The notes beneath the pieces were generated by a model, which saw nothing but the letters and a program-made list of their open reading frames with translations, made no database searches and was not told the DNA's origin. The position numbers and the translations under genes are program-made. A stretch of DNA of 64,000 bases, taken from Calothrix sp. FI2-JRJ7. GTDB taxonomy: Bacteria > Cyanobacteriota > Cyanobacteriia > Cyanobacteriales > Nostocaceae. The stretch spans positions 1 to 64,000 of the forward strand of contig JAHHGX010000014.1 in the NCBI GenBank assembly GCA_019359675.1, written 5' to 3'. Below are positions 1 to 64,000 of this stretch, in pieces (positions within the stretch are counted from its first letter, which is position 1; each line of letters opens with the position of its first letter).

Positions 1-72
1 TCTAATTATTTAATTCAACAACTAAAACGTCCAGACGTTCATATGTGTTTAGTCTGATTTAAATTATCGCGC

Positions 73-93
73 GGCGGGGGCTTCGCCCCCGCC
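73..93. repeat. perfect GC-rich hairpin
   Basis: A 9-bp perfect stem (GGCGGGGGC / GCCCCCGCC) closes on a TTC loop. No T-run follows, so it is not a convincing intrinsic terminator on the plus strand. It lies about 30 bp before the PH-domain gene and just before a GCGTAAGTCCTG motif (111-122) that recurs near 29.1 kb. It is probably a dispersed intergenic repeat. Confidence 0.6.
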
Positions 94-125
94 AGCACCT
101 TGTGCCAGTTGCGTAAGTCCTGAAA

Positions 126-734
126 ATGTTTAGAGCAATTGCTTCGGAAGCGCTTGGTTTGAGTGACATCGGCTCCATAATTCAGCCACAAGATTTTAAT
201 AAGGTTGATGCTGATGATTATTTGTTTCACGAAGATGGTGAAAAGATATTTTTCCTAATTAAGTCAAAGAAAGACGAGTACTGTTTTACCAACTTTGCAT
301 TAATTCACGTAGACGGTGTTACTGCTGCTTCCTCAAAGCGGTCTATCAAAAGATACGAGTATGCTTCGGAGATAATTTCAGGCGTAACATTGGAAACAGC
401 CGGAAACATAGATATGGATATCGAATTGAAGTTTAATATTGGAGCAAACTCATTCATTATAAATGTACGAAAGGACTTTATCGAACAATTGAAGGATATC
501 TATAAAACCTTGATTAGTATTAGTAAGCGTCAGTATACCGATAATATTTGTAGAAATAATGCACTAAAAACGCTAGATGCCATCGCATGTATGTATAAGA
601 TTAGTAATGTAACCTCTGGAGAAGCGATAACAACTCAATTTAATGATATTCTTACAAACCTCAATTCCACCATGTTGATAAATTATACAAAACATGACTT
701 TAGTGATGTTTTTAGCAAATATATTCGCTCTTAG
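126..734 (+). CDS. YvbH-like bacterial PH-domain protein
   Basis: This 202-aa protein matches the bacterial PH domain / YvbH family. The N-terminus (MFRAIASEALGLSDIG), the central ADDYLFHEDGEKIFFLIKSK and DEYCFTN blocks, and the C-terminal DFSDVFSKYI end are typical of this roughly 200-aa family, so the gene looks full length. The PH domain covers about residues 1-125 and the rest is the helical oligomerisation region. The biochemical role of the family is not settled. No signal peptide or membrane segment is visible. The start is chosen by family N-terminus, since no clear ribosome binding site is seen. A degraded gene follows at once, so the gene is probably monocistronic. Confidence 0.85.
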   Translation: MFRAIASEALGLSDIGSIIQPQDFNKVDADDYLFHEDGEKIFFLIKSKKDEYCFTNFALIHVDGVTAASSKRSIKRYEYASEIISGVTLETAGNIDMDIELKFNIGANSFIINVRKDFIEQLKDIYKTLISISKRQYTDNICRNNALKTLDAIACMYKISNVTSGEAITTQFNDILTNLNSTMLINYTKHDFSDVFSKYIRS

Positions 735-772
735 GAAACGTTGCTACGGTATAGACAAGTTATCAAATCACT

Positions 773-966
773 CAACAAAACTTAGCTCAAGCTTTTCTCA
801 GATATTCAACCGTTACTTAGACAACTTGAAGAATCATTACCAATTTAAGCATGAAACCGACAAAACAATGATTGCGGTCAAAGCTGCTGATACCATCAGA
901 AATAACCCAAACTTGAAAGCGCGCGTTATGGGCGCCATTAAATCTGGTGGTGAGAAATCCGGGGTA
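773..966 (+). pseudogene. frameshifted remnant of a cyanobacterial small protein
   Basis: Three reading frames each carry a piece of what looks like one protein. At 773 the frame reads QQNLAQA. At 801 another frame reads DIQPLLRQLEESLPI. From about 868 a third reads TDKTMIAVKAADTIRNNPN, then LKARVMGAIKSGGEKSG. This order resembles the C-terminal half of a common short cyanobacterial protein family (residues like IQQLLEQLE, then KAADTIRNNPxLKARV, then GALKSGG). I know that family by pattern only and cannot give it a function. At least two frameshifts and loss of both ends make it a decayed gene. Confidence 0.55.
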
Positions 967-982
967 AGTAGACAGGCGCCTT

Positions 983-1372
983 CTAACTGCCCAAAAATTC
1001 TTCTTTATATTCTTTGAGGGTTTCTCGCACTTCTGCTTCTATATTTGGGCTGGTTCGATTTTTTTCAACAAGATATTTAAAAAACTTCTTGAATGAAGCT
1101 ATGTAAGATTTGGTATTGTTGTCCGAAGCCCAAAGCGCTTTTCTTGGATACCAATCAGTTAAGAATGACGAGACATACTTTTCTTCAGCTTCGTCAAGCT
1201 TGCGTACTGGTTCATAGTAATACAGGTATTCAGCAAAGAATTCAATATTGCTATTGTGCTGTTTGATAGTTTTAGGAGAAAGATTAGACTTTTGCAACCA
1301 AGATTCAAAAGCTTCTAGTAAAAGTTTATTATAGTTTTGTACTTCTACTATTTTTTTATCTTTCTCATTCAT
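983..1372 (-). CDS. stand-alone integrase SAM-like (core-binding) domain protein
   Basis: The 129 residues form a tyrosine-recombinase N-terminal SAM-like domain. LLEAFESWLQKSNLSPKTI, then an alternating helical pattern ending FKKFFKYLVEKN, is the classic phage-integrase core-binding signature. The catalytic domain (R..K..HxxR..Y) is absent, so no recombinase activity is expected. Either this is a truncated integrase or a member of a short stand-alone family that ends near this length. The clean start and an acidic C-terminus without run-on sequence slightly favour the second. Nothing next to it looks like an intact mobile element. Confidence 0.7.
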   Translation of the reverse strand: MNEKDKKIVEVQNYNKLLLEAFESWLQKSNLSPKTIKQHNSNIEFFAEYLYYYEPVRKLDEAEEKYVSSFLTDWYPRKALWASDNNTKSYIASFKKFFKYLVEKNRTSPNIEAEVRETLKEYKEEFLGS

Positions 1373-2274
1373 TTGAATTTAACAATAACAAAAATATATA
1401 AACTATGAATGTTATTTTACTTAATTATGGCGCCTTCAACGTATAAATCATACTAGATACTTGGGTATTTAAGTATCTAAGTATGAAAGGCACCTCCTTG
1501 AATCTACAACAAAACTGAGCATCTAACTTTATTGGCTACTGCCGTTGCGATTGCTTCCTGGTCTTTATGGGTTAAAAGTTGTTAAAGCAGCGATTGAGCG
1601 TACATCTCGATTAGAGATAAATTCTTCGTTGTATAAATCATCCTGCTCCCAAATCCATAATGCGCGAGTGTTAACCGAATTTCTCGGTTCAAAGATATAC
1701 GTAGGATTTTTAGGCGCCGATTTACTAACCTGGATTTAGTAACAGCTTTGGTAATGCTCTTCCCCAATCCAAGTCGGCGCAAATATTTCCGACTGCGGCT
1801 TCGTCTAATTAATAATTTTTTGACTACGCTATGATTTACCCCAGTAATCATAAATAATCCTCCAATATAAAAGCTATTCTGTTACACATCTAATCTTTAT
1901 ATTTCAGCGTAAATGTTACTTATGCAAATCTTGTAGCATATGTCTTATTTGTAAGTGTTTGGTTGACTGCGGTTTTTGTAATAAGGCGCCAACATCATGA
2001 ACCTTAGCAAAAATGACCCATGTACCGATTCATTTTTGTTTTGTACACTATTTACGACGATTGAAAGAAACTATGGAATCGTTCAACTATAACAGTAACT
2101 TAGAACAAGAGCGCGCGCTTCATCGAAAGGAGCGTTCTAGAATATCAAAGGCGGCACTCACGCGCCGAGCATAGCGCATAAAAGCATTTCTGGAGTTAGC
2201 GTTTGAGAATCATATTTTTTCGGCGCCTCATGTATATATCATATAAATAACCGTACCTCATACTACCAAACCAA
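1373..2274. other. gene-poor stretch before groESL
   Basis: About 900 bp have no convincing gene. Short open frames at 1545-1739 (plus) and 1582-1851 (minus) overlap each other and show no recognisable domain. An inverted repeat AGATACTT / AAGTATCT lies near 1455-1478. Its core TACTTGGGTATTTA (1458-1471) recurs with one mismatch at 63973-63986. Several GGCGCC sites are present. Confidence 0.6.
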
Positions 2275-2290
2275 GTTCGGTAAGCCGTAC
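2275..2290 (+). promoter_or_regulatory. K-box upstream of groESL
   Basis: GTTCGG-TAAG-CCGTAC fits the cyanobacterial groE K-box consensus GTTCGG-NNAN-CCNNAC at every fixed position. That element is known for light- and heat-responsive groESL control. It lies 40 bp before the CIRCE operator, the usual order. Confidence 0.75.
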
Positions 2291-2329
2291 AAATCAAATA
2301 ATTGCCACTTTAGAAAGAGGTTTGCTAAA

Positions 2330-2356
2330 TTAGCACTTAGATAAAGCAAGTGCTAA
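2330..2356 (+). promoter_or_regulatory. CIRCE operator (HrcA binding site)
   Basis: A perfect inverted repeat TTAGCACTT - 9 nt - AAGTGCTAA matches the CIRCE architecture (consensus TTAGCACTC-N9-GAGTGCTAA, with the last base pair changed symmetrically). HrcA represses groESL at this site in the absence of heat stress. It lies 118 bp before groES. Confidence 0.93.
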
Positions 2357-2473
2357 AAGTGAAGGGTGAAATCACCACGAACACTGTTTTCTTTTATAGC
2401 ATTCGCTAGCAACTACATCTATACAACCTATAACTTACAAAAAAAGGACGATTAAACCGAAAGGAGGATTGTT

Positions 2474-2785
2474 ATGGCAACCCTTAGTTTGGCAATTTCT
2501 AGTTTAAAACCCTTGGGAGACCGTATACTGGTCAAAATCAGCGAAGCTGAAGAAAAAACCGCAGGTGGAATTTTCCTTCCTGACACAGCCAAAGAAAAGC
2601 AACAAGTTGGTGAAGTTGTTGAAGTAGGTTCCGGTAGACGTAATGATGATGGTTCTTACCAACAGTTGGAAGTAAAAGTCGGAGACAAAGTACTTTATTC
2701 CAAATATGGTGGCACCGATATTAAACTCGGAAGTGAAGATTACGTCTTGCTGCGCGAACAAGACATCCTTGCAGTTGTTATGTAG
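2474..2785 (+). CDS. groS: co-chaperonin GroES
   Basis: The 103-aa GroES heptamer subunit caps the GroEL folding chamber. Family marks visible are [23 protein letters not shown] (the mobile loop follows), [11 protein letters not shown] and [15 protein letters not shown]. Length is normal for cyanobacteria. An excellent ribosome site AAGGAGG begins 2461, 13 bp before the ATG. groEL follows after 70 bp, making the classical operon under CIRCE and K-box control. The stop codon (2783-2785) lies inside a palindromic repeat of the GTAGAGACG type. Confidence 0.98.
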
Positions 2786-2809
2786 AGACGCGATTAATCG
2801 CGTTTCTAC
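2782..2809. repeat. GTAGAGACG-type palindromic repeat
   Basis: A 28-bp near-perfect palindrome (GTAGAGACGCGATT / AATCGCGTTTCTAC) spans the groES stop codon and the start of the groES-groEL spacer. Related palindromes occur at 4503-4530, 18172-18200 and 27401-27425. They look like one dispersed REP-like family, and this one could also tune expression inside the operon. Confidence 0.75.
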
Positions 2810-2852
2810 GCAAATCGAAATCTAAAAATCTAAAACTAAAATCGTTAATTAG

Positions 2853-4490
<1,638 letters not shown>

Positions 4491-4502
4491 AAATACCCCA
4501 AT

Positions 4503-4530
4503 GTAGAGACGTTACATGTAACGTCTCTAC
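4503..4530. repeat. perfect 28-bp palindrome after groEL
   Basis: GTAGAGACGTTACA / TGTAACGTCTCTAC is perfectly self-complementary. It lies between groEL and the glycosyltransferase gene and recurs, slightly shortened, at 27401-27425. It could act as a bidirectional transcription brake but has no T-run. Confidence 0.8.
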
Positions 4531-4562
4531 ATGTATATAACAAATTTTCAGGGAGGTAAATA

Positions 4563-5648
4563 ATGAAGATTGCTCAAATCGCACCGCTTTGGGAAAGAGT
4601 ACCCCCACCAGCTTATGGTGGTACAGAATTAGTAGTAGGACTATTAACCGATGAACTAGTGCGACGTGGACATGAAGTAACTTTATTTGCATCTGGAGAT
4701 TCGATTACTTTAGCAAAACTGGAGGCAGTTCACCCACGTGCGATTCGACTTGACCCTGCTGTGAAAGAATACAGCATCTATGAAATGCTACAACTGAGTC
4801 AAGTTTACGAACGAGCAGAAGAATTTGATATTATTCACTCTCATATGGGATGTGCGGCACTACCTTATGCCAAAATGGTAAAAACGCCTACTGTTCATAC
4901 ATTGCACGGCATATTTACATCTGATAATGAGAAGATGTTTGTACATGCAAAACATCAACCTTATGTGAGTATTTCTAATGCCCAGCGTGAACCAAGATTA
5001 GATTTGAACTGCGTCGCTACAGTATATAACGGTATTGATATTAATAGTCATAAATTTCATGCTCAACCTGCTGAACAGCCATATTTAGCATTTTTAGGTA
5101 GAATGTCAGCAGAAAAGGGCCCACACAAGGCGATACAAATTGCGAAAAAATCTGGCTGGCGCCTCAAGATGGGTGGTAAGGTTGATGTTGTGGACAAAGA
5201 ATTTTTTGAAAGTCAGATAAAACCTCATATTGATGGAAAACAAATAGAATATTTAGGCGAAGCTACTCATGCTGATAAAAATGAATTGATGGGTGGTGCT
5301 GTCGCGACTTTATTCCCGATTACCTGGCGTGAACCTTTTGGACTGGTAATGGTAGAATCAATGGCAGCAGGTACGCCAGTTATTGCAATGAGTTTAGGTT
5401 CGGCGCCAGAAGTAATTAACCCTGGTGTAAGTGGTTATCTTTGTAATGATGTATCTGAGTGTATAAATGTTATTGACAAAGCTGCTCAACTTGACCGTCA
5501 TGCGGTGAGAGAATATGTTACACAACAATTCAGCGCACAAAGAATGGCAGATGGCTACGAAGAAGTTTATCGAAAAATCTTAGCAGAAAAATTTGCTCAA
5601 AATGGGCGCCTTCGCAGTCACGCTATCAATACTCTTTCACACAATTAA
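4563..5648 (+). CDS. GT4-family glycosyltransferase
   Basis: The 361-aa protein has the GT-B fold of glycosyltransferase family 4. The N-terminal acceptor domain starts MKIAQIAPLWERVPPPAYGG and continues LVVGLLTDELVRRGHEVTLF. The C-terminal nucleotide-sugar domain has FLGRMSAEKGPHKAIQIAKK and the E-x7-E motif in REPFGLVMVESMAAGTPVIA. It is cytosolic or membrane-associated and transfers a sugar from an activated donor. Substrate cannot be read from sequence. A GGGAGG ribosome site lies 9 bp before the ATG. It follows groEL by 72 bp but a palindrome separates them, so co-transcription is uncertain. Confidence 0.9.
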   Translation: MKIAQIAPLWERVPPPAYGGTELVVGLLTDELVRRGHEVTLFASGDSITLAKLEAVHPRAIRLDPAVKEYSIYEMLQLSQVYERAEEFDIIHSHMGCAALPYAKMVKTPTVHTLHGIFTSDNEKMFVHAKHQPYVSISNAQREPRLDLNCVATVYNGIDINSHKFHAQPAEQPYLAFLGRMSAEKGPHKAIQIAKKSGWRLKMGGKVDVVDKEFFESQIKPHIDGKQIEYLGEATHADKNELMGGAVATLFPITWREPFGLVMVESMAAGTPVIAMSLGSAPEVINPGVSGYLCNDVSECINVIDKAAQLDRHAVREYVTQQFSAQRMADGYEEVYRKILAEKFAQNGRLRSHAINTLSHN

Positions 5649-5663
5649 TTATCCTGACTTGTG

Positions 5664-5769
5664 GCACAGGCATCCGTGCCGTTCACACCTTTTACACCTC
5701 TGTGTGTCCTAGTTGTCTCTATGGTAAAAATAATAATTAGTATAATTGCACAGTTCGTGATGCCTGTGC
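5664..5769. repeat. long-spaced inverted repeat (GCACAGGCATC)
   Basis: GCACAGGCATC at 5664-5674 is perfectly complementary to GATGCCTGTGC at 5759-5769. The 84-bp interior shows no gene. It fills the gap between the glycosyltransferase and sbtA genes and looks like a small dispersed element. Confidence 0.6.
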
Positions 5770-5850
5770 TACTAGATTTGGCACCACATATCGTGCAACA
5801 CTAGCTAATAAACAATTATTAACGGGCGTGTTAAAAGGATTTTGTGGATT

Positions 5851-6822
5851 ATGGATGTCAGTCTTATATTATCGAACATCTTAAATCCACCTGTACTAGC
5901 TTTCTTTTTAGGGATGTTGGCTGTTTTTGTCAAGTCGGACTTAGAAATTCCGGCGCCACTGCCAAAGCTGTTTTCACTATATCTATTATTTTCTATTGGA
6001 TTCAAGGGTGGTGTTGAACTAGTTAAAAGCGGTCTTAGTCAAGATGTAGTTCTCACCCTTATCGCTGCTGTATTAATGGCGTGTATCGTTCCTGTATACA
6101 CGTTTTTTATTTTGCGTACTAAGTTGGATGTATACAACGCTGGCGCCATAGCTTCTACTTATGGTTCAATAAGTGCTGTGACTTTTATTACAGCAGGCTC
6201 GTTTCTTAGTCAACTGAGTATCAGCTTCGATGGCTTTATGGTAGCAGCTTTGGCGCTGATGGAATCACCTGCGATTGTTGTGGGTTTGATTTTAGTTAAC
6301 GTTTTTGCCGCTACTACTGAAACACGCGAGTTCGACTGGAAAGAAGTATTACGAGAAGCTACACTCAATAGTTCTGTGTATCTCTTAGTTGGTAGCTTAA
6401 TAATAGGAATACTAACTGGAGAGAGTGGTTGGGAGAAACTCAAACCTTTTACCCAAGACATGTTTTATGGTGTTCTGACCTTCTTTTTACTCGATATGGG
6501 GCTAATTGCAGCCAAAAGAATAAAAGATTTGGAAAAAACAGGCGCCTTTCTGATTTCCTTTGCGATACTGGTTCCAATCGTCAATGCAGCTATCGGGTTA
6601 CTAATAGCCAAATTCATCGGGTTACAGCAGGGAGATACTCTGCTGTTTTGTGTGTTATGTGCGAGTGCTTCTTACATTGCTGTACCAGCTGCAATGCGGA
6701 TGACGGTTCCCGAAGCTAACCCAAGTCTTTATGTATCAACCGCTCTTGCTGTCACTTTCCCTTTTAATATCATTGTCGGTATTCCCCTATATCTATACGC
6801 TATTAATATTTTTTGGAGATAA
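5851..6822 (+). CDS. sbtA: SbtA-type sodium-dependent bicarbonate transporter
   Basis: The 323-aa integral membrane protein belongs to the DUF897/SbtA family, which imports bicarbonate with sodium as part of the carbon-concentrating mechanism. Around ten hydrophobic segments are visible, in two inverted halves. Family motifs include LFSIGFKGGVELVKSG near residue 50, TYGSISAVTFITAGSFL, and SASYIAVPAAMRMTVPEANP near residue 280. It is shorter than the 374-aa Synechocystis SbtA and is a divergent paralogue type. I start it at the ATG at 5851 rather than the TTG at 5842 because MDVSLILSNILNPP fits the family start. A PII-like partner follows after 5 bp. Confidence 0.88.
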   Translation: MDVSLILSNILNPPVLAFFLGMLAVFVKSDLEIPAPLPKLFSLYLLFSIGFKGGVELVKSGLSQDVVLTLIAAVLMACIVPVYTFFILRTKLDVYNAGAIASTYGSISAVTFITAGSFLSQLSISFDGFMVAALALMESPAIVVGLILVNVFAATTETREFDWKEVLREATLNSSVYLLVGSLIIGILTGESGWEKLKPFTQDMFYGVLTFFLLDMGLIAAKRIKDLEKTGAFLISFAILVPIVNAAIGLLIAKFIGLQQGDTLLFCVLCASASYIAVPAAMRMTVPEANPSLYVSTALAVTFPFNIIVGIPLYLYAINIFWR

Positions 6823-6827
6823 AATAA

Positions 6828-7136
6828 ATGTTGCCTGTCAAACGTATTGAAATTATTGCCAATTATGTTGAGTTAGGAAAAATTCTAGAAGGATTAGAAA
6901 AAACTGGAGTTGAAGGTTGTACGGTTATTCGTGATGTCGCAGGTGCAAGTACTCGTAGTAATAGCAAGCACAATCTGGCAATGACAATGCTCGATAATGT
7001 CTATATCATAGCTTTCTGTCAACCAGAAAAAATTACCGCTACTGCCGAAGCAATTCGCGGCATATTAAATAAATACGGTGGTTCGTGTTTTATTTCTGAT
7101 GCAATTGAATTACGTACAACAAGATGCGTTGGTTAG
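6828..7136 (+). CDS. sbtB: SbtB-like PII-family regulator
   Basis: This 102-aa protein has the ferredoxin-like PII fold (VKRIEIIANYVELGKILEGL, GVEGCTVIRDVAG, then a variable loop, then EKITATAEAIRGILNKYGG). The SbtB subfamily binds adenyl nucleotides and gates the SbtA transporter. It follows the transporter gene after 5 bp, so the pair is an operon and the call rests on both fold and context. The C-terminus ends TTRCVG with a single Cys, so the C-terminal GCGP disulfide motif of canonical SbtB is not present. Confidence 0.85.
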   Translation: MLPVKRIEIIANYVELGKILEGLEKTGVEGCTVIRDVAGASTRSNSKHNLAMTMLDNVYIIAFCQPEKITATAEAIRGILNKYGGSCFISDAIELRTTRCVG

Positions 7137-7471
7137 CTTCCTCAGAAACCGGATTTGTTTGAAGAAACCCGGTTTCACTAGAAATAACGATATTTTGTTC
7201 CCAAGAGAATAATATCTTTACAGTATATATACATACTTAAGCATTTATACCTCTGTGTACTTACTGATATATTGGCGCCACAGCATCGAAATTCAGTAAA
7301 AAACCTGTTATCAATGTATATTTTGCTGATTATATTGATATTAGACGGGTTTACTTCATCTACCGCCACATTTAAACAGCATTTACCTTTCAAAAAAGAA
7401 TAAAAGTCAATAAGTGATCTAAGTATCAAAAAAGTAACATCGCTTATTTTCTCGCAACTACTCTATGTTAT
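7137..7471. other. intergenic with GAAACCGG hairpin
   Basis: 335 bp without a gene. GAAACCGG (7145-7152) pairs with CCGGTTTC (7169-7176), a hairpin without T-run. GAAACCCGGTTTC-like copies recur at 14827-14900 and near 29020. The rest is AT-rich and presumably carries the promoter of the surface-protein genes, but no element is certain. Confidence 0.55.
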
Positions 7472-8395
7472 ATGAGATTTATTATTAACCAATTCTGCCG
7501 TAGTTCTTTTGTATCATTAATGATGCTTCCTGGGATTACAACTTTGTTACAACCTGTTGCTGCAAACGAAATTGAAAATAGAGCTTTTTTTGGAGGTGAT
7601 AATCTGACAAATCAAGTTACTAATCGTGCGGTATTCAATACAGAGGTCGCAGCGTTGCAAATTGCCAAAGCTGCTGATAAAGTTGTCGTCAAACCTGGTG
7701 ATACAGTACTTTACCGTATTACGATTCGCAATGTTGGCAATGTCAATGCATCAAATATAACGCTAACTGATAAGTTGCCGTTAGGTTTGGTGTTGGAATC
7801 TAAATCTTTGCAAGCATCTTTATCTAATAATAGTACTACATCTCAAGTTCCTGTATCTGTTACCAAATCTACAGAGGGTAGTTTTAATGTGATTTATGCT
7901 GGAAGTCTGGCGCCTACTGGTACATTAAATATTATCTATGCTGCTACGGTTACTCCAGATGGGATGCGTGGTAATGGTAAAAATTTAGCGGTTGCGACTG
8001 CTGGTAGTGCAAGGAGTAATACTGCTAGTCATCAATTAAAAATTCGTTCGGGTCTAATTTCTGATTGTGGAACTTTAATTGGACGGGTATTTGTTGACAA
8101 AAACTTTGATGGTGAACAGCAAAAAAATGAACCGGGTATTCCTAATGCTGTAATTTATATGGATGATGGTAACCGTATTATTACTGATGCAAATGGACTT
8201 TTTTCAGTAGCGAATGTGATTGCTGGTAATCGCACTGGAACTTTAGATTTAACTAGTTTACCTGGTTATATTCAGGCGCCGAATTTATACAGAATTGATA
8301 AAAATAGTCAGTCTCGTTTGGTAAAGTTGGCACCTTCTAGTATGGCACGAATGAATTTTGCTGTAACTCCTGCGTTTAGAGAGGGACGGCAATAG
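7472..8395 (+). CDS. exported DUF11 / SdrD-B-like repeat protein
   Basis: The 307-aa protein has an N-terminal signal peptide (cleavage likely after LLQPVAANE). A DUF11 conserved-repeat domain follows at about 60-175 (VKPGDTVLYRITIRNVGNVNA, then LTDKLPLGLVL). A carboxypeptidase-like/SdrD B-like domain is at about 195-300 (GTLIGRVFVDKNFDG, then EPGIPNAVIYMDDGN, then ITDANGLFSVANV). Such proteins are envelope or surface structural proteins. The stop is followed one base later by the ATG of a giant outer-membrane protein gene, so translation is coupled and the two products probably act together. Exact role unknown. Confidence 0.8.
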   Translation: MRFIINQFCRSSFVSLMMLPGITTLLQPVAANEIENRAFFGGDNLTNQVTNRAVFNTEVAALQIAKAADKVVVKPGDTVLYRITIRNVGNVNASNITLTDKLPLGLVLESKSLQASLSNNSTTSQVPVSVTKSTEGSFNVIYAGSLAPTGTLNIIYAATVTPDGMRGNGKNLAVATAGSARSNTASHQLKIRSGLISDCGTLIGRVFVDKNFDGEQQKNEPGIPNAVIYMDDGNRIITDANGLFSVANVIAGNRTGTLDLTSLPGYIQAPNLYRIDKNSQSRLVKLAPSSMARMNFAVTPAFREGRQ

Positions 8396-8396
8396 T

Positions 8397-11300
8397 ATGT
8401 CTAAAAAAATTAATAATGGGTTATTAACTATTTGTAGTACCATCCCTATGTTAACTGCTGTTAGTACATCAGCAAAAACAATTAATCATAACCATATTAA
8501 GCAGGATGATATTAAATCGAATGTAGTTGCAGACCTTTCCGAAGATAATATACCAGTTTTTTCACCAGAAAAAGCCCAATCAAAACCAGAAGAGTTAACC
8601 TGTAGGGGCGGGTTAACCCAGGATTGCAAAAACACGCAAAATCTATCTAAACCCGCCCCAGAACCCATCCCATCCATAAATAATTCAACCCAAACACCCA
8701 ACATAAAAACGTCAGGCGCCTCAAAGCCTATTTCCATTCAACAGGATGTCAAAATCATTACACCTATTAGTGGTGAAACAACAGCTAAAACAACCAACTT
8801 AGCTGTGCAATATCACCCTAACTCAAATGTAAAAGTAACACTCAATGGTAAACCCATAAACTCAGAAATTTCCAGTTATTTACAAAAGGATGAAGCTAAC
8901 GAAATTTATACAAAGATATGGTATAATATCCCTCTAGAACTCGGTGAAAATATAATTACAGCACAAACAGAACAAGGTAAAACAAGTAGTATAAAAGTAA
9001 TACTAAAAGAGCAAAAAACTAAACTTGTTTTTGTGCCTGTAGGTGAACCCAGAATTTCTGCCGACGGTCGTTCCAGACTAGAATTTGAAGGTAAAATTAC
9101 AAATGAAAAAGGGGAAGTTATCCCTGAAGATGTTACTGTTACCCTTAGTGCCACTGCTGGAAGATTTCTCGGCGCCGACCAAGATAACGATGCTCCTGGG
9201 TTGCAAGTTTTGGCACGTGATGGTAAGTTTTCTGCTACTCTTCAAGCTGGTTATGATGCACAAAATGTCAAGGTGCGTGCGGCTGTTGAAAAGACTAATC
9301 TTGAAATATATTCTAATGTCGAATTTATAACAAACCTGCGTCCTTCACTTGCTACAGGTGTCATAAATTTAAGAATTGGAGCAGGTGGCACAAATTTATG
9401 GGGTAGCTATCGCGATTTTCAAAAACCCTCTAAGACTGGCAGAACTGATGTTGATTTGGATGCATCGGTGTTTGCAACTGGTGAAGTGGGAGATTGGTTA
9501 TTTACAGGCGCCTACAATAGTAAACGTCCTCTAAATCAAGATTGTCAAGGAGAAGTACGTTTATTTGGAGGAGTTCAAGATTGTGAAAAAGCTTATCCTG
9601 TTTATGGCGATTCTTCAAGCGTAACTCCGACGACACCATCTATAGATAGTGTTTATGCAAAATTAGAACGCAGTCCAAATATACCTGGCGCCGAATCTGA
9701 TTATTTCATGTGGGGTGATTATAGTACTCAAGAGTTTGCACGTAATTCACAATTATTCACAGCAACAACTCGTCAACTCCACGGGTTTAAAGGTAATTAC
9801 AATATTGGCAACCTGCAAGTAACAGGCTTATTTGCCAACAATATCCAAGGGTTTCAACGTGATACTATTTCCCCTAACGGTACTAGCGGTTATTATTTCT
9901 TATCGCGTCGCCTAGTAATTCCCGGTAGCGAAAATGTATTTATTGAATCTGAAGAACTTAATCGTCCAGGTACGGTAGTAAAGCGCAAAGCTTTATCGCG
10001 CGGTGCCGATTATGAAATTGACTACGACCGAGGCACGTTACTTTTTCGCAGTCGTATATTTTCTACTGAACTCAACCCATTTGGCGCCACTCTAGCAAAC
10101 CGTATTGTTGTTACTTACCAAAACGATAAGGGAGGTGACAGCAAACTTTATGCAGCAAGGGCACAATACAACTTCCGAGACTCAGAACTTAGCACTCAGA
10201 ACTCAGCACTTTCCACTTCTTTCTTCGGTGCCAGTTATTTATGGGAAGACCAAGGCGCCCAAGACTTTGAATTATATGGTGCTGATTTCTTTGTTCCTTT
10301 GGGTAACGGACAAATAGTAGGTGAATATGCGCGCTCTAGTCATAACTCACCTACATTTGGTTATGTTAGTGGTTCTGCTTATCGCATAGAAGCATTAGGA
10401 CAAATCACACCTTCTTTACAAGGACAAGCTTTCTATCGTTCGGTGACAGAGAACTTTGCGAATAATGCAACATGGAGTTTTGCACCAGGACAAACTCGTT
10501 ATGGAGCAGGACTTTCTGGAAAAATAACTGATACAACAAGCTTTAATTTAGGATACGACTATGAGAATAATTTTGGTATTGCGCCAGCACAACGGACAGA
10601 AACGTTTGACTTATTCAATCCGCAACCGCTCCCAAAACCTGGTAGCAAAATCGATAACTCGCTAACTACCCTCAGAGCAGGTCTACAACAAAAACTAGGC
10701 GCCTCTGATATTAGCTTAGAATATGTAAACCGTTCTCGCAAAGACCGCGTTGATAATAAGTTCAATGCCAATGCTAGTCAGTTAGTCTCTAAATTAAATG
10801 TACCTCTAGCTCAATCGTTAACCTTCCGCGCGCAGAATGAAACCAACCTTGGTAAAAGTGATGCTCTATATCCCAACAGAACTACCCTTGGATTAGATTG
10901 GGCACTATATCCGGGTGTGAATGTCCGACTTGCACATCAATTCTTTGATGCGGGTTTACTACAAGGTAATAGTATTACTAGTCTTGATACCACAGTTGAA
11001 CATAAGTTCTCTGAAGATACGAGTCTTACAGGACGTTACTCTATCTTTTCAGGTATTGATGGCATGAATGACCAAGGTGCTGTTGGACTTAATCATCGCA
11101 TTCGACTGGCGCCGGGACTCAAATTAAATCTAGGTTACGAACGCATTCAAAATAATATCTTTGGTAACACTGCCACAGGTATTCGTTTTGCCCAACCTTA
11201 TACAACCGGACAAAGTGCCTTCTCATTAGGATATTTTTCTGGTAACTCTTACAGCGTTGGTCTTGATTATACAGATAACCCCAACTTCCAAGCAAACGCA

Positions 11301-12032
11301 CGCTTTGAATACCGCGATGGTAAAGAAGCAAACAACATGGTTATCTCCGCAGCAGCAGCAGGTAAAATTAGTCCTGCATTAACTGCCGCAGTTCGTTATC
11401 AACAAGCAGGTGGCGCCAACCAGTTGTTAGGTGGACTTGGTGACACAGCAAATCTTCGCGTTGGTTTAGCATACCGTGACCCCAACGACGATAAATTTAA
11501 CGGTTTATTCGCATACGAATATCGTCAAAACCCATCAACTACCCCTGATACTCTTTTATTTGGAGCTGGCAGTGGTTCTACAGAACATTTATTTTCAGCC
11601 GAGGCAATTTATGCACCAAATTGGCGCTGGGAACTTTACGGTAAATATGCTTTACGTAATAGTACTACCTATCTTGCCAATAATTTTACAGGAAGCAGTA
11701 GCTTACATCTGGGACAACTACGCGCCAGCTATCAACTAGGTTACCGAACCGATGTAGCAATAGAAGGACGCTGGTTAGGTCAACCAACACAAGGCTTTAA
11801 CGAATTTGGCATCGCCTTAGAAGGAGGATATCATCTCACACCCGATTTAAGAATAGGTGTTGGTTATGCCTTTGGAAGTGCAGATGACCGTGACTTTACA
11901 GGTTATCGTTCCGCAGGAGGCCCCTATTTAAATATCTCTTACAAAATTAATGAACTGTTTGGTGGATTTGGCAGACAAAAAGTGGCGCCACCCCAACAGC
12001 AAGAATCCCTTACCCAAAAAACCTCACCGTAA
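8397..12032 (+). CDS. large outer-membrane beta-barrel protein with N-terminal Ig-like region
   Basis: The 1211-aa product begins with a signal peptide (to about STSAKT). A low-complexity Pro/Ser linker, a region around 115-190 that looks Ig/Big-like (VKIITPISGETTAKTTN), and another at 210-310 (RISADGRSRLEFEGKI) follow. From about 330 to the end there are dozens of alternating aromatic/polar strands (YNIGNLQVTGLF, YRIEALGQITPSL, LRASYQLGYRTDV) typical of an outer-membrane barrel. The arrangement of an Ig-like N-terminus and C-terminal barrel near DUF11 proteins suggests a role in secreting or anchoring surface proteins, an inference. It starts one base after the upstream gene. A 13-bp stem hairpin follows the stop. 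Confidence 0.75.
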   Translation: MSKKINNGLLTICSTIPMLTAVSTSAKTINHNHIKQDDIKSNVVADLSEDNIPVFSPEKAQSKPEELTCRGGLTQDCKNTQNLSKPAPEPIPSINNSTQTPNIKTSGASKPISIQQDVKIITPISGETTAKTTNLAVQYHPNSNVKVTLNGKPINSEISSYLQKDEANEIYTKIWYNIPLELGENIITAQTEQGKTSSIKVILKEQKTKLVFVPVGEPRISADGRSRLEFEGKITNEKGEVIPEDVTVTLSATAGRFLGADQDNDAPGLQVLARDGKFSATLQAGYDAQNVKVRAAVEKTNLEIYSNVEFITNLRPSLATGVINLRIGAGGTNLWGSYRDFQKPSKTGRTDVDLDASVFATGEVGDWLFTGAYNSKRPLNQDCQGEVRLFGGVQDCEKAYPVYGDSSSVTPTTPSIDSVYAKLERSPNIPGAESDYFMWGDYSTQEFARNSQLFTATTRQLHGFKGNYNIGNLQVTGLFANNIQGFQRDTISPNGTSGYYFLSRRLVIPGSENVFIESEELNRPGTVVKRKALSRGADYEIDYDRGTLLFRSRIFSTELNPFGATLANRIVVTYQNDKGGDSKLYAARAQYNFRDSELSTQNSALSTSFFGASYLWEDQGAQDFELYGADFFVPLGNGQIVGEYARSSHNSPTFGYVSGSAYRIEALGQITPSLQGQAFYRSVTENFANNATWSFAPGQTRYGAGLSGKITDTTSFNLGYDYENNFGIAPAQRTETFDLFNPQPLPKPGSKIDNSLTTLRAGLQQKLGASDISLEYVNRSRKDRVDNKFNANASQLVSKLNVPLAQSLTFRAQNETNLGKSDALYPNRTTLGLDWALYPGVNVRLAHQFFDAGLLQGNSITSLDTTVEHKFSEDTSLTGRYSIFSGIDGMNDQGAVGLNHRIRLAPGLKLNLGYERIQNNIFGNTATGIRFAQPYTTGQSAFSLGYFSGNSYSVGLDYTDNPNFQANARFEYRDGKEANNMVISAAAAGKISPALTAAVRYQQAGGANQLLGGLGDTANLRVGLAYRDPNDDKFNGLFAYEYRQNPSTTPDTLLFGAGSGSTEHLFSAEAIYAPNWRWELYGKYALRNSTTYLANNFTGSSSLHLGQLRASYQLGYRTDVAIEGRWLGQPTQGFNEFGIALEGGYHLTPDLRIGVGYAFGSADDRDFTGYRSAGGPYLNISYKINELFGGFGRQKVAPPQQQESLTQKTSP

Positions 12033-12036
12033 TAAC

Positions 12037-12085
12037 CACTTCAGTGCTTGCATTCATAAGCACTGCATTTATAAGCACTGAAGTG
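12037..12085. repeat. 13-bp inverted repeat between surface-protein genes
   Basis: CACTTCAGTGCTT (12037-12049) pairs perfectly with AAGCACTGAAGTG (12073-12085) around a 23-nt loop that itself contains another AAGCACT copy. There is no T-run. It may attenuate read-through between the barrel gene and the next DUF11 gene, or be a dispersed repeat. Confidence 0.7.
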
Positions 12086-12123
12086 CTTACAACGACTCAC
12101 ACGAAAATATATTCTATACTACT

Positions 12124-14814
12124 ATGAAACTGATAAAAACTATCGGAAGTTTAACTTTATTACTAACAAGTTTTAGCTCTCAAATCTTATTAGAGGCGCC
12201 AGTAACCGCACAAACAGCCACACCTTTACTATGTGCTGTTCCTGGTAAAGATGGATCGAGTACATTAGCAGGTGTAATTAATACATATTATGCAGGCGCC
12301 GGAACTGCATCTGCTGGTGCCCCCTCTATTACTCTTGGCGCCATCAACCCTAACGGTTCTCAAACTCCTATAGCTGCTGGTGATTTGCTATTAATCATCC
12401 AGATGCAAGGAGCAGATATTAATTCTACTAATAGTGATAGTTATGGTAGTGGTACTCCTGGTAAAGCTAGTGGTAATATAAATGACTCTAATTTTACAGC
12501 AGGTAATTACGAATACGTAGTTGCGACTAGTGCAGCATCTGGTGGAGTTGTATCAATTAGAGGCGCAGGTAGTGGTTCTGGATTAATAAATTCTTATATT
12601 AATGCTCCTGCTGATAACATTAGAGGTCAAAGAACATACCAAGTAATTCGTGTACCACAGTATTCAAATGCAACTTTAGGGGGAACATTGACTGCTGCAC
12701 CTTGGAACGGTTCATCGGGGGGAGTGCTAGTTTATGACGTTGCTGGTAACTTGAATTTAGGTGGTGCAAATATGGATGTTAGCAGCAAAGGTTTTCGTGG
12801 TGGTGGCGGTATACAACTTAACCAGAGATTTACACCTGCACCTGTTCCAAATTTGTTAAATACTGACTTTCGTACAAGGGCACCTAGTAGTATAAACAGT
12901 AAAAATGGTGCGAATGGTTCTAAAGGAGAGGGTACAGCCGGAACACCCCGATATACACTAAACCCTATTTTTACATCACCAAGTAATGTTGCACCAAATA
13001 ACTTTAACTTATTTGATAACGGCTCAGAAGGCTACCCAGACGGAAGTTTTGGTCGTGGGGCACCTGGTAATGCTGGCGGCGGTAGTACGGATGGCAACCC
13101 AGAGGGTCTTGAGCGAGGAGGACGAGTAAACGAAGAAAACTCCGGTGGTGGTGGCGGTGGTAACGGTGGTCTTGGAGGAAAAGGTGGAAAACCTTGGAAG
13201 TCTGGAAACCCTCCGCTAAATTTAGATACAGGGGGTTTTGGTGGTGACAAATTTTCAGTTGCAAACCGAATTGTAATGGGGGGTGGTGGTGGTGCAGGTA
13301 CAAATAACGATGCCACGAGTAACTCGCAATTTTTTCCTGATAACACTGATGGTAGAGCTAGTAGTGGCGCCCCAGGTGGTGGAATTGTTTTATTAAGAAC
13401 AGGTCGCGTTAGCGGAACGGGTGAAATTAATGCGAATGGTACCTCAGCATTTAATGTTAAAAATGACGGTGGTGGAGGTGGTGGTGCCGGCGGTACCGTA
13501 GTGGTCACTGCTGCAAATAATAGCCTTGCTGGTTTAACAGTAAATGCTAATGGTGGTAACGGAGGTAGTGCCGTATATAGAGAACCTCATGGTCCTGGTG
13601 GTGGTGGTGGTGGTGGGGTTATCTTAACTAGCCCAGGCTCCCAACGCAATGCCAATGGTGGTAGAAGTGGTGGTACAAGTGACCCAGTTGACCCAAGAAT
13701 CAACTTTGGTGCAACGGGTGGAGATTCTGGCATTACAAGCAATGTTGGCAGTATTCCTGGTGCAAACTCCGGCGCCGACTGTGTGCCACAATTAACTGTT
13801 AATAAGACTACAAGTACTCCCAGAATCACCAACAAGCCTGGTAAAGCTGTTTATACAATTACTGTTTCTAATGCTGCAAACCGAGCAACAGCTACAAATG
13901 TTAATATTTCTGACCCTTTACCGACAGGTTTTACTTTCGATGCTTCTACTCCTCCCACGGTGACTTTAATAGATTCTCCCAATGAGCCAACAGCTCGTAA
14001 CAATATAATTAATCCTGCGGCAGGCGCCACAACCGTAGATTTTGGTACTTTCAATATTCCTGGTGGTGGTAGTGTGCAAATTACTTTTAGTGTTGATGTT
14101 GGTGTAAACGTACCTGATAATACATATAATAACGATGCCATCGCCACTTATATTGACCCAACTCTAGATACACCAGGCAGCAATCCAACAACTACAAATA
14201 TTGCGCGTAGTAGATATGACGGTAATGCAAGCACAACTGAGGATGTTGTGGTTAGTCAAATTCCAACTCCACCTCCACCTCCTACTCCAATAATTAATAT
14301 GCGTGCTATCAAACGCATCACTAACGTTACTCGTAATGATGCTCCTCTTGCTGGCCTTAACTTTAATGCTGTTATTGACGACCCTGGCGATACAAACGAT
14401 GATGCTAGTATCTGGGCAAATTCACCACTGGCGCCTATCGGTGTAACTCGCATCGACCCACAATTAAAATTAGGTGTGGGGGATGAGGTTGAATATACAG
14501 TTTATTTTCTCGTTGATGGAAATCAGCCCATAAGTAACGCGCGTTTTTGCGACCCCATTCCCCAAGGGACTAGTTTTATTAATAGTTCAGGCAGTGATAT
14601 TGCTTTAAATGTAGCGAACACAATTACTAACCAAACGAATGTTGCCGATGCTGATAGAGCAAGCTTAGTTAACGCAGTAGCCCCCTTACCAGCAAATAAC
14701 GTTTGTCCCAATCAGTCAAATCCCACAGGCGCCGTTTTGGTGAATTTTGGAACGCTTGACTTCACACCTGGCAATAACTTCGGTTATGTACGCTTCCGGG
14801 TGCGGGTTGAATAG
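12124..14814 (+). CDS. exported glycine-rich DUF11 surface protein
   Basis: The 896-aa protein has a signal peptide (cleaved near APVTAQT). A glycine-rich region covers about 300-560 with several runs of six or more Gly, which produces long artefactual proline-rich frames on the other strand. A DUF11 domain follows at about 555-690 (TNKPGKAVYTITVSNAANRA, then ISDPLPTGFTFD), a proline linker near 715-725, and a second DUF11-like domain at 765-896 (VGDEVEYTVYFLVDGNQPI). No C-terminal anchor is seen. With the two upstream genes it forms a cell-surface cluster, and the barrel protein is a candidate exporter or anchor for it. Confidence 0.75.
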   Translation: MKLIKTIGSLTLLLTSFSSQILLEAPVTAQTATPLLCAVPGKDGSSTLAGVINTYYAGAGTASAGAPSITLGAINPNGSQTPIAAGDLLLIIQMQGADINSTNSDSYGSGTPGKASGNINDSNFTAGNYEYVVATSAASGGVVSIRGAGSGSGLINSYINAPADNIRGQRTYQVIRVPQYSNATLGGTLTAAPWNGSSGGVLVYDVAGNLNLGGANMDVSSKGFRGGGGIQLNQRFTPAPVPNLLNTDFRTRAPSSINSKNGANGSKGEGTAGTPRYTLNPIFTSPSNVAPNNFNLFDNGSEGYPDGSFGRGAPGNAGGGSTDGNPEGLERGGRVNEENSGGGGGGNGGLGGKGGKPWKSGNPPLNLDTGGFGGDKFSVANRIVMGGGGGAGTNNDATSNSQFFPDNTDGRASSGAPGGGIVLLRTGRVSGTGEINANGTSAFNVKNDGGGGGGAGGTVVVTAANNSLAGLTVNANGGNGGSAVYREPHGPGGGGGGGVILTSPGSQRNANGGRSGGTSDPVDPRINFGATGGDSGITSNVGSIPGANSGADCVPQLTVNKTTSTPRITNKPGKAVYTITVSNAANRATATNVNISDPLPTGFTFDASTPPTVTLIDSPNEPTARNNIINPAAGATTVDFGTFNIPGGGSVQITFSVDVGVNVPDNTYNNDAIATYIDPTLDTPGSNPTTTNIARSRYDGNASTTEDVVVSQIPTPPPPPTPIINMRAIKRITNVTRNDAPLAGLNFNAVIDDPGDTNDDASIWANSPLAPIGVTRIDPQLKLGVGDEVEYTVYFLVDGNQPISNARFCDPIPQGTSFINSSGSDIALNVANTITNQTNVADADRASLVNAVAPLPANNVCPNQSNPTGAVLVNFGTLDFTPGNNFGYVRFRVRVE

Positions 14815-15021
14815 ATTTCCCCTTCAGGCACAGAAACCGGTCTTCTTAGCCATAATATTACCAGAAAACGTGATTTTCGGATAGAAACCCGGTTTCTTTG
14901 GAGTTAATCAATACTAACCATCAACTATTGGCTATCAACTGCCCCTCTGTTTGACGCCTAGTCATTACAGAATTTAAAGTTATGTAGCCTTTTGATTACG
15001 AACGATAGGGCACTGCGGTAA

Positions 15022-15330
<309 letters not shown>

Positions 15331-15339
15331 ATAAACGAT

Positions 15340-15857
15340 TTAAGGAAAAGGTTTTGGGAGAAGGGGTAAAGTTTTATTTTCCGGCTTTACCCTTTTTCCT
15401 TTACCCTTTTCCCCACTTGAAGCCAGGATGGAAATTTGAATCATAAATTTTGTTCCTTTTCCTGGCGCCGAATCATACCAAAGTTTCCCACCGTGCTTTT
15501 TTACGACAATTTGGTAGCAAATAGATAATTCTAACTCAGTGGCTTTACTTACTTGTTTCGTTGTTAAAAATGGATCAAACAGCTTGTTACGAACATTTTC
15601 ATCAATCCCAATACCATTATCTACAATAGTAATTAGTACATTACCGCTTTGAATAGTCTCCGTATAAATCCAGATAGTAGGATTTTTGTTTGAAGTATCT
15701 TCTTTATCCTCTAATGCATCAATAGCATTGCTAAGAATATTCATAAAGACTTGATTTAATTGTCCAACGTAGCAATTTATCAATGGTAATTGACTGTATG
15801 CTCTGATAACCTGAATTTCAGCACGGTTCGGTTTTGCTTTGAAACGATAATTGCCAA
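15340..15857 (-). pseudogene. remnant of a sensor histidine kinase (ATPase domain only)
   Basis: Reading leftward from about 15850, the frame gives RFKAKPNRAEIQVIRAY, then LNQVFMNILSNAIDALED (N-box) and ITIVDNGIGIDENVR (G1 box). An in-frame stop sits just before at about 15855-15857, so PAS/GAF and HisKA parts with the phospho-accepting His are missing. The G2 box, normally GLGLSI, reads ATELELSI, so ATP binding is probably lost. The last 25 codons run through the psaC terminator hairpin. This is a gene fragment, not a working kinase. Confidence 0.8.
15364..15397 (+). terminator. intrinsic terminator of psaC
   Basis: GGGTAAAG (15364-15371) pairs with CTTTACCC (15385-15392), followed by TTTTT. 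It starts 34 bp after the psaC stop. Confidence 0.7.
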
Positions 15858-15920
15858 TTTATGATTATGTATGCTGTTATTGTATGATGCTGGTTTTAAA
15901 TTTAATATTAAAGCTTTTAT

Positions 15921-17237
15921 ATGGCAAAGTTATCGAGACGGAAGTTTCTGGCAGCTAGTAGTGCAGTTGTCGCAGCGCAAGGTCTTGCTCGTGGTCTCAA
16001 TAATTCTAGTTCTACGTATGCTGAGTTGCGAGGTGAATACTCGATAGGCGCCTATGCAGGTTACACTGATACACCAGAAGTAACAACAGCGGTACTTGGA
16101 TTTATCGCTGTCACAAGTTGCGCTCCTTTAATAATAGCAAAAGCAAAAGGCATGTTTGCTAAGTATGGAATGCCTGATGTAGTAGTGCAAAAGCAACCTT
16201 CATGGGGAGTAATGCGCGATAAGTTAATGTTAGGTTCTGATAAAGATGGGTTAGATGGTTCACATTTACTATTCCCGATGGCGTATCTAATTACAACAGG
16301 AGAAATTAGCTATGACCGCAAAATACCCATGTATATTATGGCTAGATTAAATGTGAATGGACAGGGGATTTCAGTTGCGAAAGCATATCAAAATTTAAAT
16401 TTGAGTTTGGATAGTTCACCCTTAAAGTCTGAACTACAGAAAAAATCAGCGAAGGGTGAATCAATACGGTTTGCAGTTCCATTTCGCCGCGTTACAGGCG
16501 ATTTTTTTATGCGGTGGTGGCTTGCATATGGAGGTATTGACCCAGAGCGAGATACTTCAATAATAGTTATACCTCCACCACAAATGGTTGCCAATATGCG
16601 TGGTGGTTCTATGGAAGGGTTTTGTGTGGTAGACCCTTGGCATCAACGCTTAATTAAACAGAAACTTGGTTATTCGACGGTAACAAGTGGCGAACTATGG
16701 AATAATCATCCAGAAAAAGCCTTTGTAATGCGTGCGTCTTGGGTAGACAAGTATCCTAAAGCTGCTGCAAGCTTACTTGCTGCTGTTATGGAAGCGCAAA
16801 TTTGGTGTGACCAACCAGAGAACAAACAAGAGTTATTTAAAATTTTGGCTGAACGTCAATGGATGGGAGTATCCGCAGAAATTATAGGTAATCGTTTGTT
16901 AGGTAAAGTTGATTATGGTAACGGGCGCCTTGTAGAAAATAGTCTTCATGCGATTAAATATTGGAACAATAATGCATCTTACCCTTATAAAAGTCATGAT
17001 TTATGGTTTTTAATTGAGGATATGCGTTGGGGTAATCGTTCCCCTGACTTTGATACTAAGCGTTTAATTGATGCCGTTAACCGTGAAGACTTATGGCGCC
17101 AAGCTGCAAAAACTATCGGTCAAGCAGATGCCATACCACCATCCACATCACGCGGTGTCGAAAAGTTTTTTAATGGTTTAGAGTTTGACCCTGAAAACCC
17201 AAGCAAATATCTACAGGCGCCGACATTAAGACTGTAA
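15921..17237 (+). CDS. Tat-exported NrtA/CmpA-like ABC substrate-binding protein
   Basis: The 438-aa protein begins with a twin-arginine signal (LSRRKFLAASSAVVAAQ). The body is the NMT1/NrtA-CmpA fold: GFIAVTSCAPLIIAKAKGMF, then PSWGVMRDKLMLG, then LDGSHLLFPMAYLITTG, then GDFFMRWWLAYGGIDPERD, then GSMEGFCVVDPWHQR, then ITSGELW-like and HPEKAFVMRASWVDKYP. This family binds nitrate/nitrite or bicarbonate. The DGSH segment looks closer to CmpA-type than to the DGGQ seen in NrtA, but the ligand cannot be fixed by eye. A permease gene follows after 122 bp; no NrtC/NrtD ATPase is nearby. Confidence 0.85.
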   Translation: MAKLSRRKFLAASSAVVAAQGLARGLNNSSSTYAELRGEYSIGAYAGYTDTPEVTTAVLGFIAVTSCAPLIIAKAKGMFAKYGMPDVVVQKQPSWGVMRDKLMLGSDKDGLDGSHLLFPMAYLITTGEISYDRKIPMYIMARLNVNGQGISVAKAYQNLNLSLDSSPLKSELQKKSAKGESIRFAVPFRRVTGDFFMRWWLAYGGIDPERDTSIIVIPPPQMVANMRGGSMEGFCVVDPWHQRLIKQKLGYSTVTSGELWNNHPEKAFVMRASWVDKYPKAAASLLAAVMEAQIWCDQPENKQELFKILAERQWMGVSAEIIGNRLLGKVDYGNGRLVENSLHAIKYWNNNASYPYKSHDLWFLIEDMRWGNRSPDFDTKRLIDAVNREDLWRQAAKTIGQADAIPPSTSRGVEKFFNGLEFDPENPSKYLQAPTLRL

Positions 17238-17277
17238 TTTAAATCAATTTACAAAAAAATACTATTTGAATACGTAT

Positions 17278-17294
17278 GGTGGGCATTGCCCACC
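17278..17294. repeat. GGTGGGCATTGCCCACC palindrome
   Basis: A perfect 17-bp palindrome (GGTGGGCA-T-TGCCCACC) lies in the spacer between the binding-protein and permease genes. It resembles short palindromes dispersed in cyanobacterial genomes, and no regulator is implied. Confidence 0.6.
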
Positions 17295-17359
17295 TTACAA
17301 CATCAAAAGTTTATTCTTGAAATACGTATGCAACCAGATATCAATAACAAGTAAATAAC

Positions 17360-18157
17360 ATGCAAAATCTATTAAAATTTAATTTTAAAGGGCAACTGAA
17401 GCAAATAATTCCACCCATTATTGGCTTCTTAGTTTTTTTATTTATCTGGTATCTTCTAAGCTTGCAACCTGACACATCACTACCCTCTCCTATAAAAGTT
17501 ATTAGCAATACTTGGGACTTGATAATCGACCCTTTTTTTTACAAAGGCAATAACAATAAAGGTTTGTTCTGGCTACTGCTTGCAAGTCTTCAACGAGTTA
17601 CTATTGGATATTTACTAGCTGCTGTTGTTGGTGTCACTATTGGCTTTATTATCAGTTTAAATCCATTCCTAAAAAAAGCTATTGAGCCAATTATGCAATT
17701 ACTGCGTCCAGTGGCGCCTTTAGCATGGTTGCCGCTTGCACAAGCAATTTTTCTCAAACCAAATCCATCAGCAATATTCGTAATTTTTATCACTGCAATT
17801 TGGCCCATTATCATTAATACAGCTTTAGGTGTGCAACTAATTCCTAAAGATTACATAGATATTGGAAAAATGTTAGAAATGTCATTTGTAAAAAACCTCT
17901 ACAAAATTATCTTACCTGCTACACTTCCTTACATCTTCACAGGTTTACGCATATCTTTAGGATTATCCTGGCTTGCTGTAGTGGCGGCAGAAATGCTATT
18001 GTCAGATGATGGTCTAGGTTTTTTCATTGTTAACGCATATAACAATTCTGATATCAGCGAAATCATCTTAGCAATATTCTATTTAGGTATAGTTGGCATT
18101 ATTCTAGATAAACTAATGGTTTTAGCTTCGTCAAAATGGGAAAGAAAGGTTCCATAA
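17360..18157 (+). CDS. NrtB/CmpB/SsuC-type ABC transporter permease
   Basis: The 265-aa permease has six predicted membrane helices, starting with PPIIGFLVFLFIWYLLSLQP. The ATPase-docking EAA-like loop is around residues 165-190 (IPKDYIDIGKMLEMS, then NLYKIILPATLPYIFTGLRI). This is the nitrate/taurine/bicarbonate importer permease class. It pairs with the binding protein upstream. The missing ATPase must be supplied from another locus. A hairpin with T-run follows the stop. Confidence 0.88.
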   Translation: MQNLLKFNFKGQLKQIIPPIIGFLVFLFIWYLLSLQPDTSLPSPIKVISNTWDLIIDPFFYKGNNNKGLFWLLLASLQRVTIGYLLAAVVGVTIGFIISLNPFLKKAIEPIMQLLRPVAPLAWLPLAQAIFLKPNPSAIFVIFITAIWPIIINTALGVQLIPKDYIDIGKMLEMSFVKNLYKIILPATLPYIFTGLRISLGLSWLAVVAAEMLLSDDGLGFFIVNAYNNSDISEIILAIFYLGIVGIILDKLMVLASSKWERKVP

Positions 18158-18173
18158 CATTCATACGTTGTAG

Positions 18174-18200
18174 AGACGCGATGTTTCTCGCGTCTTTTTT
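18174..18200 (+). terminator. intrinsic terminator after the permease gene
   Basis: AGACGCGA (18174-18181) pairs with TCGCGTCT (18188-18195) around a 6-nt loop, followed by TTTTT. The stem belongs to the same GTAGAGACGCGA repeat family seen after groES. Confidence 0.75.
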
Positions 18201-18368
18201 GATAAATATGCCTTTTGGTAGATTTCAACAATAGCATTTGAAACTTTATGTAAATTTTTAATAAACTAAACTACCATATATATGATGTTGTATATCATAG
18301 TCTTAAAATTAATTGCACAATTAAATGTAAAAAAAGCTGATTATGTTAAAGGAAGAAAAGAGGTATTA

Positions 18369-20228
18369 ATGTTATTAGATATAAATAATAGTGGAGTTGG
18401 ATTATCCGCGCCGACGAATGAACAAAATGCTGATGGGTTAATTAGAACAACACATCCACGTCCACAGTTACAGCGCTTGCCTTGGCAAAGCCTAAACGGT
18501 ATATGGAAATTTGCCTTTGACGACGAAGGAAAATGTGTTCAACCTAGTGACGTTAAGGAATGGACTCATTCTATAGAAGTTCCCTTTGCTCCGGAATCAA
18601 CCAAAAGTGGGATAGGTGATACAAGTTTTCATCCTAATTGTTGGTACGAGCGCGAATTTGAAACGCCTTTCTCTGATGGTAGATTACTTTTACATTTCGG
18701 CGCCGTTGACTATCGTGCCCGTGTATGGGTAAACGGTCAATACATCGCTGAACATGAAGGTGGACATACTAATTTCTCTCTCGATATTACCCACGTTTTG
18801 AATGATAGTGGCAAAACCACAGTAACAGTGTGGGCACAAGACGACCCGCAAGACCTCGCTAAACCTCGCGGTAAACAAGATTGGCGCCTGGAACCGCACA
18901 GTATTTGGTATCCTCGTACTACTGGGATTTGGCAGACAGTATGGATTGAGCGTGTGGGTGCTACTTATTTAGGTAGCATTTATTGGGATTCTGACTGCGA
19001 GCGATGGGAAGTTGGTTTTGAAGCTGGACTAGCGGGTGATGTGCCTGATAAAGGCATCCTAATCAAAATGAAACTAAGCGTTGGCGATACTATATTAGCG
19101 AACGATACTTATGAAGTGCTAGGGGGAGAAATTAATCGTCGCATTGCACTTGGCGACCCTGGTATTGACGATTACCGCAATGAATTATTGTGGACTCCAG
19201 AAAAGCCAACATTAATTGATGCTTCTATTCAAGTGTGGTACGAAGGACAACTGCTGGATGAAGTAAAATCTTATACTGCAATGCGGGCAGTAAGTATACA
19301 GCGCGATCGGTTTATGCTTAATGGGCGCCCTTATTATTTAAAAATGGTTCTTGACCAAGGGTACTGGCCAGATACGTTTATGACTCCACCGAGTGATGAG
19401 GCATTGCAGCGTGATGTAGAACTTATTAAAGCAATGGGTTTTAACGGAGTACGCAAACACCAAAAAATTGAAGACCCACGTTTTTTATATTGGGCAGATG
19501 TTTTAGGGTTATTGGTTTGGGAAGAAATGCCTAGCGCTTATCGGTTTACCCGTAAAGCAGTGGAACGGATGACGCGCGAGTGGACTGAAGCAATAAAGCG
19601 AGATATGAGCCATCCATGTATTGTAGCTTGGGTACCTTTTAATGAATCTTGGGGAGTGCCAAATCTCGTAGAAACGGCAGCTCACCGTAACTACGTTTTA
19701 GCAATGTACCACTTAACGAAAACGCTTGACCCAAGTCGTCCAGTAATTGGTAACGATGGTTGGGAAAGTATAGATACAGATATTCTCGCAATTCATGATT
19801 ACGACACCCAACCGCTGCACATAGCTCGTCGTTATGGGGGAGAAGTTAAATTGTCAGATGTGCTTAATCAAAAGCGTCCTGGTGGACGTATCCTTACCCT
19901 TGATAACTTTCCCCATCAAGGACAACCAATTATGCTGACTGAATTTGGTGGTATCGCTTATGCTCCTGATGACAGCTTAGATGCAGATAAAGTTTGGGGA
20001 TATGAGCGCTGCTTCAATATCAGTGAGCTACAAATGAAATACACTGCTTTACTCGAAGCCGTTAATAATATAGAGATGTTCAGTGGATTTTGTTACACAC
20101 AATTCACCGATACCTTCCAAGAAGCTAACGGTTTATTATACGCTGATAGAACGCCAAAATTCCCCATAGAAGCAATTCGGGCTGCGACGCTTTCAGGGGA
20201 AGGATTTTGCACTCCTAACCACTGTTAA
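18369..20228 (+). CDS. glycoside hydrolase family 2 protein
   Basis: The 619-aa enzyme has GH2 architecture. A sugar-binding jelly-roll covers about 20-190 (RPQLQRLPWQSLNGIWKFAF, then WYEREFETP, then VDYRARVWVNGQYIAEHEGG). An Ig-like domain follows, then a TIM barrel from about 300. The acid/base Glu is in WVPFNESWG and the nucleophile Glu in IMLTEFGG, both present, so it should be active on a beta-galactoside, glucuronide or mannoside; which one is not clear. There is no signal peptide. I start it at 18369 (GAAAAGAGG site before ATG) because an upstream in-frame ATG adds an unrelated hydrophobic leader. No sugar-transport genes adjoin it. Confidence 0.88.
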   Translation: MLLDINNSGVGLSAPTNEQNADGLIRTTHPRPQLQRLPWQSLNGIWKFAFDDEGKCVQPSDVKEWTHSIEVPFAPESTKSGIGDTSFHPNCWYEREFETPFSDGRLLLHFGAVDYRARVWVNGQYIAEHEGGHTNFSLDITHVLNDSGKTTVTVWAQDDPQDLAKPRGKQDWRLEPHSIWYPRTTGIWQTVWIERVGATYLGSIYWDSDCERWEVGFEAGLAGDVPDKGILIKMKLSVGDTILANDTYEVLGGEINRRIALGDPGIDDYRNELLWTPEKPTLIDASIQVWYEGQLLDEVKSYTAMRAVSIQRDRFMLNGRPYYLKMVLDQGYWPDTFMTPPSDEALQRDVELIKAMGFNGVRKHQKIEDPRFLYWADVLGLLVWEEMPSAYRFTRKAVERMTREWTEAIKRDMSHPCIVAWVPFNESWGVPNLVETAAHRNYVLAMYHLTKTLDPSRPVIGNDGWESIDTDILAIHDYDTQPLHIARRYGGEVKLSDVLNQKRPGGRILTLDNFPHQGQPIMLTEFGGIAYAPDDSLDADKVWGYERCFNISELQMKYTALLEAVNNIEMFSGFCYTQFTDTFQEANGLLYADRTPKFPIEAIRAATLSGEGFCTPNHC

Positions 20229-20408
20229 AGTGTCGCGCATCCTGGCGCCTGCGAGTAAGGGCGGGTTAACCTGCCCCTACTTATAATAACCATATCATGC
20301 CCTTTTTTGCTCTTGCATTTAAACGCGCGTCTAACGTTAAATTAAAAACAAACGAACAATATTTATAATTATTAAATAAATTATTGAGCAAAAGAGTAAG
20401 AAAATAAG

Positions 20409-20516
20409 ATGGCAACTAGTAATATACAAAAAATGGCTAAAGTTACTACTACCATCACGGTCACTAACCACATAGACCAGATTTTATTAAGATACTTAAA
20501 TACAAGCTTTGTCTAA
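20409..20516 (+). pseudogene. N-terminal remnant of a retroviral-type aspartic protease family protein
   Basis: A 35-codon frame reads VTTTITVTNHIDQILL then stops. This resembles the N-terminus of a cyanobacterial clan-AA aspartic protease family (T-x-VTNxIDQ, followed normally by a VDTGA active site). No VDTGA motif survives in the 150 bp after the stop. The match is short, so the call is tentative. Confidence 0.35.
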
Positions 20517-20929
20517 CAGTGCGTTAACGCGAGTCAGAAATTATTACAGCTGTCTACTCTAATGGGATGCTGCACCCCCAAAGTACGAGTGTCCCTAACT
20601 GATGGGCAAACTGTGCGATTGCAAGTTTTGACCTTTGAAGCATCACTCATATGCCGAAAAAATAATGAGCGTCCCTAGTGGCAGCGGGACTGGTCACTCC
20701 TCCTCAACATAAGAGCGATGTTACACTCCTACATAACCCAGTCTGGGTAAAGGTTTGGAGTCTACACAGGCACCAAATATATGTCTACACTGCCTACACT
20801 CATAAATATTGCCAATACAGCGTAACCCATACGTCTCAAGGCTTTCAGGTTTATAGGGGGGTCTACACATGTCTACACTGGCAAAAAAAAGTAGATGTTG
20901 TGCAATCCGCGTTGGCACCGTGTCAAGAT

Positions 20930-20949
20930 GTTATAACAAATATTATAAC
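20930..20949. promoter_or_regulatory. candidate operator of the toxin-antitoxin operon
   Basis: The inverted repeat GTTATAA - 6 nt - TTATAAC ends 18 bp before the antitoxin ATG. PrlF/AbrB-type antitoxins usually bind such AT-rich palindromes to repress their own operon. Placement is suggestive; binding is inferred. Confidence 0.5.
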
Positions 20950-20967
20950 GTGATAGTAATATTGGGT

Positions 20968-21300
20968 ATGACAAGTAAAAATTATCGAGTAACTCATGCA
21001 AAAGTTGGCAATCAAAATGGATTCCGCTTACCGAGCGCTTTTTTCAAAGACTTTCCGCATTTAGCAAAGGCATCTGGTTATTTAGAGGTTATATCAAAAA
21101 ATACTTTGTTAATTCGTTTGGATACAGAAGATGTAGAATCAGACGAAGAAGAAAGTTTGATGATGAGTTTATTTCTCGATTTTTTGATGAAAGATGTAAT
21201 TGAAAATCCATCAAAGCTAGTTCCCTACACCCAAGAAACGAGTGACTATATGGATGATTTATTAGCTGATGTAACAATTGATGAAGATGAAGATGAATGA
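20968..21300 (+). CDS. antitoxin of a PrlF/YhaV-type toxin-antitoxin pair
   Basis: The 110-aa protein starts MTSKNYRVTHAKVGNQNGF with RLPSAFFKDFP next, a swapped-hairpin AbrB-like DNA-binding N-terminus. The middle contains an acidic, helical region, and the end is a run of Asp/Glu. It overlaps the toxin gene by 4 bp (ATGA), the usual translational coupling. The ATG at 20968 is preferred; an upstream in-frame ATG at 20869 would add 33 residues from repeat-rich sequence. It should neutralise the YhaV-like RNase and repress the operon. Confidence 0.75.
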   Translation: MTSKNYRVTHAKVGNQNGFRLPSAFFKDFPHLAKASGYLEVISKNTLLIRLDTEDVESDEEESLMMSLFLDFLMKDVIENPSKLVPYTQETSDYMDDLLADVTIDEDEDE

Positions 21301-21785
21301 GTTCGACTAATTTTAACGGCTGGAAAATATTCTTTCATCCATTGTTTAATCAGCAATGGCAAGCTTTGTTAACTCGTGTACTTGAATTAAAAAGCAAGTT
21401 GTCGAAAGAACAATTTGTTACACATCCAGATGTCAAGCTGTTAAAAGCATTGGACATCGGTATAAAGAATAAAATTCCTCAAGACCCTCTAGCTTCACAT
21501 TTTGCTTTACAAAAACCATTACAAAAATATAGCCGTCTCAAAAAAATGGGATTGGCATCGCGTTATCGTTTATTTTTCAGAGTATTTGAAGAACAAAAAA
21601 CTATAATAATCCTCTGGTTGGGATTTCCTCGTAAAGAAGGGGATAAAAATGATTGTTATGAAGTTTTTACTAAAAAAGTGAAGAATGGCGATTTTCCTGA
21701 AAATTTAGAGAGATTACTAGCCGAGTGCAAAGTAGAACTTGAAACAGATGAAGATGAAAATCAAGATGAAGATAAAGATGAATAA
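21297..21785 (+). CDS. YhaV-family ribonuclease toxin
   Basis: The 162-aa protein matches the YhaV toxin family: NGWKIFFHPLFNQQWQALL at the start, then HPDVKLLKALDIGI, then IPQDPLASHFALQ, SRLKKMGLASRYRLFFRVFEE, and the closing IIILWLGFPRKEGDKNDCYEVF. YhaV is a RelE-fold mRNA/rRNA endonuclease. The C-terminus has an added acidic tail of Asp/Glu/Lys repeats that mirrors the tail of the antitoxin. It overlaps the antitoxin gene by 4 bp and appears intact. Confidence 0.9.
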   Translation: MSSTNFNGWKIFFHPLFNQQWQALLTRVLELKSKLSKEQFVTHPDVKLLKALDIGIKNKIPQDPLASHFALQKPLQKYSRLKKMGLASRYRLFFRVFEEQKTIIILWLGFPRKEGDKNDCYEVFTKKVKNGDFPENLERLLAECKVELETDEDENQDEDKDE

Positions 21786-21969
21786 ATATACTACCAAGTA
21801 TTACCGTATATATTCAGCATCAAAGGTATGCCAGTTTTTGCTTGCCCAATGGGTTGGGAATGGAATGAATTTGACGGACTATATCATCCAGTACCACAGT
21901 AAAATCGTGCAGTTAAAACATCTTCATTAATTAAACAGAGAACCGCGCTTACCATGTAAACACCATCAA

Positions 21970-22311
21970 ATGAGTCTCAACACCCAAAAAGAAGATTTTA
22001 GTTACGCTTATATATACACTATTGCTAGTAGTATGGGTTACTGCCTTCAAGCAGCCACACGTAGATTAGACGACAGTGGCATCGACGCAACAATAACCGT
22101 ACCAGGTAAAATCAACACAACAATTCGCGAATTGCGAATTGACCTTGAATCCTTATGTCTCAAACGTTGCGCTTACTGGTTATCACTACGGGGACGACCA
22201 CCACTTGAGAAACAAACAACCATCACCGTAGAAATTCCGCGTCAAAATATATTTAGTCCCAATGCACTTAAAACCATAATGGAACGCATAGCTGCCGGAG
22301 AGAATTTATGA
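21970..22311 (+). pseudogene. DUF4365 protein with internal deletion
   Basis: The 113-aa frame starts like a cyanobacterial DUF4365 protein (LNTQKEDFSYAYIYTIASSMG, then DDSGIDATITVPGK). It then jumps at IRELRIDLESLCLKRCAYWL to the family's C-terminal part (LSLRGRPPLEKQTTITVEIP, then RIAAGENL). The central 50-60 residues, with the QLKCT-like predicted nuclease-fold strand, are missing. The reading frame is kept across the deletion, so a shortened protein may be made but is unlikely to be functional. Its stop overlaps the start of the following gene by ATGA. Confidence 0.7.
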
Positions 22312-22827
22312 CAGCAGTCAAACCACACCTAGAAAAATTCCAACACCTCGACCCCCAACAAGTAGAAACATACGCGCGTTGCACATGGTTGGCAGCAGCA
22401 ACAAAAACAGGGAGATAAAGCTTCCATCTGGACTTTAGACGGGTTTGAAATTTTACTACCCCTCAAACCAGAAATTATTGACTTCAAACGCAGGATGGCA
22501 AAAGTTGTAGAAACTCTCGCCCTAGCAGAAAACCGTTCACAAACAGAAATATACGGTGCCTTAATTACAGAGGCGCCTAACACGACCATTCAAGCAGTCG
22601 TCACCCACATCGCCACCCCTAATGCCGATTTCTTAAGTGGAGAAATAGCATTACTGAGTATTATTGTTAATAAATTAGACCCGATTCATACTGAACTATC
22701 CGACCGTGACTACATTCTTGCTCTCAAAGCTTACCAACAACGCCTTCCAATATACTGCACAGGCGACTTAATCAAAGAAAACGGTACATTCATTCTTAAA
22801 AATCCTCATCAGTTGAAGCTCGGATGA
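22308..22827 (+). pseudogene. frameshifted partner of the DUF4365 gene
   Basis: The ATG overlaps the upstream stop. The first frame reads KPHLEKFQHLDPQQVETYAR and runs to a stop near 22420. The continuation is in another frame from about 22380: HGWQQQQKQGDKASIWTLDG, then FEILLPLKPEIIDFKRRMAK, then LALAENRSQTEIYGALI, down to ALKAYQQRLPIYCTGDLIKE at the end. One extra base near 22378-22383 explains the shift. The two-gene order is the same as I know for DUF4365 loci in cyanobacteria. Function unknown. A sequencing error is possible, but decay of the neighbour makes a true mutation more likely. Confidence 0.7.
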
Positions 22828-22893
22828 AGAAGCAATGATATAGGGCGGGCTTTCTATGCCCGCTCCACAAGAAATTTGACAAGATTAAAATAA

Positions 22894-23904
22894 TTATTCC
22901 TTTGGGGTCATTGCTTGTGCTGCTATAAAAGCTAATGCTACTGCTCCTGCTACTGCACCCCATTGTAGAATCGGATTTTTATCTAGCAAATCGGTAATGC
23001 TAGGTAGAACTTGGTTGCTAAAGTCGCCATCAATTCTGTCATGTTCTGCAACAGGTTGATAAAAATTATTCGGCGCCTCTTCTGACTTTGGTTCTGAGCT
23101 ACGTTGTAAGGGAAAACCAACGAGTAATAACAAGGAGTCTACTAGTGATGGTGAAATGCGCTGTGCTAAATCTAGTGCCTTAGCTGCATCTCCAACCAAG
23201 AAGTCACGAGTTGGATGTTCCGCACAATAAAGGATAGCCTCAGCCACAAGCTTGGGGTCGTAATAAGGTGGTATCCCTGCCGGCTTGACACCTAACTTAG
23301 TGCGAGCATTGTTCCAGAAAGGTGTATTGACTACCGCTGGCTTAATACTCGTTACACTAATGGGCATTTTCTCGTGTGCTAACTCAACACGCAAGGATTC
23401 GGTGAACCCTTCTATACCATGTTTGGCTGCGGAGTACGCACTTTGGTATGGTAATGAGCGTCTACCTTCAATTGAAGAAATATGAATTAACGCTCCCCTT
23501 CCTTCACGCTTTAGGTATGGTAATGCTGCCATTGCACCATATACTTGCCCCATGAGGTTAACGTCAATTACACGCTCAAACTCTTCTGGTGTAACTTCGT
23601 CAAAAAGTGCAAATAGAGAGATAGCAGGAAGATGCACCCAAGTATCAAGGCGCCCATACACTTCTACAGTTTTATCTGCTATTGCCTTAACTTCGGAGTA
23701 GGACTGTACGTCAGCGACAAAGGCAGTAGCATCTCCACCAAAGCGGCGAATTTCCTCTACTAAAGACTCAAGCTTTGACTCACCGCGCGCAGAAACAAGC
23801 ACCTTTGCTCCGCGTTTAGCAAACTCAAGAGCGGTTACACGTCCAATGCCACTAGAGGCGCCAACGACGGAAACGACTTGCTGATTAATTGGCTTCAATT
23901 GCAT
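22894..23904 (-). CDS. short-chain dehydrogenase with C-terminal membrane anchor
   Basis: The 336-aa protein has the SDR fold: NADP-binding VVGASSGIGRVTALEFAKRG, then the catalytic Ser in IHISSIEGRRS and YSAAKHG. A 70-residue linker and a hydrophobic end (WGAVAGAVALAFIAAQAM) suggest anchoring in a membrane or granule surface. Substrate is unknown. It is the last gene of a minus-strand run after phaA, phaB and a hydrolase (34 bp from the hydrolase), so a link to PHA or acyl metabolism is likely but inferred. Confidence 0.85.
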   Translation of the reverse strand: MQLKPINQQVVSVVGASSGIGRVTALEFAKRGAKVLVSARGESKLESLVEEIRRFGGDATAFVADVQSYSEVKAIADKTVEVYGRLDTWVHLPAISLFALFDEVTPEEFERVIDVNLMGQVYGAMAALPYLKREGRGALIHISSIEGRRSLPYQSAYSAAKHGIEGFTESLRVELAHEKMPISVTSIKPAVVNTPFWNNARTKLGVKPAGIPPYYDPKLVAEAILYCAEHPTRDFLVGDAAKALDLAQRISPSLVDSLLLLVGFPLQRSSEPKSEEAPNNFYQPVAEHDRIDGDFSNQVLPSITDLLDKNPILQWGAVAGAVALAFIAAQAMTPKE

Positions 23905-23938
23905 AAGTGCTACTCTCCTTAAAATAATATTTCAACCG

Positions 23939-24814
23939 TCAAAGCTGGCAAGTAACAAGAAACTCGTTCACCGCATTGGTAAATGATTCGGGACGTTCGG
24001 TTTGGGGTAAGTGACCGCTAGCAGGTATCAAAGTTTGCTTCCCTTTAACAAGACGCTTGGTGCCATCAGTCGCTTGATAGCTCGGCAATACCAAGTCATT
24101 AACACCCCATATAACATGAGTCGGCATCTGTAGCTCTGATAGAGAACCGAGTACTACTTGTTGTTGTCCCAATACATACACTTGAGAACGCAGTATAGAT
24201 AAAGTTGCTTCCAAAAAACCAGGAAGAAGCGCCATTCGCTCTTGTTCTGCTAACCATTCAGCAGGTGCTTTAAAGGGGTTAGCAAAAAGCAACGCTGCTC
24301 GCGACCAAGCTCTTTGTTTGGCGCCTAAAGGTGTTTTGCTCCAACTAATAGCTGCCTCTCCAAAAATTGGTAAAGTCAAACTTGACAGTAATGGGTTAAC
24401 TACTTGACTAAATCCCATAGCGTCTACTAATACCAACGCTGCTACTTGTTGGGGATTTGAGACTGCATACCGAAAGGCAATCAAAGCACCTAAAGAGTTG
24501 CCTACTAGCACAGCCCTTTCAATGTGTAAAGTATTAAGAAAATCAGCTAAGAACTGTGTTAAAAATTCAACTGTATATTCGCGCTTAGGTTTATCACTAT
24601 CACCGCAACCTGGCAAGTCTGGCGCTATAACACGATGGTTAGTTCCCAACATAGGTAACACCCAAGCCCAATCAACAGCGCTATCACCAACTCCATGCAG
24701 TAGCACCAATGGTAGACCTTCATTACCCGCTGTCAGGTAGCGAATATTTAGTCCATTTACTTCTATTTGCCGTGCTTCAAAACCCTTGTTTACTGTAGTT
24801 TCAACCATAGTCAT
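23939..24814 (-). CDS. alpha/beta hydrolase
   Basis: The 291-aa protein is an alpha/beta-fold hydrolase: LVLLHGVGDSAVDWAWVLP oxyanion region, PDLPGCGDSDKP, nucleophile Ser in LVGNSLGALIAF, acidic residue in VIWGVNDLVLPS, and His in IPASGHLPQTERP. It lies 30 bp after phaB and 34 bp before an SDR gene. A role as PHA depolymerase, oligomer hydrolase or esterase is possible, but it lacks anything specific to known depolymerases. Confidence 0.88.
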   Translation of the reverse strand: MTMVETTVNKGFEARQIEVNGLNIRYLTAGNEGLPLVLLHGVGDSAVDWAWVLPMLGTNHRVIAPDLPGCGDSDKPKREYTVEFLTQFLADFLNTLHIERAVLVGNSLGALIAFRYAVSNPQQVAALVLVDAMGFSQVVNPLLSSLTLPIFGEAAISWSKTPLGAKQRAWSRAALLFANPFKAPAEWLAEQERMALLPGFLEATLSILRSQVYVLGQQQVVLGSLSELQMPTHVIWGVNDLVLPSYQATDGTKRLVKGKQTLIPASGHLPQTERPESFTNAVNEFLVTCQL

Positions 24815-24844
24815 TTAGAATTATTAAATTTGCCAATCCTCTGC

Positions 24845-25567
24845 TTATGTATGATGGGCGCCGTTAACTCGCACAACTGTACCAGTAACATAGCTACTAG
24901 CTACTGGTGATAGCAAAAACGCTACTGCCCAAGCAACTTCAGAAGCTTTACCAAAGCGACCCATAGGAATTTCAGACAAAATCCGTTGTTTGACTTTATC
25001 TGAAATTGGGGTGAGCATATCAGTTTCAATAAACCCTGGTGATACAGCATTCGCGCGCACCCCATAACGCGCTGCTTCTAAAGCCAAAGATTTAATTAAA
25101 CCAATTGTTCCTGCCTTGGATGCAGCATAGTTTGTTTGACCTAAGTTTCCTCGTTCTCCGGAAATTGAAGTAATACAAACAATAGAACCACAACGCCGTT
25201 CGTACATCTTGGGGATAACGGGTTGTAGTGTATTGTAAACTCCTTTCAAATTAGTATCAATTACTGCATCCCAATTTGCCGCTGTCAGTTTAGGGAAAAA
25301 ATTGTCTCGCGTAATTCCAGCATTAGCGACTACTCCATAAATTGGCCCCAGTTTCTCTTCAACTTTTTCTGTTACTGCTTCCATACCTGCTGGTTCAGTA
25401 ACATCGGCACTTATTGCCAAAGCTCCCACCTGGGGATTTTCCGAGCTGCGGTACGTGTAAGCTACTTTGGCGCCTAATGAGTTCATTAAATTAACAATAG
25501 CGGCACCTATTCCCCGATTACCACCAGTTACCAAAACAACTTGATCTTCCAATCCTAAAGATGTCAT
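24845..25567 (-). CDS. phaB: acetoacetyl-CoA reductase
   Basis: This 240-aa NADPH-dependent SDR makes (R)-3-hydroxybutyryl-CoA for PHB synthesis. Marks are VLVTGGNRGIGAAIVN, NAGITRDNFFPKL, NLKGVYNTLQPVIPKM, SISGERGNLGQTNYAASKAG, and SPGFIETDML. It closely resembles FabG, but adjacency to phaA (1 bp gap) and phaC supports PhaB. Confidence 0.9.
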   Translation of the reverse strand: MTSLGLEDQVVLVTGGNRGIGAAIVNLMNSLGAKVAYTYRSSENPQVGALAISADVTEPAGMEAVTEKVEEKLGPIYGVVANAGITRDNFFPKLTAANWDAVIDTNLKGVYNTLQPVIPKMYERRCGSIVCITSISGERGNLGQTNYAASKAGTIGLIKSLALEAARYGVRANAVSPGFIETDMLTPISDKVKQRILSEIPMGRFGKASEVAWAVAFLLSPVASSYVTGTVVRVNGAHHT

Positions 25568-25568
25568 T

Positions 25569-26771
25569 TTATCTCAACCTCTCCAGTGCAACCGCTGTAC
25601 CACCACCAGTACCATGACAAACTGCTGCCAATCCAAACTGCCTATTTTCCTGTTGTAAAGCATTGAGCAGTGTAACTAAAATGCGCGCTCCTGAAGCTCC
25701 AATGGGATGACCTAAAGCAATTGCTCCCCCATAGACATTTAATTTCTCATAAGGAACACCCAATTCCCGATTGAACAATACATTACTCAGAGCAAATGCT
25801 TCGTTGTTCTCGAACAAATCAAAATCGTAAATTTTCATTTTGAGCTTGTCTAAAAGCTTGTTCACTGCCAAGATGGGAACTTCGGGGAACCGCCAAGCTT
25901 CGCCTCCTGTCCATGCTCCACCGATAAATCGTGCGATAGGATTAAGTTTGTAACGTTCTACTGCTGCTTTACTTGCCAATACTAAAGCTGCTGCTCCATC
26001 TGATATTTGGCTGCTATTACCAGCAGTAAACACACCATCTGTTTTAAAAGTTGGTTTCAATCCAGCAAGAGTTTCTAAAGTTGTTTCGCTACGAATTCCC
26101 TCATCTTTATCCACTATTTGTGAACCTTTCTTACCCGTAATTTCGATGGGTACAATTTCTTGCTTAAACAAACCTTGCTCAGTAGCTTGCGCTGCTCGAG
26201 CTTGTGAAAATAAAGCTACTTCGTCCAACTCAGCGCGCGTAATTTGATAGGCAGTTGCTAATTGCTCTGCTTGTTCTCCCATAGTTTCACCACTAGTGGG
26301 GTCGGTGAGTCCATCACAAACTAAAACATCGGTGAGTTGCTCTGGAGAACCTAGCAACGATTTATATCCCCATCTAGCTCGGTGCGATAACAAAAACCCT
26401 GTCTGAGACATAGATTCCATGCCCCCTGCTAGTACTATTTCAGCATCACCTGAACGAATAGCAGTGGCGCCATTTATCGCGCTCATCATTCCCGACGAAC
26501 ACACCATATCAACTGCATACCCATTAACACTAGCCGGAATTCCAGTTTTAAAAGCAGCTTGACGAGGCAACGACTGTCCATGTCCTGCATTAAGTACATT
26601 ACCAAAAATGTACAAGTCGATAGCCTCTCCCGATACTCCCGCGCGTTCCAAAGCTGCACGCATAGCGGTCGCACCTAAGTCTACTGGCGATAAATTTGCC
26701 AGAGTACCTCCAAACTTGCCCAGTGGTGTACGTACTGCTGAGACAATATAAACTTCTTCCATATTCCTCAT
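25569..26771 (-). CDS. phaA: acetyl-CoA acetyltransferase (beta-ketothiolase)
   Basis: This 400-aa thiolase condenses two acetyl-CoA for PHB synthesis. The nucleophile Cys is in VDMVCSSGMMSAINGA, the catalytic His in GGAIALGHPIGASGARI, and the second Cys in AVCHGTGGGTAVALE. The last motif is CHGTGGG rather than the usual CIGGGMG of PhaA, so it is a somewhat divergent thiolase. Either ATG at 26771 or at 26762 could be the start; the second begins MEEVYIVSAVRTP directly. phaB follows after 1 bp. Confidence 0.9.
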   Translation of the reverse strand: MRNMEEVYIVSAVRTPLGKFGGTLANLSPVDLGATAMRAALERAGVSGEAIDLYIFGNVLNAGHGQSLPRQAAFKTGIPASVNGYAVDMVCSSGMMSAINGATAIRSGDAEIVLAGGMESMSQTGFLLSHRARWGYKSLLGSPEQLTDVLVCDGLTDPTSGETMGEQAEQLATAYQITRAELDEVALFSQARAAQATEQGLFKQEIVPIEITGKKGSQIVDKDEGIRSETTLETLAGLKPTFKTDGVFTAGNSSQISDGAAALVLASKAAVERYKLNPIARFIGGAWTGGEAWRFPEVPILAVNKLLDKLKMKIYDFDLFENNEAFALSNVLFNRELGVPYEKLNVYGGAIALGHPIGASGARILVTLLNALQQENRQFGLAAVCHGTGGGTAVALERLR

Positions 26772-27102
26772 TATTTTTGTAGGGAAATTCAGAATTTCAA
26801 ATTATCAAATAACTGTCAATTCTTAAATTAATATTATTATTCTTAAATTATTATCTTTGCTATCATATTATTTCTATATTTTGCCAAATACCAAGATAAT
26901 TTTTGGGCAATTTTAAACAAAATAAATAGAATTTTAATTTATCTCATTTTTGCTTTAATTGCTTAATATAAATTTAGAATACTGCTTGATTCAAAAAATC
27001 ATTCTTAAGAAGGAATTTTTTTTGATATAATCAGATAAATTGTAGTCTAAAATAGACAGCTAAAATCGAAAACAGAAAACATCACCCTTTGGAGTAAATA
27101 CA
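26772..27102. other. AT-rich divergent promoter region of the PHA genes
   Basis: 331 bp of very AT-rich sequence separate the leftward phaA operon from the rightward phasin-like gene. No gene is present and GGCGCC is absent. It must hold two divergent promoters. No specific regulator site is recognised. Confidence 0.6.
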
Positions 27103-27363
27103 ATGGATTTTTTTAAGAGTTTCGAGCAGTTCTTTAGACCGTATACCGAAGCCCAAAGCGTGTTTATGAATAACTGGGAATCAATGATGTCAAGTATGAG
27201 GAATATAAATTCAAAATTTTCTGAAAATGCCAATAAAACATTGCACCTACAAGAAGATTTTGTTAAAAGTTCGTTAGAATTGCAACAGCAAATTGCTAAA
27301 TATTCCATTGAAACGCAAACCAAATTTTGGGATAACTATTTTAACATGGTTCGCAAGCCGTAA
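27103..27363 (+). CDS. small phasin-like PHA granule protein
   Basis: The 86-aa protein is mostly amphipathic helix with Phe-rich segments (MDFFKSFEQFFRPYTEAQSV, then LQQQIAKYSIETQTKFWDNY). Size, helicity and position between phaA and phaC fit a PhaP-type phasin, and it resembles the N-terminal part of cyanobacterial PhaE as well. No motif proves either. Phasins coat PHA granules and control their number. It faces away from phaA and toward phaC; a palindromic repeat follows at 27401. Confidence 0.65.
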   Translation: MDFFKSFEQFFRPYTEAQSVFMNNWESMMSSMRNINSKFSENANKTLHLQEDFVKSSLELQQQIAKYSIETQTKFWDNYFNMVRKP

Positions 27364-27400
27364 TTGAAACGAAAAATTTTATCATCGGTATATACGGTAC

Positions 27401-27425
27401 GTAGAGACGTTACATGTAACGTCTC
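27401..27425. repeat. GTAGAGACG-type palindrome
   Basis: The 22-bp palindrome GAGACGTTACA / TGTAACGTCTC lies between the convergent phasin and phaC genes and shares its sequence with 4503-4530 after groEL. Confidence 0.75.
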
Positions 27426-27556
27426 ACAATGTATCGGTAAATTTATTATCTAGAATAATTTACCCCTATTAACAGATACAATCCTCTACCCAAAGAAGGG
27501 GGCATGTGTTACGGAAATATCTACTTTGAGGTAGAAGACTTTACAATAATAGTACC

Positions 27557-28942
27557 TCACACGCGCGCCTTAAGCCAATCTGCAATCGTCGGCGCCAGGT
27601 CTTTCTGAACTTTGCTACTTACATACATACCAATATGACCGACTGGAAACGAGCGAACCGTATAGTCATCACTCTTGACGTATTTCTCAAGAGCTAACGA
27701 TGAAGCTGGACAAACTATATGGTCTTGCTCGGCGTAAATATTTAAAATTGGTACATGGATATTACCCAAATCTACTCGCTTGTTGCCAATCTCAATTTCA
27801 CCTTTAATTAGTTTATTCCCTTGATAGAAGTCCTTAATAAACCGTCGAAAAGTCTCTCCTGCTTGGTCAGGACTGTCAAAAATCCATTTTTCCATGCGGA
27901 GAAAATTGAGCAGCTTATCCTCATACTCAAGAATATCGAGCAAATCAATATATTTTTTGACCCCTAACTGAAAAGGTTTCAGCATTACGAACATATAATT
28001 GAGAAAGGTGCCGGGTATATTACCTAAAGTATCAACCATAAGATCAACATCTAACGCTTGTGACCCCATACTGCTTCCACTCCAAACATTGAGGAGTCCT
28101 TCGTCCATGTGAAAATCAACTGGTGTCACCATAGTAATCAGGTTTTTGACTTTCTCTGGATAAAGGGAACTGTAGCAAAGGCTGAAAGTACCTCCCTGGC
28201 AAATTCCTAATAAGTTAATCTGTTCTAAATTGTGACGCTCACGTATAACATCCACACAATTATTGATATACTTATCAATGTATTTATCAATAGTAAGCCA
28301 GCGATCCCCTGAAGTCGGATATCCCCAATCAATCAAATAAACGTCTAGACCTAGCTTGAGTAAATTGGCAACTAGTGACCGTCCTTCCTGTAAATCTACA
28401 ATATCGGGACGGTTGACCAAGGCATAAACTATGAGAATAGGAATATTCAAAGACGAACCTGAGTTCGGCGTGAAACGGTATAAAAGTATGTTATCTTCTC
28501 GATAAATTTCTTCTTTCGCTGTTACTCCAACCTGAATTTTATCTTGGTACAAATAGCTTAAGGCATTAACTAGATTGATTTTAGAAGGTATTTCAAGAAG
28601 CTGGGAAAAGTCTGACATCAGTTGTTGCTGATGTGGCAAGTAGCTTATGGCTGAATTCAAGAATTTTCCTTGCACCAAAACAGCATCTTTAGAACGTAAC
28701 TTTTTTCCAAACTCCTGGTCATAGAGGTTACTCCATACTTGTAAAAACTCTTGCCAATTCTTGAATGTTTCACCTTTACTTTGGTAGGATATCAACTCCT
28801 CGATTATTTCTTTACAAGTTTTTACCCAAATATCAGCTAGCACTAACTGATAGTTAAAACTTGCTTGAGACAAATTTATCCAAGCATTAAAACTTTGAAT
28901 AAATTGGTCAAAGTTATAAATATCATCTTGGTTTACAGCCAT
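27557..28942 (-). CDS. phaC: class III PHA synthase, apparent PhaE-PhaC fusion
   Basis: The 461-aa enzyme polymerises 3-hydroxyacyl-CoA into PHA at the granule surface. The C-terminal part (about 125-461) is class III PhaC with the lipase-like GICQGG box; the triad appears as C248, D407 (AEQDHIV) and H436 (VGHIGMY). In Allochromatium PhaC these are C149, D302 and H331, so about 100 residues are added in front. Those residues (FIQSFNAWINLSQASFNYQ, then ADIWVKTCKEIIEELIS, then QGKFLNSAISYLPHQQQLM) look like the C-terminal part of cyanobacterial PhaE, the separate partner subunit. A fused synthase is the simplest reading. No separate phaE lies in this window. Confidence 0.9.
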   Translation of the reverse strand: MAVNQDDIYNFDQFIQSFNAWINLSQASFNYQLVLADIWVKTCKEIIEELISYQSKGETFKNWQEFLQVWSNLYDQEFGKKLRSKDAVLVQGKFLNSAISYLPHQQQLMSDFSQLLEIPSKINLVNALSYLYQDKIQVGVTAKEEIYREDNILLYRFTPNSGSSLNIPILIVYALVNRPDIVDLQEGRSLVANLLKLGLDVYLIDWGYPTSGDRWLTIDKYIDKYINNCVDVIRERHNLEQINLLGICQGGTFSLCYSSLYPEKVKNLITMVTPVDFHMDEGLLNVWSGSSMGSQALDVDLMVDTLGNIPGTFLNYMFVMLKPFQLGVKKYIDLLDILEYEDKLLNFLRMEKWIFDSPDQAGETFRRFIKDFYQGNKLIKGEIEIGNKRVDLGNIHVPILNIYAEQDHIVCPASSLALEKYVKSDDYTVRSFPVGHIGMYVSSKVQKDLAPTIADWLKARV

Positions 28943-29368
28943 TAAATGTACTCTCTTGTGTAATAATAGTTTCTAAAAGATTTTATCATTGTAAAAATTT
29001 ATTAATTGTAGGACTTATGCAAAGAAACCTGGTTTCTACGCATTCATTGTCGCAGACAAATCGTCATTTTTATTACATGCTATTAACGTATATTCCAGGT
29101 TTCTAGGTTTTCATGCGTAAGTCCTGAATTACTCTGGTCAATAAAGATGGTACATATAATCACGGCTGTAGTTCTCTTCCTATGGGGGGAGGGTGAAAAC
29201 CGAACATGAGTATTGAAGTGCTTAATATGTAGGCTGTGTAACAAATGAGGTACTGGCGCCTCATAAAATAATTTAGGGTATAAATCGGCGTCCTTGCCTG
29301 TAAAATTCCACCAGTTATGATATCTATGGATACGTGTTTAATTTGTCCTCATAGCATGGTGTGAATCA
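28943..29368. other. phaC-glmS divergent intergenic with MITE-like element
   Basis: 426 bp without a gene. The left part is an inverted-repeat element (29010-29125). The right part holds the glmS promoter and a long leader; a GGGGGGAGGGTG stretch at 29185 is notable but no riboswitch or glmS ribozyme is recognised. Confidence 0.55.
29010..29125. mobile_element. MITE-like inverted-repeat element
   Basis: AGGACTTATGC (29010-29020) and GCGTAAGTCCT (29115-29125) are terminal inverted repeats with one mismatch. Internally AAGAAACCTGG and CCAGGTTTCT extend the complementarity. The 116-bp unit has no gene. A single end (GCGTAAGTCCTG) also occurs at 111-122, which suggests a dispersed family. Confidence 0.5.
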
Positions 29369-31252
29369 ATGTGCGGAATCGTTGGTTATATTGGGACTCA
29401 AGCAGCGACGGAGATATTGCTCTCTGGTTTGGAAAAGCTCGAATATCGTGGTTATGATTCTGCGGGAATTGCTACGATATTAGAGGGTAATATAAATTGT
29501 GTGCGTGCTAAGGGTAAGTTACACAATTTGCGTTCCAAGTTGGAGTCAATAGAAAATCCTGCTCAAATTGGTATAGGTCATACACGCTGGGCAACACACG
29601 GAAAACCAGAAGAATATAATGCTCATCCCCATATGGACACACCTAACCGTGTGGCTGTAGTACAAAATGGTATTATTGAAAATTATCGCGAGTTACGTGA
29701 AGAACTCAAAAGTTTCGGTGTTGAGTTTCGCTCGGAAACAGATACAGAGGTTATTCCGCATTTAATTTCTAGATTTCTTCAAGAAGAAATTGCTTTAGGG
29801 GAAGCATATTCACCCTTCTTTGAGGCAGTTCGCAAGGCAGTTGGTCAACTTAATGGCGCCTTTGCTATAGCTGCTGTTAGTGCTGATTTTCCTGATGAGT
29901 TAATTGTAGTGCGTCAACAGGCGCCTTTAGTAATTGGATTTGGGCAGGGTGAATTTTTCTGTGCATCTGACACACCTGCAATTGTTTCATATACCCGCGC
30001 GGTATTACCACTTGATAATGGTGAGATTGCCAGGTTAACACCATTGGGTGTAGAAGTTTACGATTTTACGGGTAAGCGACTGAAAAAACAACCTCGCTTA
30101 CTCAACTTGAGTCCAACAATGGTTGAAAAACAAGGATTCAAGCACTTTATGCTCAAAGAAATCTATGAGCAACCAGGTGTTGTGCGTGCTTGTTTAGACG
30201 CTTATTTTACAGAGGCTCCAAATAATGAGTCTCCTATAAATTTAGGAATTCCCAGCGAATTTTATACTGATTTAGAACAAATTCAAATCGTAGCTTGTGG
30301 TACTAGTTGGCACGCTGCACTTGTGGGTAAATACTTACTAGAACAGCTAGCGCAAATTCCGACTCAAGTCAGCTATGCTTCTGAATATCGCTATGCACCC
30401 GCACCCTTAACTGCTAATACTTTAACTATAGGTGTTACCCAGTCAGGTGAAACAGCCGATACATTAGCAGCACTGGGAATGGAAAGAGAACGGCGCCAGG
30501 GCTGCGAACCTAAGTATCAAGCAAGGCTTTTAGGTATAACCAACCGTCCAGAAAGCACCCTTGGACATTCAGTACCCCATATTATTAGTACATTAGCAGG
30601 AATTGAGATTGGTGTAGCTGCTACAAAAACATTTATTGCCCAATTAATGGCATTTTATGCACTGGCAATTGATTTAGCATATCGGCGCCAAACCCTTCCT
30701 GTTGAAAAAATACAAGATATAATTAACGGGTTGCGTCAAATTCCTAAAGAAATTGAAGCAACATTAGAAAAACAAGAACAACTCAGCGAAACATTGGCAC
30801 ATGATTTTGCCGATACCCAAGATGTTATATTCCTGGGACGCGGAATAAATTTCCCAATAGCTTTGGAAGGCGCCTTAAAACTCAAAGAAATCAGCTATAT
30901 TCATGCAGAAGGTTATCCTGCTGGAGAAATGAAACACGGGCCAATTGCATTATTAGATGCAAAAGTACCAGTCGTTTCCATTGCTGTACCTGGAGAAGTT
31001 TACGAAAAAGTAATTTCTAATTCCCAAGAAGCCAAAGCGCGCGACTCTCGTTTAATAGGAGTAACACCAATAAGCGACGGAGAAGCAGGAGAAATATTCA
31101 ACGACTTACTACCCATAGCCAACGTCGATGAAATATTATCACCTATCCTCACCGTAGTTCCACTACAACTACTGGCTTATCATATAGCCGCACGTAGAGG
31201 TTTAGACGTAGACCAACCTCGTAACCTAGCAAAATCTGTAACCGTAGAATAA
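29369..31252 (+). CDS. glmS: glutamine-fructose-6-phosphate aminotransferase
   Basis: The 627-aa enzyme makes glucosamine-6-phosphate for peptidoglycan. The N-terminal glutaminase domain starts MCGIVGYIGTQAA with Cys2 as nucleophile and has HTRWATHGKPEEYNAHPH. Two SIS isomerase domains follow (CGTSWHAALVGKYLLEQLA, then VTQSGETADTLAALG; FLGRGINFPIALEGALKLKE). The end NLAKSVTVE is the canonical GlmS C-terminus. The 3' end is the attachment site recognised by TnsD in Tn7-like elements, and a Tn7-like element begins about 20 bp after the stop. The gene is intact, as expected for this neutral insertion site. Confidence 0.98.
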   Translation: MCGIVGYIGTQAATEILLSGLEKLEYRGYDSAGIATILEGNINCVRAKGKLHNLRSKLESIENPAQIGIGHTRWATHGKPEEYNAHPHMDTPNRVAVVQNGIIENYRELREELKSFGVEFRSETDTEVIPHLISRFLQEEIALGEAYSPFFEAVRKAVGQLNGAFAIAAVSADFPDELIVVRQQAPLVIGFGQGEFFCASDTPAIVSYTRAVLPLDNGEIARLTPLGVEVYDFTGKRLKKQPRLLNLSPTMVEKQGFKHFMLKEIYEQPGVVRACLDAYFTEAPNNESPINLGIPSEFYTDLEQIQIVACGTSWHAALVGKYLLEQLAQIPTQVSYASEYRYAPAPLTANTLTIGVTQSGETADTLAALGMERERRQGCEPKYQARLLGITNRPESTLGHSVPHIISTLAGIEIGVAATKTFIAQLMAFYALAIDLAYRRQTLPVEKIQDIINGLRQIPKEIEATLEKQEQLSETLAHDFADTQDVIFLGRGINFPIALEGALKLKEISYIHAEGYPAGEMKHGPIALLDAKVPVVSIAVPGEVYEKVISNSQEAKARDSRLIGVTPISDGEAGEIFNDLLPIANVDEILSPILTVVPLQLLAYHIAARRGLDVDQPRNLAKSVTVE

Positions 31253-31272
31253 CATTTACTTCGTAGGTTGGG

Positions 31273-31349
31273 TGTAGTTGTAGAAACATAAAAAAGTTGT
31301 ACAATAAATAAAAAAGTTGTACAACAAATAAAAAAGTTATACAATTTAT
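31273..31349 (+). repeat. glmS-proximal transposon end with four TnsB-like sites
   Basis: Four copies of AGTTGTA (last AGTTATA) begin at 31276, 31295, 31315 and 31335, a 19-20 bp period. The last three sit in full 20-bp tandem units starting AAAAAAGTTGTACAA. Tn7 has the same layout, with four closely packed TnsB sites at the end next to glmS and tnsA. The terminus is most likely the TGT at 31273, 20 bp after the glmS stop, or the TGT at 31279; Tn7 inserts about 25 bp after the stop. The exact terminal base is not proven. Confidence 0.7.
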
Positions 31350-31389
31350 CCTATGGGTGAGTATCAACCGCCCATAGGAGATTTTATTT

Positions 31390-32208
31390 ATGGCGAGAAC
31401 CAAGCAAGGGTGGACAGCAGCAAAGTTTGAGCGCTACATGAAGGAAGGTCGAGGTCAGGGTTGTGGGAGAGATTATCAACCTTGGTTTAAGATTCAGGAT
31501 TTTCCTTCAAAGAGTAGGGTATCCAGACCACCTGGTTGGAAAACCAATCGAGAGCATCATCTCTTCTCTGATTATGAGAAGCGACTATTTTATTTGTTTG
31601 AGTGGTCAGACAGTATTATTGATATTAGGGAGCAATTCCCCTTACTCGACCTTGACCTAGCAATGAACATCGCGACGGAAATGGGAATAGAGTATCCCAA
31701 AGAGAAAGAGAGCAATACTCCTCATGTTTTTACTACTGGCTTTATGTTATCTGTAAAGCAAGGCAAGCAAACAGTTCAAAAAGCTCGAACTTTCAAGTTA
31801 GCTAAGGATTTAGGAACTAAATTAGTGGCTGAAGAGCTAGAGTTAGAAAGACGTTATTATGCAGCACAGAGAATTGATTGGGGAATTATTACAGAAAAAG
31901 ACATTCCTATAATTTTAGCAGAGAATGTCGAATGGGTTCATTCCAGCTATAAGTTAGAAGCAACAGCCAAAATAAATGTGAATGACTTAATCAGTATAGC
32001 TAAAATTTTAAAGTCAAAACTTCAAGAAAATGATTCTAATATTAATCATATTACACAAGCTTTAGATATAGATATGAATTTAGAAGTGGGTACAAACCTT
32101 TATCTTTTTAGGCATTTAATAGCGAATAAGCAAATAATTATGGATATGGAAACTAGTAAAATATCTACTGTTATGTCTGCTAGCAAAATTCAAAGAATAA
32201 TTTTCTGA
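31390..32208 (+). CDS. tnsA: TnsA endonuclease, catalytic Asp replaced by Gly
   Basis: TnsA is the PD-(D/E)xK endonuclease that cuts the 5' strands so Tn7 excises fully. The 272-aa protein has the normal N-terminal nuclease domain and C-terminal winged helix. E63 is present in FSDYEKRLFYLFEWSDS, the same number as in Tn7 TnsA, and the following SIIDIREQFPLL is canonical. Where the family has TTDF (D114 in Tn7), this protein reads FTTGFML with G117 (codon GGC at 31738, one base from GAC). Lys residues of the KARTFKLAKDL block remain. Loss of the Asp should abolish cleavage and lead to cointegrate products. It begins 40 bp inside the last TnsB-like site. Confidence 0.93.
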   Translation: MARTKQGWTAAKFERYMKEGRGQGCGRDYQPWFKIQDFPSKSRVSRPPGWKTNREHHLFSDYEKRLFYLFEWSDSIIDIREQFPLLDLDLAMNIATEMGIEYPKEKESNTPHVFTTGFMLSVKQGKQTVQKARTFKLAKDLGTKLVAEELELERRYYAAQRIDWGIITEKDIPIILAENVEWVHSSYKLEATAKINVNDLISIAKILKSKLQENDSNINHITQALDIDMNLEVGTNLYLFRHLIANKQIIMDMETSKISTVMSASKIQRIIF

Positions 32209-32228
32209 AATTTATTTATGGTGCTGTT

Positions 32229-34457
32229 ATGAGTAATTATTTGTGTGTTAATGACCTAATTGAATGGTTGGACGAATCAGGAAACAGTTTTGTCGAGAGG
32301 GTTCTCTGGATTGATGAAGGTTATGTTATGGCCTTTACGATTGATATAAATGCCAAAACTGGATTTCCAGTTTCCAAATCTATTTTTAATATTCAAGAAA
32401 GTATTAATGAAGGTCGTGCATTAAAGTTGAAATCAGACCCTTGGGCAAAAATAGTTAGAGATGGAGATTTATCTCATAAAGAAAAAGAAATTAGAGATAA
32501 ATATTGGGATATTATATCATCTATAGTTATTCAGGAACCATTGGTATACTATCGAGAAAAACGTGGTTATTTAATTAAGCAAGTCATTGAGCAATATAAC
32601 AGTGCTAGAAGCGAAGGAAAATTAATTGAAAAAACAGTTTATAAGTTGATTAGAAGATATTGGCAAAGGGGTAAAGAGAAAAATTCTCTTTTACCTGACT
32701 ATTCAAATTCGGGTGGTAAAGGAAAGCCAAAAGCTTCTGGAGAGAAAAAAAGAGGTAGACCAAGAAAGTATTCTCATGAACCAGAAATCGGCATTGGAAT
32801 TAACATCACGGAGGAAGATAAAAAAATCTTTAGATTAGCAATTACTAAATTCTATCACAATCGTAAAGAGAATTTTTTAATCACCGCTTATGAGTTAATG
32901 ATTAAAAATTATTATTCAGAAGAAATAATTTATAGTGAGGATGGCGTTAAAAAACATTTATTAATACCGCCAGATAAAAGACCAACCTTGACACAGTTTA
33001 AATACTGGTATGAAGTTGAACAAGGGGATATTAGGAAAAAAATAATTTCTCGCAAGGGAGCTAAAAAATATGCTCTGGAACATAGGGCTATTATCGGAAA
33101 CTCCACAATGGAGACTAATGGTCCAGGTTCTAGATATCAAATAGATGCCACTATTGCAGATGTGTACCTAGTTTCTGCTTACAATCGTAACTGGATTATT
33201 GGTAGACCTGTTATCTACGTAGTTATTGATGTTTTTAGCCGTATGATAACTGGAGTTTATGTTGGATTAGAAGGTCCTTCTTGGATAGGAGCAATGATGG
33301 CTTTGGCGAATGCAGCTGGTAACAAAGTAGTATTTTGCAGAGAATACGGTATCAAGATTGTAGAAGATGAGTGGCCTTGTCATCATATTCCTGATGCGAT
33401 TTTAGGTGATCGCGGCGAGTTAGCAGGAATGAAAGTGGAAACGCTAATTCCCAATCTAGGCATTCGTATTGAAAATGCTGCACCCTACCGAGCAGATTGG
33501 AAAGGTCTGGTGGAGAGACATTTTCGTACTATACACGGCCATGTTAAACCATTTGTGCCAGGTTATATAGACAAGGATTTTAGAGAGAGAGGAGCAAGAG
33601 ACTACCGACTTGATAGCAAGCTTGATATAGAGCAATTTACAGAAATTATTATCAAAATTATTCTCTATCATAACAATCAACATTATTTAGATGAATATAA
33701 AAGAGATGAGACCATGATAGCTGATAATGTCTCTCTCATACCTAGGGAATTATGGAAGTGGGGAATTGCTAATCGTTCGGGTAAACTTAGAACTTTCTCG
33801 GAAGATATTGTAAAGTTGAATTTAATGCCAACAGCAAATGCAACAATTACGGAACGAGGCATTAAGTTTAAAGGAATGTACTATACTTGTGAAAAAGCTA
33901 AACAGGAATTTTGGTTTGAAAAAGCTAGAAGCGGTTCACTTTCAAGATTAGACAAAAAGTTAGAAGTTTCTTATGATATTAGGAAACCTGATTATATATA
34001 TCTTCGCTCTCCTGATGGTAGAAATTTTGAAAAATGTTTTCTTTTAAAATTGGAAGAAAGATATTGTCAAAAAAATCTACATGATATTGAATATTTATTG
34101 GCTTATGACGAGCTACAAAGGCAGAAAAATCAAGGAATAGAGCAACAAAATAAAGTGGACTTAATTACAGATATTGAAAGTGTGGTGAGTAGAGCAAAGA
34201 AAATGACAGAGGGGACAAAAGATGATAAGCTCAGTAATAGAAAACAAGTTGCCGATATTCGAGAGAATAGAAGTACTGAAAAAAATCAAAGACGAGAAAG
34301 TGAAGGCTTTGAGTTGGAAAAAGCTGAAATTGAAAATAGTAGCAATACCGTTGATATTGATAATAAAAACTTAGAGCAGCCACAATCATTAAAACCTAAC
34401 CACCTCGATATGCTACGTCAGAATCGACAGGAACGAAAATATGGACAAAACAAATGA
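32229..34457 (+). CDS. tnsB: TnsB DDE transposase
   Basis: The 742-aa transposase joins 3' transposon ends to target DNA. The rve catalytic core shows D306 (YQIDATIADV), D394 (ILGDRGELAG) and E429 (KGLVERHF), a DD(35)E triad, all intact. The N-terminal part carries helix-turn-helix DNA-binding segments and a basic KKRGRPRKYS stretch near residue 170. The C-terminal 100 residues are charged and end QNRQERKYGQNK, a TnsC-interaction tail in Tn7. It follows tnsA by 20 bp and overlaps tnsC by 17 bp. Confidence 0.96.
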   Translation: MSNYLCVNDLIEWLDESGNSFVERVLWIDEGYVMAFTIDINAKTGFPVSKSIFNIQESINEGRALKLKSDPWAKIVRDGDLSHKEKEIRDKYWDIISSIVIQEPLVYYREKRGYLIKQVIEQYNSARSEGKLIEKTVYKLIRRYWQRGKEKNSLLPDYSNSGGKGKPKASGEKKRGRPRKYSHEPEIGIGINITEEDKKIFRLAITKFYHNRKENFLITAYELMIKNYYSEEIIYSEDGVKKHLLIPPDKRPTLTQFKYWYEVEQGDIRKKIISRKGAKKYALEHRAIIGNSTMETNGPGSRYQIDATIADVYLVSAYNRNWIIGRPVIYVVIDVFSRMITGVYVGLEGPSWIGAMMALANAAGNKVVFCREYGIKIVEDEWPCHHIPDAILGDRGELAGMKVETLIPNLGIRIENAAPYRADWKGLVERHFRTIHGHVKPFVPGYIDKDFRERGARDYRLDSKLDIEQFTEIIIKIILYHNNQHYLDEYKRDETMIADNVSLIPRELWKWGIANRSGKLRTFSEDIVKLNLMPTANATITERGIKFKGMYYTCEKAKQEFWFEKARSGSLSRLDKKLEVSYDIRKPDYIYLRSPDGRNFEKCFLLKLEERYCQKNLHDIEYLLAYDELQRQKNQGIEQQNKVDLITDIESVVSRAKKMTEGTKDDKLSNRKQVADIRENRSTEKNQRRESEGFELEKAEIENSSNTVDIDNKNLEQPQSLKPNHLDMLRQNRQERKYGQNK

Positions 34458-36123
34458 TTGGAAATGGGTTAAAATTCCAGATGGCGAATATGCTGCTTTA
34501 GCTACATATAATGACCACAAATTAGCGGAGTACAATAATCCTTTGATTCAAGCATTGCCTCCAATTCTTTCTGGAGAAGAATTTATTAGAAAAGTGGCGG
34601 TATATCCAAGTTATGCTCCTGAAGAAAGAGAATTGGATGCACATCATCGATTTCACTGCGTAGAAAGATTATCTAGATTCTTTGAACCGTTAAATAAAAC
34701 AATTAATTTACAGCAGGTAGTTTGTGCATTACTCATGCAAGGCTACCTAGCACGGAATATTTATAAACCAGAATATGCGCGTCGCTCTAGGCAAATTTAT
34801 GAAGCGATAAAGGTAGGAGGTGGCAAAAACTTAGAACATTATGTAAATATTCCCACATCTGCATCTGGCTTAACATTAATCGGTCCATCAGGAATGGGCA
34901 AATCAACTAATTTTATCCATATTCTTAAGTTATACCCTCAAGTTATCCTTCACCCAGAATACAGTACTTACCAAATTGTTTGGTTAAAAGTTGATTGTCC
35001 TCATGCTGGTTCTCTAAAAGGCTTATGTACAGATATATTTCTTGCTGTAGATAAGTTATTAGGAACTAACTATTTCAATAAATTCGGCGCCTCTAGAAAC
35101 TCTGAAGATTATATGCTGGCTCAAGTTGCTCAAATTACCCATACGCATCATCTGGGAGTTTTGGTGATTGATGAGATGCAAAATTTAGTGACAGCAAGAA
35201 GAAGTTGCTCTGATATGTTAAACTTCTTGGTAAAAATGGATAATATAGTTGGAGTTCCTGTTATTCGTATTGGGACAAATGAAGCTTTTCCAATTCTCCA
35301 AGGTAATTTTAGAAATGCTAGGAGGGGAACTGGCGAAGGCAGCGTGATATGGAACAGGATGATGAAGGATGATGAATGGGATTATTTCATGGAAGGAATG
35401 TGGGAATATCAATGGACAAAAATATCTACTTCTTTCTCCGATGAAATTAATGAAGTTTTCTATGAAGAAAGTCAAGGAATTATTGATATTGCTATTAAAC
35501 TTTACAAAATGGTACAGTGGAGAGCTATTTCACTTGCTGGGAAAGAGGTAATAAATGTTAATTTAATCAAAGATGCCGCCAAGGACGGACTGTATTTAGT
35601 AAAACCAATGCTAGATGCTATTCGCTCAGGGGATGAGGAATGGATGATTAAGTACAAAGATATAGCTTCTATCGATACTACACCATATCAAAATCAGTGT
35701 TTGTCTAATATTGAAACTAAAGATTTAAAAGAAATTAGCAGATTAGCGAGGAAACAGCAAACTAATGGAAATTTATCAGCAACCATTAGACATATAATTA
35801 TTCAGCTTCTCGAGTTAGATGTTGAGCCACGATTAGCTAAAGAGTGTGCAGAGAAAGTTGTTAGTTCGAGCGATGAAGAAACGAATATTTCTTTGCTAGT
35901 AAAACAAGCCTATGCTTTAGCTTTAGAGGGGGGTAAGGAAAATATAGCTAAAGTCATTACTCATAAAATAAAAGTCAAGCCTAAGTATGAAGATAATGAT
36001 ATTCGACAAATTGCAGAGAATGCAAATAAGAATAAAACTGCTGCATACGAAGGATTAAAATCAGCACAATTAATTAAAAATCCAGTTGATGATTTTATTT
36101 CTTTTGGTTATTACAATGCTTAG
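34441..36123 (+). CDS. tnsC: TnsC AAA+ ATPase
   Basis: The 560-aa regulator assembles on target DNA and links the target selector (TniQ or TnsD) to TnsA/TnsB. Walker A is LIGPSGMGKST around residues 147-156 and Walker B is LGVLVIDEMQNL around 235-245. The first 110 residues resemble the Tn7 TnsC N-terminal domain. The C-terminal 150 residues are helical and lysine-rich. Its start overlaps tnsB and its end overlaps tniQ by 8 bp, so tnsA-tnsB-tnsC-tniQ is one operon. Confidence 0.95.
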   Translation: MDKTNDWKWVKIPDGEYAALATYNDHKLAEYNNPLIQALPPILSGEEFIRKVAVYPSYAPEERELDAHHRFHCVERLSRFFEPLNKTINLQQVVCALLMQGYLARNIYKPEYARRSRQIYEAIKVGGGKNLEHYVNIPTSASGLTLIGPSGMGKSTNFIHILKLYPQVILHPEYSTYQIVWLKVDCPHAGSLKGLCTDIFLAVDKLLGTNYFNKFGASRNSEDYMLAQVAQITHTHHLGVLVIDEMQNLVTARRSCSDMLNFLVKMDNIVGVPVIRIGTNEAFPILQGNFRNARRGTGEGSVIWNRMMKDDEWDYFMEGMWEYQWTKISTSFSDEINEVFYEESQGIIDIAIKLYKMVQWRAISLAGKEVINVNLIKDAAKDGLYLVKPMLDAIRSGDEEWMIKYKDIASIDTTPYQNQCLSNIETKDLKEISRLARKQQTNGNLSATIRHIIIQLLELDVEPRLAKECAEKVVSSSDEETNISLLVKQAYALALEGGKENIAKVITHKIKVKPKYEDNDIRQIAENANKNKTAAYEGLKSAQLIKNPVDDFISFGYYNA

Positions 36124-37066
36124 TTTTTTCCCAATTTTTTATTCTGATGAGCTTTTATATAGTGCTTTAGCGCGATATCACATCCGGAGTGGCAATAAAA
36201 GCTTTAGACAAACTGACTTAGAATTATTTGGCTACAGTTCTCAGCAAGTATCAAAAATTACTTTAACTAATAATTTGAATTATTTAGTTAAAAACTTATC
36301 TTTCTTTTATCGTCAAACGTTTGATGTTTTGTTACAAAATCATACTTTATACCCTTTTTATGCAACTTTCTTAACACCACAAGAAGCTTGGCTGTTAAAA
36401 GACTCAATGAAAAAGAAGCTAAGTGGCTCGATTTTAGAGGTTGCAAAAGTTGCTACCAACTCTACAGGTGACTCAAGAAAATTTTTAAAATTTTGTCCTA
36501 CCTGTTTAAAGGAAGACGAAGAAAAATATGGTGAACCTTACTGGCATCGCTTACATCAAATTCCCGGTGTGTTAGTTTGCTCCGAGCATTCAGTTCCATT
36601 GCTGGATAGTTCTATCCCGATTGAGTCTAAAGCTACACAGTACCATTCTGCAAGCTTGGAAAATTGTGATATTAGTATAAGCGTCATACATTATACAGAT
36701 AGTACTTTAGAGAAATTATTAAATTTAGTTAAAGATATTGAGTGGTTGCAAAATCGCAAAATAGAATTTAAAGGTTTGGCTTGGCTTCGCAAGAAATACC
36801 AGTCATGTTTAATAAGTCAAGGGTATATTAGTTTATTACCTGGTAACAAAATAGTCTTTGACGAACAGGTATTTTTTGATAGAATTTTTGATTTCTATGG
36901 TAAAGATTTTTTAGATGCTATAGACCTCAATCTATGTACAAATCGAGGTAAGTATTTTAAATATTGCCTACTTGGTTGTGACATCAATCCAGTTATCGAC
37001 CGTGTTACTCACATCTTGTTGGTTAAATTTATAACAAATAATTTTATCGAGTTTTTTCGTAGCTAA
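36116..37066 (+). CDS. tniQ: TniQ, Cascade-associated target selector
   Basis: The 316-aa protein is a short TniQ: MLSFFPIFYSDELLYSALAR followed by YHIRSGN, a zinc-ribbon KFCPTCLKEDEEKYGEPYWH, and LVCSEHSVPL. Short TniQ proteins bind Cascade in type I CASTs and recruit TnsC to crRNA-directed sites. Start at 36116 is chosen because the family begins right there and it overlaps the tnsC stop by 8 bp. Its N-terminal 200 residues are clearly paralogous to the long TnsD-type protein at 44.3 kb. It precedes cas6 by 165 bp. Confidence 0.93.
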   Translation: MLSFFPIFYSDELLYSALARYHIRSGNKSFRQTDLELFGYSSQQVSKITLTNNLNYLVKNLSFFYRQTFDVLLQNHTLYPFYATFLTPQEAWLLKDSMKKKLSGSILEVAKVATNSTGDSRKFLKFCPTCLKEDEEKYGEPYWHRLHQIPGVLVCSEHSVPLLDSSIPIESKATQYHSASLENCDISISVIHYTDSTLEKLLNLVKDIEWLQNRKIEFKGLAWLRKKYQSCLISQGYISLLPGNKIVFDEQVFFDRIFDFYGKDFLDAIDLNLCTNRGKYFKYCLLGCDINPVIDRVTHILLVKFITNNFIEFFRS

Positions 37067-37231
37067 TATTTTTTTAATGTTTAAATTAACCACTCTTTAA
37101 TAAATTTTACGTATGTGAATAATTAGTTTGAAAAAGTTATTGCTCATCAGTAAAAACTACAGATACTTTAAAGAAGTAAGTTTGAATCAGCTTAAAGTTG
37201 GTGTATTTGCTTAAATTTAAGGTGCAATGAA

Positions 37232-37963
37232 ATGGAAGAAGTTATTATAGCTTGTAACCTACCTACGCAAGCTAATACAAGGGTAATTCCTATAGAGGCT
37301 CTGCCTAGAAGGGATTTTCAGTCTTACATACCCTACTTTGACTTAAGCTTTAGCCTTATTGGTAAAACTGTAGATATAGACCACGGGCATAAATTGTTTT
37401 CCGCCCTATCGTATTTAGTTCCTGCAATTCACGAAATAGATTCGATAGCAATTCACACTATTGCTGGCATTCCTGATGATAATGGCCAGCTTAAGCTGAC
37501 TAAAAATTCTAGGCTTCGTATCCGCTTGAGCGCAAATAACATAGACCTCGTTTATTCCCTTGCTGAAAAGTCTTTAAATATTGGCACGCATACTGTTCAG
37601 TTGGGCGTTCCTCAGATATACCCACTCCAGCCTAAAGATAAACTGTGCGCGCGTATCGTAGTTATAAGACCTTATCAGCAACCAGAGCCATTTCTAGCCG
37701 CAGCACGGCGCCAGTTGGAAAAGCTTGGTATTCAAGGAATTGCGACTATACCGACAGATAGGCAAGGAAATCCTAAACGTCGAAGTATAAAAGTTAATGG
37801 TTTTACTGTTGTTGGTTTTACGCTAGAGGTTTCAAATCTTAGCGAAGAAGATTCTTTAATTTTACAGAGATACGGCATCGGAGGAAAATCTAAGATGGGT
37901 TGTGGAATATTTGTACCAGTCAAGGAAAGAACAGAGAAAGTGCTTGAATATTATGCCAATTGA
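37232..37963 (+). CDS. cas6: Cas6 crRNA endoribonuclease
   Basis: The 243-aa protein has the Cas6 double ferredoxin-like fold with the C-terminal glycine-rich loop GIGGKSKMGCGIFVP. A candidate catalytic His lies in DHGHKLFSALSYLVP near residue 50. It cleaves the repeat to release crRNA with an expected 5' handle UUGAUAAC from the adjoining array. cas8 starts 11 bp before this stop. It opens the cas6-cas8-cas7-cas5 operon. Confidence 0.9.
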   Translation: MEEVIIACNLPTQANTRVIPIEALPRRDFQSYIPYFDLSFSLIGKTVDIDHGHKLFSALSYLVPAIHEIDSIAIHTIAGIPDDNGQLKLTKNSRLRIRLSANNIDLVYSLAEKSLNIGTHTVQLGVPQIYPLQPKDKLCARIVVIRPYQQPEPFLAAARRQLEKLGIQGIATIPTDRQGNPKRRSIKVNGFTVVGFTLEVSNLSEEDSLILQRYGIGGKSKMGCGIFVPVKERTEKVLEYYAN

Positions 37964-39530
37964 TAATTTAGCTAATTCCAAAATTTCGCTAAATCTAAGT
38001 AATCCTGACATTACTTTTTTACATAGTGCAGGAATTGCAGGTCTATCGATGACCCTTGAGCGATTAGAGCAATTGTATCCTATGCCTGCTCTTCGACCAG
38101 GCAATTTAAATTGGTTGCTTACTCCCCGTAGTATTAGCTTAAATTGGGAGGGTAAAGATTTGATTGCTTTAGATTGGTTACTAAAGCAATCCTTTCAAAT
38201 TAATGATGAAGGTTTAATAAATTTTGTAGCACTAAATTATGAAAAAATAGATATTTATACTCAAATACTCATTCATCAAGGTATTACAGGCACTTTTTTA
38301 CAACATAATAATTTTTTTAAATCAGCAGGGGTAGCATCAAAATCGCTTATAATCAATGACATAAAACTAACACTTTGGTATAAGAAAGCTGCTTCTTACG
38401 CTCACCAAAACTTTGCGAATAAGTTATGCGATGAGCATGGCAATATGTTGCAGCAACATATTCGTATAGCTGGTTGGTTGTATCCAGGCGCCGTAGTTCG
38501 ACACGCAGCTTTTAACGATAAAAGCAAGTTTGAAGAAAAACCAGAATATGCTTTAGCTTTATTATTTGCTCCTGTTGCTTGTCAATATTTTGTTTTGCGC
38601 TCGCACGTTAAACCGAACCAAATGGAATACGCCCTCGTAATACCAGAAGTGACTAATTTAGAAAATTATAATGAACCTTACAATAATCATAGCAATTGGA
38701 GTTACAGTAATTTTCATGTATCAAGTTTAGGAGAGGCTGGATTAAAGTTCCTTGTTCATCAGAAAAGTGTAGAATTAGCTAGATGTCATCAAATAAAGCA
38801 ATGCCAAGTAATTTATTTTGGTGTGGTTGAATGGTCTAAGCAGCAAAAAACACCTATGGCAATGCGTCTAGTCAATGCTACAGAAACTATATGTTCATTA
38901 TATAAAATGGTTAGTAGCTACTTTCCTGAGTATAAAATACATTTATCTAAAGATAATGCTTTTATTATTAGTAGTTTTGTTAAAAGTATCATTGCTGATA
39001 ATTTGTCTAAAAACTTACCTTGGTGGAGTAATTTCTATACAACAATTAATTTTAAAAATAATCAGAATAAATTCATTTTCAATACAGTTTTTTATGAGAA
39101 TCGGAGTATATATAAAATGGTTCAAAATTCCGACTGGGATTCAGAAACACAAAAACTTTATATTCAGCTTTGTCAAGAAGCGCTCAAAAAAAGGTATGCT
39201 AAAATTTACAGTCAGACGCAAGAAGGAGAATATACTCAAATCGAACGAGAAAATATGCGTATACTGTCTCAATTAAAACTTTGTATAAGTTATGAAAAGT
39301 TCCGAAAGTTTATAACACAATTTATTGGAGAAGCAGGTAAACTTACTATTTTAGAAACCCATTGGCAGGAATTACTGCCAATAGTTAGTGGAGAAACAGA
39401 TTGGAAATTAGCAAGAGATTTATTTTTTATTGCTCTTGCCGGCTATCCAAGAAGTCAGGCGATAGATGCCTCGGCACATGAAGAAAAATACACTGTTAAC
39501 AACAGTAGCGGAACTCATGTTAATAAATAA
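37953..39530 (+). CDS. cas8: Cas8 (Cmx8-like) large Cascade subunit
   Basis: The 525-aa protein starts MPIDNLANSKISLNLSNPD, and the segment FLHSAGIAGLSMTLERLEQLY is typical of Cmx8/Cas8 of the I-B (MYXAN-like) type. It should read the PAM and hold the crRNA 5' end. No HD nuclease or helicase is fused, and no cas3 is nearby. The ATG at 37953 overlaps cas6 by 11 bp and matches the family start; an in-frame ATG at 37902 would run through the end of cas6. Confidence 0.88.
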   Translation: MPIDNLANSKISLNLSNPDITFLHSAGIAGLSMTLERLEQLYPMPALRPGNLNWLLTPRSISLNWEGKDLIALDWLLKQSFQINDEGLINFVALNYEKIDIYTQILIHQGITGTFLQHNNFFKSAGVASKSLIINDIKLTLWYKKAASYAHQNFANKLCDEHGNMLQQHIRIAGWLYPGAVVRHAAFNDKSKFEEKPEYALALLFAPVACQYFVLRSHVKPNQMEYALVIPEVTNLENYNEPYNNHSNWSYSNFHVSSLGEAGLKFLVHQKSVELARCHQIKQCQVIYFGVVEWSKQQKTPMAMRLVNATETICSLYKMVSSYFPEYKIHLSKDNAFIISSFVKSIIADNLSKNLPWWSNFYTTINFKNNQNKFIFNTVFYENRSIYKMVQNSDWDSETQKLYIQLCQEALKKRYAKIYSQTQEGEYTQIERENMRILSQLKLCISYEKFRKFITQFIGEAGKLTILETHWQELLPIVSGETDWKLARDLFFIALAGYPRSQAIDASAHEEKYTVNNSSGTHVNK

Positions 39531-39550
39531 AAAATTACAATTTTGATTAT

Positions 39551-40507
39551 TTGAGCGATTCTTGTATGTTTCATTTATTTGGCAATATCCTGACCCGCTA
39601 TGGGACAGCAGCTAATAATCGTGGACAGAATGAAGGTAACTTAAGCCCGTTAAAAAAATTAATATGGAAAGGAGAAGTTCATAGTTATGTTTCATCCGAA
39701 GCGATACGGTTTTCTTTAAGACATTACTGGCAAGAAAGCGGTTATAACGTTAATCGAAGTTGGGATGAGGATAATCAAGATAATAATTGGCAAAATCCTG
39801 ACTTCGACCCAGTTACTTTTATTGATGATGATGTCCTAGGATATATGAAAGCAGAAGCTGCCAAAATAGAAATTTCAGATGAAATTGATGTTGGCGAAGA
39901 GATAGAAACTAAACCATCAGAAGAACAAAAAGCGAAGAAAAAACGTAAACCTAAGCCTAAAGGAACAATTCGACCTAGACGAGGAGCATTGGAGGTTGTC
40001 CATGCAGTATCAACCCTTCCTTACTTTGATGATATTACTTTTAATGCTGCTAGTGGAGCAAAAGGACGAACGTCTTTATACAGTACAGAATTTCATGCAA
40101 CATCTTACCAGTATGGTTTCGCGCTAACACCAGAACATCTGAAGAATAAATCTCGCATTAACGCTGTGTTAGATGGTTTTATTTCAATTGGTAGAGTTGC
40201 AGGAAACAATGCTCGTTTTCGTTTTGATTACTCTCCTAGCATTATTGTATTACGCTGGACGCATGATTTTTCACCTCGCTTTTTTTATTGCTTTGAGCAA
40301 AATCAATTGGGACAGGTATCAATTTCAGATTTAGTCGAAACAGTTCAAGCAGGAGACATCGACCCAAAGGAATTATGGGTTGGTGGGGTAAAAAATTTTG
40401 AAATATTACAAGATTTGGGAATGAATGTATTTCCAGGGGTCAAAAGTGCAGTTACAGCATTAAAACAAGTTATTGCAGAAGATTTACAACTACCTTTAGG
40501 GAGTTAA
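39551..40507 (+). CDS. cas7: Cas7 (DevR-like) Cascade backbone
   Basis: The 318-aa protein matches the DevR/Cas7 family, with FHLFGNILTRYGTAANNRGQ at the N-terminus, then WKGEVHSYVSSEAIRFSLRH, and later GFISIGRVAGNNARFRFDYS. It polymerises along the crRNA spacer. A basic insertion KKKRKPKPKGTIRPRRGALE around residue 140 is a likely RNA-contacting loop. The first codon is TTG at 39551; an ATG at 39566 (MFHLFGN) is an equally good start. It precedes cas5 by 5 bp. Confidence 0.92.
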   Translation: MSDSCMFHLFGNILTRYGTAANNRGQNEGNLSPLKKLIWKGEVHSYVSSEAIRFSLRHYWQESGYNVNRSWDEDNQDNNWQNPDFDPVTFIDDDVLGYMKAEAAKIEISDEIDVGEEIETKPSEEQKAKKKRKPKPKGTIRPRRGALEVVHAVSTLPYFDDITFNAASGAKGRTSLYSTEFHATSYQYGFALTPEHLKNKSRINAVLDGFISIGRVAGNNARFRFDYSPSIIVLRWTHDFSPRFFYCFEQNQLGQVSISDLVETVQAGDIDPKELWVGGVKNFEILQDLGMNVFPGVKSAVTALKQVIAEDLQLPLGS

Positions 40508-40512
40508 TTTAG

Positions 40513-41145
40513 GTGACTACTATTGTATTAAAAGTTGAAGTACCCATAGCATGTTTTCGTCAGTCCCGCTCTAGGGAGTATATAGAAACTTATCCAGTAC
40601 CACCACCATCAACAATGTATGGAATGCTACTATCTCTAGTAGGAGAAGAGAATAGGTCTAAACATTGCGGCGTAAAGCTTGCGATGGCACTCCTTTCTGA
40701 ACCAGAAAAATCTGTGACGCTTCGGACGTTTCATAGATTTAAAAAAAGCAATATTGACGCATCGGAAAACGTGAAACCTGACTTTCAAGAGTTATTAACA
40801 GATGTAAAATTAGCTGTTTGGATAAATGCAGGCATAGACAGAGCCAGACCAACTCTGCCAGAAAGATTAGAACAGGCTTTTGTAAATCCTGCTTCTGTTA
40901 ACCGCTTTGGCGGTTTATGCTTAGGCGAAAGCCGGGATTTAGTTAATGTTGTTAAAGTTTTATCTGAGAAAGATAAGATTGAATTTTTAAAGTGGTTGGT
41001 TAAAGATGAGGATGGTTCATTAGTTCTCCCATATTGGGTAGACCATGTTGGCTCGAAAGGAACGCGCTGCTTGCGCTACTTACTCCAACAGTCCGCACAT
41101 CAGCAACCACCGGAGTTAGCGTGGACAACTATTCAAAAAGATTAG
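40513..41145 (+). CDS. cas5: Cas5 (DevS-like) Cascade subunit
   Basis: The 210-aa protein begins with GTG and has the Cas5 N-terminal signature: LKVEVPIACFRQSRSREYIE, then TYPVPPPSTMYGMLLSLVGE. A RAMP-type glycine-rich stretch is in NRFGGLCLGESRDLVN. Cas5 caps the crRNA 5' handle. It is the last cas gene before the array. Confidence 0.9.
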   Translation: MTTIVLKVEVPIACFRQSRSREYIETYPVPPPSTMYGMLLSLVGEENRSKHCGVKLAMALLSEPEKSVTLRTFHRFKKSNIDASENVKPDFQELLTDVKLAVWINAGIDRARPTLPERLEQAFVNPASVNRFGGLCLGESRDLVNVVKVLSEKDKIEFLKWLVKDEDGSLVLPYWVDHVGSKGTRCLRYLLQQSAHQQPPELAWTTIQKD

Positions 41146-41409
41146 TAAGTATCATCACTTTTTGCAAGCACCCGCGCTTGGTAAGTTTCAAGACAATCAA
41201 GAATAGCTGTTTCCTTTACAATTAAAGGAGTCTAGGGCATTTATATTTCTCATAGTTGCTTGCAATCGGCTGAAAGCTAGAAATAATAAGCCTTATGAGC
41301 TTTGAAAAATTATTTTGATTATTAAATTTTGCAAATTTAGTTATCTGAATGGCAGGTACTTGTAAAATTGGTCTAGAGCTTTGGTCAACCCTCGGTTTTA
41401 GAGAGTGCC
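41146..41409 (+). promoter_or_regulatory. CRISPR leader region
   Basis: 264 bp of AT-rich sequence between cas5 and the first repeat have no gene and should carry the array promoter. No element is certain. Confidence 0.5.
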
Positions 41410-41589
41410 CTGCTCCAGCATCAGATGTCGTTAGGCGTTGATAACTGGTCGATTCCATAGCGCTCCGCGAACTGGGCACTTCTGCTCCAGCATTAGATGT
41501 CGTTAGGCGTTGATAACTTATCGAAAGATTGCGCGCATTTTTAATCAACTAATCTGCTCCAGCATTAGATGTCGTTAGGCGTTGATAAC
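41410..41589 (+). CRISPR. three-repeat, two-spacer CAST array
   Basis: 36-nt repeats at 41410-41445, 41482-41517 and 41554-41589 start CTGCTCCAGCATTAGATG and end TCGTTAGGCGTTGATAAC. The first differs by one base (CATCAG for CATTAG); the last two are identical. Both spacers (41446-41481 and 41518-41553) are exactly 36 nt. The repeat end TTGATAAC fits an 8-nt Cas6 5' handle on the plus strand, the same direction as the cas genes. Without cas1/cas2 the array cannot acquire spacers by itself. I find no target of either spacer within this window. Confidence 0.95.
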
Positions 41590-41636
41590 ATTTTTGGGAA
41601 TAAAGACACGTCTAGGCGAATAAAATGCGTAACAGC

Positions 41637-43439
41637 TTATTTTATCAATTCAAATTTTAAATCTTTGCCCATTGCCTTACCTATAAGGTACATGAGTTCT
41701 TCTGCTCTGGCTTGGAAAAATTCTTCAAAATTATCCCGTTGCAAAATATTGAGTTCAATGTAGTGCGATCTTAATATCTCGTCTAAGCTTGCGACTGCCG
41801 TACCCTGGTGTTCAAATTCCTTCAAATAAACTGAAGGAGCTTTACTACCAATTGTTTTATTCGTTTTGGCACTTAGGGGAGTGCGGTTAACTAAGCAATT
41901 GTACATTTTGGGGTCAATTCCTTGTTTACGACACCAAGCGACGGGAAAAATATGGTGCGAGTCGATTTGTTCCTCAAAATAAATGACGTCGTTAATTTCT
42001 TCGCCAGTCATCCAATCCACGGCGCCTTCACGCCGCAGTAAGGCCGCAAATCCTTGATACACGGCGCCAAGCCGTTTTCTAACACTAAGGAGTCTTTCAA
42101 ACGAGAAATTTGCTTGAGTAATACCGAAAGGAACCGCACCACCATTAATCCATGCTAGGACTTCGACAACATCTCTTCCTGCCTGTCCATCATGCCAGTA
42201 GGTATAAATTTCCCCAAACATCCCGCACCACAACCATTGTTCAAGCATACCTCGTACTTGGAAAGAGCGGGAACGTTCACTAAGAATAGTTAAAATTGCA
42301 CTCAAGGCAACTAACTGGATGGGATAAGCAACATCATTCGCATCGAAAATTTTTTGACCGTGTAGAAAACGAGCGGCTTCTTCAAACCCTTTATGAACAG
42401 GGTCAGCCCATGTTTGATATTCTTCTTTGGTTAGCTTTAAAACTTCGGAGCGACCGCAAGCTACACCGGGTAATTTGTCTAAATTCCACCCTTGTCTAGC
42501 AGCTTCCATTCTGCGGGTGTAACCAGCAACCAAGGTTACTGCTTGAATAAAATCGGTGTTGCGTACCTTTCGTAACACTTTGAAGGATTTAAAGCGGGCT
42601 TCACGCTGTTTCCAATCATCTCGCAGGCTAAAATCGTCTACGCAGTAACTCGAACTCATTAAATCGAAGAAGTTAAGGTCGCATCCGGCAGTGTTAGTGT
42701 CTTCAAAAACCTGACACACTGCTTCTTTAGGTAATGAATCACGCAATTGAATTACAGGTATTTGATAATGCTCAAACTTTTTAAGCACTTCTAATTCTAA
42801 AGCGTCAATTAATTGGAGTTTTTGCGGGTCGTACTGCCAATACTTAGAAAATTTACTACGCCATTCGGAAAAAAAGAATACCTTAGATAAGGGGAATAAT
42901 TGGGCTTCGTATTCATGTTCAGGTGTGGAACAGTTAATAAAATCACCATTGCGAGTCCGCATAAGTTTATTTTCGGGTAATCCTATAATGGCGGATTTTC
43001 TGTCTGCTTCCGGTTCGAGACTTTTTTCAATGTCCAGGTAGTACCATTTTTTGAATAATCCTTGGTTTTTGGAGTTTTTGATGACAACGGGTTGCTCAGA
43101 TAGCAGCACCATGAATAAAGTCGTTAGTCTCTGTTGCCCGTCGAGTAGAAGTAGGTTTGGCAATTGAGGCGCCGAATTTTTGACACCATCAAGTAAGCGA
43201 GGTTTAAATTGTTGATGCTGGGCGCCTTGTTGTAGCATCATGACTGCACCAATTGGGTAAGCCAAAGATATACTTGCTAACAAACGTCGTACATGGATAT
43301 CGTCCCATACCCAATCCCGTTGAAAATCTGGTAGTTGAATACGCCCTGTTTTGATGTCCTTCATGACATCGAATAGGGGGTACTTGGTCATATCAAAAGT
43401 CGAAATCGAATCCATTGATGGTTCTGTAAGCATTATCAT
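41637..43439 (-). CDS. DUF262/HNH (GmrSD-like) restriction protein
   Basis: The 600-aa protein has the DUF262 ParB-like nuclease/NTPase fold at the N-terminus: IKTGRIQLPDFQRDWVWDD, then RRLLASISLAYPIGAVMMLQ, then LLLDGQQRLTTLFMVL. The C-terminal part holds a DUF1524-like HNH site, EQIDSHHIFPVAWCRKQ, then YNCLVNRTPLSAKTNKTIGS. This architecture occurs in GmrSD-type modification-dependent restriction enzymes and related phage-defence proteins. It lies within the CAST but carries GGCGCC at host-like density (four in 1.8 kb), unlike tns/cas genes. It is a likely cargo defence gene. Its start is about 250 bp from two TTGCCA palindromes. Confidence 0.85.
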   Translation of the reverse strand: MIMLTEPSMDSISTFDMTKYPLFDVMKDIKTGRIQLPDFQRDWVWDDIHVRRLLASISLAYPIGAVMMLQQGAQHQQFKPRLLDGVKNSAPQLPNLLLLDGQQRLTTLFMVLLSEQPVVIKNSKNQGLFKKWYYLDIEKSLEPEADRKSAIIGLPENKLMRTRNGDFINCSTPEHEYEAQLFPLSKVFFFSEWRSKFSKYWQYDPQKLQLIDALELEVLKKFEHYQIPVIQLRDSLPKEAVCQVFEDTNTAGCDLNFFDLMSSSYCVDDFSLRDDWKQREARFKSFKVLRKVRNTDFIQAVTLVAGYTRRMEAARQGWNLDKLPGVACGRSEVLKLTKEEYQTWADPVHKGFEEAARFLHGQKIFDANDVAYPIQLVALSAILTILSERSRSFQVRGMLEQWLWCGMFGEIYTYWHDGQAGRDVVEVLAWINGGAVPFGITQANFSFERLLSVRKRLGAVYQGFAALLRREGAVDWMTGEEINDVIYFEEQIDSHHIFPVAWCRKQGIDPKMYNCLVNRTPLSAKTNKTIGSKAPSVYLKEFEHQGTAVASLDEILRSHYIELNILQRDNFEEFFQARAEELMYLIGKAMGKDLKFELIK

Positions 43440-43724
43440 CGTGTAAATTTGTCAAATATCTATTTAAAAAATTGTGCGGCTGCAAAGTTAAGCCTTCGCC
43501 TATCGCCTAAAAACCTTTGCATTGATTACAGGTTGTTATTATTTAAGTTCCTAACGAGCAGTCACTAAATGCTTAATTTTTCAGATAAAACCTAAAATTA
43601 ACAATTTGACAATATCGAGAAGGATGATAATTGAGGGCATGAGCGTATATAAACTGAGCTTACACAATTAACAACGATAAAATGTTTATTGCCATGATGG
43701 CAATAAACTCTTGCCATTTGGCAA
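43440..43724. promoter_or_regulatory. promoter region of the DUF262 gene with two palindromic operators
   Basis: TTGCCATGATGGCAA (43689-43703) and TTGCCATTTGGCAA (43711-43724) are perfect palindromes 22 bp apart centre to centre. A third copy (44072-44085) precedes the small HTH gene. The rest of the 285 bp is AT-rich without a gene. Confidence 0.6.
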
Positions 43725-44066
43725 TTAAGAATTGTTAAGATTTTTACGTGATTTTTGACGATACATTTCTCGAAGCCTTTGTAGGTACTCTGGCTCTGTA
43801 TCAATTGCAGTCCAAATGTGGTTTACCAAAGCTAGGCGCTGTTTATGCTTTTCGCTTGGCGTTCTCCGGTCAGTCCCTTGGGAAAACCAGTGGTTGACTG
43901 TTGTTAAGGAGCAGTCGCAAATAAAAGCTAATTCCTCTCGTGACACTTCCCAGTGCCGAAGAAACTCGTCGAGTTCCATCAAATACTCGTCCAGGGGGTT
44001 TAGGTATGCGTTGAACGCATCCCAGTGTCTCTGAGTTGGAATTTTCGGAGCAATACCCATAGCCAT
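43725..44066 (-). CDS. small helix-turn-helix regulator
   Basis: The 113-aa protein has a central helix-turn-helix-like segment, EELAFICDCSLTTVNHWFSQ, followed by a helical C-terminal region. It points leftward to the DUF262 gene. Palindromes TTGCCA..TGGCAA lie 6 bp before its start and right after its stop, so it is a good candidate for a self-regulating repressor that also controls the DUF262 gene. That binding is inferred from position only. I do not recognise a named family. Confidence 0.75.
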   Translation of the reverse strand: MAMGIAPKIPTQRHWDAFNAYLNPLDEYLMELDEFLRHWEVSREELAFICDCSLTTVNHWFSQGTDRRTPSEKHKQRLALVNHIWTAIDTEPEYLQRLREMYRQKSRKNLNNS

Positions 44067-44071
44067 TTATG

Positions 44072-44085
44072 TTGCCATTTGGCAA
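44072..44085. promoter_or_regulatory. TTGCCATTTGGCAA operator at the HTH gene start
   Basis: A perfect 14-bp palindrome identical to the one at 43711-43724 sits 6 bp upstream of the HTH start codon on the minus strand, where a repressor would block transcription or initiation. Confidence 0.6.
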
Positions 44086-44317
44086 TAAACAGAGGCATCA
44101 TAACTTATGATTACAACAATTGTCTTTACGCAAATGTGGTAAGAACCCTATTCCCAGGTAAGCATCAATACTTTAGTTGTGCCTAGTGGCTCCGGCTGAT
44201 AGTACAAATGCTTTACTTAGCAACTAATATAAGCTTATTTTTTAGCTTCTTCAGGACGCTCCCCCTACATTTGCCCTCGTATATTTAGCAAAGTAAAATA
44301 AACCCGTATCAAAATTT

Positions 44318-46234
44318 ATGTTGAGATTTTTTCCAAATCCATACCCTGATGAAATTTTGTACAGTATGATTGCTCGTTACCACATAAGGAGTGGCAACAT
44401 TAGCCCAAAAATAACACAGCAAGAAGTGTTTAACTCACAATCTACTGTAGCTACTGCTGATTTACCTTCTAACTTGGATGCATTAATTGATAACCTTAAA
44501 TATATCTCTAACTATCAAATAGAAAATTTTATATATAAACATACTCTTTTCCCTTTTTATCATCCTTTTCTCCCTCCCCAACGAGGTGTGCAAGTAATAG
44601 AATCGATGAAGGGAGAAAATGGAGGCGATATTCATACTAAAATTGGGATTACAGCAAGTTCTATTGCTATGCCAAGCTATTTTCGCTTTTGCCCAAAATG
44701 CCTCGAAGAAGATTTAGAAAACTATGGGGAGCCTTACTGGCATAGATTACATCAAATTTCTGGAGTTCTAGTTTGCCAAAATCATCAAGTCTTTTTACAA
44801 AATAGTACTGCTACCTTACATGGATTAAACAAACATGAATACTATGCAGCCAGCTTAGAATGTTGTATTGCAAATCCAAATCAACAAAATTTTAGCAATC
44901 ACACACTAAAAAAACTAACTTTACTAGCTCAGGATATTGAGTGGTTGATAAATAATAAACTTCCGTCACAAGATGCAAGGTGGTTTGACAAACAATACAA
45001 ATTTTTATTGATTCAGAAAGGTTTAGCCAATGCTAATGGTAGAGTCAAATTGAAACAACTATTAGATGAATTTATCTTTTTCTATGGGCGTGAAATGCTC
45101 GGTGCCTTAGATTCAATGGTTGATTATGAAGATGAATCTAATTGGTTATTTGCAATCGTCAGAAAACATAGAAAATCATTTCATCCAATCAGACATTTAC
45201 TATTTATTCGCTTTTTGACCGAGGCGGTCGCAGAGTTTTTTACGGCAGATTACCAATATAAACCATTTGGTAATGCGCCTTGGTTATGTCTCAATGCTGC
45301 GGCAGACCATTATTTGCAACCTGTTGTAACTAATTTGACAGTGACTCATTGCCTGGAAAATAAAAGACCTCTGGGCACCTTTTTCTGTGACTGCGGGATG
45401 ATTTATTGTCGAACGGGTCCAGATAAAACTGAACAGGACAAACTGCGAATTGGCAAAATCATTCAATTTGGTTCGGTTTGGGAGAAGAAACTGAAAGACT
45501 TAGTGGAGGTGCAACGGTTAAGTTTGCGGGAAACAGCCAGACAAATGAATGTTGATGCTAAAACTGTGTGCCGTTATGTATCAAAGCTGAAACTGAGAAG
45601 CTGTTGGAAAACTTTGAAAAATACCCAATTCACAGAATTTGAAAATATCCCCGAACCGAATACAGATTCTGCGACTGCCATTCAACTTCAACATCGAGCA
45701 GCTTGGCTTGGTTTACAGCAACAGCACCCAAAGGCTTCTAAAACGAGTCTGAGAAAGATGTCTCCAGCTACTTATATTTACCTGTATAGGAACGATAGAG
45801 AATGGTTGTATCAGAACTCGCCTAGCCTTCGGAAGCCTATTTCTAGCATTGTTAAAGTAGATTGGGATGAAAGAGATAAGCACATACTCAAGAAGGCGAT
45901 GGATACCGTGCAGTCGCTTCTTAATCAAGAAAAACTTGTGAGAATCAACAAAAGCAGGATTGCGAAAAATATAGGCTCACTTGCACTCATTGAAAAGCAT
46001 CTCGATTTAATGCCATTGACAAAAGCCTATTTGGAGTCTGTAACAGAAACCATAGAAGAATTTCAGATACGCCGCATTAAATGGGCAATTAAGCGGCTTG
46101 ATGATTGTGGCGAAGAGATTCTAGCTTGGAAGGTGCTTCGGTTAGCAGGATTGCGCGAAAATTACACCGAGAAAGTAAATGTAATCCTTGAGAGTCTCCG
46201 CTATCAACCAGAAAAAAGCGTGCTACCACATTAA
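44318..46234 (+). CDS. tnsD: TnsD-type long TniQ protein for glmS homing
   Basis: The 638-aa protein starts like TniQ (MLRFFPNPYPDEILYSMIAR, then YHIRSGN) with zinc ribbon FRFCPKCLEEDLENYGEPYW and LVCQNHQ. It then adds about 320 residues: a second cysteine cluster (FFCDCGMIYCRTG, near residue 360), a helix-turn-helix (SLRETARQMNVDAKTVCRYV) and a helical C-terminal region typical of TnsD. TnsD binds the 3' end of glmS in Tn7 and type I-B1 CASTs. The element sits at that site, which fits. It lies apart from the tnsABC-tniQ operon, after the cargo genes. Confidence 0.92.
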   Translation: MLRFFPNPYPDEILYSMIARYHIRSGNISPKITQQEVFNSQSTVATADLPSNLDALIDNLKYISNYQIENFIYKHTLFPFYHPFLPPQRGVQVIESMKGENGGDIHTKIGITASSIAMPSYFRFCPKCLEEDLENYGEPYWHRLHQISGVLVCQNHQVFLQNSTATLHGLNKHEYYAASLECCIANPNQQNFSNHTLKKLTLLAQDIEWLINNKLPSQDARWFDKQYKFLLIQKGLANANGRVKLKQLLDEFIFFYGREMLGALDSMVDYEDESNWLFAIVRKHRKSFHPIRHLLFIRFLTEAVAEFFTADYQYKPFGNAPWLCLNAAADHYLQPVVTNLTVTHCLENKRPLGTFFCDCGMIYCRTGPDKTEQDKLRIGKIIQFGSVWEKKLKDLVEVQRLSLRETARQMNVDAKTVCRYVSKLKLRSCWKTLKNTQFTEFENIPEPNTDSATAIQLQHRAAWLGLQQQHPKASKTSLRKMSPATYIYLYRNDREWLYQNSPSLRKPISSIVKVDWDERDKHILKKAMDTVQSLLNQEKLVRINKSRIAKNIGSLALIEKHLDLMPLTKAYLESVTETIEEFQIRRIKWAIKRLDDCGEEILAWKVLRLAGLRENYTEKVNVILESLRYQPEKSVLPH

Positions 46235-47224
46235 CCTCGCAAAGCAAGATTCCCAACTCTCAAAAAATCGGGAATCTAAAATTGAATTCAGCTATGCAGC
46301 AAACAATCCATTCGCCGCAATAATAAATGCTTGTGCTGCGTCAGGAGTGTCGCAACAAAGTTAGTTTTAGTCATGGCAAGTACAGGTTTGACAGGTGCTG
46401 CTGCAATTAATGCAGCTTTTGCCTTTTTGGGTTATCCTGCGGGAATATTAGGGTTTATTACGGTATTGGCTACAGATGCCTTGGCTAAAGTCTTTTATAA
46501 TGTATGAGCTTTTGAGGTGGCATTGGCGCCCTCTCAGCTTCAGAATTATTTTTTAACCGCCCATAGAAGCGTTATAGTGGGGGGTTCGTAGGCTGGATTC
46601 ATCGCAAAGGATTAAATTCCACGATTTTGCGTTTTCAACAGAGATTTTACTTAAGAGCAGGAAACTTTATTGTCATCGGGTAGTCTAAGTAGGAGATAAC
46701 TTATTTTTGACAAATGTATCTTTTTTATCCTGTTTTAAATCTGTGTTATCGTAAGATGTATCATCAGTATTACTACTGAAGGCGCATAATAAATTTAATG
46801 CTAGTTTTAAACTGATAAGATTACCACTCTTACGCAAGATTTGGCTATCTGTCGCTTTTTAATTATCTATTTCGGACTTTTTTTGCTGTTCTGTTGGTTT
46901 CTGATATTTATTTGTACTATTAAATTTAATACTCTATCTTAATAAAGATAGATGGTCTAAATAGGCTATCTCTATGATAGGCATGGGCTAGTTTAGACGA
47001 AATCAGTATAATTTAATACTTATAAAACTTATTTTTTTAAAGTCAGGGTAGTAATTTTACCTCTAGGGCAATTAGAATTAATCACTGCTTACATCTGCAA
47101 GTAATTGCTTGGCAGCTATTTTTGGTTACAAAAATTTTGTTGCTAAAAAATTTACTAGCGGCTGAGTTGTGCTGTGCTTTGTCAAGAAGGAGGTGTTTGT
47201 AAATTAGCTGGGGAGAAGTGGGTG
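46235..47224. other. gene-poor region between tnsD and DISARM, candidate distal CAST end
   Basis: 990 bp contain only one 44-codon frame. Three stretches resemble the reverse complement of the glmS-side TnsB sites: near 46713-46736 (AATGTATCTTTTTTAT), 46907-46920 (ATTTATTTGTACTA) and 47018-47037 (ACTTATAAAACTTATTTTTT). Spaced sites in inverted orientation are what a Tn7 left end shows, but the matches are weak. An 8-bp hairpin TCTATCTT / AAGATAGA (46933-46952) and a GTCTAAA / TTTAGAC inverted repeat (46955-46998) are also present. Confidence 0.4.
46373..46507 (+). CDS. 44-residue small hydrophobic protein
   Basis: A 44-codon frame begins MASTGLTGAAAINAAFAFLG and continues through a Gly/Ala/Ile-rich hydrophobic stretch (YPAGILGFITVLATDALAKV) to a TGA. 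Composition is that of a small membrane or pore-like peptide. It lies 139 bp after tnsD. No clear ribosome site (a weak GTTAGTTTTAGTC precedes the ATG) and no known family, so it may be a chance frame. Confidence 0.4.
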   Translation: MASTGLTGAAAINAAFAFLGYPAGILGFITVLATDALAKVFYNV

Positions 47225-50200
47225 ATGTTTGTTGATGCAGGTCAAATTGTGCGTGTTAGGTCTAGGCAGTATCTCGTAGAAGATGTTGTGTCAAGACCAG
47301 CTACTGAGGAAGATACTTTAGTTCATCTTTCTTGTTTGGAAGATGACGCTTTGGGAGAACAGTTAGAGGTTCTCTGGGAACGTGAAGTCGATGCTAAGGT
47401 TATTGGGGAAACTTCGTGGGAATGTATTGTTAATCGAGGTTTTGATAATCCACGTTTATTTTCTGCCTATCTTCACACACTACGTTGGAACTGCGTTACT
47501 TCAACTAACCCCAAGTTGTTTCAAGCTCCCTATCGCGCGGGTATTGAGGTTAAAGCTTATCAACTTGAACCGCTACGTAAGGCTTTGTTAATGCCGAGAG
47601 TTGGTTTATTTATCGCTGATGATGTTGGTTTGGGTAAGACTATCGAAGCGGGTCTAATTTTGAGAGAAATGCTGATGCGTCAAAGGGTGCGACGGGTGGT
47701 GATTTCCTGTCCTCCTTCGGTGGTGCGTCAGTGGCAGGAAGAAATGGAAAGTCGCTTCGGACTGACTTTTGTAATTTTTGACCGGGAATTTGTGGCTAAT
47801 CGTCGTCAGGAACGGGGTTATGGTATTAATCCTTGGACAACGCACACTCGGTTTATTATTTCTCATGCTTTGTTGCGAGATGAGACTTATGCGGCGCCAT
47901 TACGAGATTGGTTAGGAGATTTTGCAGCAAGTTCGATGCTTATTCTTGATGAAGCACACAATGCGGCGCCTGCAAGTGGTGCCAAATACGCAGTTGATTC
48001 TCAGTTAACTCGCACCGTTAGAGAGATAGCACCAAGATTTGAGCATAAGTTATTTCTTTCCGCGACTCCCCATAACGGACATTCAAATAGTTTTGCTGCT
48101 TTGCTAGAAATACTTGACCCGCAAAGATTTTGTCGAGGTGTACCCGTGCGGGATAAGAAATTACTCGACACGGTAATGGTGCGACGGTTAAAGCAAGATT
48201 TAAGAGAAGTTGGGGAAGAGTTTCCAGAACGTAAAGTTATTCCAATCGCCATTAATAATCTGCCAGAAGAGGCGCCAGAATTAAAATTGTCACGCTTACT
48301 GCATTCTTATCGTAGTTTGCGAGAGCAAAGACTTAAAGATGCTTCTAAAGCAACGCAAAATACAGCGATGTTGGTAATTACTTCGCTACAAAAGCGTTTG
48401 CTTTCCTCAATTGAAGCATTTTCCCGTACTCTGAAAGTACATCGTGCTGCTGTTGAAAAACAAGCTGTTAATTCTTCCAGTCATGAAATATTTAATTTGC
48501 CTTTACTGTTAGAATCACCCTCTTCCGATGACGAACGCGCGGAACTACCAGAAGAAGAAGTACAAGCAGAAGAAGATGCACAAATAACAGCAGCAACTAC
48601 GCAAACTGCATCAATTGGATTATCAGCACAGGAATTAGAAATATTAGACCAAATGACAGATGTAGCAAATCAATCTCGCTACTTACCTGACCCGCGTGTC
48701 AAAAAATTAATCGAGTGGATAAAAACAAATCTTTGTCCTAACCTAGGTCAACCTGGCGCCACTTGGTTAGAAAAGCGCGTCATAATATTTACTGAATATA
48801 CAGATACTAAACGTTACTTACAGCAACAATTACAAGCTGCCATCGCAGGTTCCTTCTTAGAACATGAAAGAATCGATGTATTTCACGGTGGAATAGGTGA
48901 GGAACGTCGAGAAGCAATTAAAAATGCTTTTAATGCTGACCCAGAGCGTCATCCATTAAGGATTTTGATTGCAACAGACGCAGCACGCGAAGGGGTAAAC
49001 CTACAAAACAATTGTGCGGACTTATACCATTTTGATATTCCGTGGAACCCTTCGAGAATGGAACAGCGAAACGGTAGAATAGATAGAAAATTACAACGTT
49101 CAAAAGAAGTTCGTTGCTACTACTTTGTCTTACCGCAACGTGTAGAAGATAGAGTATTAGACGTACTGGTAAGTAAAACAAAAACTATCCAAAAAGAATT
49201 AGGAACGCTTTCACCAGTTGTAGAGAAGAATTTATCGCGATTGCTAGAAAAAGGTATTCTGCATAATCAAGAAAGCAATATTACCGAATCTATCGAAAAA
49301 GCAGAATTACCAAACATTCAAACGATTAGTCAAGAGTTAGAAGACAACCGCCAGAAAAGAGAAGACTTATCTAAACAAATTGCTCAGTTGCAAGAAATGT
49401 TAAAGACTTCGCAAAGTTGGTTAGGACTCGATGACCATCATTTCCGCGAAGCAATTTCTGCATCTTTAGAAATTCTCGGCGCCACTCCTCTAGCTCCAGT
49501 AGATACAAACGAAGCATGTGAAGACAAATCAACAGCGAAATGGACACTTCCACCCCTCGACCAACGCGCAGACCATACATGGGCAAATACCTTTGACACA
49601 TTACGACTACCACGTAAAAAAGGACAAAAACCTTGGGACTGGCGCCGGGAAGCACCAATTCGTCCGGTAGTATTCCGTGACCCTGGTTCTTTGGATGGTG
49701 ATGTAGTTCACCTGCACTTAGAACATCGGGTAGTACAAAGATTGTTGAGTAGATTTTTAGCGCAGGGTTTTCTACATGACGAATTAACGCGCGCTTGTGT
49801 ATGTTTGACTGACGACCCAATGCCGAAAGTTATAGCTTTGGGACGCTTATCTGTATATGGACAAGGCGCCTCAAGGTTACACGACGAAGTTATCGCGGTT
49901 GCTGCCGAATGGATAGACCCAGCAGTAAGGGGACGCAAGAAATTACAACCTCTAAATGAAGGCGAAAAAGATAATGTCCTGAAATTATTAGAAGATTCTT
50001 TAGGTTCTCCTCGCTTGCAAAAAGTTACCGATACAGCTAAAGAACTATTAAAAAGTAATGCTACGCAAGATATTACTGATTTGATACCACATTTACAGCG
50101 TCGTGCAAACACATTGGCAGAAAGGGCAGAAAAGGAACTGATAAAAAGAGGAGAAAAAGAAGCTGCGGAAATGAAAAAGATTCTCGAACAGCAGCAGCAG

Positions 50201-50446
50201 TCTATTCTCCAGCATAAAAAAGATATTGAGGAGAAGCAGAAGCAACCAAAGCAGTTATCTTTTCTTCCTACTGAAGATTATGAAAAACGCCAGTTAGATG
50301 CTGATAGGCGCCATTGGGAAAAGCGACTAAAAGCACTTAACGAGGAAATAATCTCCGAACCCGCGCGCATCGAAGCTTCGTATCAGGTTAAGGCTGTAAG
50401 GGTTGAGCCTGTTGGTTTAGTTTATTTATGGCCTGTTTCTGGGTAA
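47225..50446 (+). CDS. drmD: DISARM SNF2-like helicase DrmD
   Basis: The protein (about 1073 aa) is an SNF2/HepA-type helicase: Walker A IADDVGLGKTIEAGLILRE near residue 131, DEAH in MLILDEAHNAAP near 241, and the helicase C lobe VIIFTEYTDTKRYLQQQL with ATDAAREGVNLQ and PSRMEQRNGRIDR. A coiled, charged C-terminal region (about 880-1000) follows. DrmD is the gene that marks class 1 DISARM, a multi-gene restriction defence. I start at ATG 47225 (GGAG site) rather than the GTG at 47174. drmMI follows after 77 bp. Confidence 0.9.
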   Translation: MFVDAGQIVRVRSRQYLVEDVVSRPATEEDTLVHLSCLEDDALGEQLEVLWEREVDAKVIGETSWECIVNRGFDNPRLFSAYLHTLRWNCVTSTNPKLFQAPYRAGIEVKAYQLEPLRKALLMPRVGLFIADDVGLGKTIEAGLILREMLMRQRVRRVVISCPPSVVRQWQEEMESRFGLTFVIFDREFVANRRQERGYGINPWTTHTRFIISHALLRDETYAAPLRDWLGDFAASSMLILDEAHNAAPASGAKYAVDSQLTRTVREIAPRFEHKLFLSATPHNGHSNSFAALLEILDPQRFCRGVPVRDKKLLDTVMVRRLKQDLREVGEEFPERKVIPIAINNLPEEAPELKLSRLLHSYRSLREQRLKDASKATQNTAMLVITSLQKRLLSSIEAFSRTLKVHRAAVEKQAVNSSSHEIFNLPLLLESPSSDDERAELPEEEVQAEEDAQITAATTQTASIGLSAQELEILDQMTDVANQSRYLPDPRVKKLIEWIKTNLCPNLGQPGATWLEKRVIIFTEYTDTKRYLQQQLQAAIAGSFLEHERIDVFHGGIGEERREAIKNAFNADPERHPLRILIATDAAREGVNLQNNCADLYHFDIPWNPSRMEQRNGRIDRKLQRSKEVRCYYFVLPQRVEDRVLDVLVSKTKTIQKELGTLSPVVEKNLSRLLEKGILHNQESNITESIEKAELPNIQTISQELEDNRQKREDLSKQIAQLQEMLKTSQSWLGLDDHHFREAISASLEILGATPLAPVDTNEACEDKSTAKWTLPPLDQRADHTWANTFDTLRLPRKKGQKPWDWRREAPIRPVVFRDPGSLDGDVVHLHLEHRVVQRLLSRFLAQGFLHDELTRACVCLTDDPMPKVIALGRLSVYGQGASRLHDEVIAVAAEWIDPAVRGRKKLQPLNEGEKDNVLKLLEDSLGSPRLQKVTDTAKELLKSNATQDITDLIPHLQRRANTLAERAEKELIKRGEKEAAEMKKILEQQQQSILQHKKDIEEKQKQPKQLSFLPTEDYEKRQLDADRRHWEKRLKALNEEIISEPARIEASYQVKAVRVEPVGLVYLWPVSG

Positions 50447-50523
50447 CTCTTGTGGAGCAGGCATCACGAACTGCATAAACAAGTTTATTTTTTATGAAAT
50501 TAAAAAATTTCGAGTGATAAAAA

Positions 50524-53500
50524 ATGGCGAAAAATCTAGAAATACAAGCACATAAAGAGTGGTTAGGTTTTATTCAACCTGTGGGGTTAGTAGTATCTCC
50601 TCCCGCATTAGTTGCAGCGCAAGCATCTGTAAATAGAAACGTTGTTGAATTACAGCAAAAATTGCTCGCTTGTGTTAATCGTGAAGATGGCGCCTCAATT
50701 TCTGATTTTCCTGCTTTCACCGTCGATGTACTTGGCTGGGAAATAACAGATTTAACAGATAATTCTGAAAAATTAGCCGAGTTAGCAGTATCTCTTCCTG
50801 AATATGGGGAAATTTTACAACCAACTTATGCCGTATCTAATGATAATAACGGTTGGTTGATGTTGGTGCAAGAAATAAATACAGGTACAAATTTTGACCA
50901 ATTGAATAACGATAATAATAAAACGACAGCATGGCACGCAAGCCCCCAGGAAAAATTTGAGCGATTATTACGAGAAAAAGAAATTCCCATTGGTATAATC
51001 TTTAATGGTATAGAAATACGTTTAGTTTATGCACCCCGTGGTGAATCTTCGGGACACTTGACATTTCCTGTACAAGCAATGTGCGAAGTGTCAGGAAGAT
51101 TAATATTAGGCGCCATGCATATGCTATTAGAAGCAGACCGAGTATTTGGGATGTTACCAGAACGTCGTTTAGCTGCGTTGTTACAAAATAGCCGTAAGTA
51201 TCAAAATGAGGTTTCGACGAAGTTATCGGAACAGGTTTTAGATGCACTATGGGAATTGTTACGAGGTTTCCAAACAGCAAATGATGCTTCTAAAAATAGT
51301 TTGCTGGGTGATATTCCTCAAACAAATTCTCAGCATATTTACGGTGGATTAATTACAGTTTTACTGCGCTTAGTTTTCTTGCTATACGCAGAAGATGAGG
51401 GCTTAATGCCGCAAGATTCAATATATACGCGCAATTATTCTGTAACTGGACTTTATGAGAGATTGCGCGAAGATGCGGGTAATTATCCTGACACAATGGA
51501 GCAACGTTATGGCGCCTGGGCATGGTTACTTAGCCTTTTCCGCTTAGTGTATGATGGCGGTTGTCATGCTGATTTATATTTACCTGCTCGTCATGGGCAG
51601 CTTTTCGACCCTGATGAATATGCTTTTTTAGAAGGTCGTTCCCGCAACACTACATATAAAGAATGGGAACTAATTGAACCACCTCGCATTTCTGATGGAG
51701 TGATTTATAAAGTCTTACAACGGTTATTGGTTCTTGATGGAGAGCGTTTATCATATCGTTCTTTGGATGTCGAACAAATTGGTTCCGTTTATGAGGCGGC
51801 TTGCGGATATGAAGTAAATATTGCTACATCTAAATCCATTGGTATATGGAGTAAGCCAAAAAGTGCTAAAGCTTCGGTGACTGTGGTTGTTAGTGTTGAC
51901 GAAGTATTAAAAACTAAAGTCAATGATAGAGCCAAGTATTTAAAAGAGATTGCAGGTTGCGAAATAACCGGAAAATCACTGAGTAAATTAAAGCAAGCAA
52001 AAACCGCAGATGATTTAATCGCAGCTTTAGGACGCAAGATATCTCAGCAAACCCCAACAATTATGGCGCCAGGTTCATTGTATTTGCAACCAGGAGAAGA
52101 ACGGCGCCGTAGTGGTTCTCATTATACACCTCGCGCGTTAACAGAACCAATTGTTAGAGAAACCCTTAGACCAGTTTTATCAGCATTGGGAGAACGTCCC
52201 ACACCAGAGCAAATTTTAAATTTGAAAGTATGTGATTTAGCTGTAGGTAGCGGCGCCTTTTTAGTCGAAGCTTGCCGTCAATTGGCAGAAAAATTAGTAG
52301 AAGCTTGGAACCAACATGGTATTATTACAGAAATACCTGCTGATGAAGAACCGTTACTTTACGGGCGCCGTTTAATCGCACAACGTTGTTTGTATGGGGT
52401 AGATAAAAACCCCTTTGCGGTCACTTTGGCAAAGTTATCATTATGGTTAGTGACATTAGCGAAAAAGCAACCATTTACATTTTTAGACCATGCACTAAAA
52501 TGTGGTGATTCGTTAGTGGGTTTAACGCGCGACCAACTTGTTAAATTTAACTGGGAACGCGATACTACCTATGATGACCCAAATTTACCTTTATTTAACG
52601 AGAACTATAAGAAGATTAAATTCAACCGCGATAACATCCAAACTTTAGATGATGAAAACTACGAAGCAAAGCGCGATTTTTATCATGCTGCTGAAGAATT
52701 ATTACAAGACGCGCGGTTGAAGGGTGATTTAGTAGTTGCATCTTTCTTTGCTACGGATAAAGATAAAGCAAGAAAGGATGAACTTAATGCATCATGGTTA
52801 AAATTTAGAGATTGGCAGAAGAATAAAGATAATTTAGAAGTTGCAAAAATTAGTCAAGGATTGCGGCAAGCAGAAAAACCTGTTAAAGTATTTAATTGGG
52901 AGTTAGAATTTCCAGAAGTATTTGATAGAGAAAATCCTGGATTTGATGCAATTGTTGGAAATCCTCCGTTTTTAGGTGGTAAACGTATTAGCACAGTATT
53001 AGGAGATGGTTATAGAGATTGGTTGCCTGTTGTTAATCCAGAAGCTAATAGTAATAGTGATTTAGTCGCTCACTTTTACCGTAGGGCGTTTAGCATTTTA
53101 CGAAAATCAGGCTGTTTTGGTTTAATTGCCACAAATACAATTGCCCAAGGTGACACTCGCAATACTGGATTGACATATATATGTGAGAATGGTGGAACTA
53201 TATATAATGCTCAAAAGCGATTAAAGTGGCCTGGTTTAGCTGCGGTTATTGTGAGTGTAGTTAATATTTTTAAGGGTGATTATCAAGGTGTAAAGCTCTT
53301 GGATGGACGAGAAGTTGATTTAATTTCAGCGTTCTTATTTAAATCTGGTAGAAATATTAATCCTGCTGTGTTATTAGCAAATGCTGATAAAAGTTTTATT
53401 GGTAGCATTGTACTGGGTATGGGGTTTACATTTGATGATTCTAACCCTGACGCTACACCTATTGCAGAAATGCATCATTTAATTGAGAAAAATCCTAAAA

Positions 53501-54480
53501 ATTCAGAGCTAATTTTTCCTTATATCGGAGGTTCAGAGGTAAATTCTAGCCCAACTCATACCCATAAGCGCTATGTTATAAATTTTGGAGATATGAGTGA
53601 AAATGAGGCGAGACAATTTCCTGATTTAATGAAAATTGTAGAAGAAAAAGTTAAGCCTGAACGTGATAAATTGAAACGTGATGCTTATCGAACACGATGG
53701 TGGCAATATGCGGAAAAACAAGCAGCTTTAGCGAAAACGATTGCACCTCTCAAACGTGTATTAGTTATTTCCCGTATAAGTAATTCCTACGCATTTACAT
53801 TTTTACCTAAAGGCATTGTTTATAATGAGAAAATAGTAGTCTTTGCTTTTCAAAATAATGCTGCTTTCTGTTTATTACAATCACGAATACATGAAATTTG
53901 GACTCGTTTTTTTAGCTCGAGTTTAAAAGATGACCTTCAGTATACTCCCTCAGACTGCTTTCAAACCTTCCCTTTCCCTGACAACTGGGAAAACAACCCC
54001 GCATTAGAAGCTATAGGCAAAAAATACTATGAATACCGCGCGGCATTAATGGTTCGCAACAACCAAGGACTTACCGACACCTACAACCGTTTCCATGACC
54101 CCGACGAATACAACCCAGAAATTATCAAACTTCGCGAACTCCACACAGCAATGGATAGGGCAGTACTCGATGCATACGGTTGGACGGATATTTCCACCGA
54201 CTGCGATTTTCTCCTTGACTACGAAGAAGAGGAAGACACAGAAAACAGCAGTGGACGACAAAAGAAAAAACCTTGGCGCCATCGTTGGGGTGAAGAAACC
54301 CACGATGAGGTTTTAGCACGGTTGCTGGATTTGAACCAACAGCGCGCGGAAGCAGAAATTTTAGGAGGTCAGGTTGCAGATAAAGGTAAAGGAAAAGGAA
54401 ATACTAAAAATACAGGCAAAAGAGGAGGAACACGGAAGATAGAAGCAGATGCTAGTATTCCCGGTTTTAAAGCTACCTAA
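50524..54480 (+). CDS. drmMI: DISARM adenine-specific DNA methyltransferase DrmMI
   Basis: The 1318-aa protein is a large gamma-class N6-adenine methyltransferase of the BREX PglX/DrmMI type. The SAM-binding motif is CDLAVGSGAFLVEACR near residue 570 and the catalytic NPPF is in FDAIVGNPPFLGGK near 812. A target-recognition region follows, with a C-terminal basic tail (KGKGKGNTKNTGKRGGTRK). It marks host DNA so the DISARM effectors spare it. The 5' part has no known domain. Size fits class 1 DISARM. Confidence 0.92.
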   Translation: MAKNLEIQAHKEWLGFIQPVGLVVSPPALVAAQASVNRNVVELQQKLLACVNREDGASISDFPAFTVDVLGWEITDLTDNSEKLAELAVSLPEYGEILQPTYAVSNDNNGWLMLVQEINTGTNFDQLNNDNNKTTAWHASPQEKFERLLREKEIPIGIIFNGIEIRLVYAPRGESSGHLTFPVQAMCEVSGRLILGAMHMLLEADRVFGMLPERRLAALLQNSRKYQNEVSTKLSEQVLDALWELLRGFQTANDASKNSLLGDIPQTNSQHIYGGLITVLLRLVFLLYAEDEGLMPQDSIYTRNYSVTGLYERLREDAGNYPDTMEQRYGAWAWLLSLFRLVYDGGCHADLYLPARHGQLFDPDEYAFLEGRSRNTTYKEWELIEPPRISDGVIYKVLQRLLVLDGERLSYRSLDVEQIGSVYEAACGYEVNIATSKSIGIWSKPKSAKASVTVVVSVDEVLKTKVNDRAKYLKEIAGCEITGKSLSKLKQAKTADDLIAALGRKISQQTPTIMAPGSLYLQPGEERRRSGSHYTPRALTEPIVRETLRPVLSALGERPTPEQILNLKVCDLAVGSGAFLVEACRQLAEKLVEAWNQHGIITEIPADEEPLLYGRRLIAQRCLYGVDKNPFAVTLAKLSLWLVTLAKKQPFTFLDHALKCGDSLVGLTRDQLVKFNWERDTTYDDPNLPLFNENYKKIKFNRDNIQTLDDENYEAKRDFYHAAEELLQDARLKGDLVVASFFATDKDKARKDELNASWLKFRDWQKNKDNLEVAKISQGLRQAEKPVKVFNWELEFPEVFDRENPGFDAIVGNPPFLGGKRISTVLGDGYRDWLPVVNPEANSNSDLVAHFYRRAFSILRKSGCFGLIATNTIAQGDTRNTGLTYICENGGTIYNAQKRLKWPGLAAVIVSVVNIFKGDYQGVKLLDGREVDLISAFLFKSGRNINPAVLLANADKSFIGSIVLGMGFTFDDSNPDATPIAEMHHLIEKNPKNSELIFPYIGGSEVNSSPTHTHKRYVINFGDMSENEARQFPDLMKIVEEKVKPERDKLKRDAYRTRWWQYAEKQAALAKTIAPLKRVLVISRISNSYAFTFLPKGIVYNEKIVVFAFQNNAAFCLLQSRIHEIWTRFFSSSLKDDLQYTPSDCFQTFPFPDNWENNPALEAIGKKYYEYRAALMVRNNQGLTDTYNRFHDPDEYNPEIIKLRELHTAMDRAVLDAYGWTDISTDCDFLLDYEEEEDTENSSGRQKKKPWRHRWGEETHDEVLARLLDLNQQRAEAEILGGQVADKGKGKGNTKNTGKRGGTRKIEADASIPGFKAT

Positions 54481-54498
54481 ATATGTTGATATTTTTTT

Positions 54499-54756
54499 AT
54501 GGTGTCATACACTCTACGATTTTATGTGCTGCATAAAATTGAGATTGAAAAGGTGCCGGAAATATCGGGATTATTCTGGGTAAAGCACAACTATATCAAA
54601 GTACACAAAATGCAATTTATCACTGATACAATAATTACTGAAATTACCCAACGTATCGTAAACAAACTAAATCCTGAACAAATTATTTTTTCTTTCTTTT
54701 CTTCCTTTGCGAACTTTGCGTCCTTTGCGGTTCGTTGTACTAAAAACGGATTATAA
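54499..54756 (+). pseudogene. fragment of a nucleotidyltransferase (MNT-like) gene
   Basis: Within an 85-codon frame, FITDTIITEITQRIVNKLNP followed by EQIIFSF resembles the N-terminus of a minimal nucleotidyltransferase up to the IILFGSYA motif. The frame then runs into CTTTGCG-type repeat sequence before the GSxxxG catalytic motif appears. This is a truncated relic within the DISARM operon. Confidence 0.45.
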
Positions 54757-54895
54757 CTTTATTTTTAGAAAATGTGAAAATATTTAAGATGCTACCCTAC
54801 GGGAAAACTCCGTTTACGTTCCTCAGCATGACAGAAGTTTAGTATTTTAACCGTTTGCAGTTTGCGGTATATATTTATTTTAATAAAAATACATT
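54757..54895. other. short spacer before drmA
   Basis: 139 bp without a gene; together with the relic upstream it makes the largest gap (415 bp) in the DISARM operon, so drmA may have its own promoter. Confidence 0.5.
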
Positions 54896-57800
54896 ATGAC
54901 TAAAACCCCAGCCGAAGTACGTCAACATCTTATCGAAGCTTTACAACTTGACCTAGTAGGCCCTACTCCCGATGATGTTGACTATATAGAAGAAATAATC
55001 GACCAGGCGCCATCAAAATGGTATTTAACAGGTTTTCTTGTACCATACGGCGCCTCTTTTGAACAACGCGCGGATGAAACTGCGGATGAAGAGTTAGACG
55101 AACTTGGTCGCGTTGGTGGGGGTGATGATGAAGGTACACCCGAAAAGACATTTGCGAAAAAGGCTTTTTTCCCTTCTTCAATGGGTCTAAGTTTACTTGT
55201 TAATGAAAATACCAGCCATCTCAATGCTACTATCGCGTGGGGTGATTATTCTCCTTGTAAAGAGAATTTAGATGAAGAAACGCAAGAAAAACAAACTATG
55301 TCGGGATGTTGGAAACGCATTCCTCATCAAGTCGATTTAATTATTCCTTTACGAGATAATAATATTCAAAATTCAACTATTTCTATACCTGATAGCAATG
55401 GTTTACAGTTGGTTGTTTCTACTCGTCCTGTCACTTCTGGAGAACTTGTACCTGTTGGGACTTTTTCGGTATCGGTATTTTTGGTAAATAATCGTCAGCC
55501 TACAAACGATAAAGAACGTGATATTACTTATACTTTTCAAACTAGTTTAGTTATTAATACCCCAGAATCTTTAGTTCCTCGTCCTAATTTACGCGGACGG
55601 GATAATAATGATTGGGATGAAAGTGTTGCCGATTTACAATATCGAAATGATTATGAATATGCTGTTGGTCATAATGTTTCTGCTGTAGCTATTACTAACC
55701 CTGATGGTAGTTGTAACCATGTCCATACTGCTTGGATACCAACTGCTGATGTGGAAAAGGTGATTGCAACTGAAGAGGAATTTAAAGATGTGGAATTAGG
55801 GATGGAGGAAATAGCTAAGGCGCCCACATCCTTGGTTTTGCAAAATATGCTAATTTCAATTGTGGATGCTTACGGCGATTGGATTGAACAGCAACGTGCG
55901 AAATTTCCCAAGGAACCTAAGCGGTTGAATATGGCATCGGAATTATTGCAACGCGCGACTCTTGCCAAAAATCGCATTAAACAAGGTATACAAGCTTTAC
56001 AAGACCCACAAATATTTGAAGCATTCCAAATTGGAAATCGTGTAATTGCTACATATATTCGCCAGCGCGCGACCCACGGTACAGATAATACACCCGAAAG
56101 TGTCGATGCTCCTAAATGGCGCCCTTTCCAGTTAGCGTTTATTTTAATGAACTTAGTTGGAGTCGCTGACCCAGAAGATGACGACAGGGAATTAGTTGAT
56201 TTGTTATTTTTCCCTACAGGGGGTGGTAAAACCGAAGCTTATTTAGGACTTGCTGCTTTTACACTCGTACTGCGGCGCCTGCATAACCCTGATATCAAAT
56301 CTGCTGGTTTAAGTGTTTTAATGCGCTATACGCTTCGACTTCTCACCCTTGACCAACTTGGAAGGGCAGCTACAATGATTTGCGCTTTAGAATTGGAACG
56401 ACAGAAAAATCCTGGTAAATTGGGAACTTGGCCTTTTGAAATTGGACTATGGGTGGGACAAGCAGCGACACCCAACCGCATGGGTAAAAAAGACGATGGA
56501 GATGATAATAGTGCTAGAAAACGCACGCTTGATTTTCAAAAAAATGACCGTAACCCTTCACCCATACCTTTAGAAAAATGTCCTTGGTGCGATACAAAAT
56601 TCAAGCCTAACTCATTCCAACTACTACCCAACACTGAGCAACCCACCAATTTACACGTATATTGCAGCAACCGTCGCTGTAATTTTTCTGGTAGCAAAAA
56701 CAAAAATTTACCCATTGTCGCTGTAGACGAACCAATTTATCGTCGTTTACCCTGCTTTATTATTGCCACAGTTGATAAATTCGCCAGTTTACCTTGGGTT
56801 GGTGAAACGGGTGCATTATTCGGAAAAGTAGACCGCTTTGATAAAGATGGCTTTTATGGCCCGACTCAACCCGGACGAGGTAAACCATTGGGAGGTCATT
56901 TACCCCCACCAGATTTAATTATCCAAGACGAATTACATTTAATATCCGGTCCCTTGGGAACAATGGTCGGACTGTACGAAACTGCTATTGATGCTTTATG
57001 CAGTCGTGAAATTAATGGTAAAGTGACTCGACCGAAAATAATTGCTTCTACTGCTACAGTTCGTCGCGCAAGTAAGCAAATTCAAGCATTATTTGGTCGC
57101 AGCGATGTTGATATTTTCCCCCCACCAGGTCCAGATAGACGCGATTCGTTTTTTGCCAAAACAGTAAGCGCAAGTGAGAAAAACGCGCGCACTTATGTAG
57201 GAATTGCGGCACAAGGACGCAGTTTAAAGGTAGTATTATTACGTACTTATCTTGTTTTGTTAGGCGCCGCTCAAAAGCACTGGTTAGCTGCCGGAGGCAA
57301 GAAAAATCTCAAGAATCCAGCCGACCCCTACATGGCATTACTAGGTTACTTTAACTCACTACGGGAACTAGGAGGAAGTCGTCGCATCGTTGAAGATGAA
57401 GTGAACTCACGTCTCAATAGCTACAGCAAACGTAAACGAGTTGATGAAACTACTAGTTTATTCGCCGACCGAAAAATAGATGATGAACCAGAGGAACTTA
57501 CATCGCGCGTTAGTACTAGCTCAGTTGCAGACACAAAACGGCGAATGGAAATAACCTTTGATAAAAGCGACAAAGTTGATGTTGTTTTAGCAACAAATAT
57601 GATTTCTGTGGGTTTGGATATTACTCGTCTCGGCTTAATGGTAGTTCTCGGTCAACCGAAAACAGCCGCCGAATATATCCAAGCAACTAGCCGTGTCGGA
57701 CGCGATGAAAACAAACCAGGATTAGTTATAACATTACTTAATGTCCATCGACCAAGAGACCGTTCTCACTACGAGCGTTTCTTTGCTTGGCATTCATCAT

Positions 57801-58291
57801 TTTACCGCGCGGTCGAAGCAACTAGCGTAACTCCCTTTTCCTCTCGCGCCATAGATAGGGGTATTGCGGCGATAACTGTTGCCCTAGCTCGTCTCGGACA
57901 TCCAAAAATGACGGCGCCATTAGGGGCAATAGAAATATTACAACATCGCCAAGAACTGGAATTTGTAGTTGATGCAATTGCCAAACGCGCAGAAATGCAC
58001 GATGACCAAGATGAGAAAACAACCGAAGAATTACGCCAAAAAGTTAGAAACAAAGTTATAGATTTACTTGACCTGTGGCAAGGCATCGCTAACGATAAAC
58101 CTGCGCTGCAATACCAACGCGAAGTCGGACTGGCGCCTCCATTAATATTTGACCCCCTCGACCCAGAATTGCACGACCAACCACTAGAAGTACAACAAAA
58201 ACTTAAAGCCCAACGCAGCTTACGCGACGTCGAACCAACAGTAAACCTATGGGTAATAAACCCCAACGGACACGAAGTAGAACCAGAGTAA
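54896..58291 (+). CDS. drmA: DISARM helicase DrmA
   Basis: The 1131-aa protein is the DISARM core helicase. Walker A is LLFFPTGGGKTEAYLGLAAF near residue 440, the Walker B-like motif is LIIQDELHLISGPLG near 676, and the C-terminal motif is LATNMISVGLDITRLGLMVV then EYIQATSRVGRDENK near 900-940. A zinc cluster (CPWCDTKF, then YCSNRRCNFSG) is inserted near 560-600. It pairs with DrmB. A possible coupling is the 81-bp spacing to drmB. Confidence 0.93.
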   Translation: MTKTPAEVRQHLIEALQLDLVGPTPDDVDYIEEIIDQAPSKWYLTGFLVPYGASFEQRADETADEELDELGRVGGGDDEGTPEKTFAKKAFFPSSMGLSLLVNENTSHLNATIAWGDYSPCKENLDEETQEKQTMSGCWKRIPHQVDLIIPLRDNNIQNSTISIPDSNGLQLVVSTRPVTSGELVPVGTFSVSVFLVNNRQPTNDKERDITYTFQTSLVINTPESLVPRPNLRGRDNNDWDESVADLQYRNDYEYAVGHNVSAVAITNPDGSCNHVHTAWIPTADVEKVIATEEEFKDVELGMEEIAKAPTSLVLQNMLISIVDAYGDWIEQQRAKFPKEPKRLNMASELLQRATLAKNRIKQGIQALQDPQIFEAFQIGNRVIATYIRQRATHGTDNTPESVDAPKWRPFQLAFILMNLVGVADPEDDDRELVDLLFFPTGGGKTEAYLGLAAFTLVLRRLHNPDIKSAGLSVLMRYTLRLLTLDQLGRAATMICALELERQKNPGKLGTWPFEIGLWVGQAATPNRMGKKDDGDDNSARKRTLDFQKNDRNPSPIPLEKCPWCDTKFKPNSFQLLPNTEQPTNLHVYCSNRRCNFSGSKNKNLPIVAVDEPIYRRLPCFIIATVDKFASLPWVGETGALFGKVDRFDKDGFYGPTQPGRGKPLGGHLPPPDLIIQDELHLISGPLGTMVGLYETAIDALCSREINGKVTRPKIIASTATVRRASKQIQALFGRSDVDIFPPPGPDRRDSFFAKTVSASEKNARTYVGIAAQGRSLKVVLLRTYLVLLGAAQKHWLAAGGKKNLKNPADPYMALLGYFNSLRELGGSRRIVEDEVNSRLNSYSKRKRVDETTSLFADRKIDDEPEELTSRVSTSSVADTKRRMEITFDKSDKVDVVLATNMISVGLDITRLGLMVVLGQPKTAAEYIQATSRVGRDENKPGLVITLLNVHRPRDRSHYERFFAWHSSFYRAVEATSVTPFSSRAIDRGIAAITVALARLGHPKMTAPLGAIEILQHRQELEFVVDAIAKRAEMHDDQDEKTTEELRQKVRNKVIDLLDLWQGIANDKPALQYQREVGLAPPLIFDPLDPELHDQPLEVQQKLKAQRSLRDVEPTVNLWVINPNGHEVEPE

Positions 58292-58372
58292 GGGCGGGTT
58301 AACCAACAACCCAAAACAAAACCAAAAATGTCATAAACCTACCCTTCCCAACCAACCCACATAAAAAACCTA

Positions 58373-60235
58373 ATGAGTAAATCTAACAAAAAACAACCCC
58401 CAGCAGGACAAGTCCGCCAAAGCCAAATCCTTTCCACCTTCGGTCCCGGCTCAATGGTAGACCTACCCGAACATTCCGTACTAATTGCAGGTCTAAGCCA
58501 ATGGCGTGGCGATAAAAAACGCATTCACGAAGAACGTTTAGAAGCAAGAATTGCAGAAATTCTGGAAGTAAAAGATATAACTTTATACGCCCCACCCGTA
58601 GATGAAAAAGACCCGAAAGCAACCCGCACGGGAATAAATGCTAAGACTTTTCCCACATGGTTTTTAGCCCAAGTCGAAGAAACCTGGAATGATGCCAAAA
58701 CTAAAAAAACCTACCGTACCCGTCCTTTATTACCTTGGGGAAGTTTAGTAGGTGGCAAATATCTCAACTCCGAAAAAAAGAAAGTACCAGTTGTACCCGT
58801 GCGCTTCGTTCAAGCTTGTGTGAGAGGACATATCAGCGATATTGATTGGTATACCTTTGTCCATCAAGACCTTCAAAGCAAATGTCGGGGTCAACTATGG
58901 TTAGATGAAGGTGGTTCAGGTAACGACTTTGCAGAAATATACGTTCGTTGCGAAGCATGTTTTGCTCGTCGTCCCCTTGCTGATGCCACAGTTCCCAACG
59001 CAAAAGTATTAGGACCTTGCCAAGGACATCGACCTTGGATAGGTACATTTGCAAAAGAACCTACTTGCATCCGCGAAAAAACAGGTAAACCTGAATATAA
59101 CCGTTTATTAGTTCGTTCTGCTAGCAACGCCTATTTTTCCCAACTTCTCAGCGTTATTTCACTCCCCGACTCAGACGCCGCTTTGCGTGACTCCGTAAAT
59201 TTAGTCTACGAAGATTTTCTGAAATATGCCGAGGATGCTAACGATGTCAGAAAAGAACGTAAAAAAAGTAAGGTGGCCTCAGCTATAGCAGGATTTAGCG
59301 ATGAAGTTATTTGGCAAGAAATTCAACGCCGACAAAGCGGAGAAGGTAGTCAGTACAAAAATATAAAATCAGTCGAAATTGATACATTACTTTCAAGCCC
59401 AACCGAAGTTGGAGAAGATGTATCCGAAGGCGATTTTTACGCCAGAGCCAGAGATTTAGCCAGTTTAAAACCTGCATTTGCCGAGCGTATCGAACGTATA
59501 GTTTTAGTCCATCGCCTTCGAGAAGTTATTGCCCAAGTCGGTTTTACCCGCTTTGAAGCCGAAATGCCCGACATTGATGGTGAACTTGATATCAGTGTGC
59601 GACGCGCGGCATTAGATGTAGATACAAATTGGGTTCCTGCGGTAGAAAATCGAGGTGAAGGAGTATTTATTGCTTTTCGTAAAGGCGCCATTGAAGATTG
59701 GTTAAAGCGAGAAGGAGTTAAAAAGCGGGGAAGAGAATTATCAAGAGGTTTTGATATTTGGTGCGCTCGTAAAGGTATCGACCAAGAAGCAAATAAAGTT
59801 AAATTTCCAGGACTACCCTATATTATGCTGCATTCTTTATCACACTTATTAATTACAGCAGTATCTCTCGAATGCGGTTATGCTGCTAGTTCTATTCGCG
59901 AACGTATCTATGCAGGCGAAGCAGGTTATGGAATACTTTTATACACTGGTTCTGCTGGTTCGGAGGGTACATTAGGCGGGTTAGTAGAAGTTGGAAAAAG
60001 AATTGAGTACCACTTAGAAGCAGCCCTCGAACAAGGAAAATTGTGTTCTAATGACCCAGTTTGCGCTCAACACAAAGCAGATAACGAGGAAGAAGAAAGA
60101 TTTTTACACGGTTCAGCTTGTCATGGGTGCTTATTAATCGCCGAAACTTCGTGTGAACGTCGCAACGAATTTTTGGATAGAGCTTTAGTAGTATCTACTG
60201 TTGAAGCGTTGGGAGCAGAGTTTTTTTATGAGTGA
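58373..60235 (+). CDS. drmB: DISARM DUF1998 protein DrmB
   Basis: The 620-aa protein opens QVRQSQILSTFGPGSMVDLP, the characteristic DrmB start. Its C-terminal DUF1998 region has PYIMLHSLSHLLITAVSLEC, GEAGYGILLYTGSAGSEGTL, and a cysteine cluster HGSACHGCLLIAETSCERRN. DrmA and DrmB form the DISARM core complex that loads on phage DNA. It overlaps drmC by 8 bp. Confidence 0.93.
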   Translation: MSKSNKKQPPAGQVRQSQILSTFGPGSMVDLPEHSVLIAGLSQWRGDKKRIHEERLEARIAEILEVKDITLYAPPVDEKDPKATRTGINAKTFPTWFLAQVEETWNDAKTKKTYRTRPLLPWGSLVGGKYLNSEKKKVPVVPVRFVQACVRGHISDIDWYTFVHQDLQSKCRGQLWLDEGGSGNDFAEIYVRCEACFARRPLADATVPNAKVLGPCQGHRPWIGTFAKEPTCIREKTGKPEYNRLLVRSASNAYFSQLLSVISLPDSDAALRDSVNLVYEDFLKYAEDANDVRKERKKSKVASAIAGFSDEVIWQEIQRRQSGEGSQYKNIKSVEIDTLLSSPTEVGEDVSEGDFYARARDLASLKPAFAERIERIVLVHRLREVIAQVGFTRFEAEMPDIDGELDISVRRAALDVDTNWVPAVENRGEGVFIAFRKGAIEDWLKREGVKKRGRELSRGFDIWCARKGIDQEANKVKFPGLPYIMLHSLSHLLITAVSLECGYAASSIRERIYAGEAGYGILLYTGSAGSEGTLGGLVEVGKRIEYHLEAALEQGKLCSNDPVCAQHKADNEEEERFLHGSACHGCLLIAETSCERRNEFLDRALVVSTVEALGAEFFYE

Positions 60236-61034
60236 CTATAATGGCTTTTTAAAACTGAGCCGTCCGAATTTGAACAAATTGGCGAAAGCACTCTCAAACG
60301 GAAGACTTTCCCCACCCTTTGCGATATCGGCTATTTTAAATTACGTACCAGCAAACTTAAGCCAAGAAGTCGCATCCGAACTAAATTATTTAGCCATCAA
60401 AGGTGTAGATTGTGAATACATAGCCTACACCTTGCGTTTGCTAGCAGAAGAAAAAACTAATTCCCAGCAAATAAGAGACCGCATTAATTTAGTTTGGACA
60501 GGCCCCGAAGTCGCTGGCTCACAAAGCCGAGATACTAGCGTAGTTGCGCGCGAACTTTTCAGTGGTGCCTCTAAAAGCGTTCTTATATCCAGTTTCGCCA
60601 TAGATAAAGGAGAGAAAGCACGAAAATTGTTCCAAGTACTGGCTGAAAAAATGGACACCAACCCAGCACTTCACGTCCAAATGTTTCTAAATATCCAACG
60701 TCCACATACAAGCCTTGTAGCAGACAGCATTTTAGTAAAAGAATTTGCAGATAACTTTCGCCAATATATTTGGATGGGAAAAAGGTTACCACTTGTATAT
60801 TACGATACCCGTTCTTTAGCAATAGATACAAAACAAAAATCATGCCTGCACGCTAAATGTATTATTGTCGATGAAGAGCAAGTATTAATAACATCTGCCA
60901 ATTTTACAGAAGCAGCCCACGAAAGAAACATTGAAGCAGGTGTGCTGCTAAACGATACAGCCATAGCCCAAGCATTGCGGTCGCAGTTTGATTCTTTGGT
61001 TTTTCAAAAAATTCTGCGTCCTGTATGGACATGA
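60228..61034 (+). CDS. drmC: DISARM phospholipase D-like nuclease DrmC
   Basis: The 268-aa protein has one PLD-type site: HAKCIIVDEEQVLITSANF near residue 213, matching HxK-x4-D and SxN. The N-terminal 90 residues are helical. PLD-family DrmC is the fifth DISARM gene and a predicted nuclease. The ATG at 60228 overlaps drmB (ATGAGTGA), giving the start MSDYNGF; an in-frame ATG at 60201 is inside drmB. This is the last gene of the operon. Confidence 0.9.
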   Translation: MSDYNGFLKLSRPNLNKLAKALSNGRLSPPFAISAILNYVPANLSQEVASELNYLAIKGVDCEYIAYTLRLLAEEKTNSQQIRDRINLVWTGPEVAGSQSRDTSVVARELFSGASKSVLISSFAIDKGEKARKLFQVLAEKMDTNPALHVQMFLNIQRPHTSLVADSILVKEFADNFRQYIWMGKRLPLVYYDTRSLAIDTKQKSCLHAKCIIVDEEQVLITSANFTEAAHERNIEAGVLLNDTAIAQALRSQFDSLVFQKILRPVWT

Positions 61035-61086
61035 AAGTATTTTGACGGCTTTCAAACCCATTGAATATTAAATTCATCTGTACTAT

Positions 61087-61118
61087 TATAAAGTTGCATT
61101 TGTATAAAGTTGCATTTG
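61087..61118 (+). repeat. 16-bp tandem repeat after drmC
   Basis: TATAAAGTTGCATTTG occurs twice head to tail, 53 bp after drmC. Its AAAGTTGCA core resembles the transposon-end AAAGTTGTA sites but points the same way as those at 31.3 kb, so it does not make a matching opposite end. Confidence 0.7.
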
Positions 61119-61213
61119 TATTTACTAAGAGAACTCCACAGAATAATTGATCTTTAGTTCGGACTCACCGACCAACACTAACACTGCGTATGTGCTGTGG
61201 GACTCCTTGCTGG

Positions 61214-62275
61214 TCAAGTTGAAACTTCAACCTGTAAATAATCCCACCAACTTAAAATACTCACACCAGTATCTACGAACCATAACCCATCCGGCGCCTT
61301 TGATAAATCTCTAATCTCTCGCTTTGATACCGCGCGTTTCAATTGAACAAGCTGCTGATCACTTGGTTGAGGATGGACAACCCCTGGTTTACCCCAGTTA
61401 GAAAGTTTTAGCCCTTCCTTACAGGCTTTACAAAATACAGCTTCCGGACAATCTACCCTTGTCCAGGTACGTAACGCTTCTTTAAGATAAGCAATGGCAC
61501 CGGTTACATTACGCCAATGTTTTTTAATAGTAGCTTGAACTTGAGGATTAACTTTAAACGCTGGTGTACAGGGGATTTCCCGCAATTGGTTTGTTACATC
61601 CCTTAATTCTTCGGTTGTCATTTTTTCATGGCCATCTTTTCTTTTGTCATGTTCGTCGGCGCCGGAATAATTGCCCCAATCATGATTGTCATCGTTAGTC
61701 GCGACGTCTGTTGCTGGAGAGTATCCCCCTGGCGAGCTTCGCGCAGAATCTTGCTCAGGTTCATTAACCAAGTGAGGAATTTGGGGTTGCTTGATTTCGT
61801 GGCTATTTCCTTCTTCTTGAACTAACTTCTTATCTTCAGCAGCAGGGTGTTCCTGTGGAGTAAATTCTCTTGAGGAGAAGTCTTTGGTATCATCTGCTCG
61901 CGTTGGACAGTTCCAACTGTTGATTGTAGGCGCCTCGATGTGTTCATTTTGAATTAGTGCCTCTAAGGCATGATTATTCAGGGTATACCAATTAGCTTGA
62001 TAGTAGGTTTTGGCAGATAATCTACTGACTAGTATCAAGCCAAGCTTTTTAAGGTTGCCTATAACTCTTCTAACGGTACTGATAGACAGTTGTAGTTCCT
62101 GTGACCACTGCTCATAGGTTTTCCAGAACCACTTAACCCCATCAATTACTTTGCCTCCTTTTACATCCATCCAGTGATGTATTTGCTGTAAACAGATGGC
62201 TTCGTTCCGTCCAATTTTGGCTGCTAGTTCGGTCGAGTAAAGTAAATGCCTTCCCGATAGTAAAAGTTTACTCAT
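61214..62275 (-). CDS. winged-helix replication-type protein of plasmid/phage origin
   Basis: The 353-aa protein starts with a winged-helix domain: LAAKIGRNEAICLQQIHHWM, then KWFWKTYEQWSQELQLS, then STVRRVIGNLKKLGLILVSR. This pattern is common in phage and plasmid replication-initiation or replisome-organiser proteins. A hydrophilic linker (about 115-220) precedes a conserved C-terminal part (WFVDTGVSILSWWDYLQVEV). The exact role is inferred. It is downstream of another DNA-binding gene on the same strand (95 bp gap). Confidence 0.7.
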   Translation of the reverse strand: MSKLLLSGRHLLYSTELAAKIGRNEAICLQQIHHWMDVKGGKVIDGVKWFWKTYEQWSQELQLSISTVRRVIGNLKKLGLILVSRLSAKTYYQANWYTLNNHALEALIQNEHIEAPTINSWNCPTRADDTKDFSSREFTPQEHPAAEDKKLVQEEGNSHEIKQPQIPHLVNEPEQDSARSSPGGYSPATDVATNDDNHDWGNYSGADEHDKRKDGHEKMTTEELRDVTNQLREIPCTPAFKVNPQVQATIKKHWRNVTGAIAYLKEALRTWTRVDCPEAVFCKACKEGLKLSNWGKPGVVHPQPSDQQLVQLKRAVSKREIRDLSKAPDGLWFVDTGVSILSWWDYLQVEVST

Positions 62276-62370
62276 ATTTCTAACTCGTAAAAAAAATGAT
62301 TGGTTAACCTCGCTGCTGTTTGAATGTTTGTAGCAACGAGGTTTTGGTTATCGGGGGTGCCGATAGTAAG

Positions 62371-63186
62371 TTATGTATCGGAATCCCAAAACTGCTTTAA
62401 TATCTGCTGTTTGGCGGCTTTCAACTGTTGTTTCTCAAGCTCCGACACTTCCCCAATTGCTGCTTGTATCTCCTGATTTGCACGTATTTTTAGTTGAGAC
62501 GAGGTAACAACTTTTTCCACAACTTGCTCACTTACACCTTGATCAGATGGACGGAAACGGCGGCGCCGATACAGGTAACGGAAGTGGCGTTTATCCTGTG
62601 GTGGTAAGTTTTTCCAGGCTTGTGGATTCCAATCAGGTGGTATTGTACTGTTAGACGTTGATGGCAGTAAGTTTTGAACTTGGGATTGAATTTGAGCAAT
62701 TGTTTGTTGTAATTTAGGGATTGACTCAATTAAATCCACCTGTTGTTGGGTTAAAGCACTTGTACCGTAAGGTGTATAACCAGTTTTTGACCAAATAAAT
62801 ATTCTCAGTCCAGCTTTGGCGACCATGCGGTAATTCTTTTGTGCAATTTGTTTCCCTTTATACTTCCGCGCATCAAGTGCGTAGTACTCTAAAACTGCGT
62901 GGCAAATATCGTCAATTATGAACAAACTCGAATCTTTTGTGTTCACGATAAGCCTATGTTCTTTGCCAGCAAAGGGTTTTAAGCTAACTGGAAGATTGTT
63001 GACGATGGCGTTAGAATCACGAACTCGATTTAAAAGTTCTGTAATTACATGCTGCTCTGTTCCACACAAAACTGATAAAGCTGTTACCGACATCCCACTT
63101 ACACCATCTTCGTGGCGAGTATAAAAGCTTGAATCTTCACGCGCGCTCGAAAGTTCGCGCTTTAATTCAGGTTCATCGCTGTTCAT
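62371..63186 (-). CDS. hypothetical DNA-binding/antirepressor-like protein
   Basis: The 271-aa protein is not firmly recognised. The N-terminal segment SVTALSVLCGTEQHVITELL looks like a helix-turn-helix and is followed by FAGKEHRLIVNTKDSSLFII, a pattern I know from hypothetical cyanobacterial plasmid and phage proteins. The middle KNYRMVAKAGLRIFIWSKTG and the Arg-rich RYLYRRRRFRP near residue 215 suggest nucleic acid contact. With the winged-helix gene downstream it forms a mobile-element module. Confidence 0.6.
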   Translation of the reverse strand: MNSDEPELKRELSSAREDSSFYTRHEDGVSGMSVTALSVLCGTEQHVITELLNRVRDSNAIVNNLPVSLKPFAGKEHRLIVNTKDSSLFIIDDICHAVLEYYALDARKYKGKQIAQKNYRMVAKAGLRIFIWSKTGYTPYGTSALTQQQVDLIESIPKLQQTIAQIQSQVQNLLPSTSNSTIPPDWNPQAWKNLPPQDKRHFRYLYRRRRFRPSDQGVSEQVVEKVVTSSQLKIRANQEIQAAIGEVSELEKQQLKAAKQQILKQFWDSDT

Positions 63187-63293
63187 ATGTAATTAATCGT
63201 TAGAAATGTTTACTTAAGTCAGGTTTTAAACCCAACCACTCGCTTCGTTCTTATTAAAGGCGCCTGTTGGTTGGGTATTAAATTAACGAGCGC

Positions 63294-63554
63294 TTATAGG
63301 AGCAGTCCACTTCGTGAAATAATTTCCTGTTGCGCTTCGGGTGCGGTATTAAAGCGCTTTTCACAACTGTAGAGTGATGGTTGTGCTACCCACTTACCTT
63401 CCAAGTCTTGGTAAAACGTACCTAGTAAGTTCCAACCTTTCCATAGGCGATACAAGGTGCCGAAGTCTGTGTCTTCTACACCGTCTATCTCGTACTCGTC
63501 TGAAACTCGAATTTCAGGCACGACGACTTGATGCTCAAGCACTATTTGAGTCAT
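63294..63554 (-). CDS. small conserved hypothetical protein
   Basis: The 86-aa protein reads IRVSDEYEIDGVEDTDFGTL followed by YRLWKGWNLLGTFY and GKWVAQPSLYS. This DTDFGTLYRLW pattern recurs in short cyanobacterial proteins of plasmids and mobile regions, function unknown. I start at ATG 63554 (MTQIVLEHQ) since a GTG at 63638 would add 28 poorly conserved residues. It precedes the two mobile-module genes on the same strand. Confidence 0.7.
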   Translation of the reverse strand: MTQIVLEHQVVVPEIRVSDEYEIDGVEDTDFGTLYRLWKGWNLLGTFYQDLEGKWVAQPSLYSCEKRFNTAPEAQQEIISRSGLLL

Positions 63555-63732
63555 AATTAAAGCCAAACTATGTTTGTGACGAGAGGCGCTTAGTTTTCCA
63601 GGCTGAGGCGCCTCTTGTTTCAACAATAGTAACTCCACTATAAACCTAAGTCAACTCTACGGTAGGTTGACAGTAAAGTTACCCTAAGTTTATCTTAGTG
63701 AAGATAAACTTCTGAAGTGGAGTTACAGATAT

Positions 63733-63897
63733 ATGACTTTGGTTACAAGTAAAAAGAAGGTTTCAACCTATTTGTCGGAAGATTTAAAAGAGGATGCGGA
63801 ACGTCTGGCAACTCTTGAAAAGCGTAGTTTAAGCAATTTAATTGAGGTATTACTACAAGATGCGGTAGATAAAGCAAAAAAAGAGGGTCGTTTTTGA
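63733..63897 (+). CDS. 54-residue ribbon-helix-helix protein
   Basis: The 54-aa protein has a CopG/Arc-type ribbon-helix-helix: strand KKVSTYLSEDL, helix KEDAERLATLEKR, turn-helix SLSNLIEVLLQDAVDKAKK. Such proteins regulate plasmid copy number, partition or toxin-antitoxin genes. It is divergent from the hypothetical gene at 63.3-63.6 kb. A TACTTGAGTATTTA-containing inverted repeat lies about 75 bp after it, possibly an operator for the next gene beyond the window. It was too short to be noticed by length cut-offs. Confidence 0.8.
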   Translation: MTLVTSKKKVSTYLSEDLKEDAERLATLEKRSLSNLIEVLLQDAVDKAKKEGRF

Positions 63898-64000
63898 TGG
63901 TTTTTAGCCCTGGCGCCCAGTATTAAGTGTAAAGGACTACATTTTATTGCCACGATAATTATAAATATCTAGTACTTGAGTATTTAGATAGTTATAAAAT

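Follow-up and report, generated by a model that had tools for sequence, protein, structure and literature searches.

Tn7 inserts about 25 bp after the stop codon of glmS. Among the CRISPR-associated Tn7-like transposons (CASTs), the type I-B1 element AvCAST (Tn7743) is described as having separate TnsA and TnsB proteins, a TniQ with a partial TnsD domain, a TnsD with the glmS site and a Cascade without adaptation genes, and the same source describes type I-B2 CASTs as having a fused TnsAB and a tRNA site (PMC11406308). The stretch of DNA analysed here, which we call the window, comprises the first 64,000 nucleotides of contig JAHHGX010000014.1 (C14) of Calothrix sp. FI2-JRJ7, and it very probably carries a type I-B1 CAST inserted behind glmS, a kind of element that is already known, as the first-pass annotation of this DNA held.

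Compared with AvCAST by the latter's description only, the window element is alike in each of the respects just named, but a catalytic aspartate of its TnsA is replaced and, with a DISARM operon, it appears to reach at least 45 kb. With Tn7 it shares the glmS site, an insertion about 25 bp past the stop codon, and TnsA, TnsB and TnsD proteins that align to Tn7 chains; unlike Tn7, it has Cascade and TniQ as a second target selector. The type I-B2 element PmcCAST has the same kind of Cas8 and Cas11 (8fcj), but the window has neither a fused TnsAB nor a tRNA site, and membership of I-B2 was rejected because TnsA and TnsB are encoded by two separate genes and the site is glmS. The locus combines an I-B1 CAST with an empty sister site, a probable far end and a sizeable defence cargo; the substitution in TnsA and what became of the cargo at glmS are its chief points of interest.

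Gene content and classification

The features from glmS to tnsD are as follows (window coordinates).

29369 to 31252, plus strand: glmS, open reading frame, with the expected attachment site of TnsD at its 3′ end
31274 to 31278, unstranded: possible 5-bp target-site duplication GTAGT; the far end, on a second contig (C58), has GTAGC, equal at four of the five bases
31279 to 31349, plus strand: right end, with a terminal TGT followed by three TnsB-like sites at 20-bp intervals (15-mers starting at 31290, 31310 and 31330)
31390 to 32208, plus strand: tnsA (Pfam TnsA, 1.7e-23; aligns to the Tn7 chain)
32229 to 34457, plus strand: tnsB (DDE motif, D, D, E, intact; aligns to the Tn7 chain)
34441 to 36123, plus strand: tnsC (Walker A and B intact)
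36116 to 37066, plus strand: tniQ, 316 aa (Pfam TniQ, 2.5e-28; remnant TnsD C-terminal domain)
37232 to 37963, plus strand: cas6 (NCBIfam Cas6/Cmx6)
37902 to 39530, plus strand: cas8 (NCBIfam Cas8a1/Cmx1; start may be 37932; PmcCAST Cas8, 8fcj_I, 1e-96)
39117 to 39530, plus strand: probable cas11, initiated within cas8 at an ATG that has CGGAG upstream
39551 to 40507, plus strand: cas7 (NCBIfam Cas7/DevR)
40513 to 41145, plus strand: cas5 (NCBIfam Cas5/DevS)
41410 to 41589, plus strand: CRISPR array of three 36-nt repeats (41410-41445, 41482-41517, 41554-41589)
41446 to 41481 and 41518 to 41553, plus strand: the two array spacers, 36 nt each
41637 to 43439, minus strand: GmrSD_N/DUF262 protein, cargo between array and tnsD
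43725 to 44066, minus strand: 113-aa open reading frame with no match in three family libraries, possibly a helix-turn-helix protein by eye
44318 to 46234, plus strand: tnsD, 638 aa (TniQ and full TnsD domain, Pfam 1.1e-119; matches Tn7 TnsD, 8glu)

The gene order given in the first-pass annotation was borne out, with tnsA, tnsB, tnsC, tniQ, cas6-cas8-cas7-cas5, the three-repeat array and the long tnsD all on the plus strand behind glmS. The following features of type I-B1 are present: tnsA and tnsB are separate and accompanied by tnsC; a long TnsD goes with insertion at glmS; and the short TniQ derives from a truncated TnsD, in that its TniQ domain is followed by a partial TnsD match at residues 206-315 (1.1e-4) that lies below Pfam's own cut-off. 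The type I-B Cascade (cas5, cas6, cas7 and cas8) stands without cas1, cas2 or cas3, as had also been claimed. A search of the whole genome places cas1 only on contigs C77 and C80 and none on C14 or C58, while the absence of cas2 and the lack of any recognised Cas3 are read from the list of genes of the element only.

Kinship of TnsB points in the same direction. Relatives were drawn from 388 genomes of the order, among which a Cas8 match (E up to 0.001) was found in 81 and a TnsB match (E up to 1e-20) in 28; the loci used were 20 TnsB neighbourhoods, five more, and five cyanobacterial loci (four Nostoc-type and one from Iningainema) of 17 from the genome collection. In the resulting tree of 31 rows, from which L101 was dropped (86 aa) and whose outgroup consists of six other loci that do not form one clade and have long branches, the window falls in a starred clade of six (96/94) together with G177 and four Nostoc-type loci. 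All members lie at glmS and are either Cas-bearing or cut by contig ends, although cas8 and cas7 of one of them (L115) are fragments only, and AvCAST itself is not among the compared sequences. This clade upholds the assignment to I-B1 at glmS; a grouping with non-CRISPR relatives of Tn7, which the first-pass annotation had named as evidence against its own reading, is not what the tree gives.

Ends and extent of the element

The element had been taken to begin about 20 bp past the glmS stop, at 31273, a boundary that we move to 31279, 26 nt after the stop, because TGT[AG] is found 23-26 nt past the stop in 17 of 18 glmS-linked relatives. The window has this motif at 26 nt and again at 20 nt, and the candidate at 31273, whose TGT lies at the latter distance, was rejected; it is also disfavoured by the agreement of TGTAGA at 31279 with the far-end terminus TGTAGAGG. 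In the eighteenth relative (L149) the motif stands at 22 nt, in a shortened end, and the empty site of G004, a genome of the same genus, has it at 12 and 17 nt and not at 23-26. Inside the boundary, the TnsB-like sites are three copies of AAAAAAGTTGTACAA with 20-bp spacing, the third with one change.

Position 46234, earlier given as the end of the element, proved to be the tnsD stop codon only. A left end just behind tnsD was rejected, there being no pattern or weight-matrix match, and neither method found a left end in all 72,746 bases of C14, where the best other weight-matrix score was 13.6 and the top scores of 20 shuffles ranged from 8.8 to 20.6. When the whole genome was searched for TnsB-like sites with one mismatch allowed, 12 matches were obtained, comprising the three of the right end (31290-31344), three on C58 and six scattered singles; the reversed pattern, used as a control, gave 7. 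The three sites on C58 start at 8832, 8900 and 8944 (C58:8832-8958), and their spacings of 68 and 44 bp are those of the left end of the CAST in G392 (39101, 39033, 38989), one of three relatives with both ends in hand, the left ends of the other two (G378 and G089) being spaced differently. The candidate left terminus is TGTAGAGG at C58:8821, so that the only left-end candidate lies outside the window.

The DNA beside this candidate is what would be expected of the far flank of the insertion. A Uma2 gene borders the C58 end on its outer side, and the same gene is found in G004 about 90 bp behind glmS, with no insert and 97% identity over 716 bp, so the comparison with sister genomes that the first-pass annotation had proposed leaves its insertion standing. 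The glmS protein itself is 98-99% identical in four same-genus genomes and 93-94% in the other two. In G006, a 111-bp trace of the C58 flank is present within 250 bp of glmS. Joining the two flanks restores a hairpin with 11 base pairs and a single bulge, a fold equalled by 18 of 1000 random joins.

On this reading the inserted DNA would comprise 41,468 bp of C14 (31279-72746), a gap, and 3,618 bp of C58 (12438-8821), and the element appears to be at least 45 kb in size, much larger than first described. Each of the two contigs stops at a multi-copy repeat of about 127 bp, which accounts for the break between them, and across it we infer that the element is continuous. The description of the element as complete could not be kept, since an assembly gap separates its far end, on another contig, from the rest, and the catalytic aspartate of its TnsA is lost.

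Probable cargo and its history at glmS

A full class 1 DISARM operon follows tnsD as probable cargo, with all five genes that we take to define this class.

47174 to 50446, plus strand: drmD (PADLOC, strong match)
50524 to 54480, plus strand: drmMI, DISARM class 1 methyltransferase (PADLOC, strong match)
54896 to 58291, plus strand: drmA (PADLOC, strong match)
58373 to 60235, plus strand: drmB (PADLOC, strong match)
60201 to 61034, plus strand: drmC (PADLOC, strong match)
61035 to 64000, unstranded: probable further cargo; the element would continue up to the last base of C14 (72746) and finish at C58:8821

The operon differs from class 1 DISARM as otherwise known in its probable position inside CAST ends, across the contig gap. 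It is followed farther along C14 by a cluster of trypsin-like/iSTAND, Trypco1, AAA, VWA and FGE-sulfatase proteins with an MT-A70 methylase. The first-pass annotation does not mention the operon. In a survey of Tn7-like cargo, known innate immune systems are reported in 26% of transposons and nine transposons with a minimal I-B system are listed, and the word DISARM is absent from its main text (PMC8649781). No title or abstract among the literature matches listed linked DISARM with CASTs or Tn7.

Defence cargo is also found in the relatives whose two ends could be placed. The Cas-bearing element of G378 (about 34 kb) is flanked by a perfect 5-bp duplication, ATTGT, and carries Druantia-like DruE and DruL; that of G392 (about 29 kb), also Cas-bearing but with tnsABC deleted, has DrmB-, DrmA- and DrmD-like genes between both ends on one contig; and that of G089 (about 32 kb), which has no cas genes, carries pieces of a type I restriction-modification system and a PD-T4-6-like kinase. 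These assignments come from scans of the cargo reading frames of at least 230 aa (7 of 10 in G378, 6 of 8 in G392 and 7 of 11 in G089). Multi-gene defence systems or parts of them are thus present in all four bounded elements, the window included, three of which are Cas-bearing, in what is a small sample. G177 was rejected as a bounded relative, no far end being found in 77 kb, and was left out of this count.

The picture is complicated by G003, a genome of the same genus in which a DISARM stretch begins 1.1 kb behind glmS and matches the window between 46757 and 60847 in five long pieces at 87.8-89.6% nucleotide identity. Its drmC is broken, and in the 80 kb fetched around glmS and DISARM there is no tns or cas match. 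At fourfold-degenerate sites the window genome and G003 are 0.705 identical in glmS and 0.67-0.75 in drmD, drmMI, drmA and drmB (drmC was left out, having only a spurious 57-aa match), and because the drm genes resemble glmS in this respect, DISARM was probably already near glmS in the common ancestor of the two genomes. Of the other same-genus genomes, three (G001, G004, G006) lack any DrmMI match at 1e-30; in G002 and in G005 there is a match, of 63% identity, on a contig other than that of glmS. Either an older CAST brought DISARM and its core was then lost in G003, or DISARM came first and a CAST core later, so that DISARM may survive the transposon core or may be older than it. Of 22 genomes searched, 11 have a DrmMI match, most often on a contig other than that of the CAST, as in G378 and G392, and since the gene is this common away from CASTs and G003 has DISARM without tns or cas, DISARM may not have come with the window CAST.

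These observations bear on a composite origin of the locus, which we regard as possible though on balance doubtful. DISARM would have been first behind glmS, alone or within an older Tn7-like element to which the C58 left end belongs, and the CAST core would have entered between them later and lost its own left end. The G003 arrangement and the fourfold identities fit such a history, as does a second right end and left end, about 60 bp apart, directly behind the first element in G378, from which it follows that tandem insertion, with stacking and collapse, occurs at the glmS site. However, a search of C14 turned up neither a second right end nor a left end, whether in the interval from tnsD to DISARM or outside it, and in G378, G392 and G089 the left end lies far behind tnsD with cargo between. 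We prefer a single element that would carry DISARM as cargo; with the glmS locus empty, occupied or holding defence genes only in sister genomes, the order of delivery and decay can be worked out.

The TnsA active site

We take E63, D114 and K132 (Tn7 numbering) to be the active-site residues of TnsA, and D90 to be the counterpart of D114 in the TnsA of the V. cholerae CAST. In the window, the equivalents of E63 and K132 are present, but residue 117, which aligns to D114 of the Tn7 TnsA structure, is glycine (codon GGC, 31738-31740), so that the cut-and-paste active site is not intact. The position is occupied by aspartate in all 25 other aligned TnsA rows. In the V. cholerae CAST, the substitution D90A, with a predicted loss of 5′-strand cleavage, is reported to give more than 95% cointegrates (PMC8188705). 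By this precedent, replacement of the catalytic aspartate by glycine predicts that the window copy forms cointegrates or does not transpose at all, and it raises a testable question, namely whether a CAST with a natural loss of 5′-strand cleavage is still mobile.

A sequencing or assembly error at this codon, beneath which the element would be a normal cut-and-paste I-B1 CAST, seems to us improbable. One base would suffice, and the remaining tns and cas reading frames are uninterrupted and full-length, with the TnsB and TnsC motifs intact; yet single-base errors are rare in assembled contigs, and the neighbouring L114F also departs from a column that is invariant in the 17 other rows.

The natural substitution, which we favour, does not appear to be part of a wider degeneration. 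As a measure of decay we counted, for each protein, departures in columns that are invariant in all rows but one. The window has two each in TnsA, TnsB, TnsC, TniQ and Cas6 and one in Cas5, within the range of its relatives, and higher counts in Cas8 (13; 7 rows), Cas7 (15; 8 rows) and TnsD (35; 4 rows), which exceed those of the nearer relatives but not that of the most distant row. Because the counts do not go beyond these bounds, the alignments give no plain sign of a general decay of the element.

Proposed mechanism and fate of the element

Starting from the observed genes, the right end, the matching left end beside the expected flank, the empty sister site and the ancestry of TnsB, we infer TnsD homing, RNA guidance and the movement of the DNA between the ends as one unit. 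By homology, TnsD would recognise the end of glmS and recruit TnsC with TnsA-TnsB, giving the observed position with the right end towards glmS, while a complex of TniQ with Cas6, Cas8, Cas7 and Cas5, and the internal Cas11, would instead direct TnsC to DNA that matches a spacer. The unit would extend from 31279 through DISARM, as its cargo, to the left end on C58. With the catalytic aspartate of TnsA changed to glycine, 5′-strand cleavage should fail, leading to cointegrates or to no movement, and the window copy is now most likely a resident defence island.

A broader proposal is decidedly speculative, and we think it rather unlikely to hold in full. The window would represent a natural I-B1 CAST in which TnsA has been switched off, turning it to copy-and-paste transposition through cointegrates or into a fixed defence island. 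More widely, I-B1 CASTs could deliver large multi-gene anti-phage systems to glmS, where the defence genes would persist after decay of the transposon part, a series that would run from the window through G392, with its tnsABC deletion, to G003, with DISARM alone.

Cascade, array and spacers

The last part of Cas8 aligns with the separate Cas11 chain of PmcCAST, and the start of that chain falls on the ATG at 39117. Eight pattern matches to Cas8 relatives were seen in viral contigs, none of which was confirmed, and a scan for promoters and terminators returned 25 and 2, against 26.1 and 6.5 in shuffles. Neither spacer has a protospacer in plasmids or phages beyond chance (best E-values 4-5), in viral contigs when every sixth base was allowed to vary, or, apart from the array itself, in its own genome with three mismatches allowed. 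No protospacer having been found, the spacer searches neither support nor refute RNA-guided movement of the window copy, one half of the dual mode proposed in the first-pass annotation.

The next larger clade of the TnsB tree includes elements without cas genes (L124, L131 and L133), which have a long TnsD-like gene in place of tniQ-cas; L133 lies at glmS, and no glmS was seen beside the other two. That the window element is likewise a plain Tn7-like transposon, with Cascade a passenger devoid of any targeting role, is highly improbable: these close cas-less relatives, and L135 and L136, whose retrieved stretches show no cas match after a short TniQ, are set against 9 glmS-linked relatives in which a Cas6 match comes after a TniQ match (as it does in L149, where tniQ is shortened), and against the lack of cas1 on C14 or C58 and of a recognised Cas3. 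Repeats related to those of the window array stand behind cas5 in 7 of the 10 CAST loci examined, the arrays adjoining cas1 on C77 and C80 have other repeats, and the last 15 nt of the window repeat occur exactly at three places genome-wide, all within the window, the next best match having one mismatch.

Related elements and remnants

Located on contig C90 of genome G392 (loci L149 and L195) is a glmS CAST that lacks tnsA, tnsB and tnsC as well as the start of tniQ; its right end is shortened, and the cas genes, tnsD, the left end and a DISARM-like cargo are still present. TnsB matches (E up to 1e-20) occurred in 28 of 388 genomes of the order, and G392 is not one of them. Directly behind the I-B1 CAST of a second relative, G378 (contig C20, L193), lies a remnant made of transposon ends only (about 42560-42760 of the joined stretch), with left-end sites within about 60 bp after the right-end sites. 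Three further loci (L133, L131 and L124) encode TnsABC close to the I-B1 clade and have a long TnsD-like gene replacing tniQ-cas; L133 carries a second tnsD further along, and glmS was not seen in L131 or L124 within the stretch examined.

In three genomes, part of the glmS 3' end is repeated within about 1 kb behind glmS; these copies were perhaps left behind by other integrating elements:
G021:C26:102628-102903
G016:C30:3198-3473
G007:C7:31045-31179

DISARM fragments and neighbouring genes

Two DISARM fragments lie outside the element:
G000:C73:37158-37694, DrmMI fragment (83% identity)
C58:7512-7643, DrmA N-terminus fragment

Beyond DISARM, contig C14 carries further genes:
window 61214-63638, - strand, three ORFs
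C14:64652-71419 (L012:4653-11420), cluster encoding trypsin-like/iSTAND, Trypco1, AAA, VWA and FGE-sulfatase

The three ORFs gave no match in a Pfam search, and one has weak BstA and HTH profile matches. The cluster resembles a conflict system.
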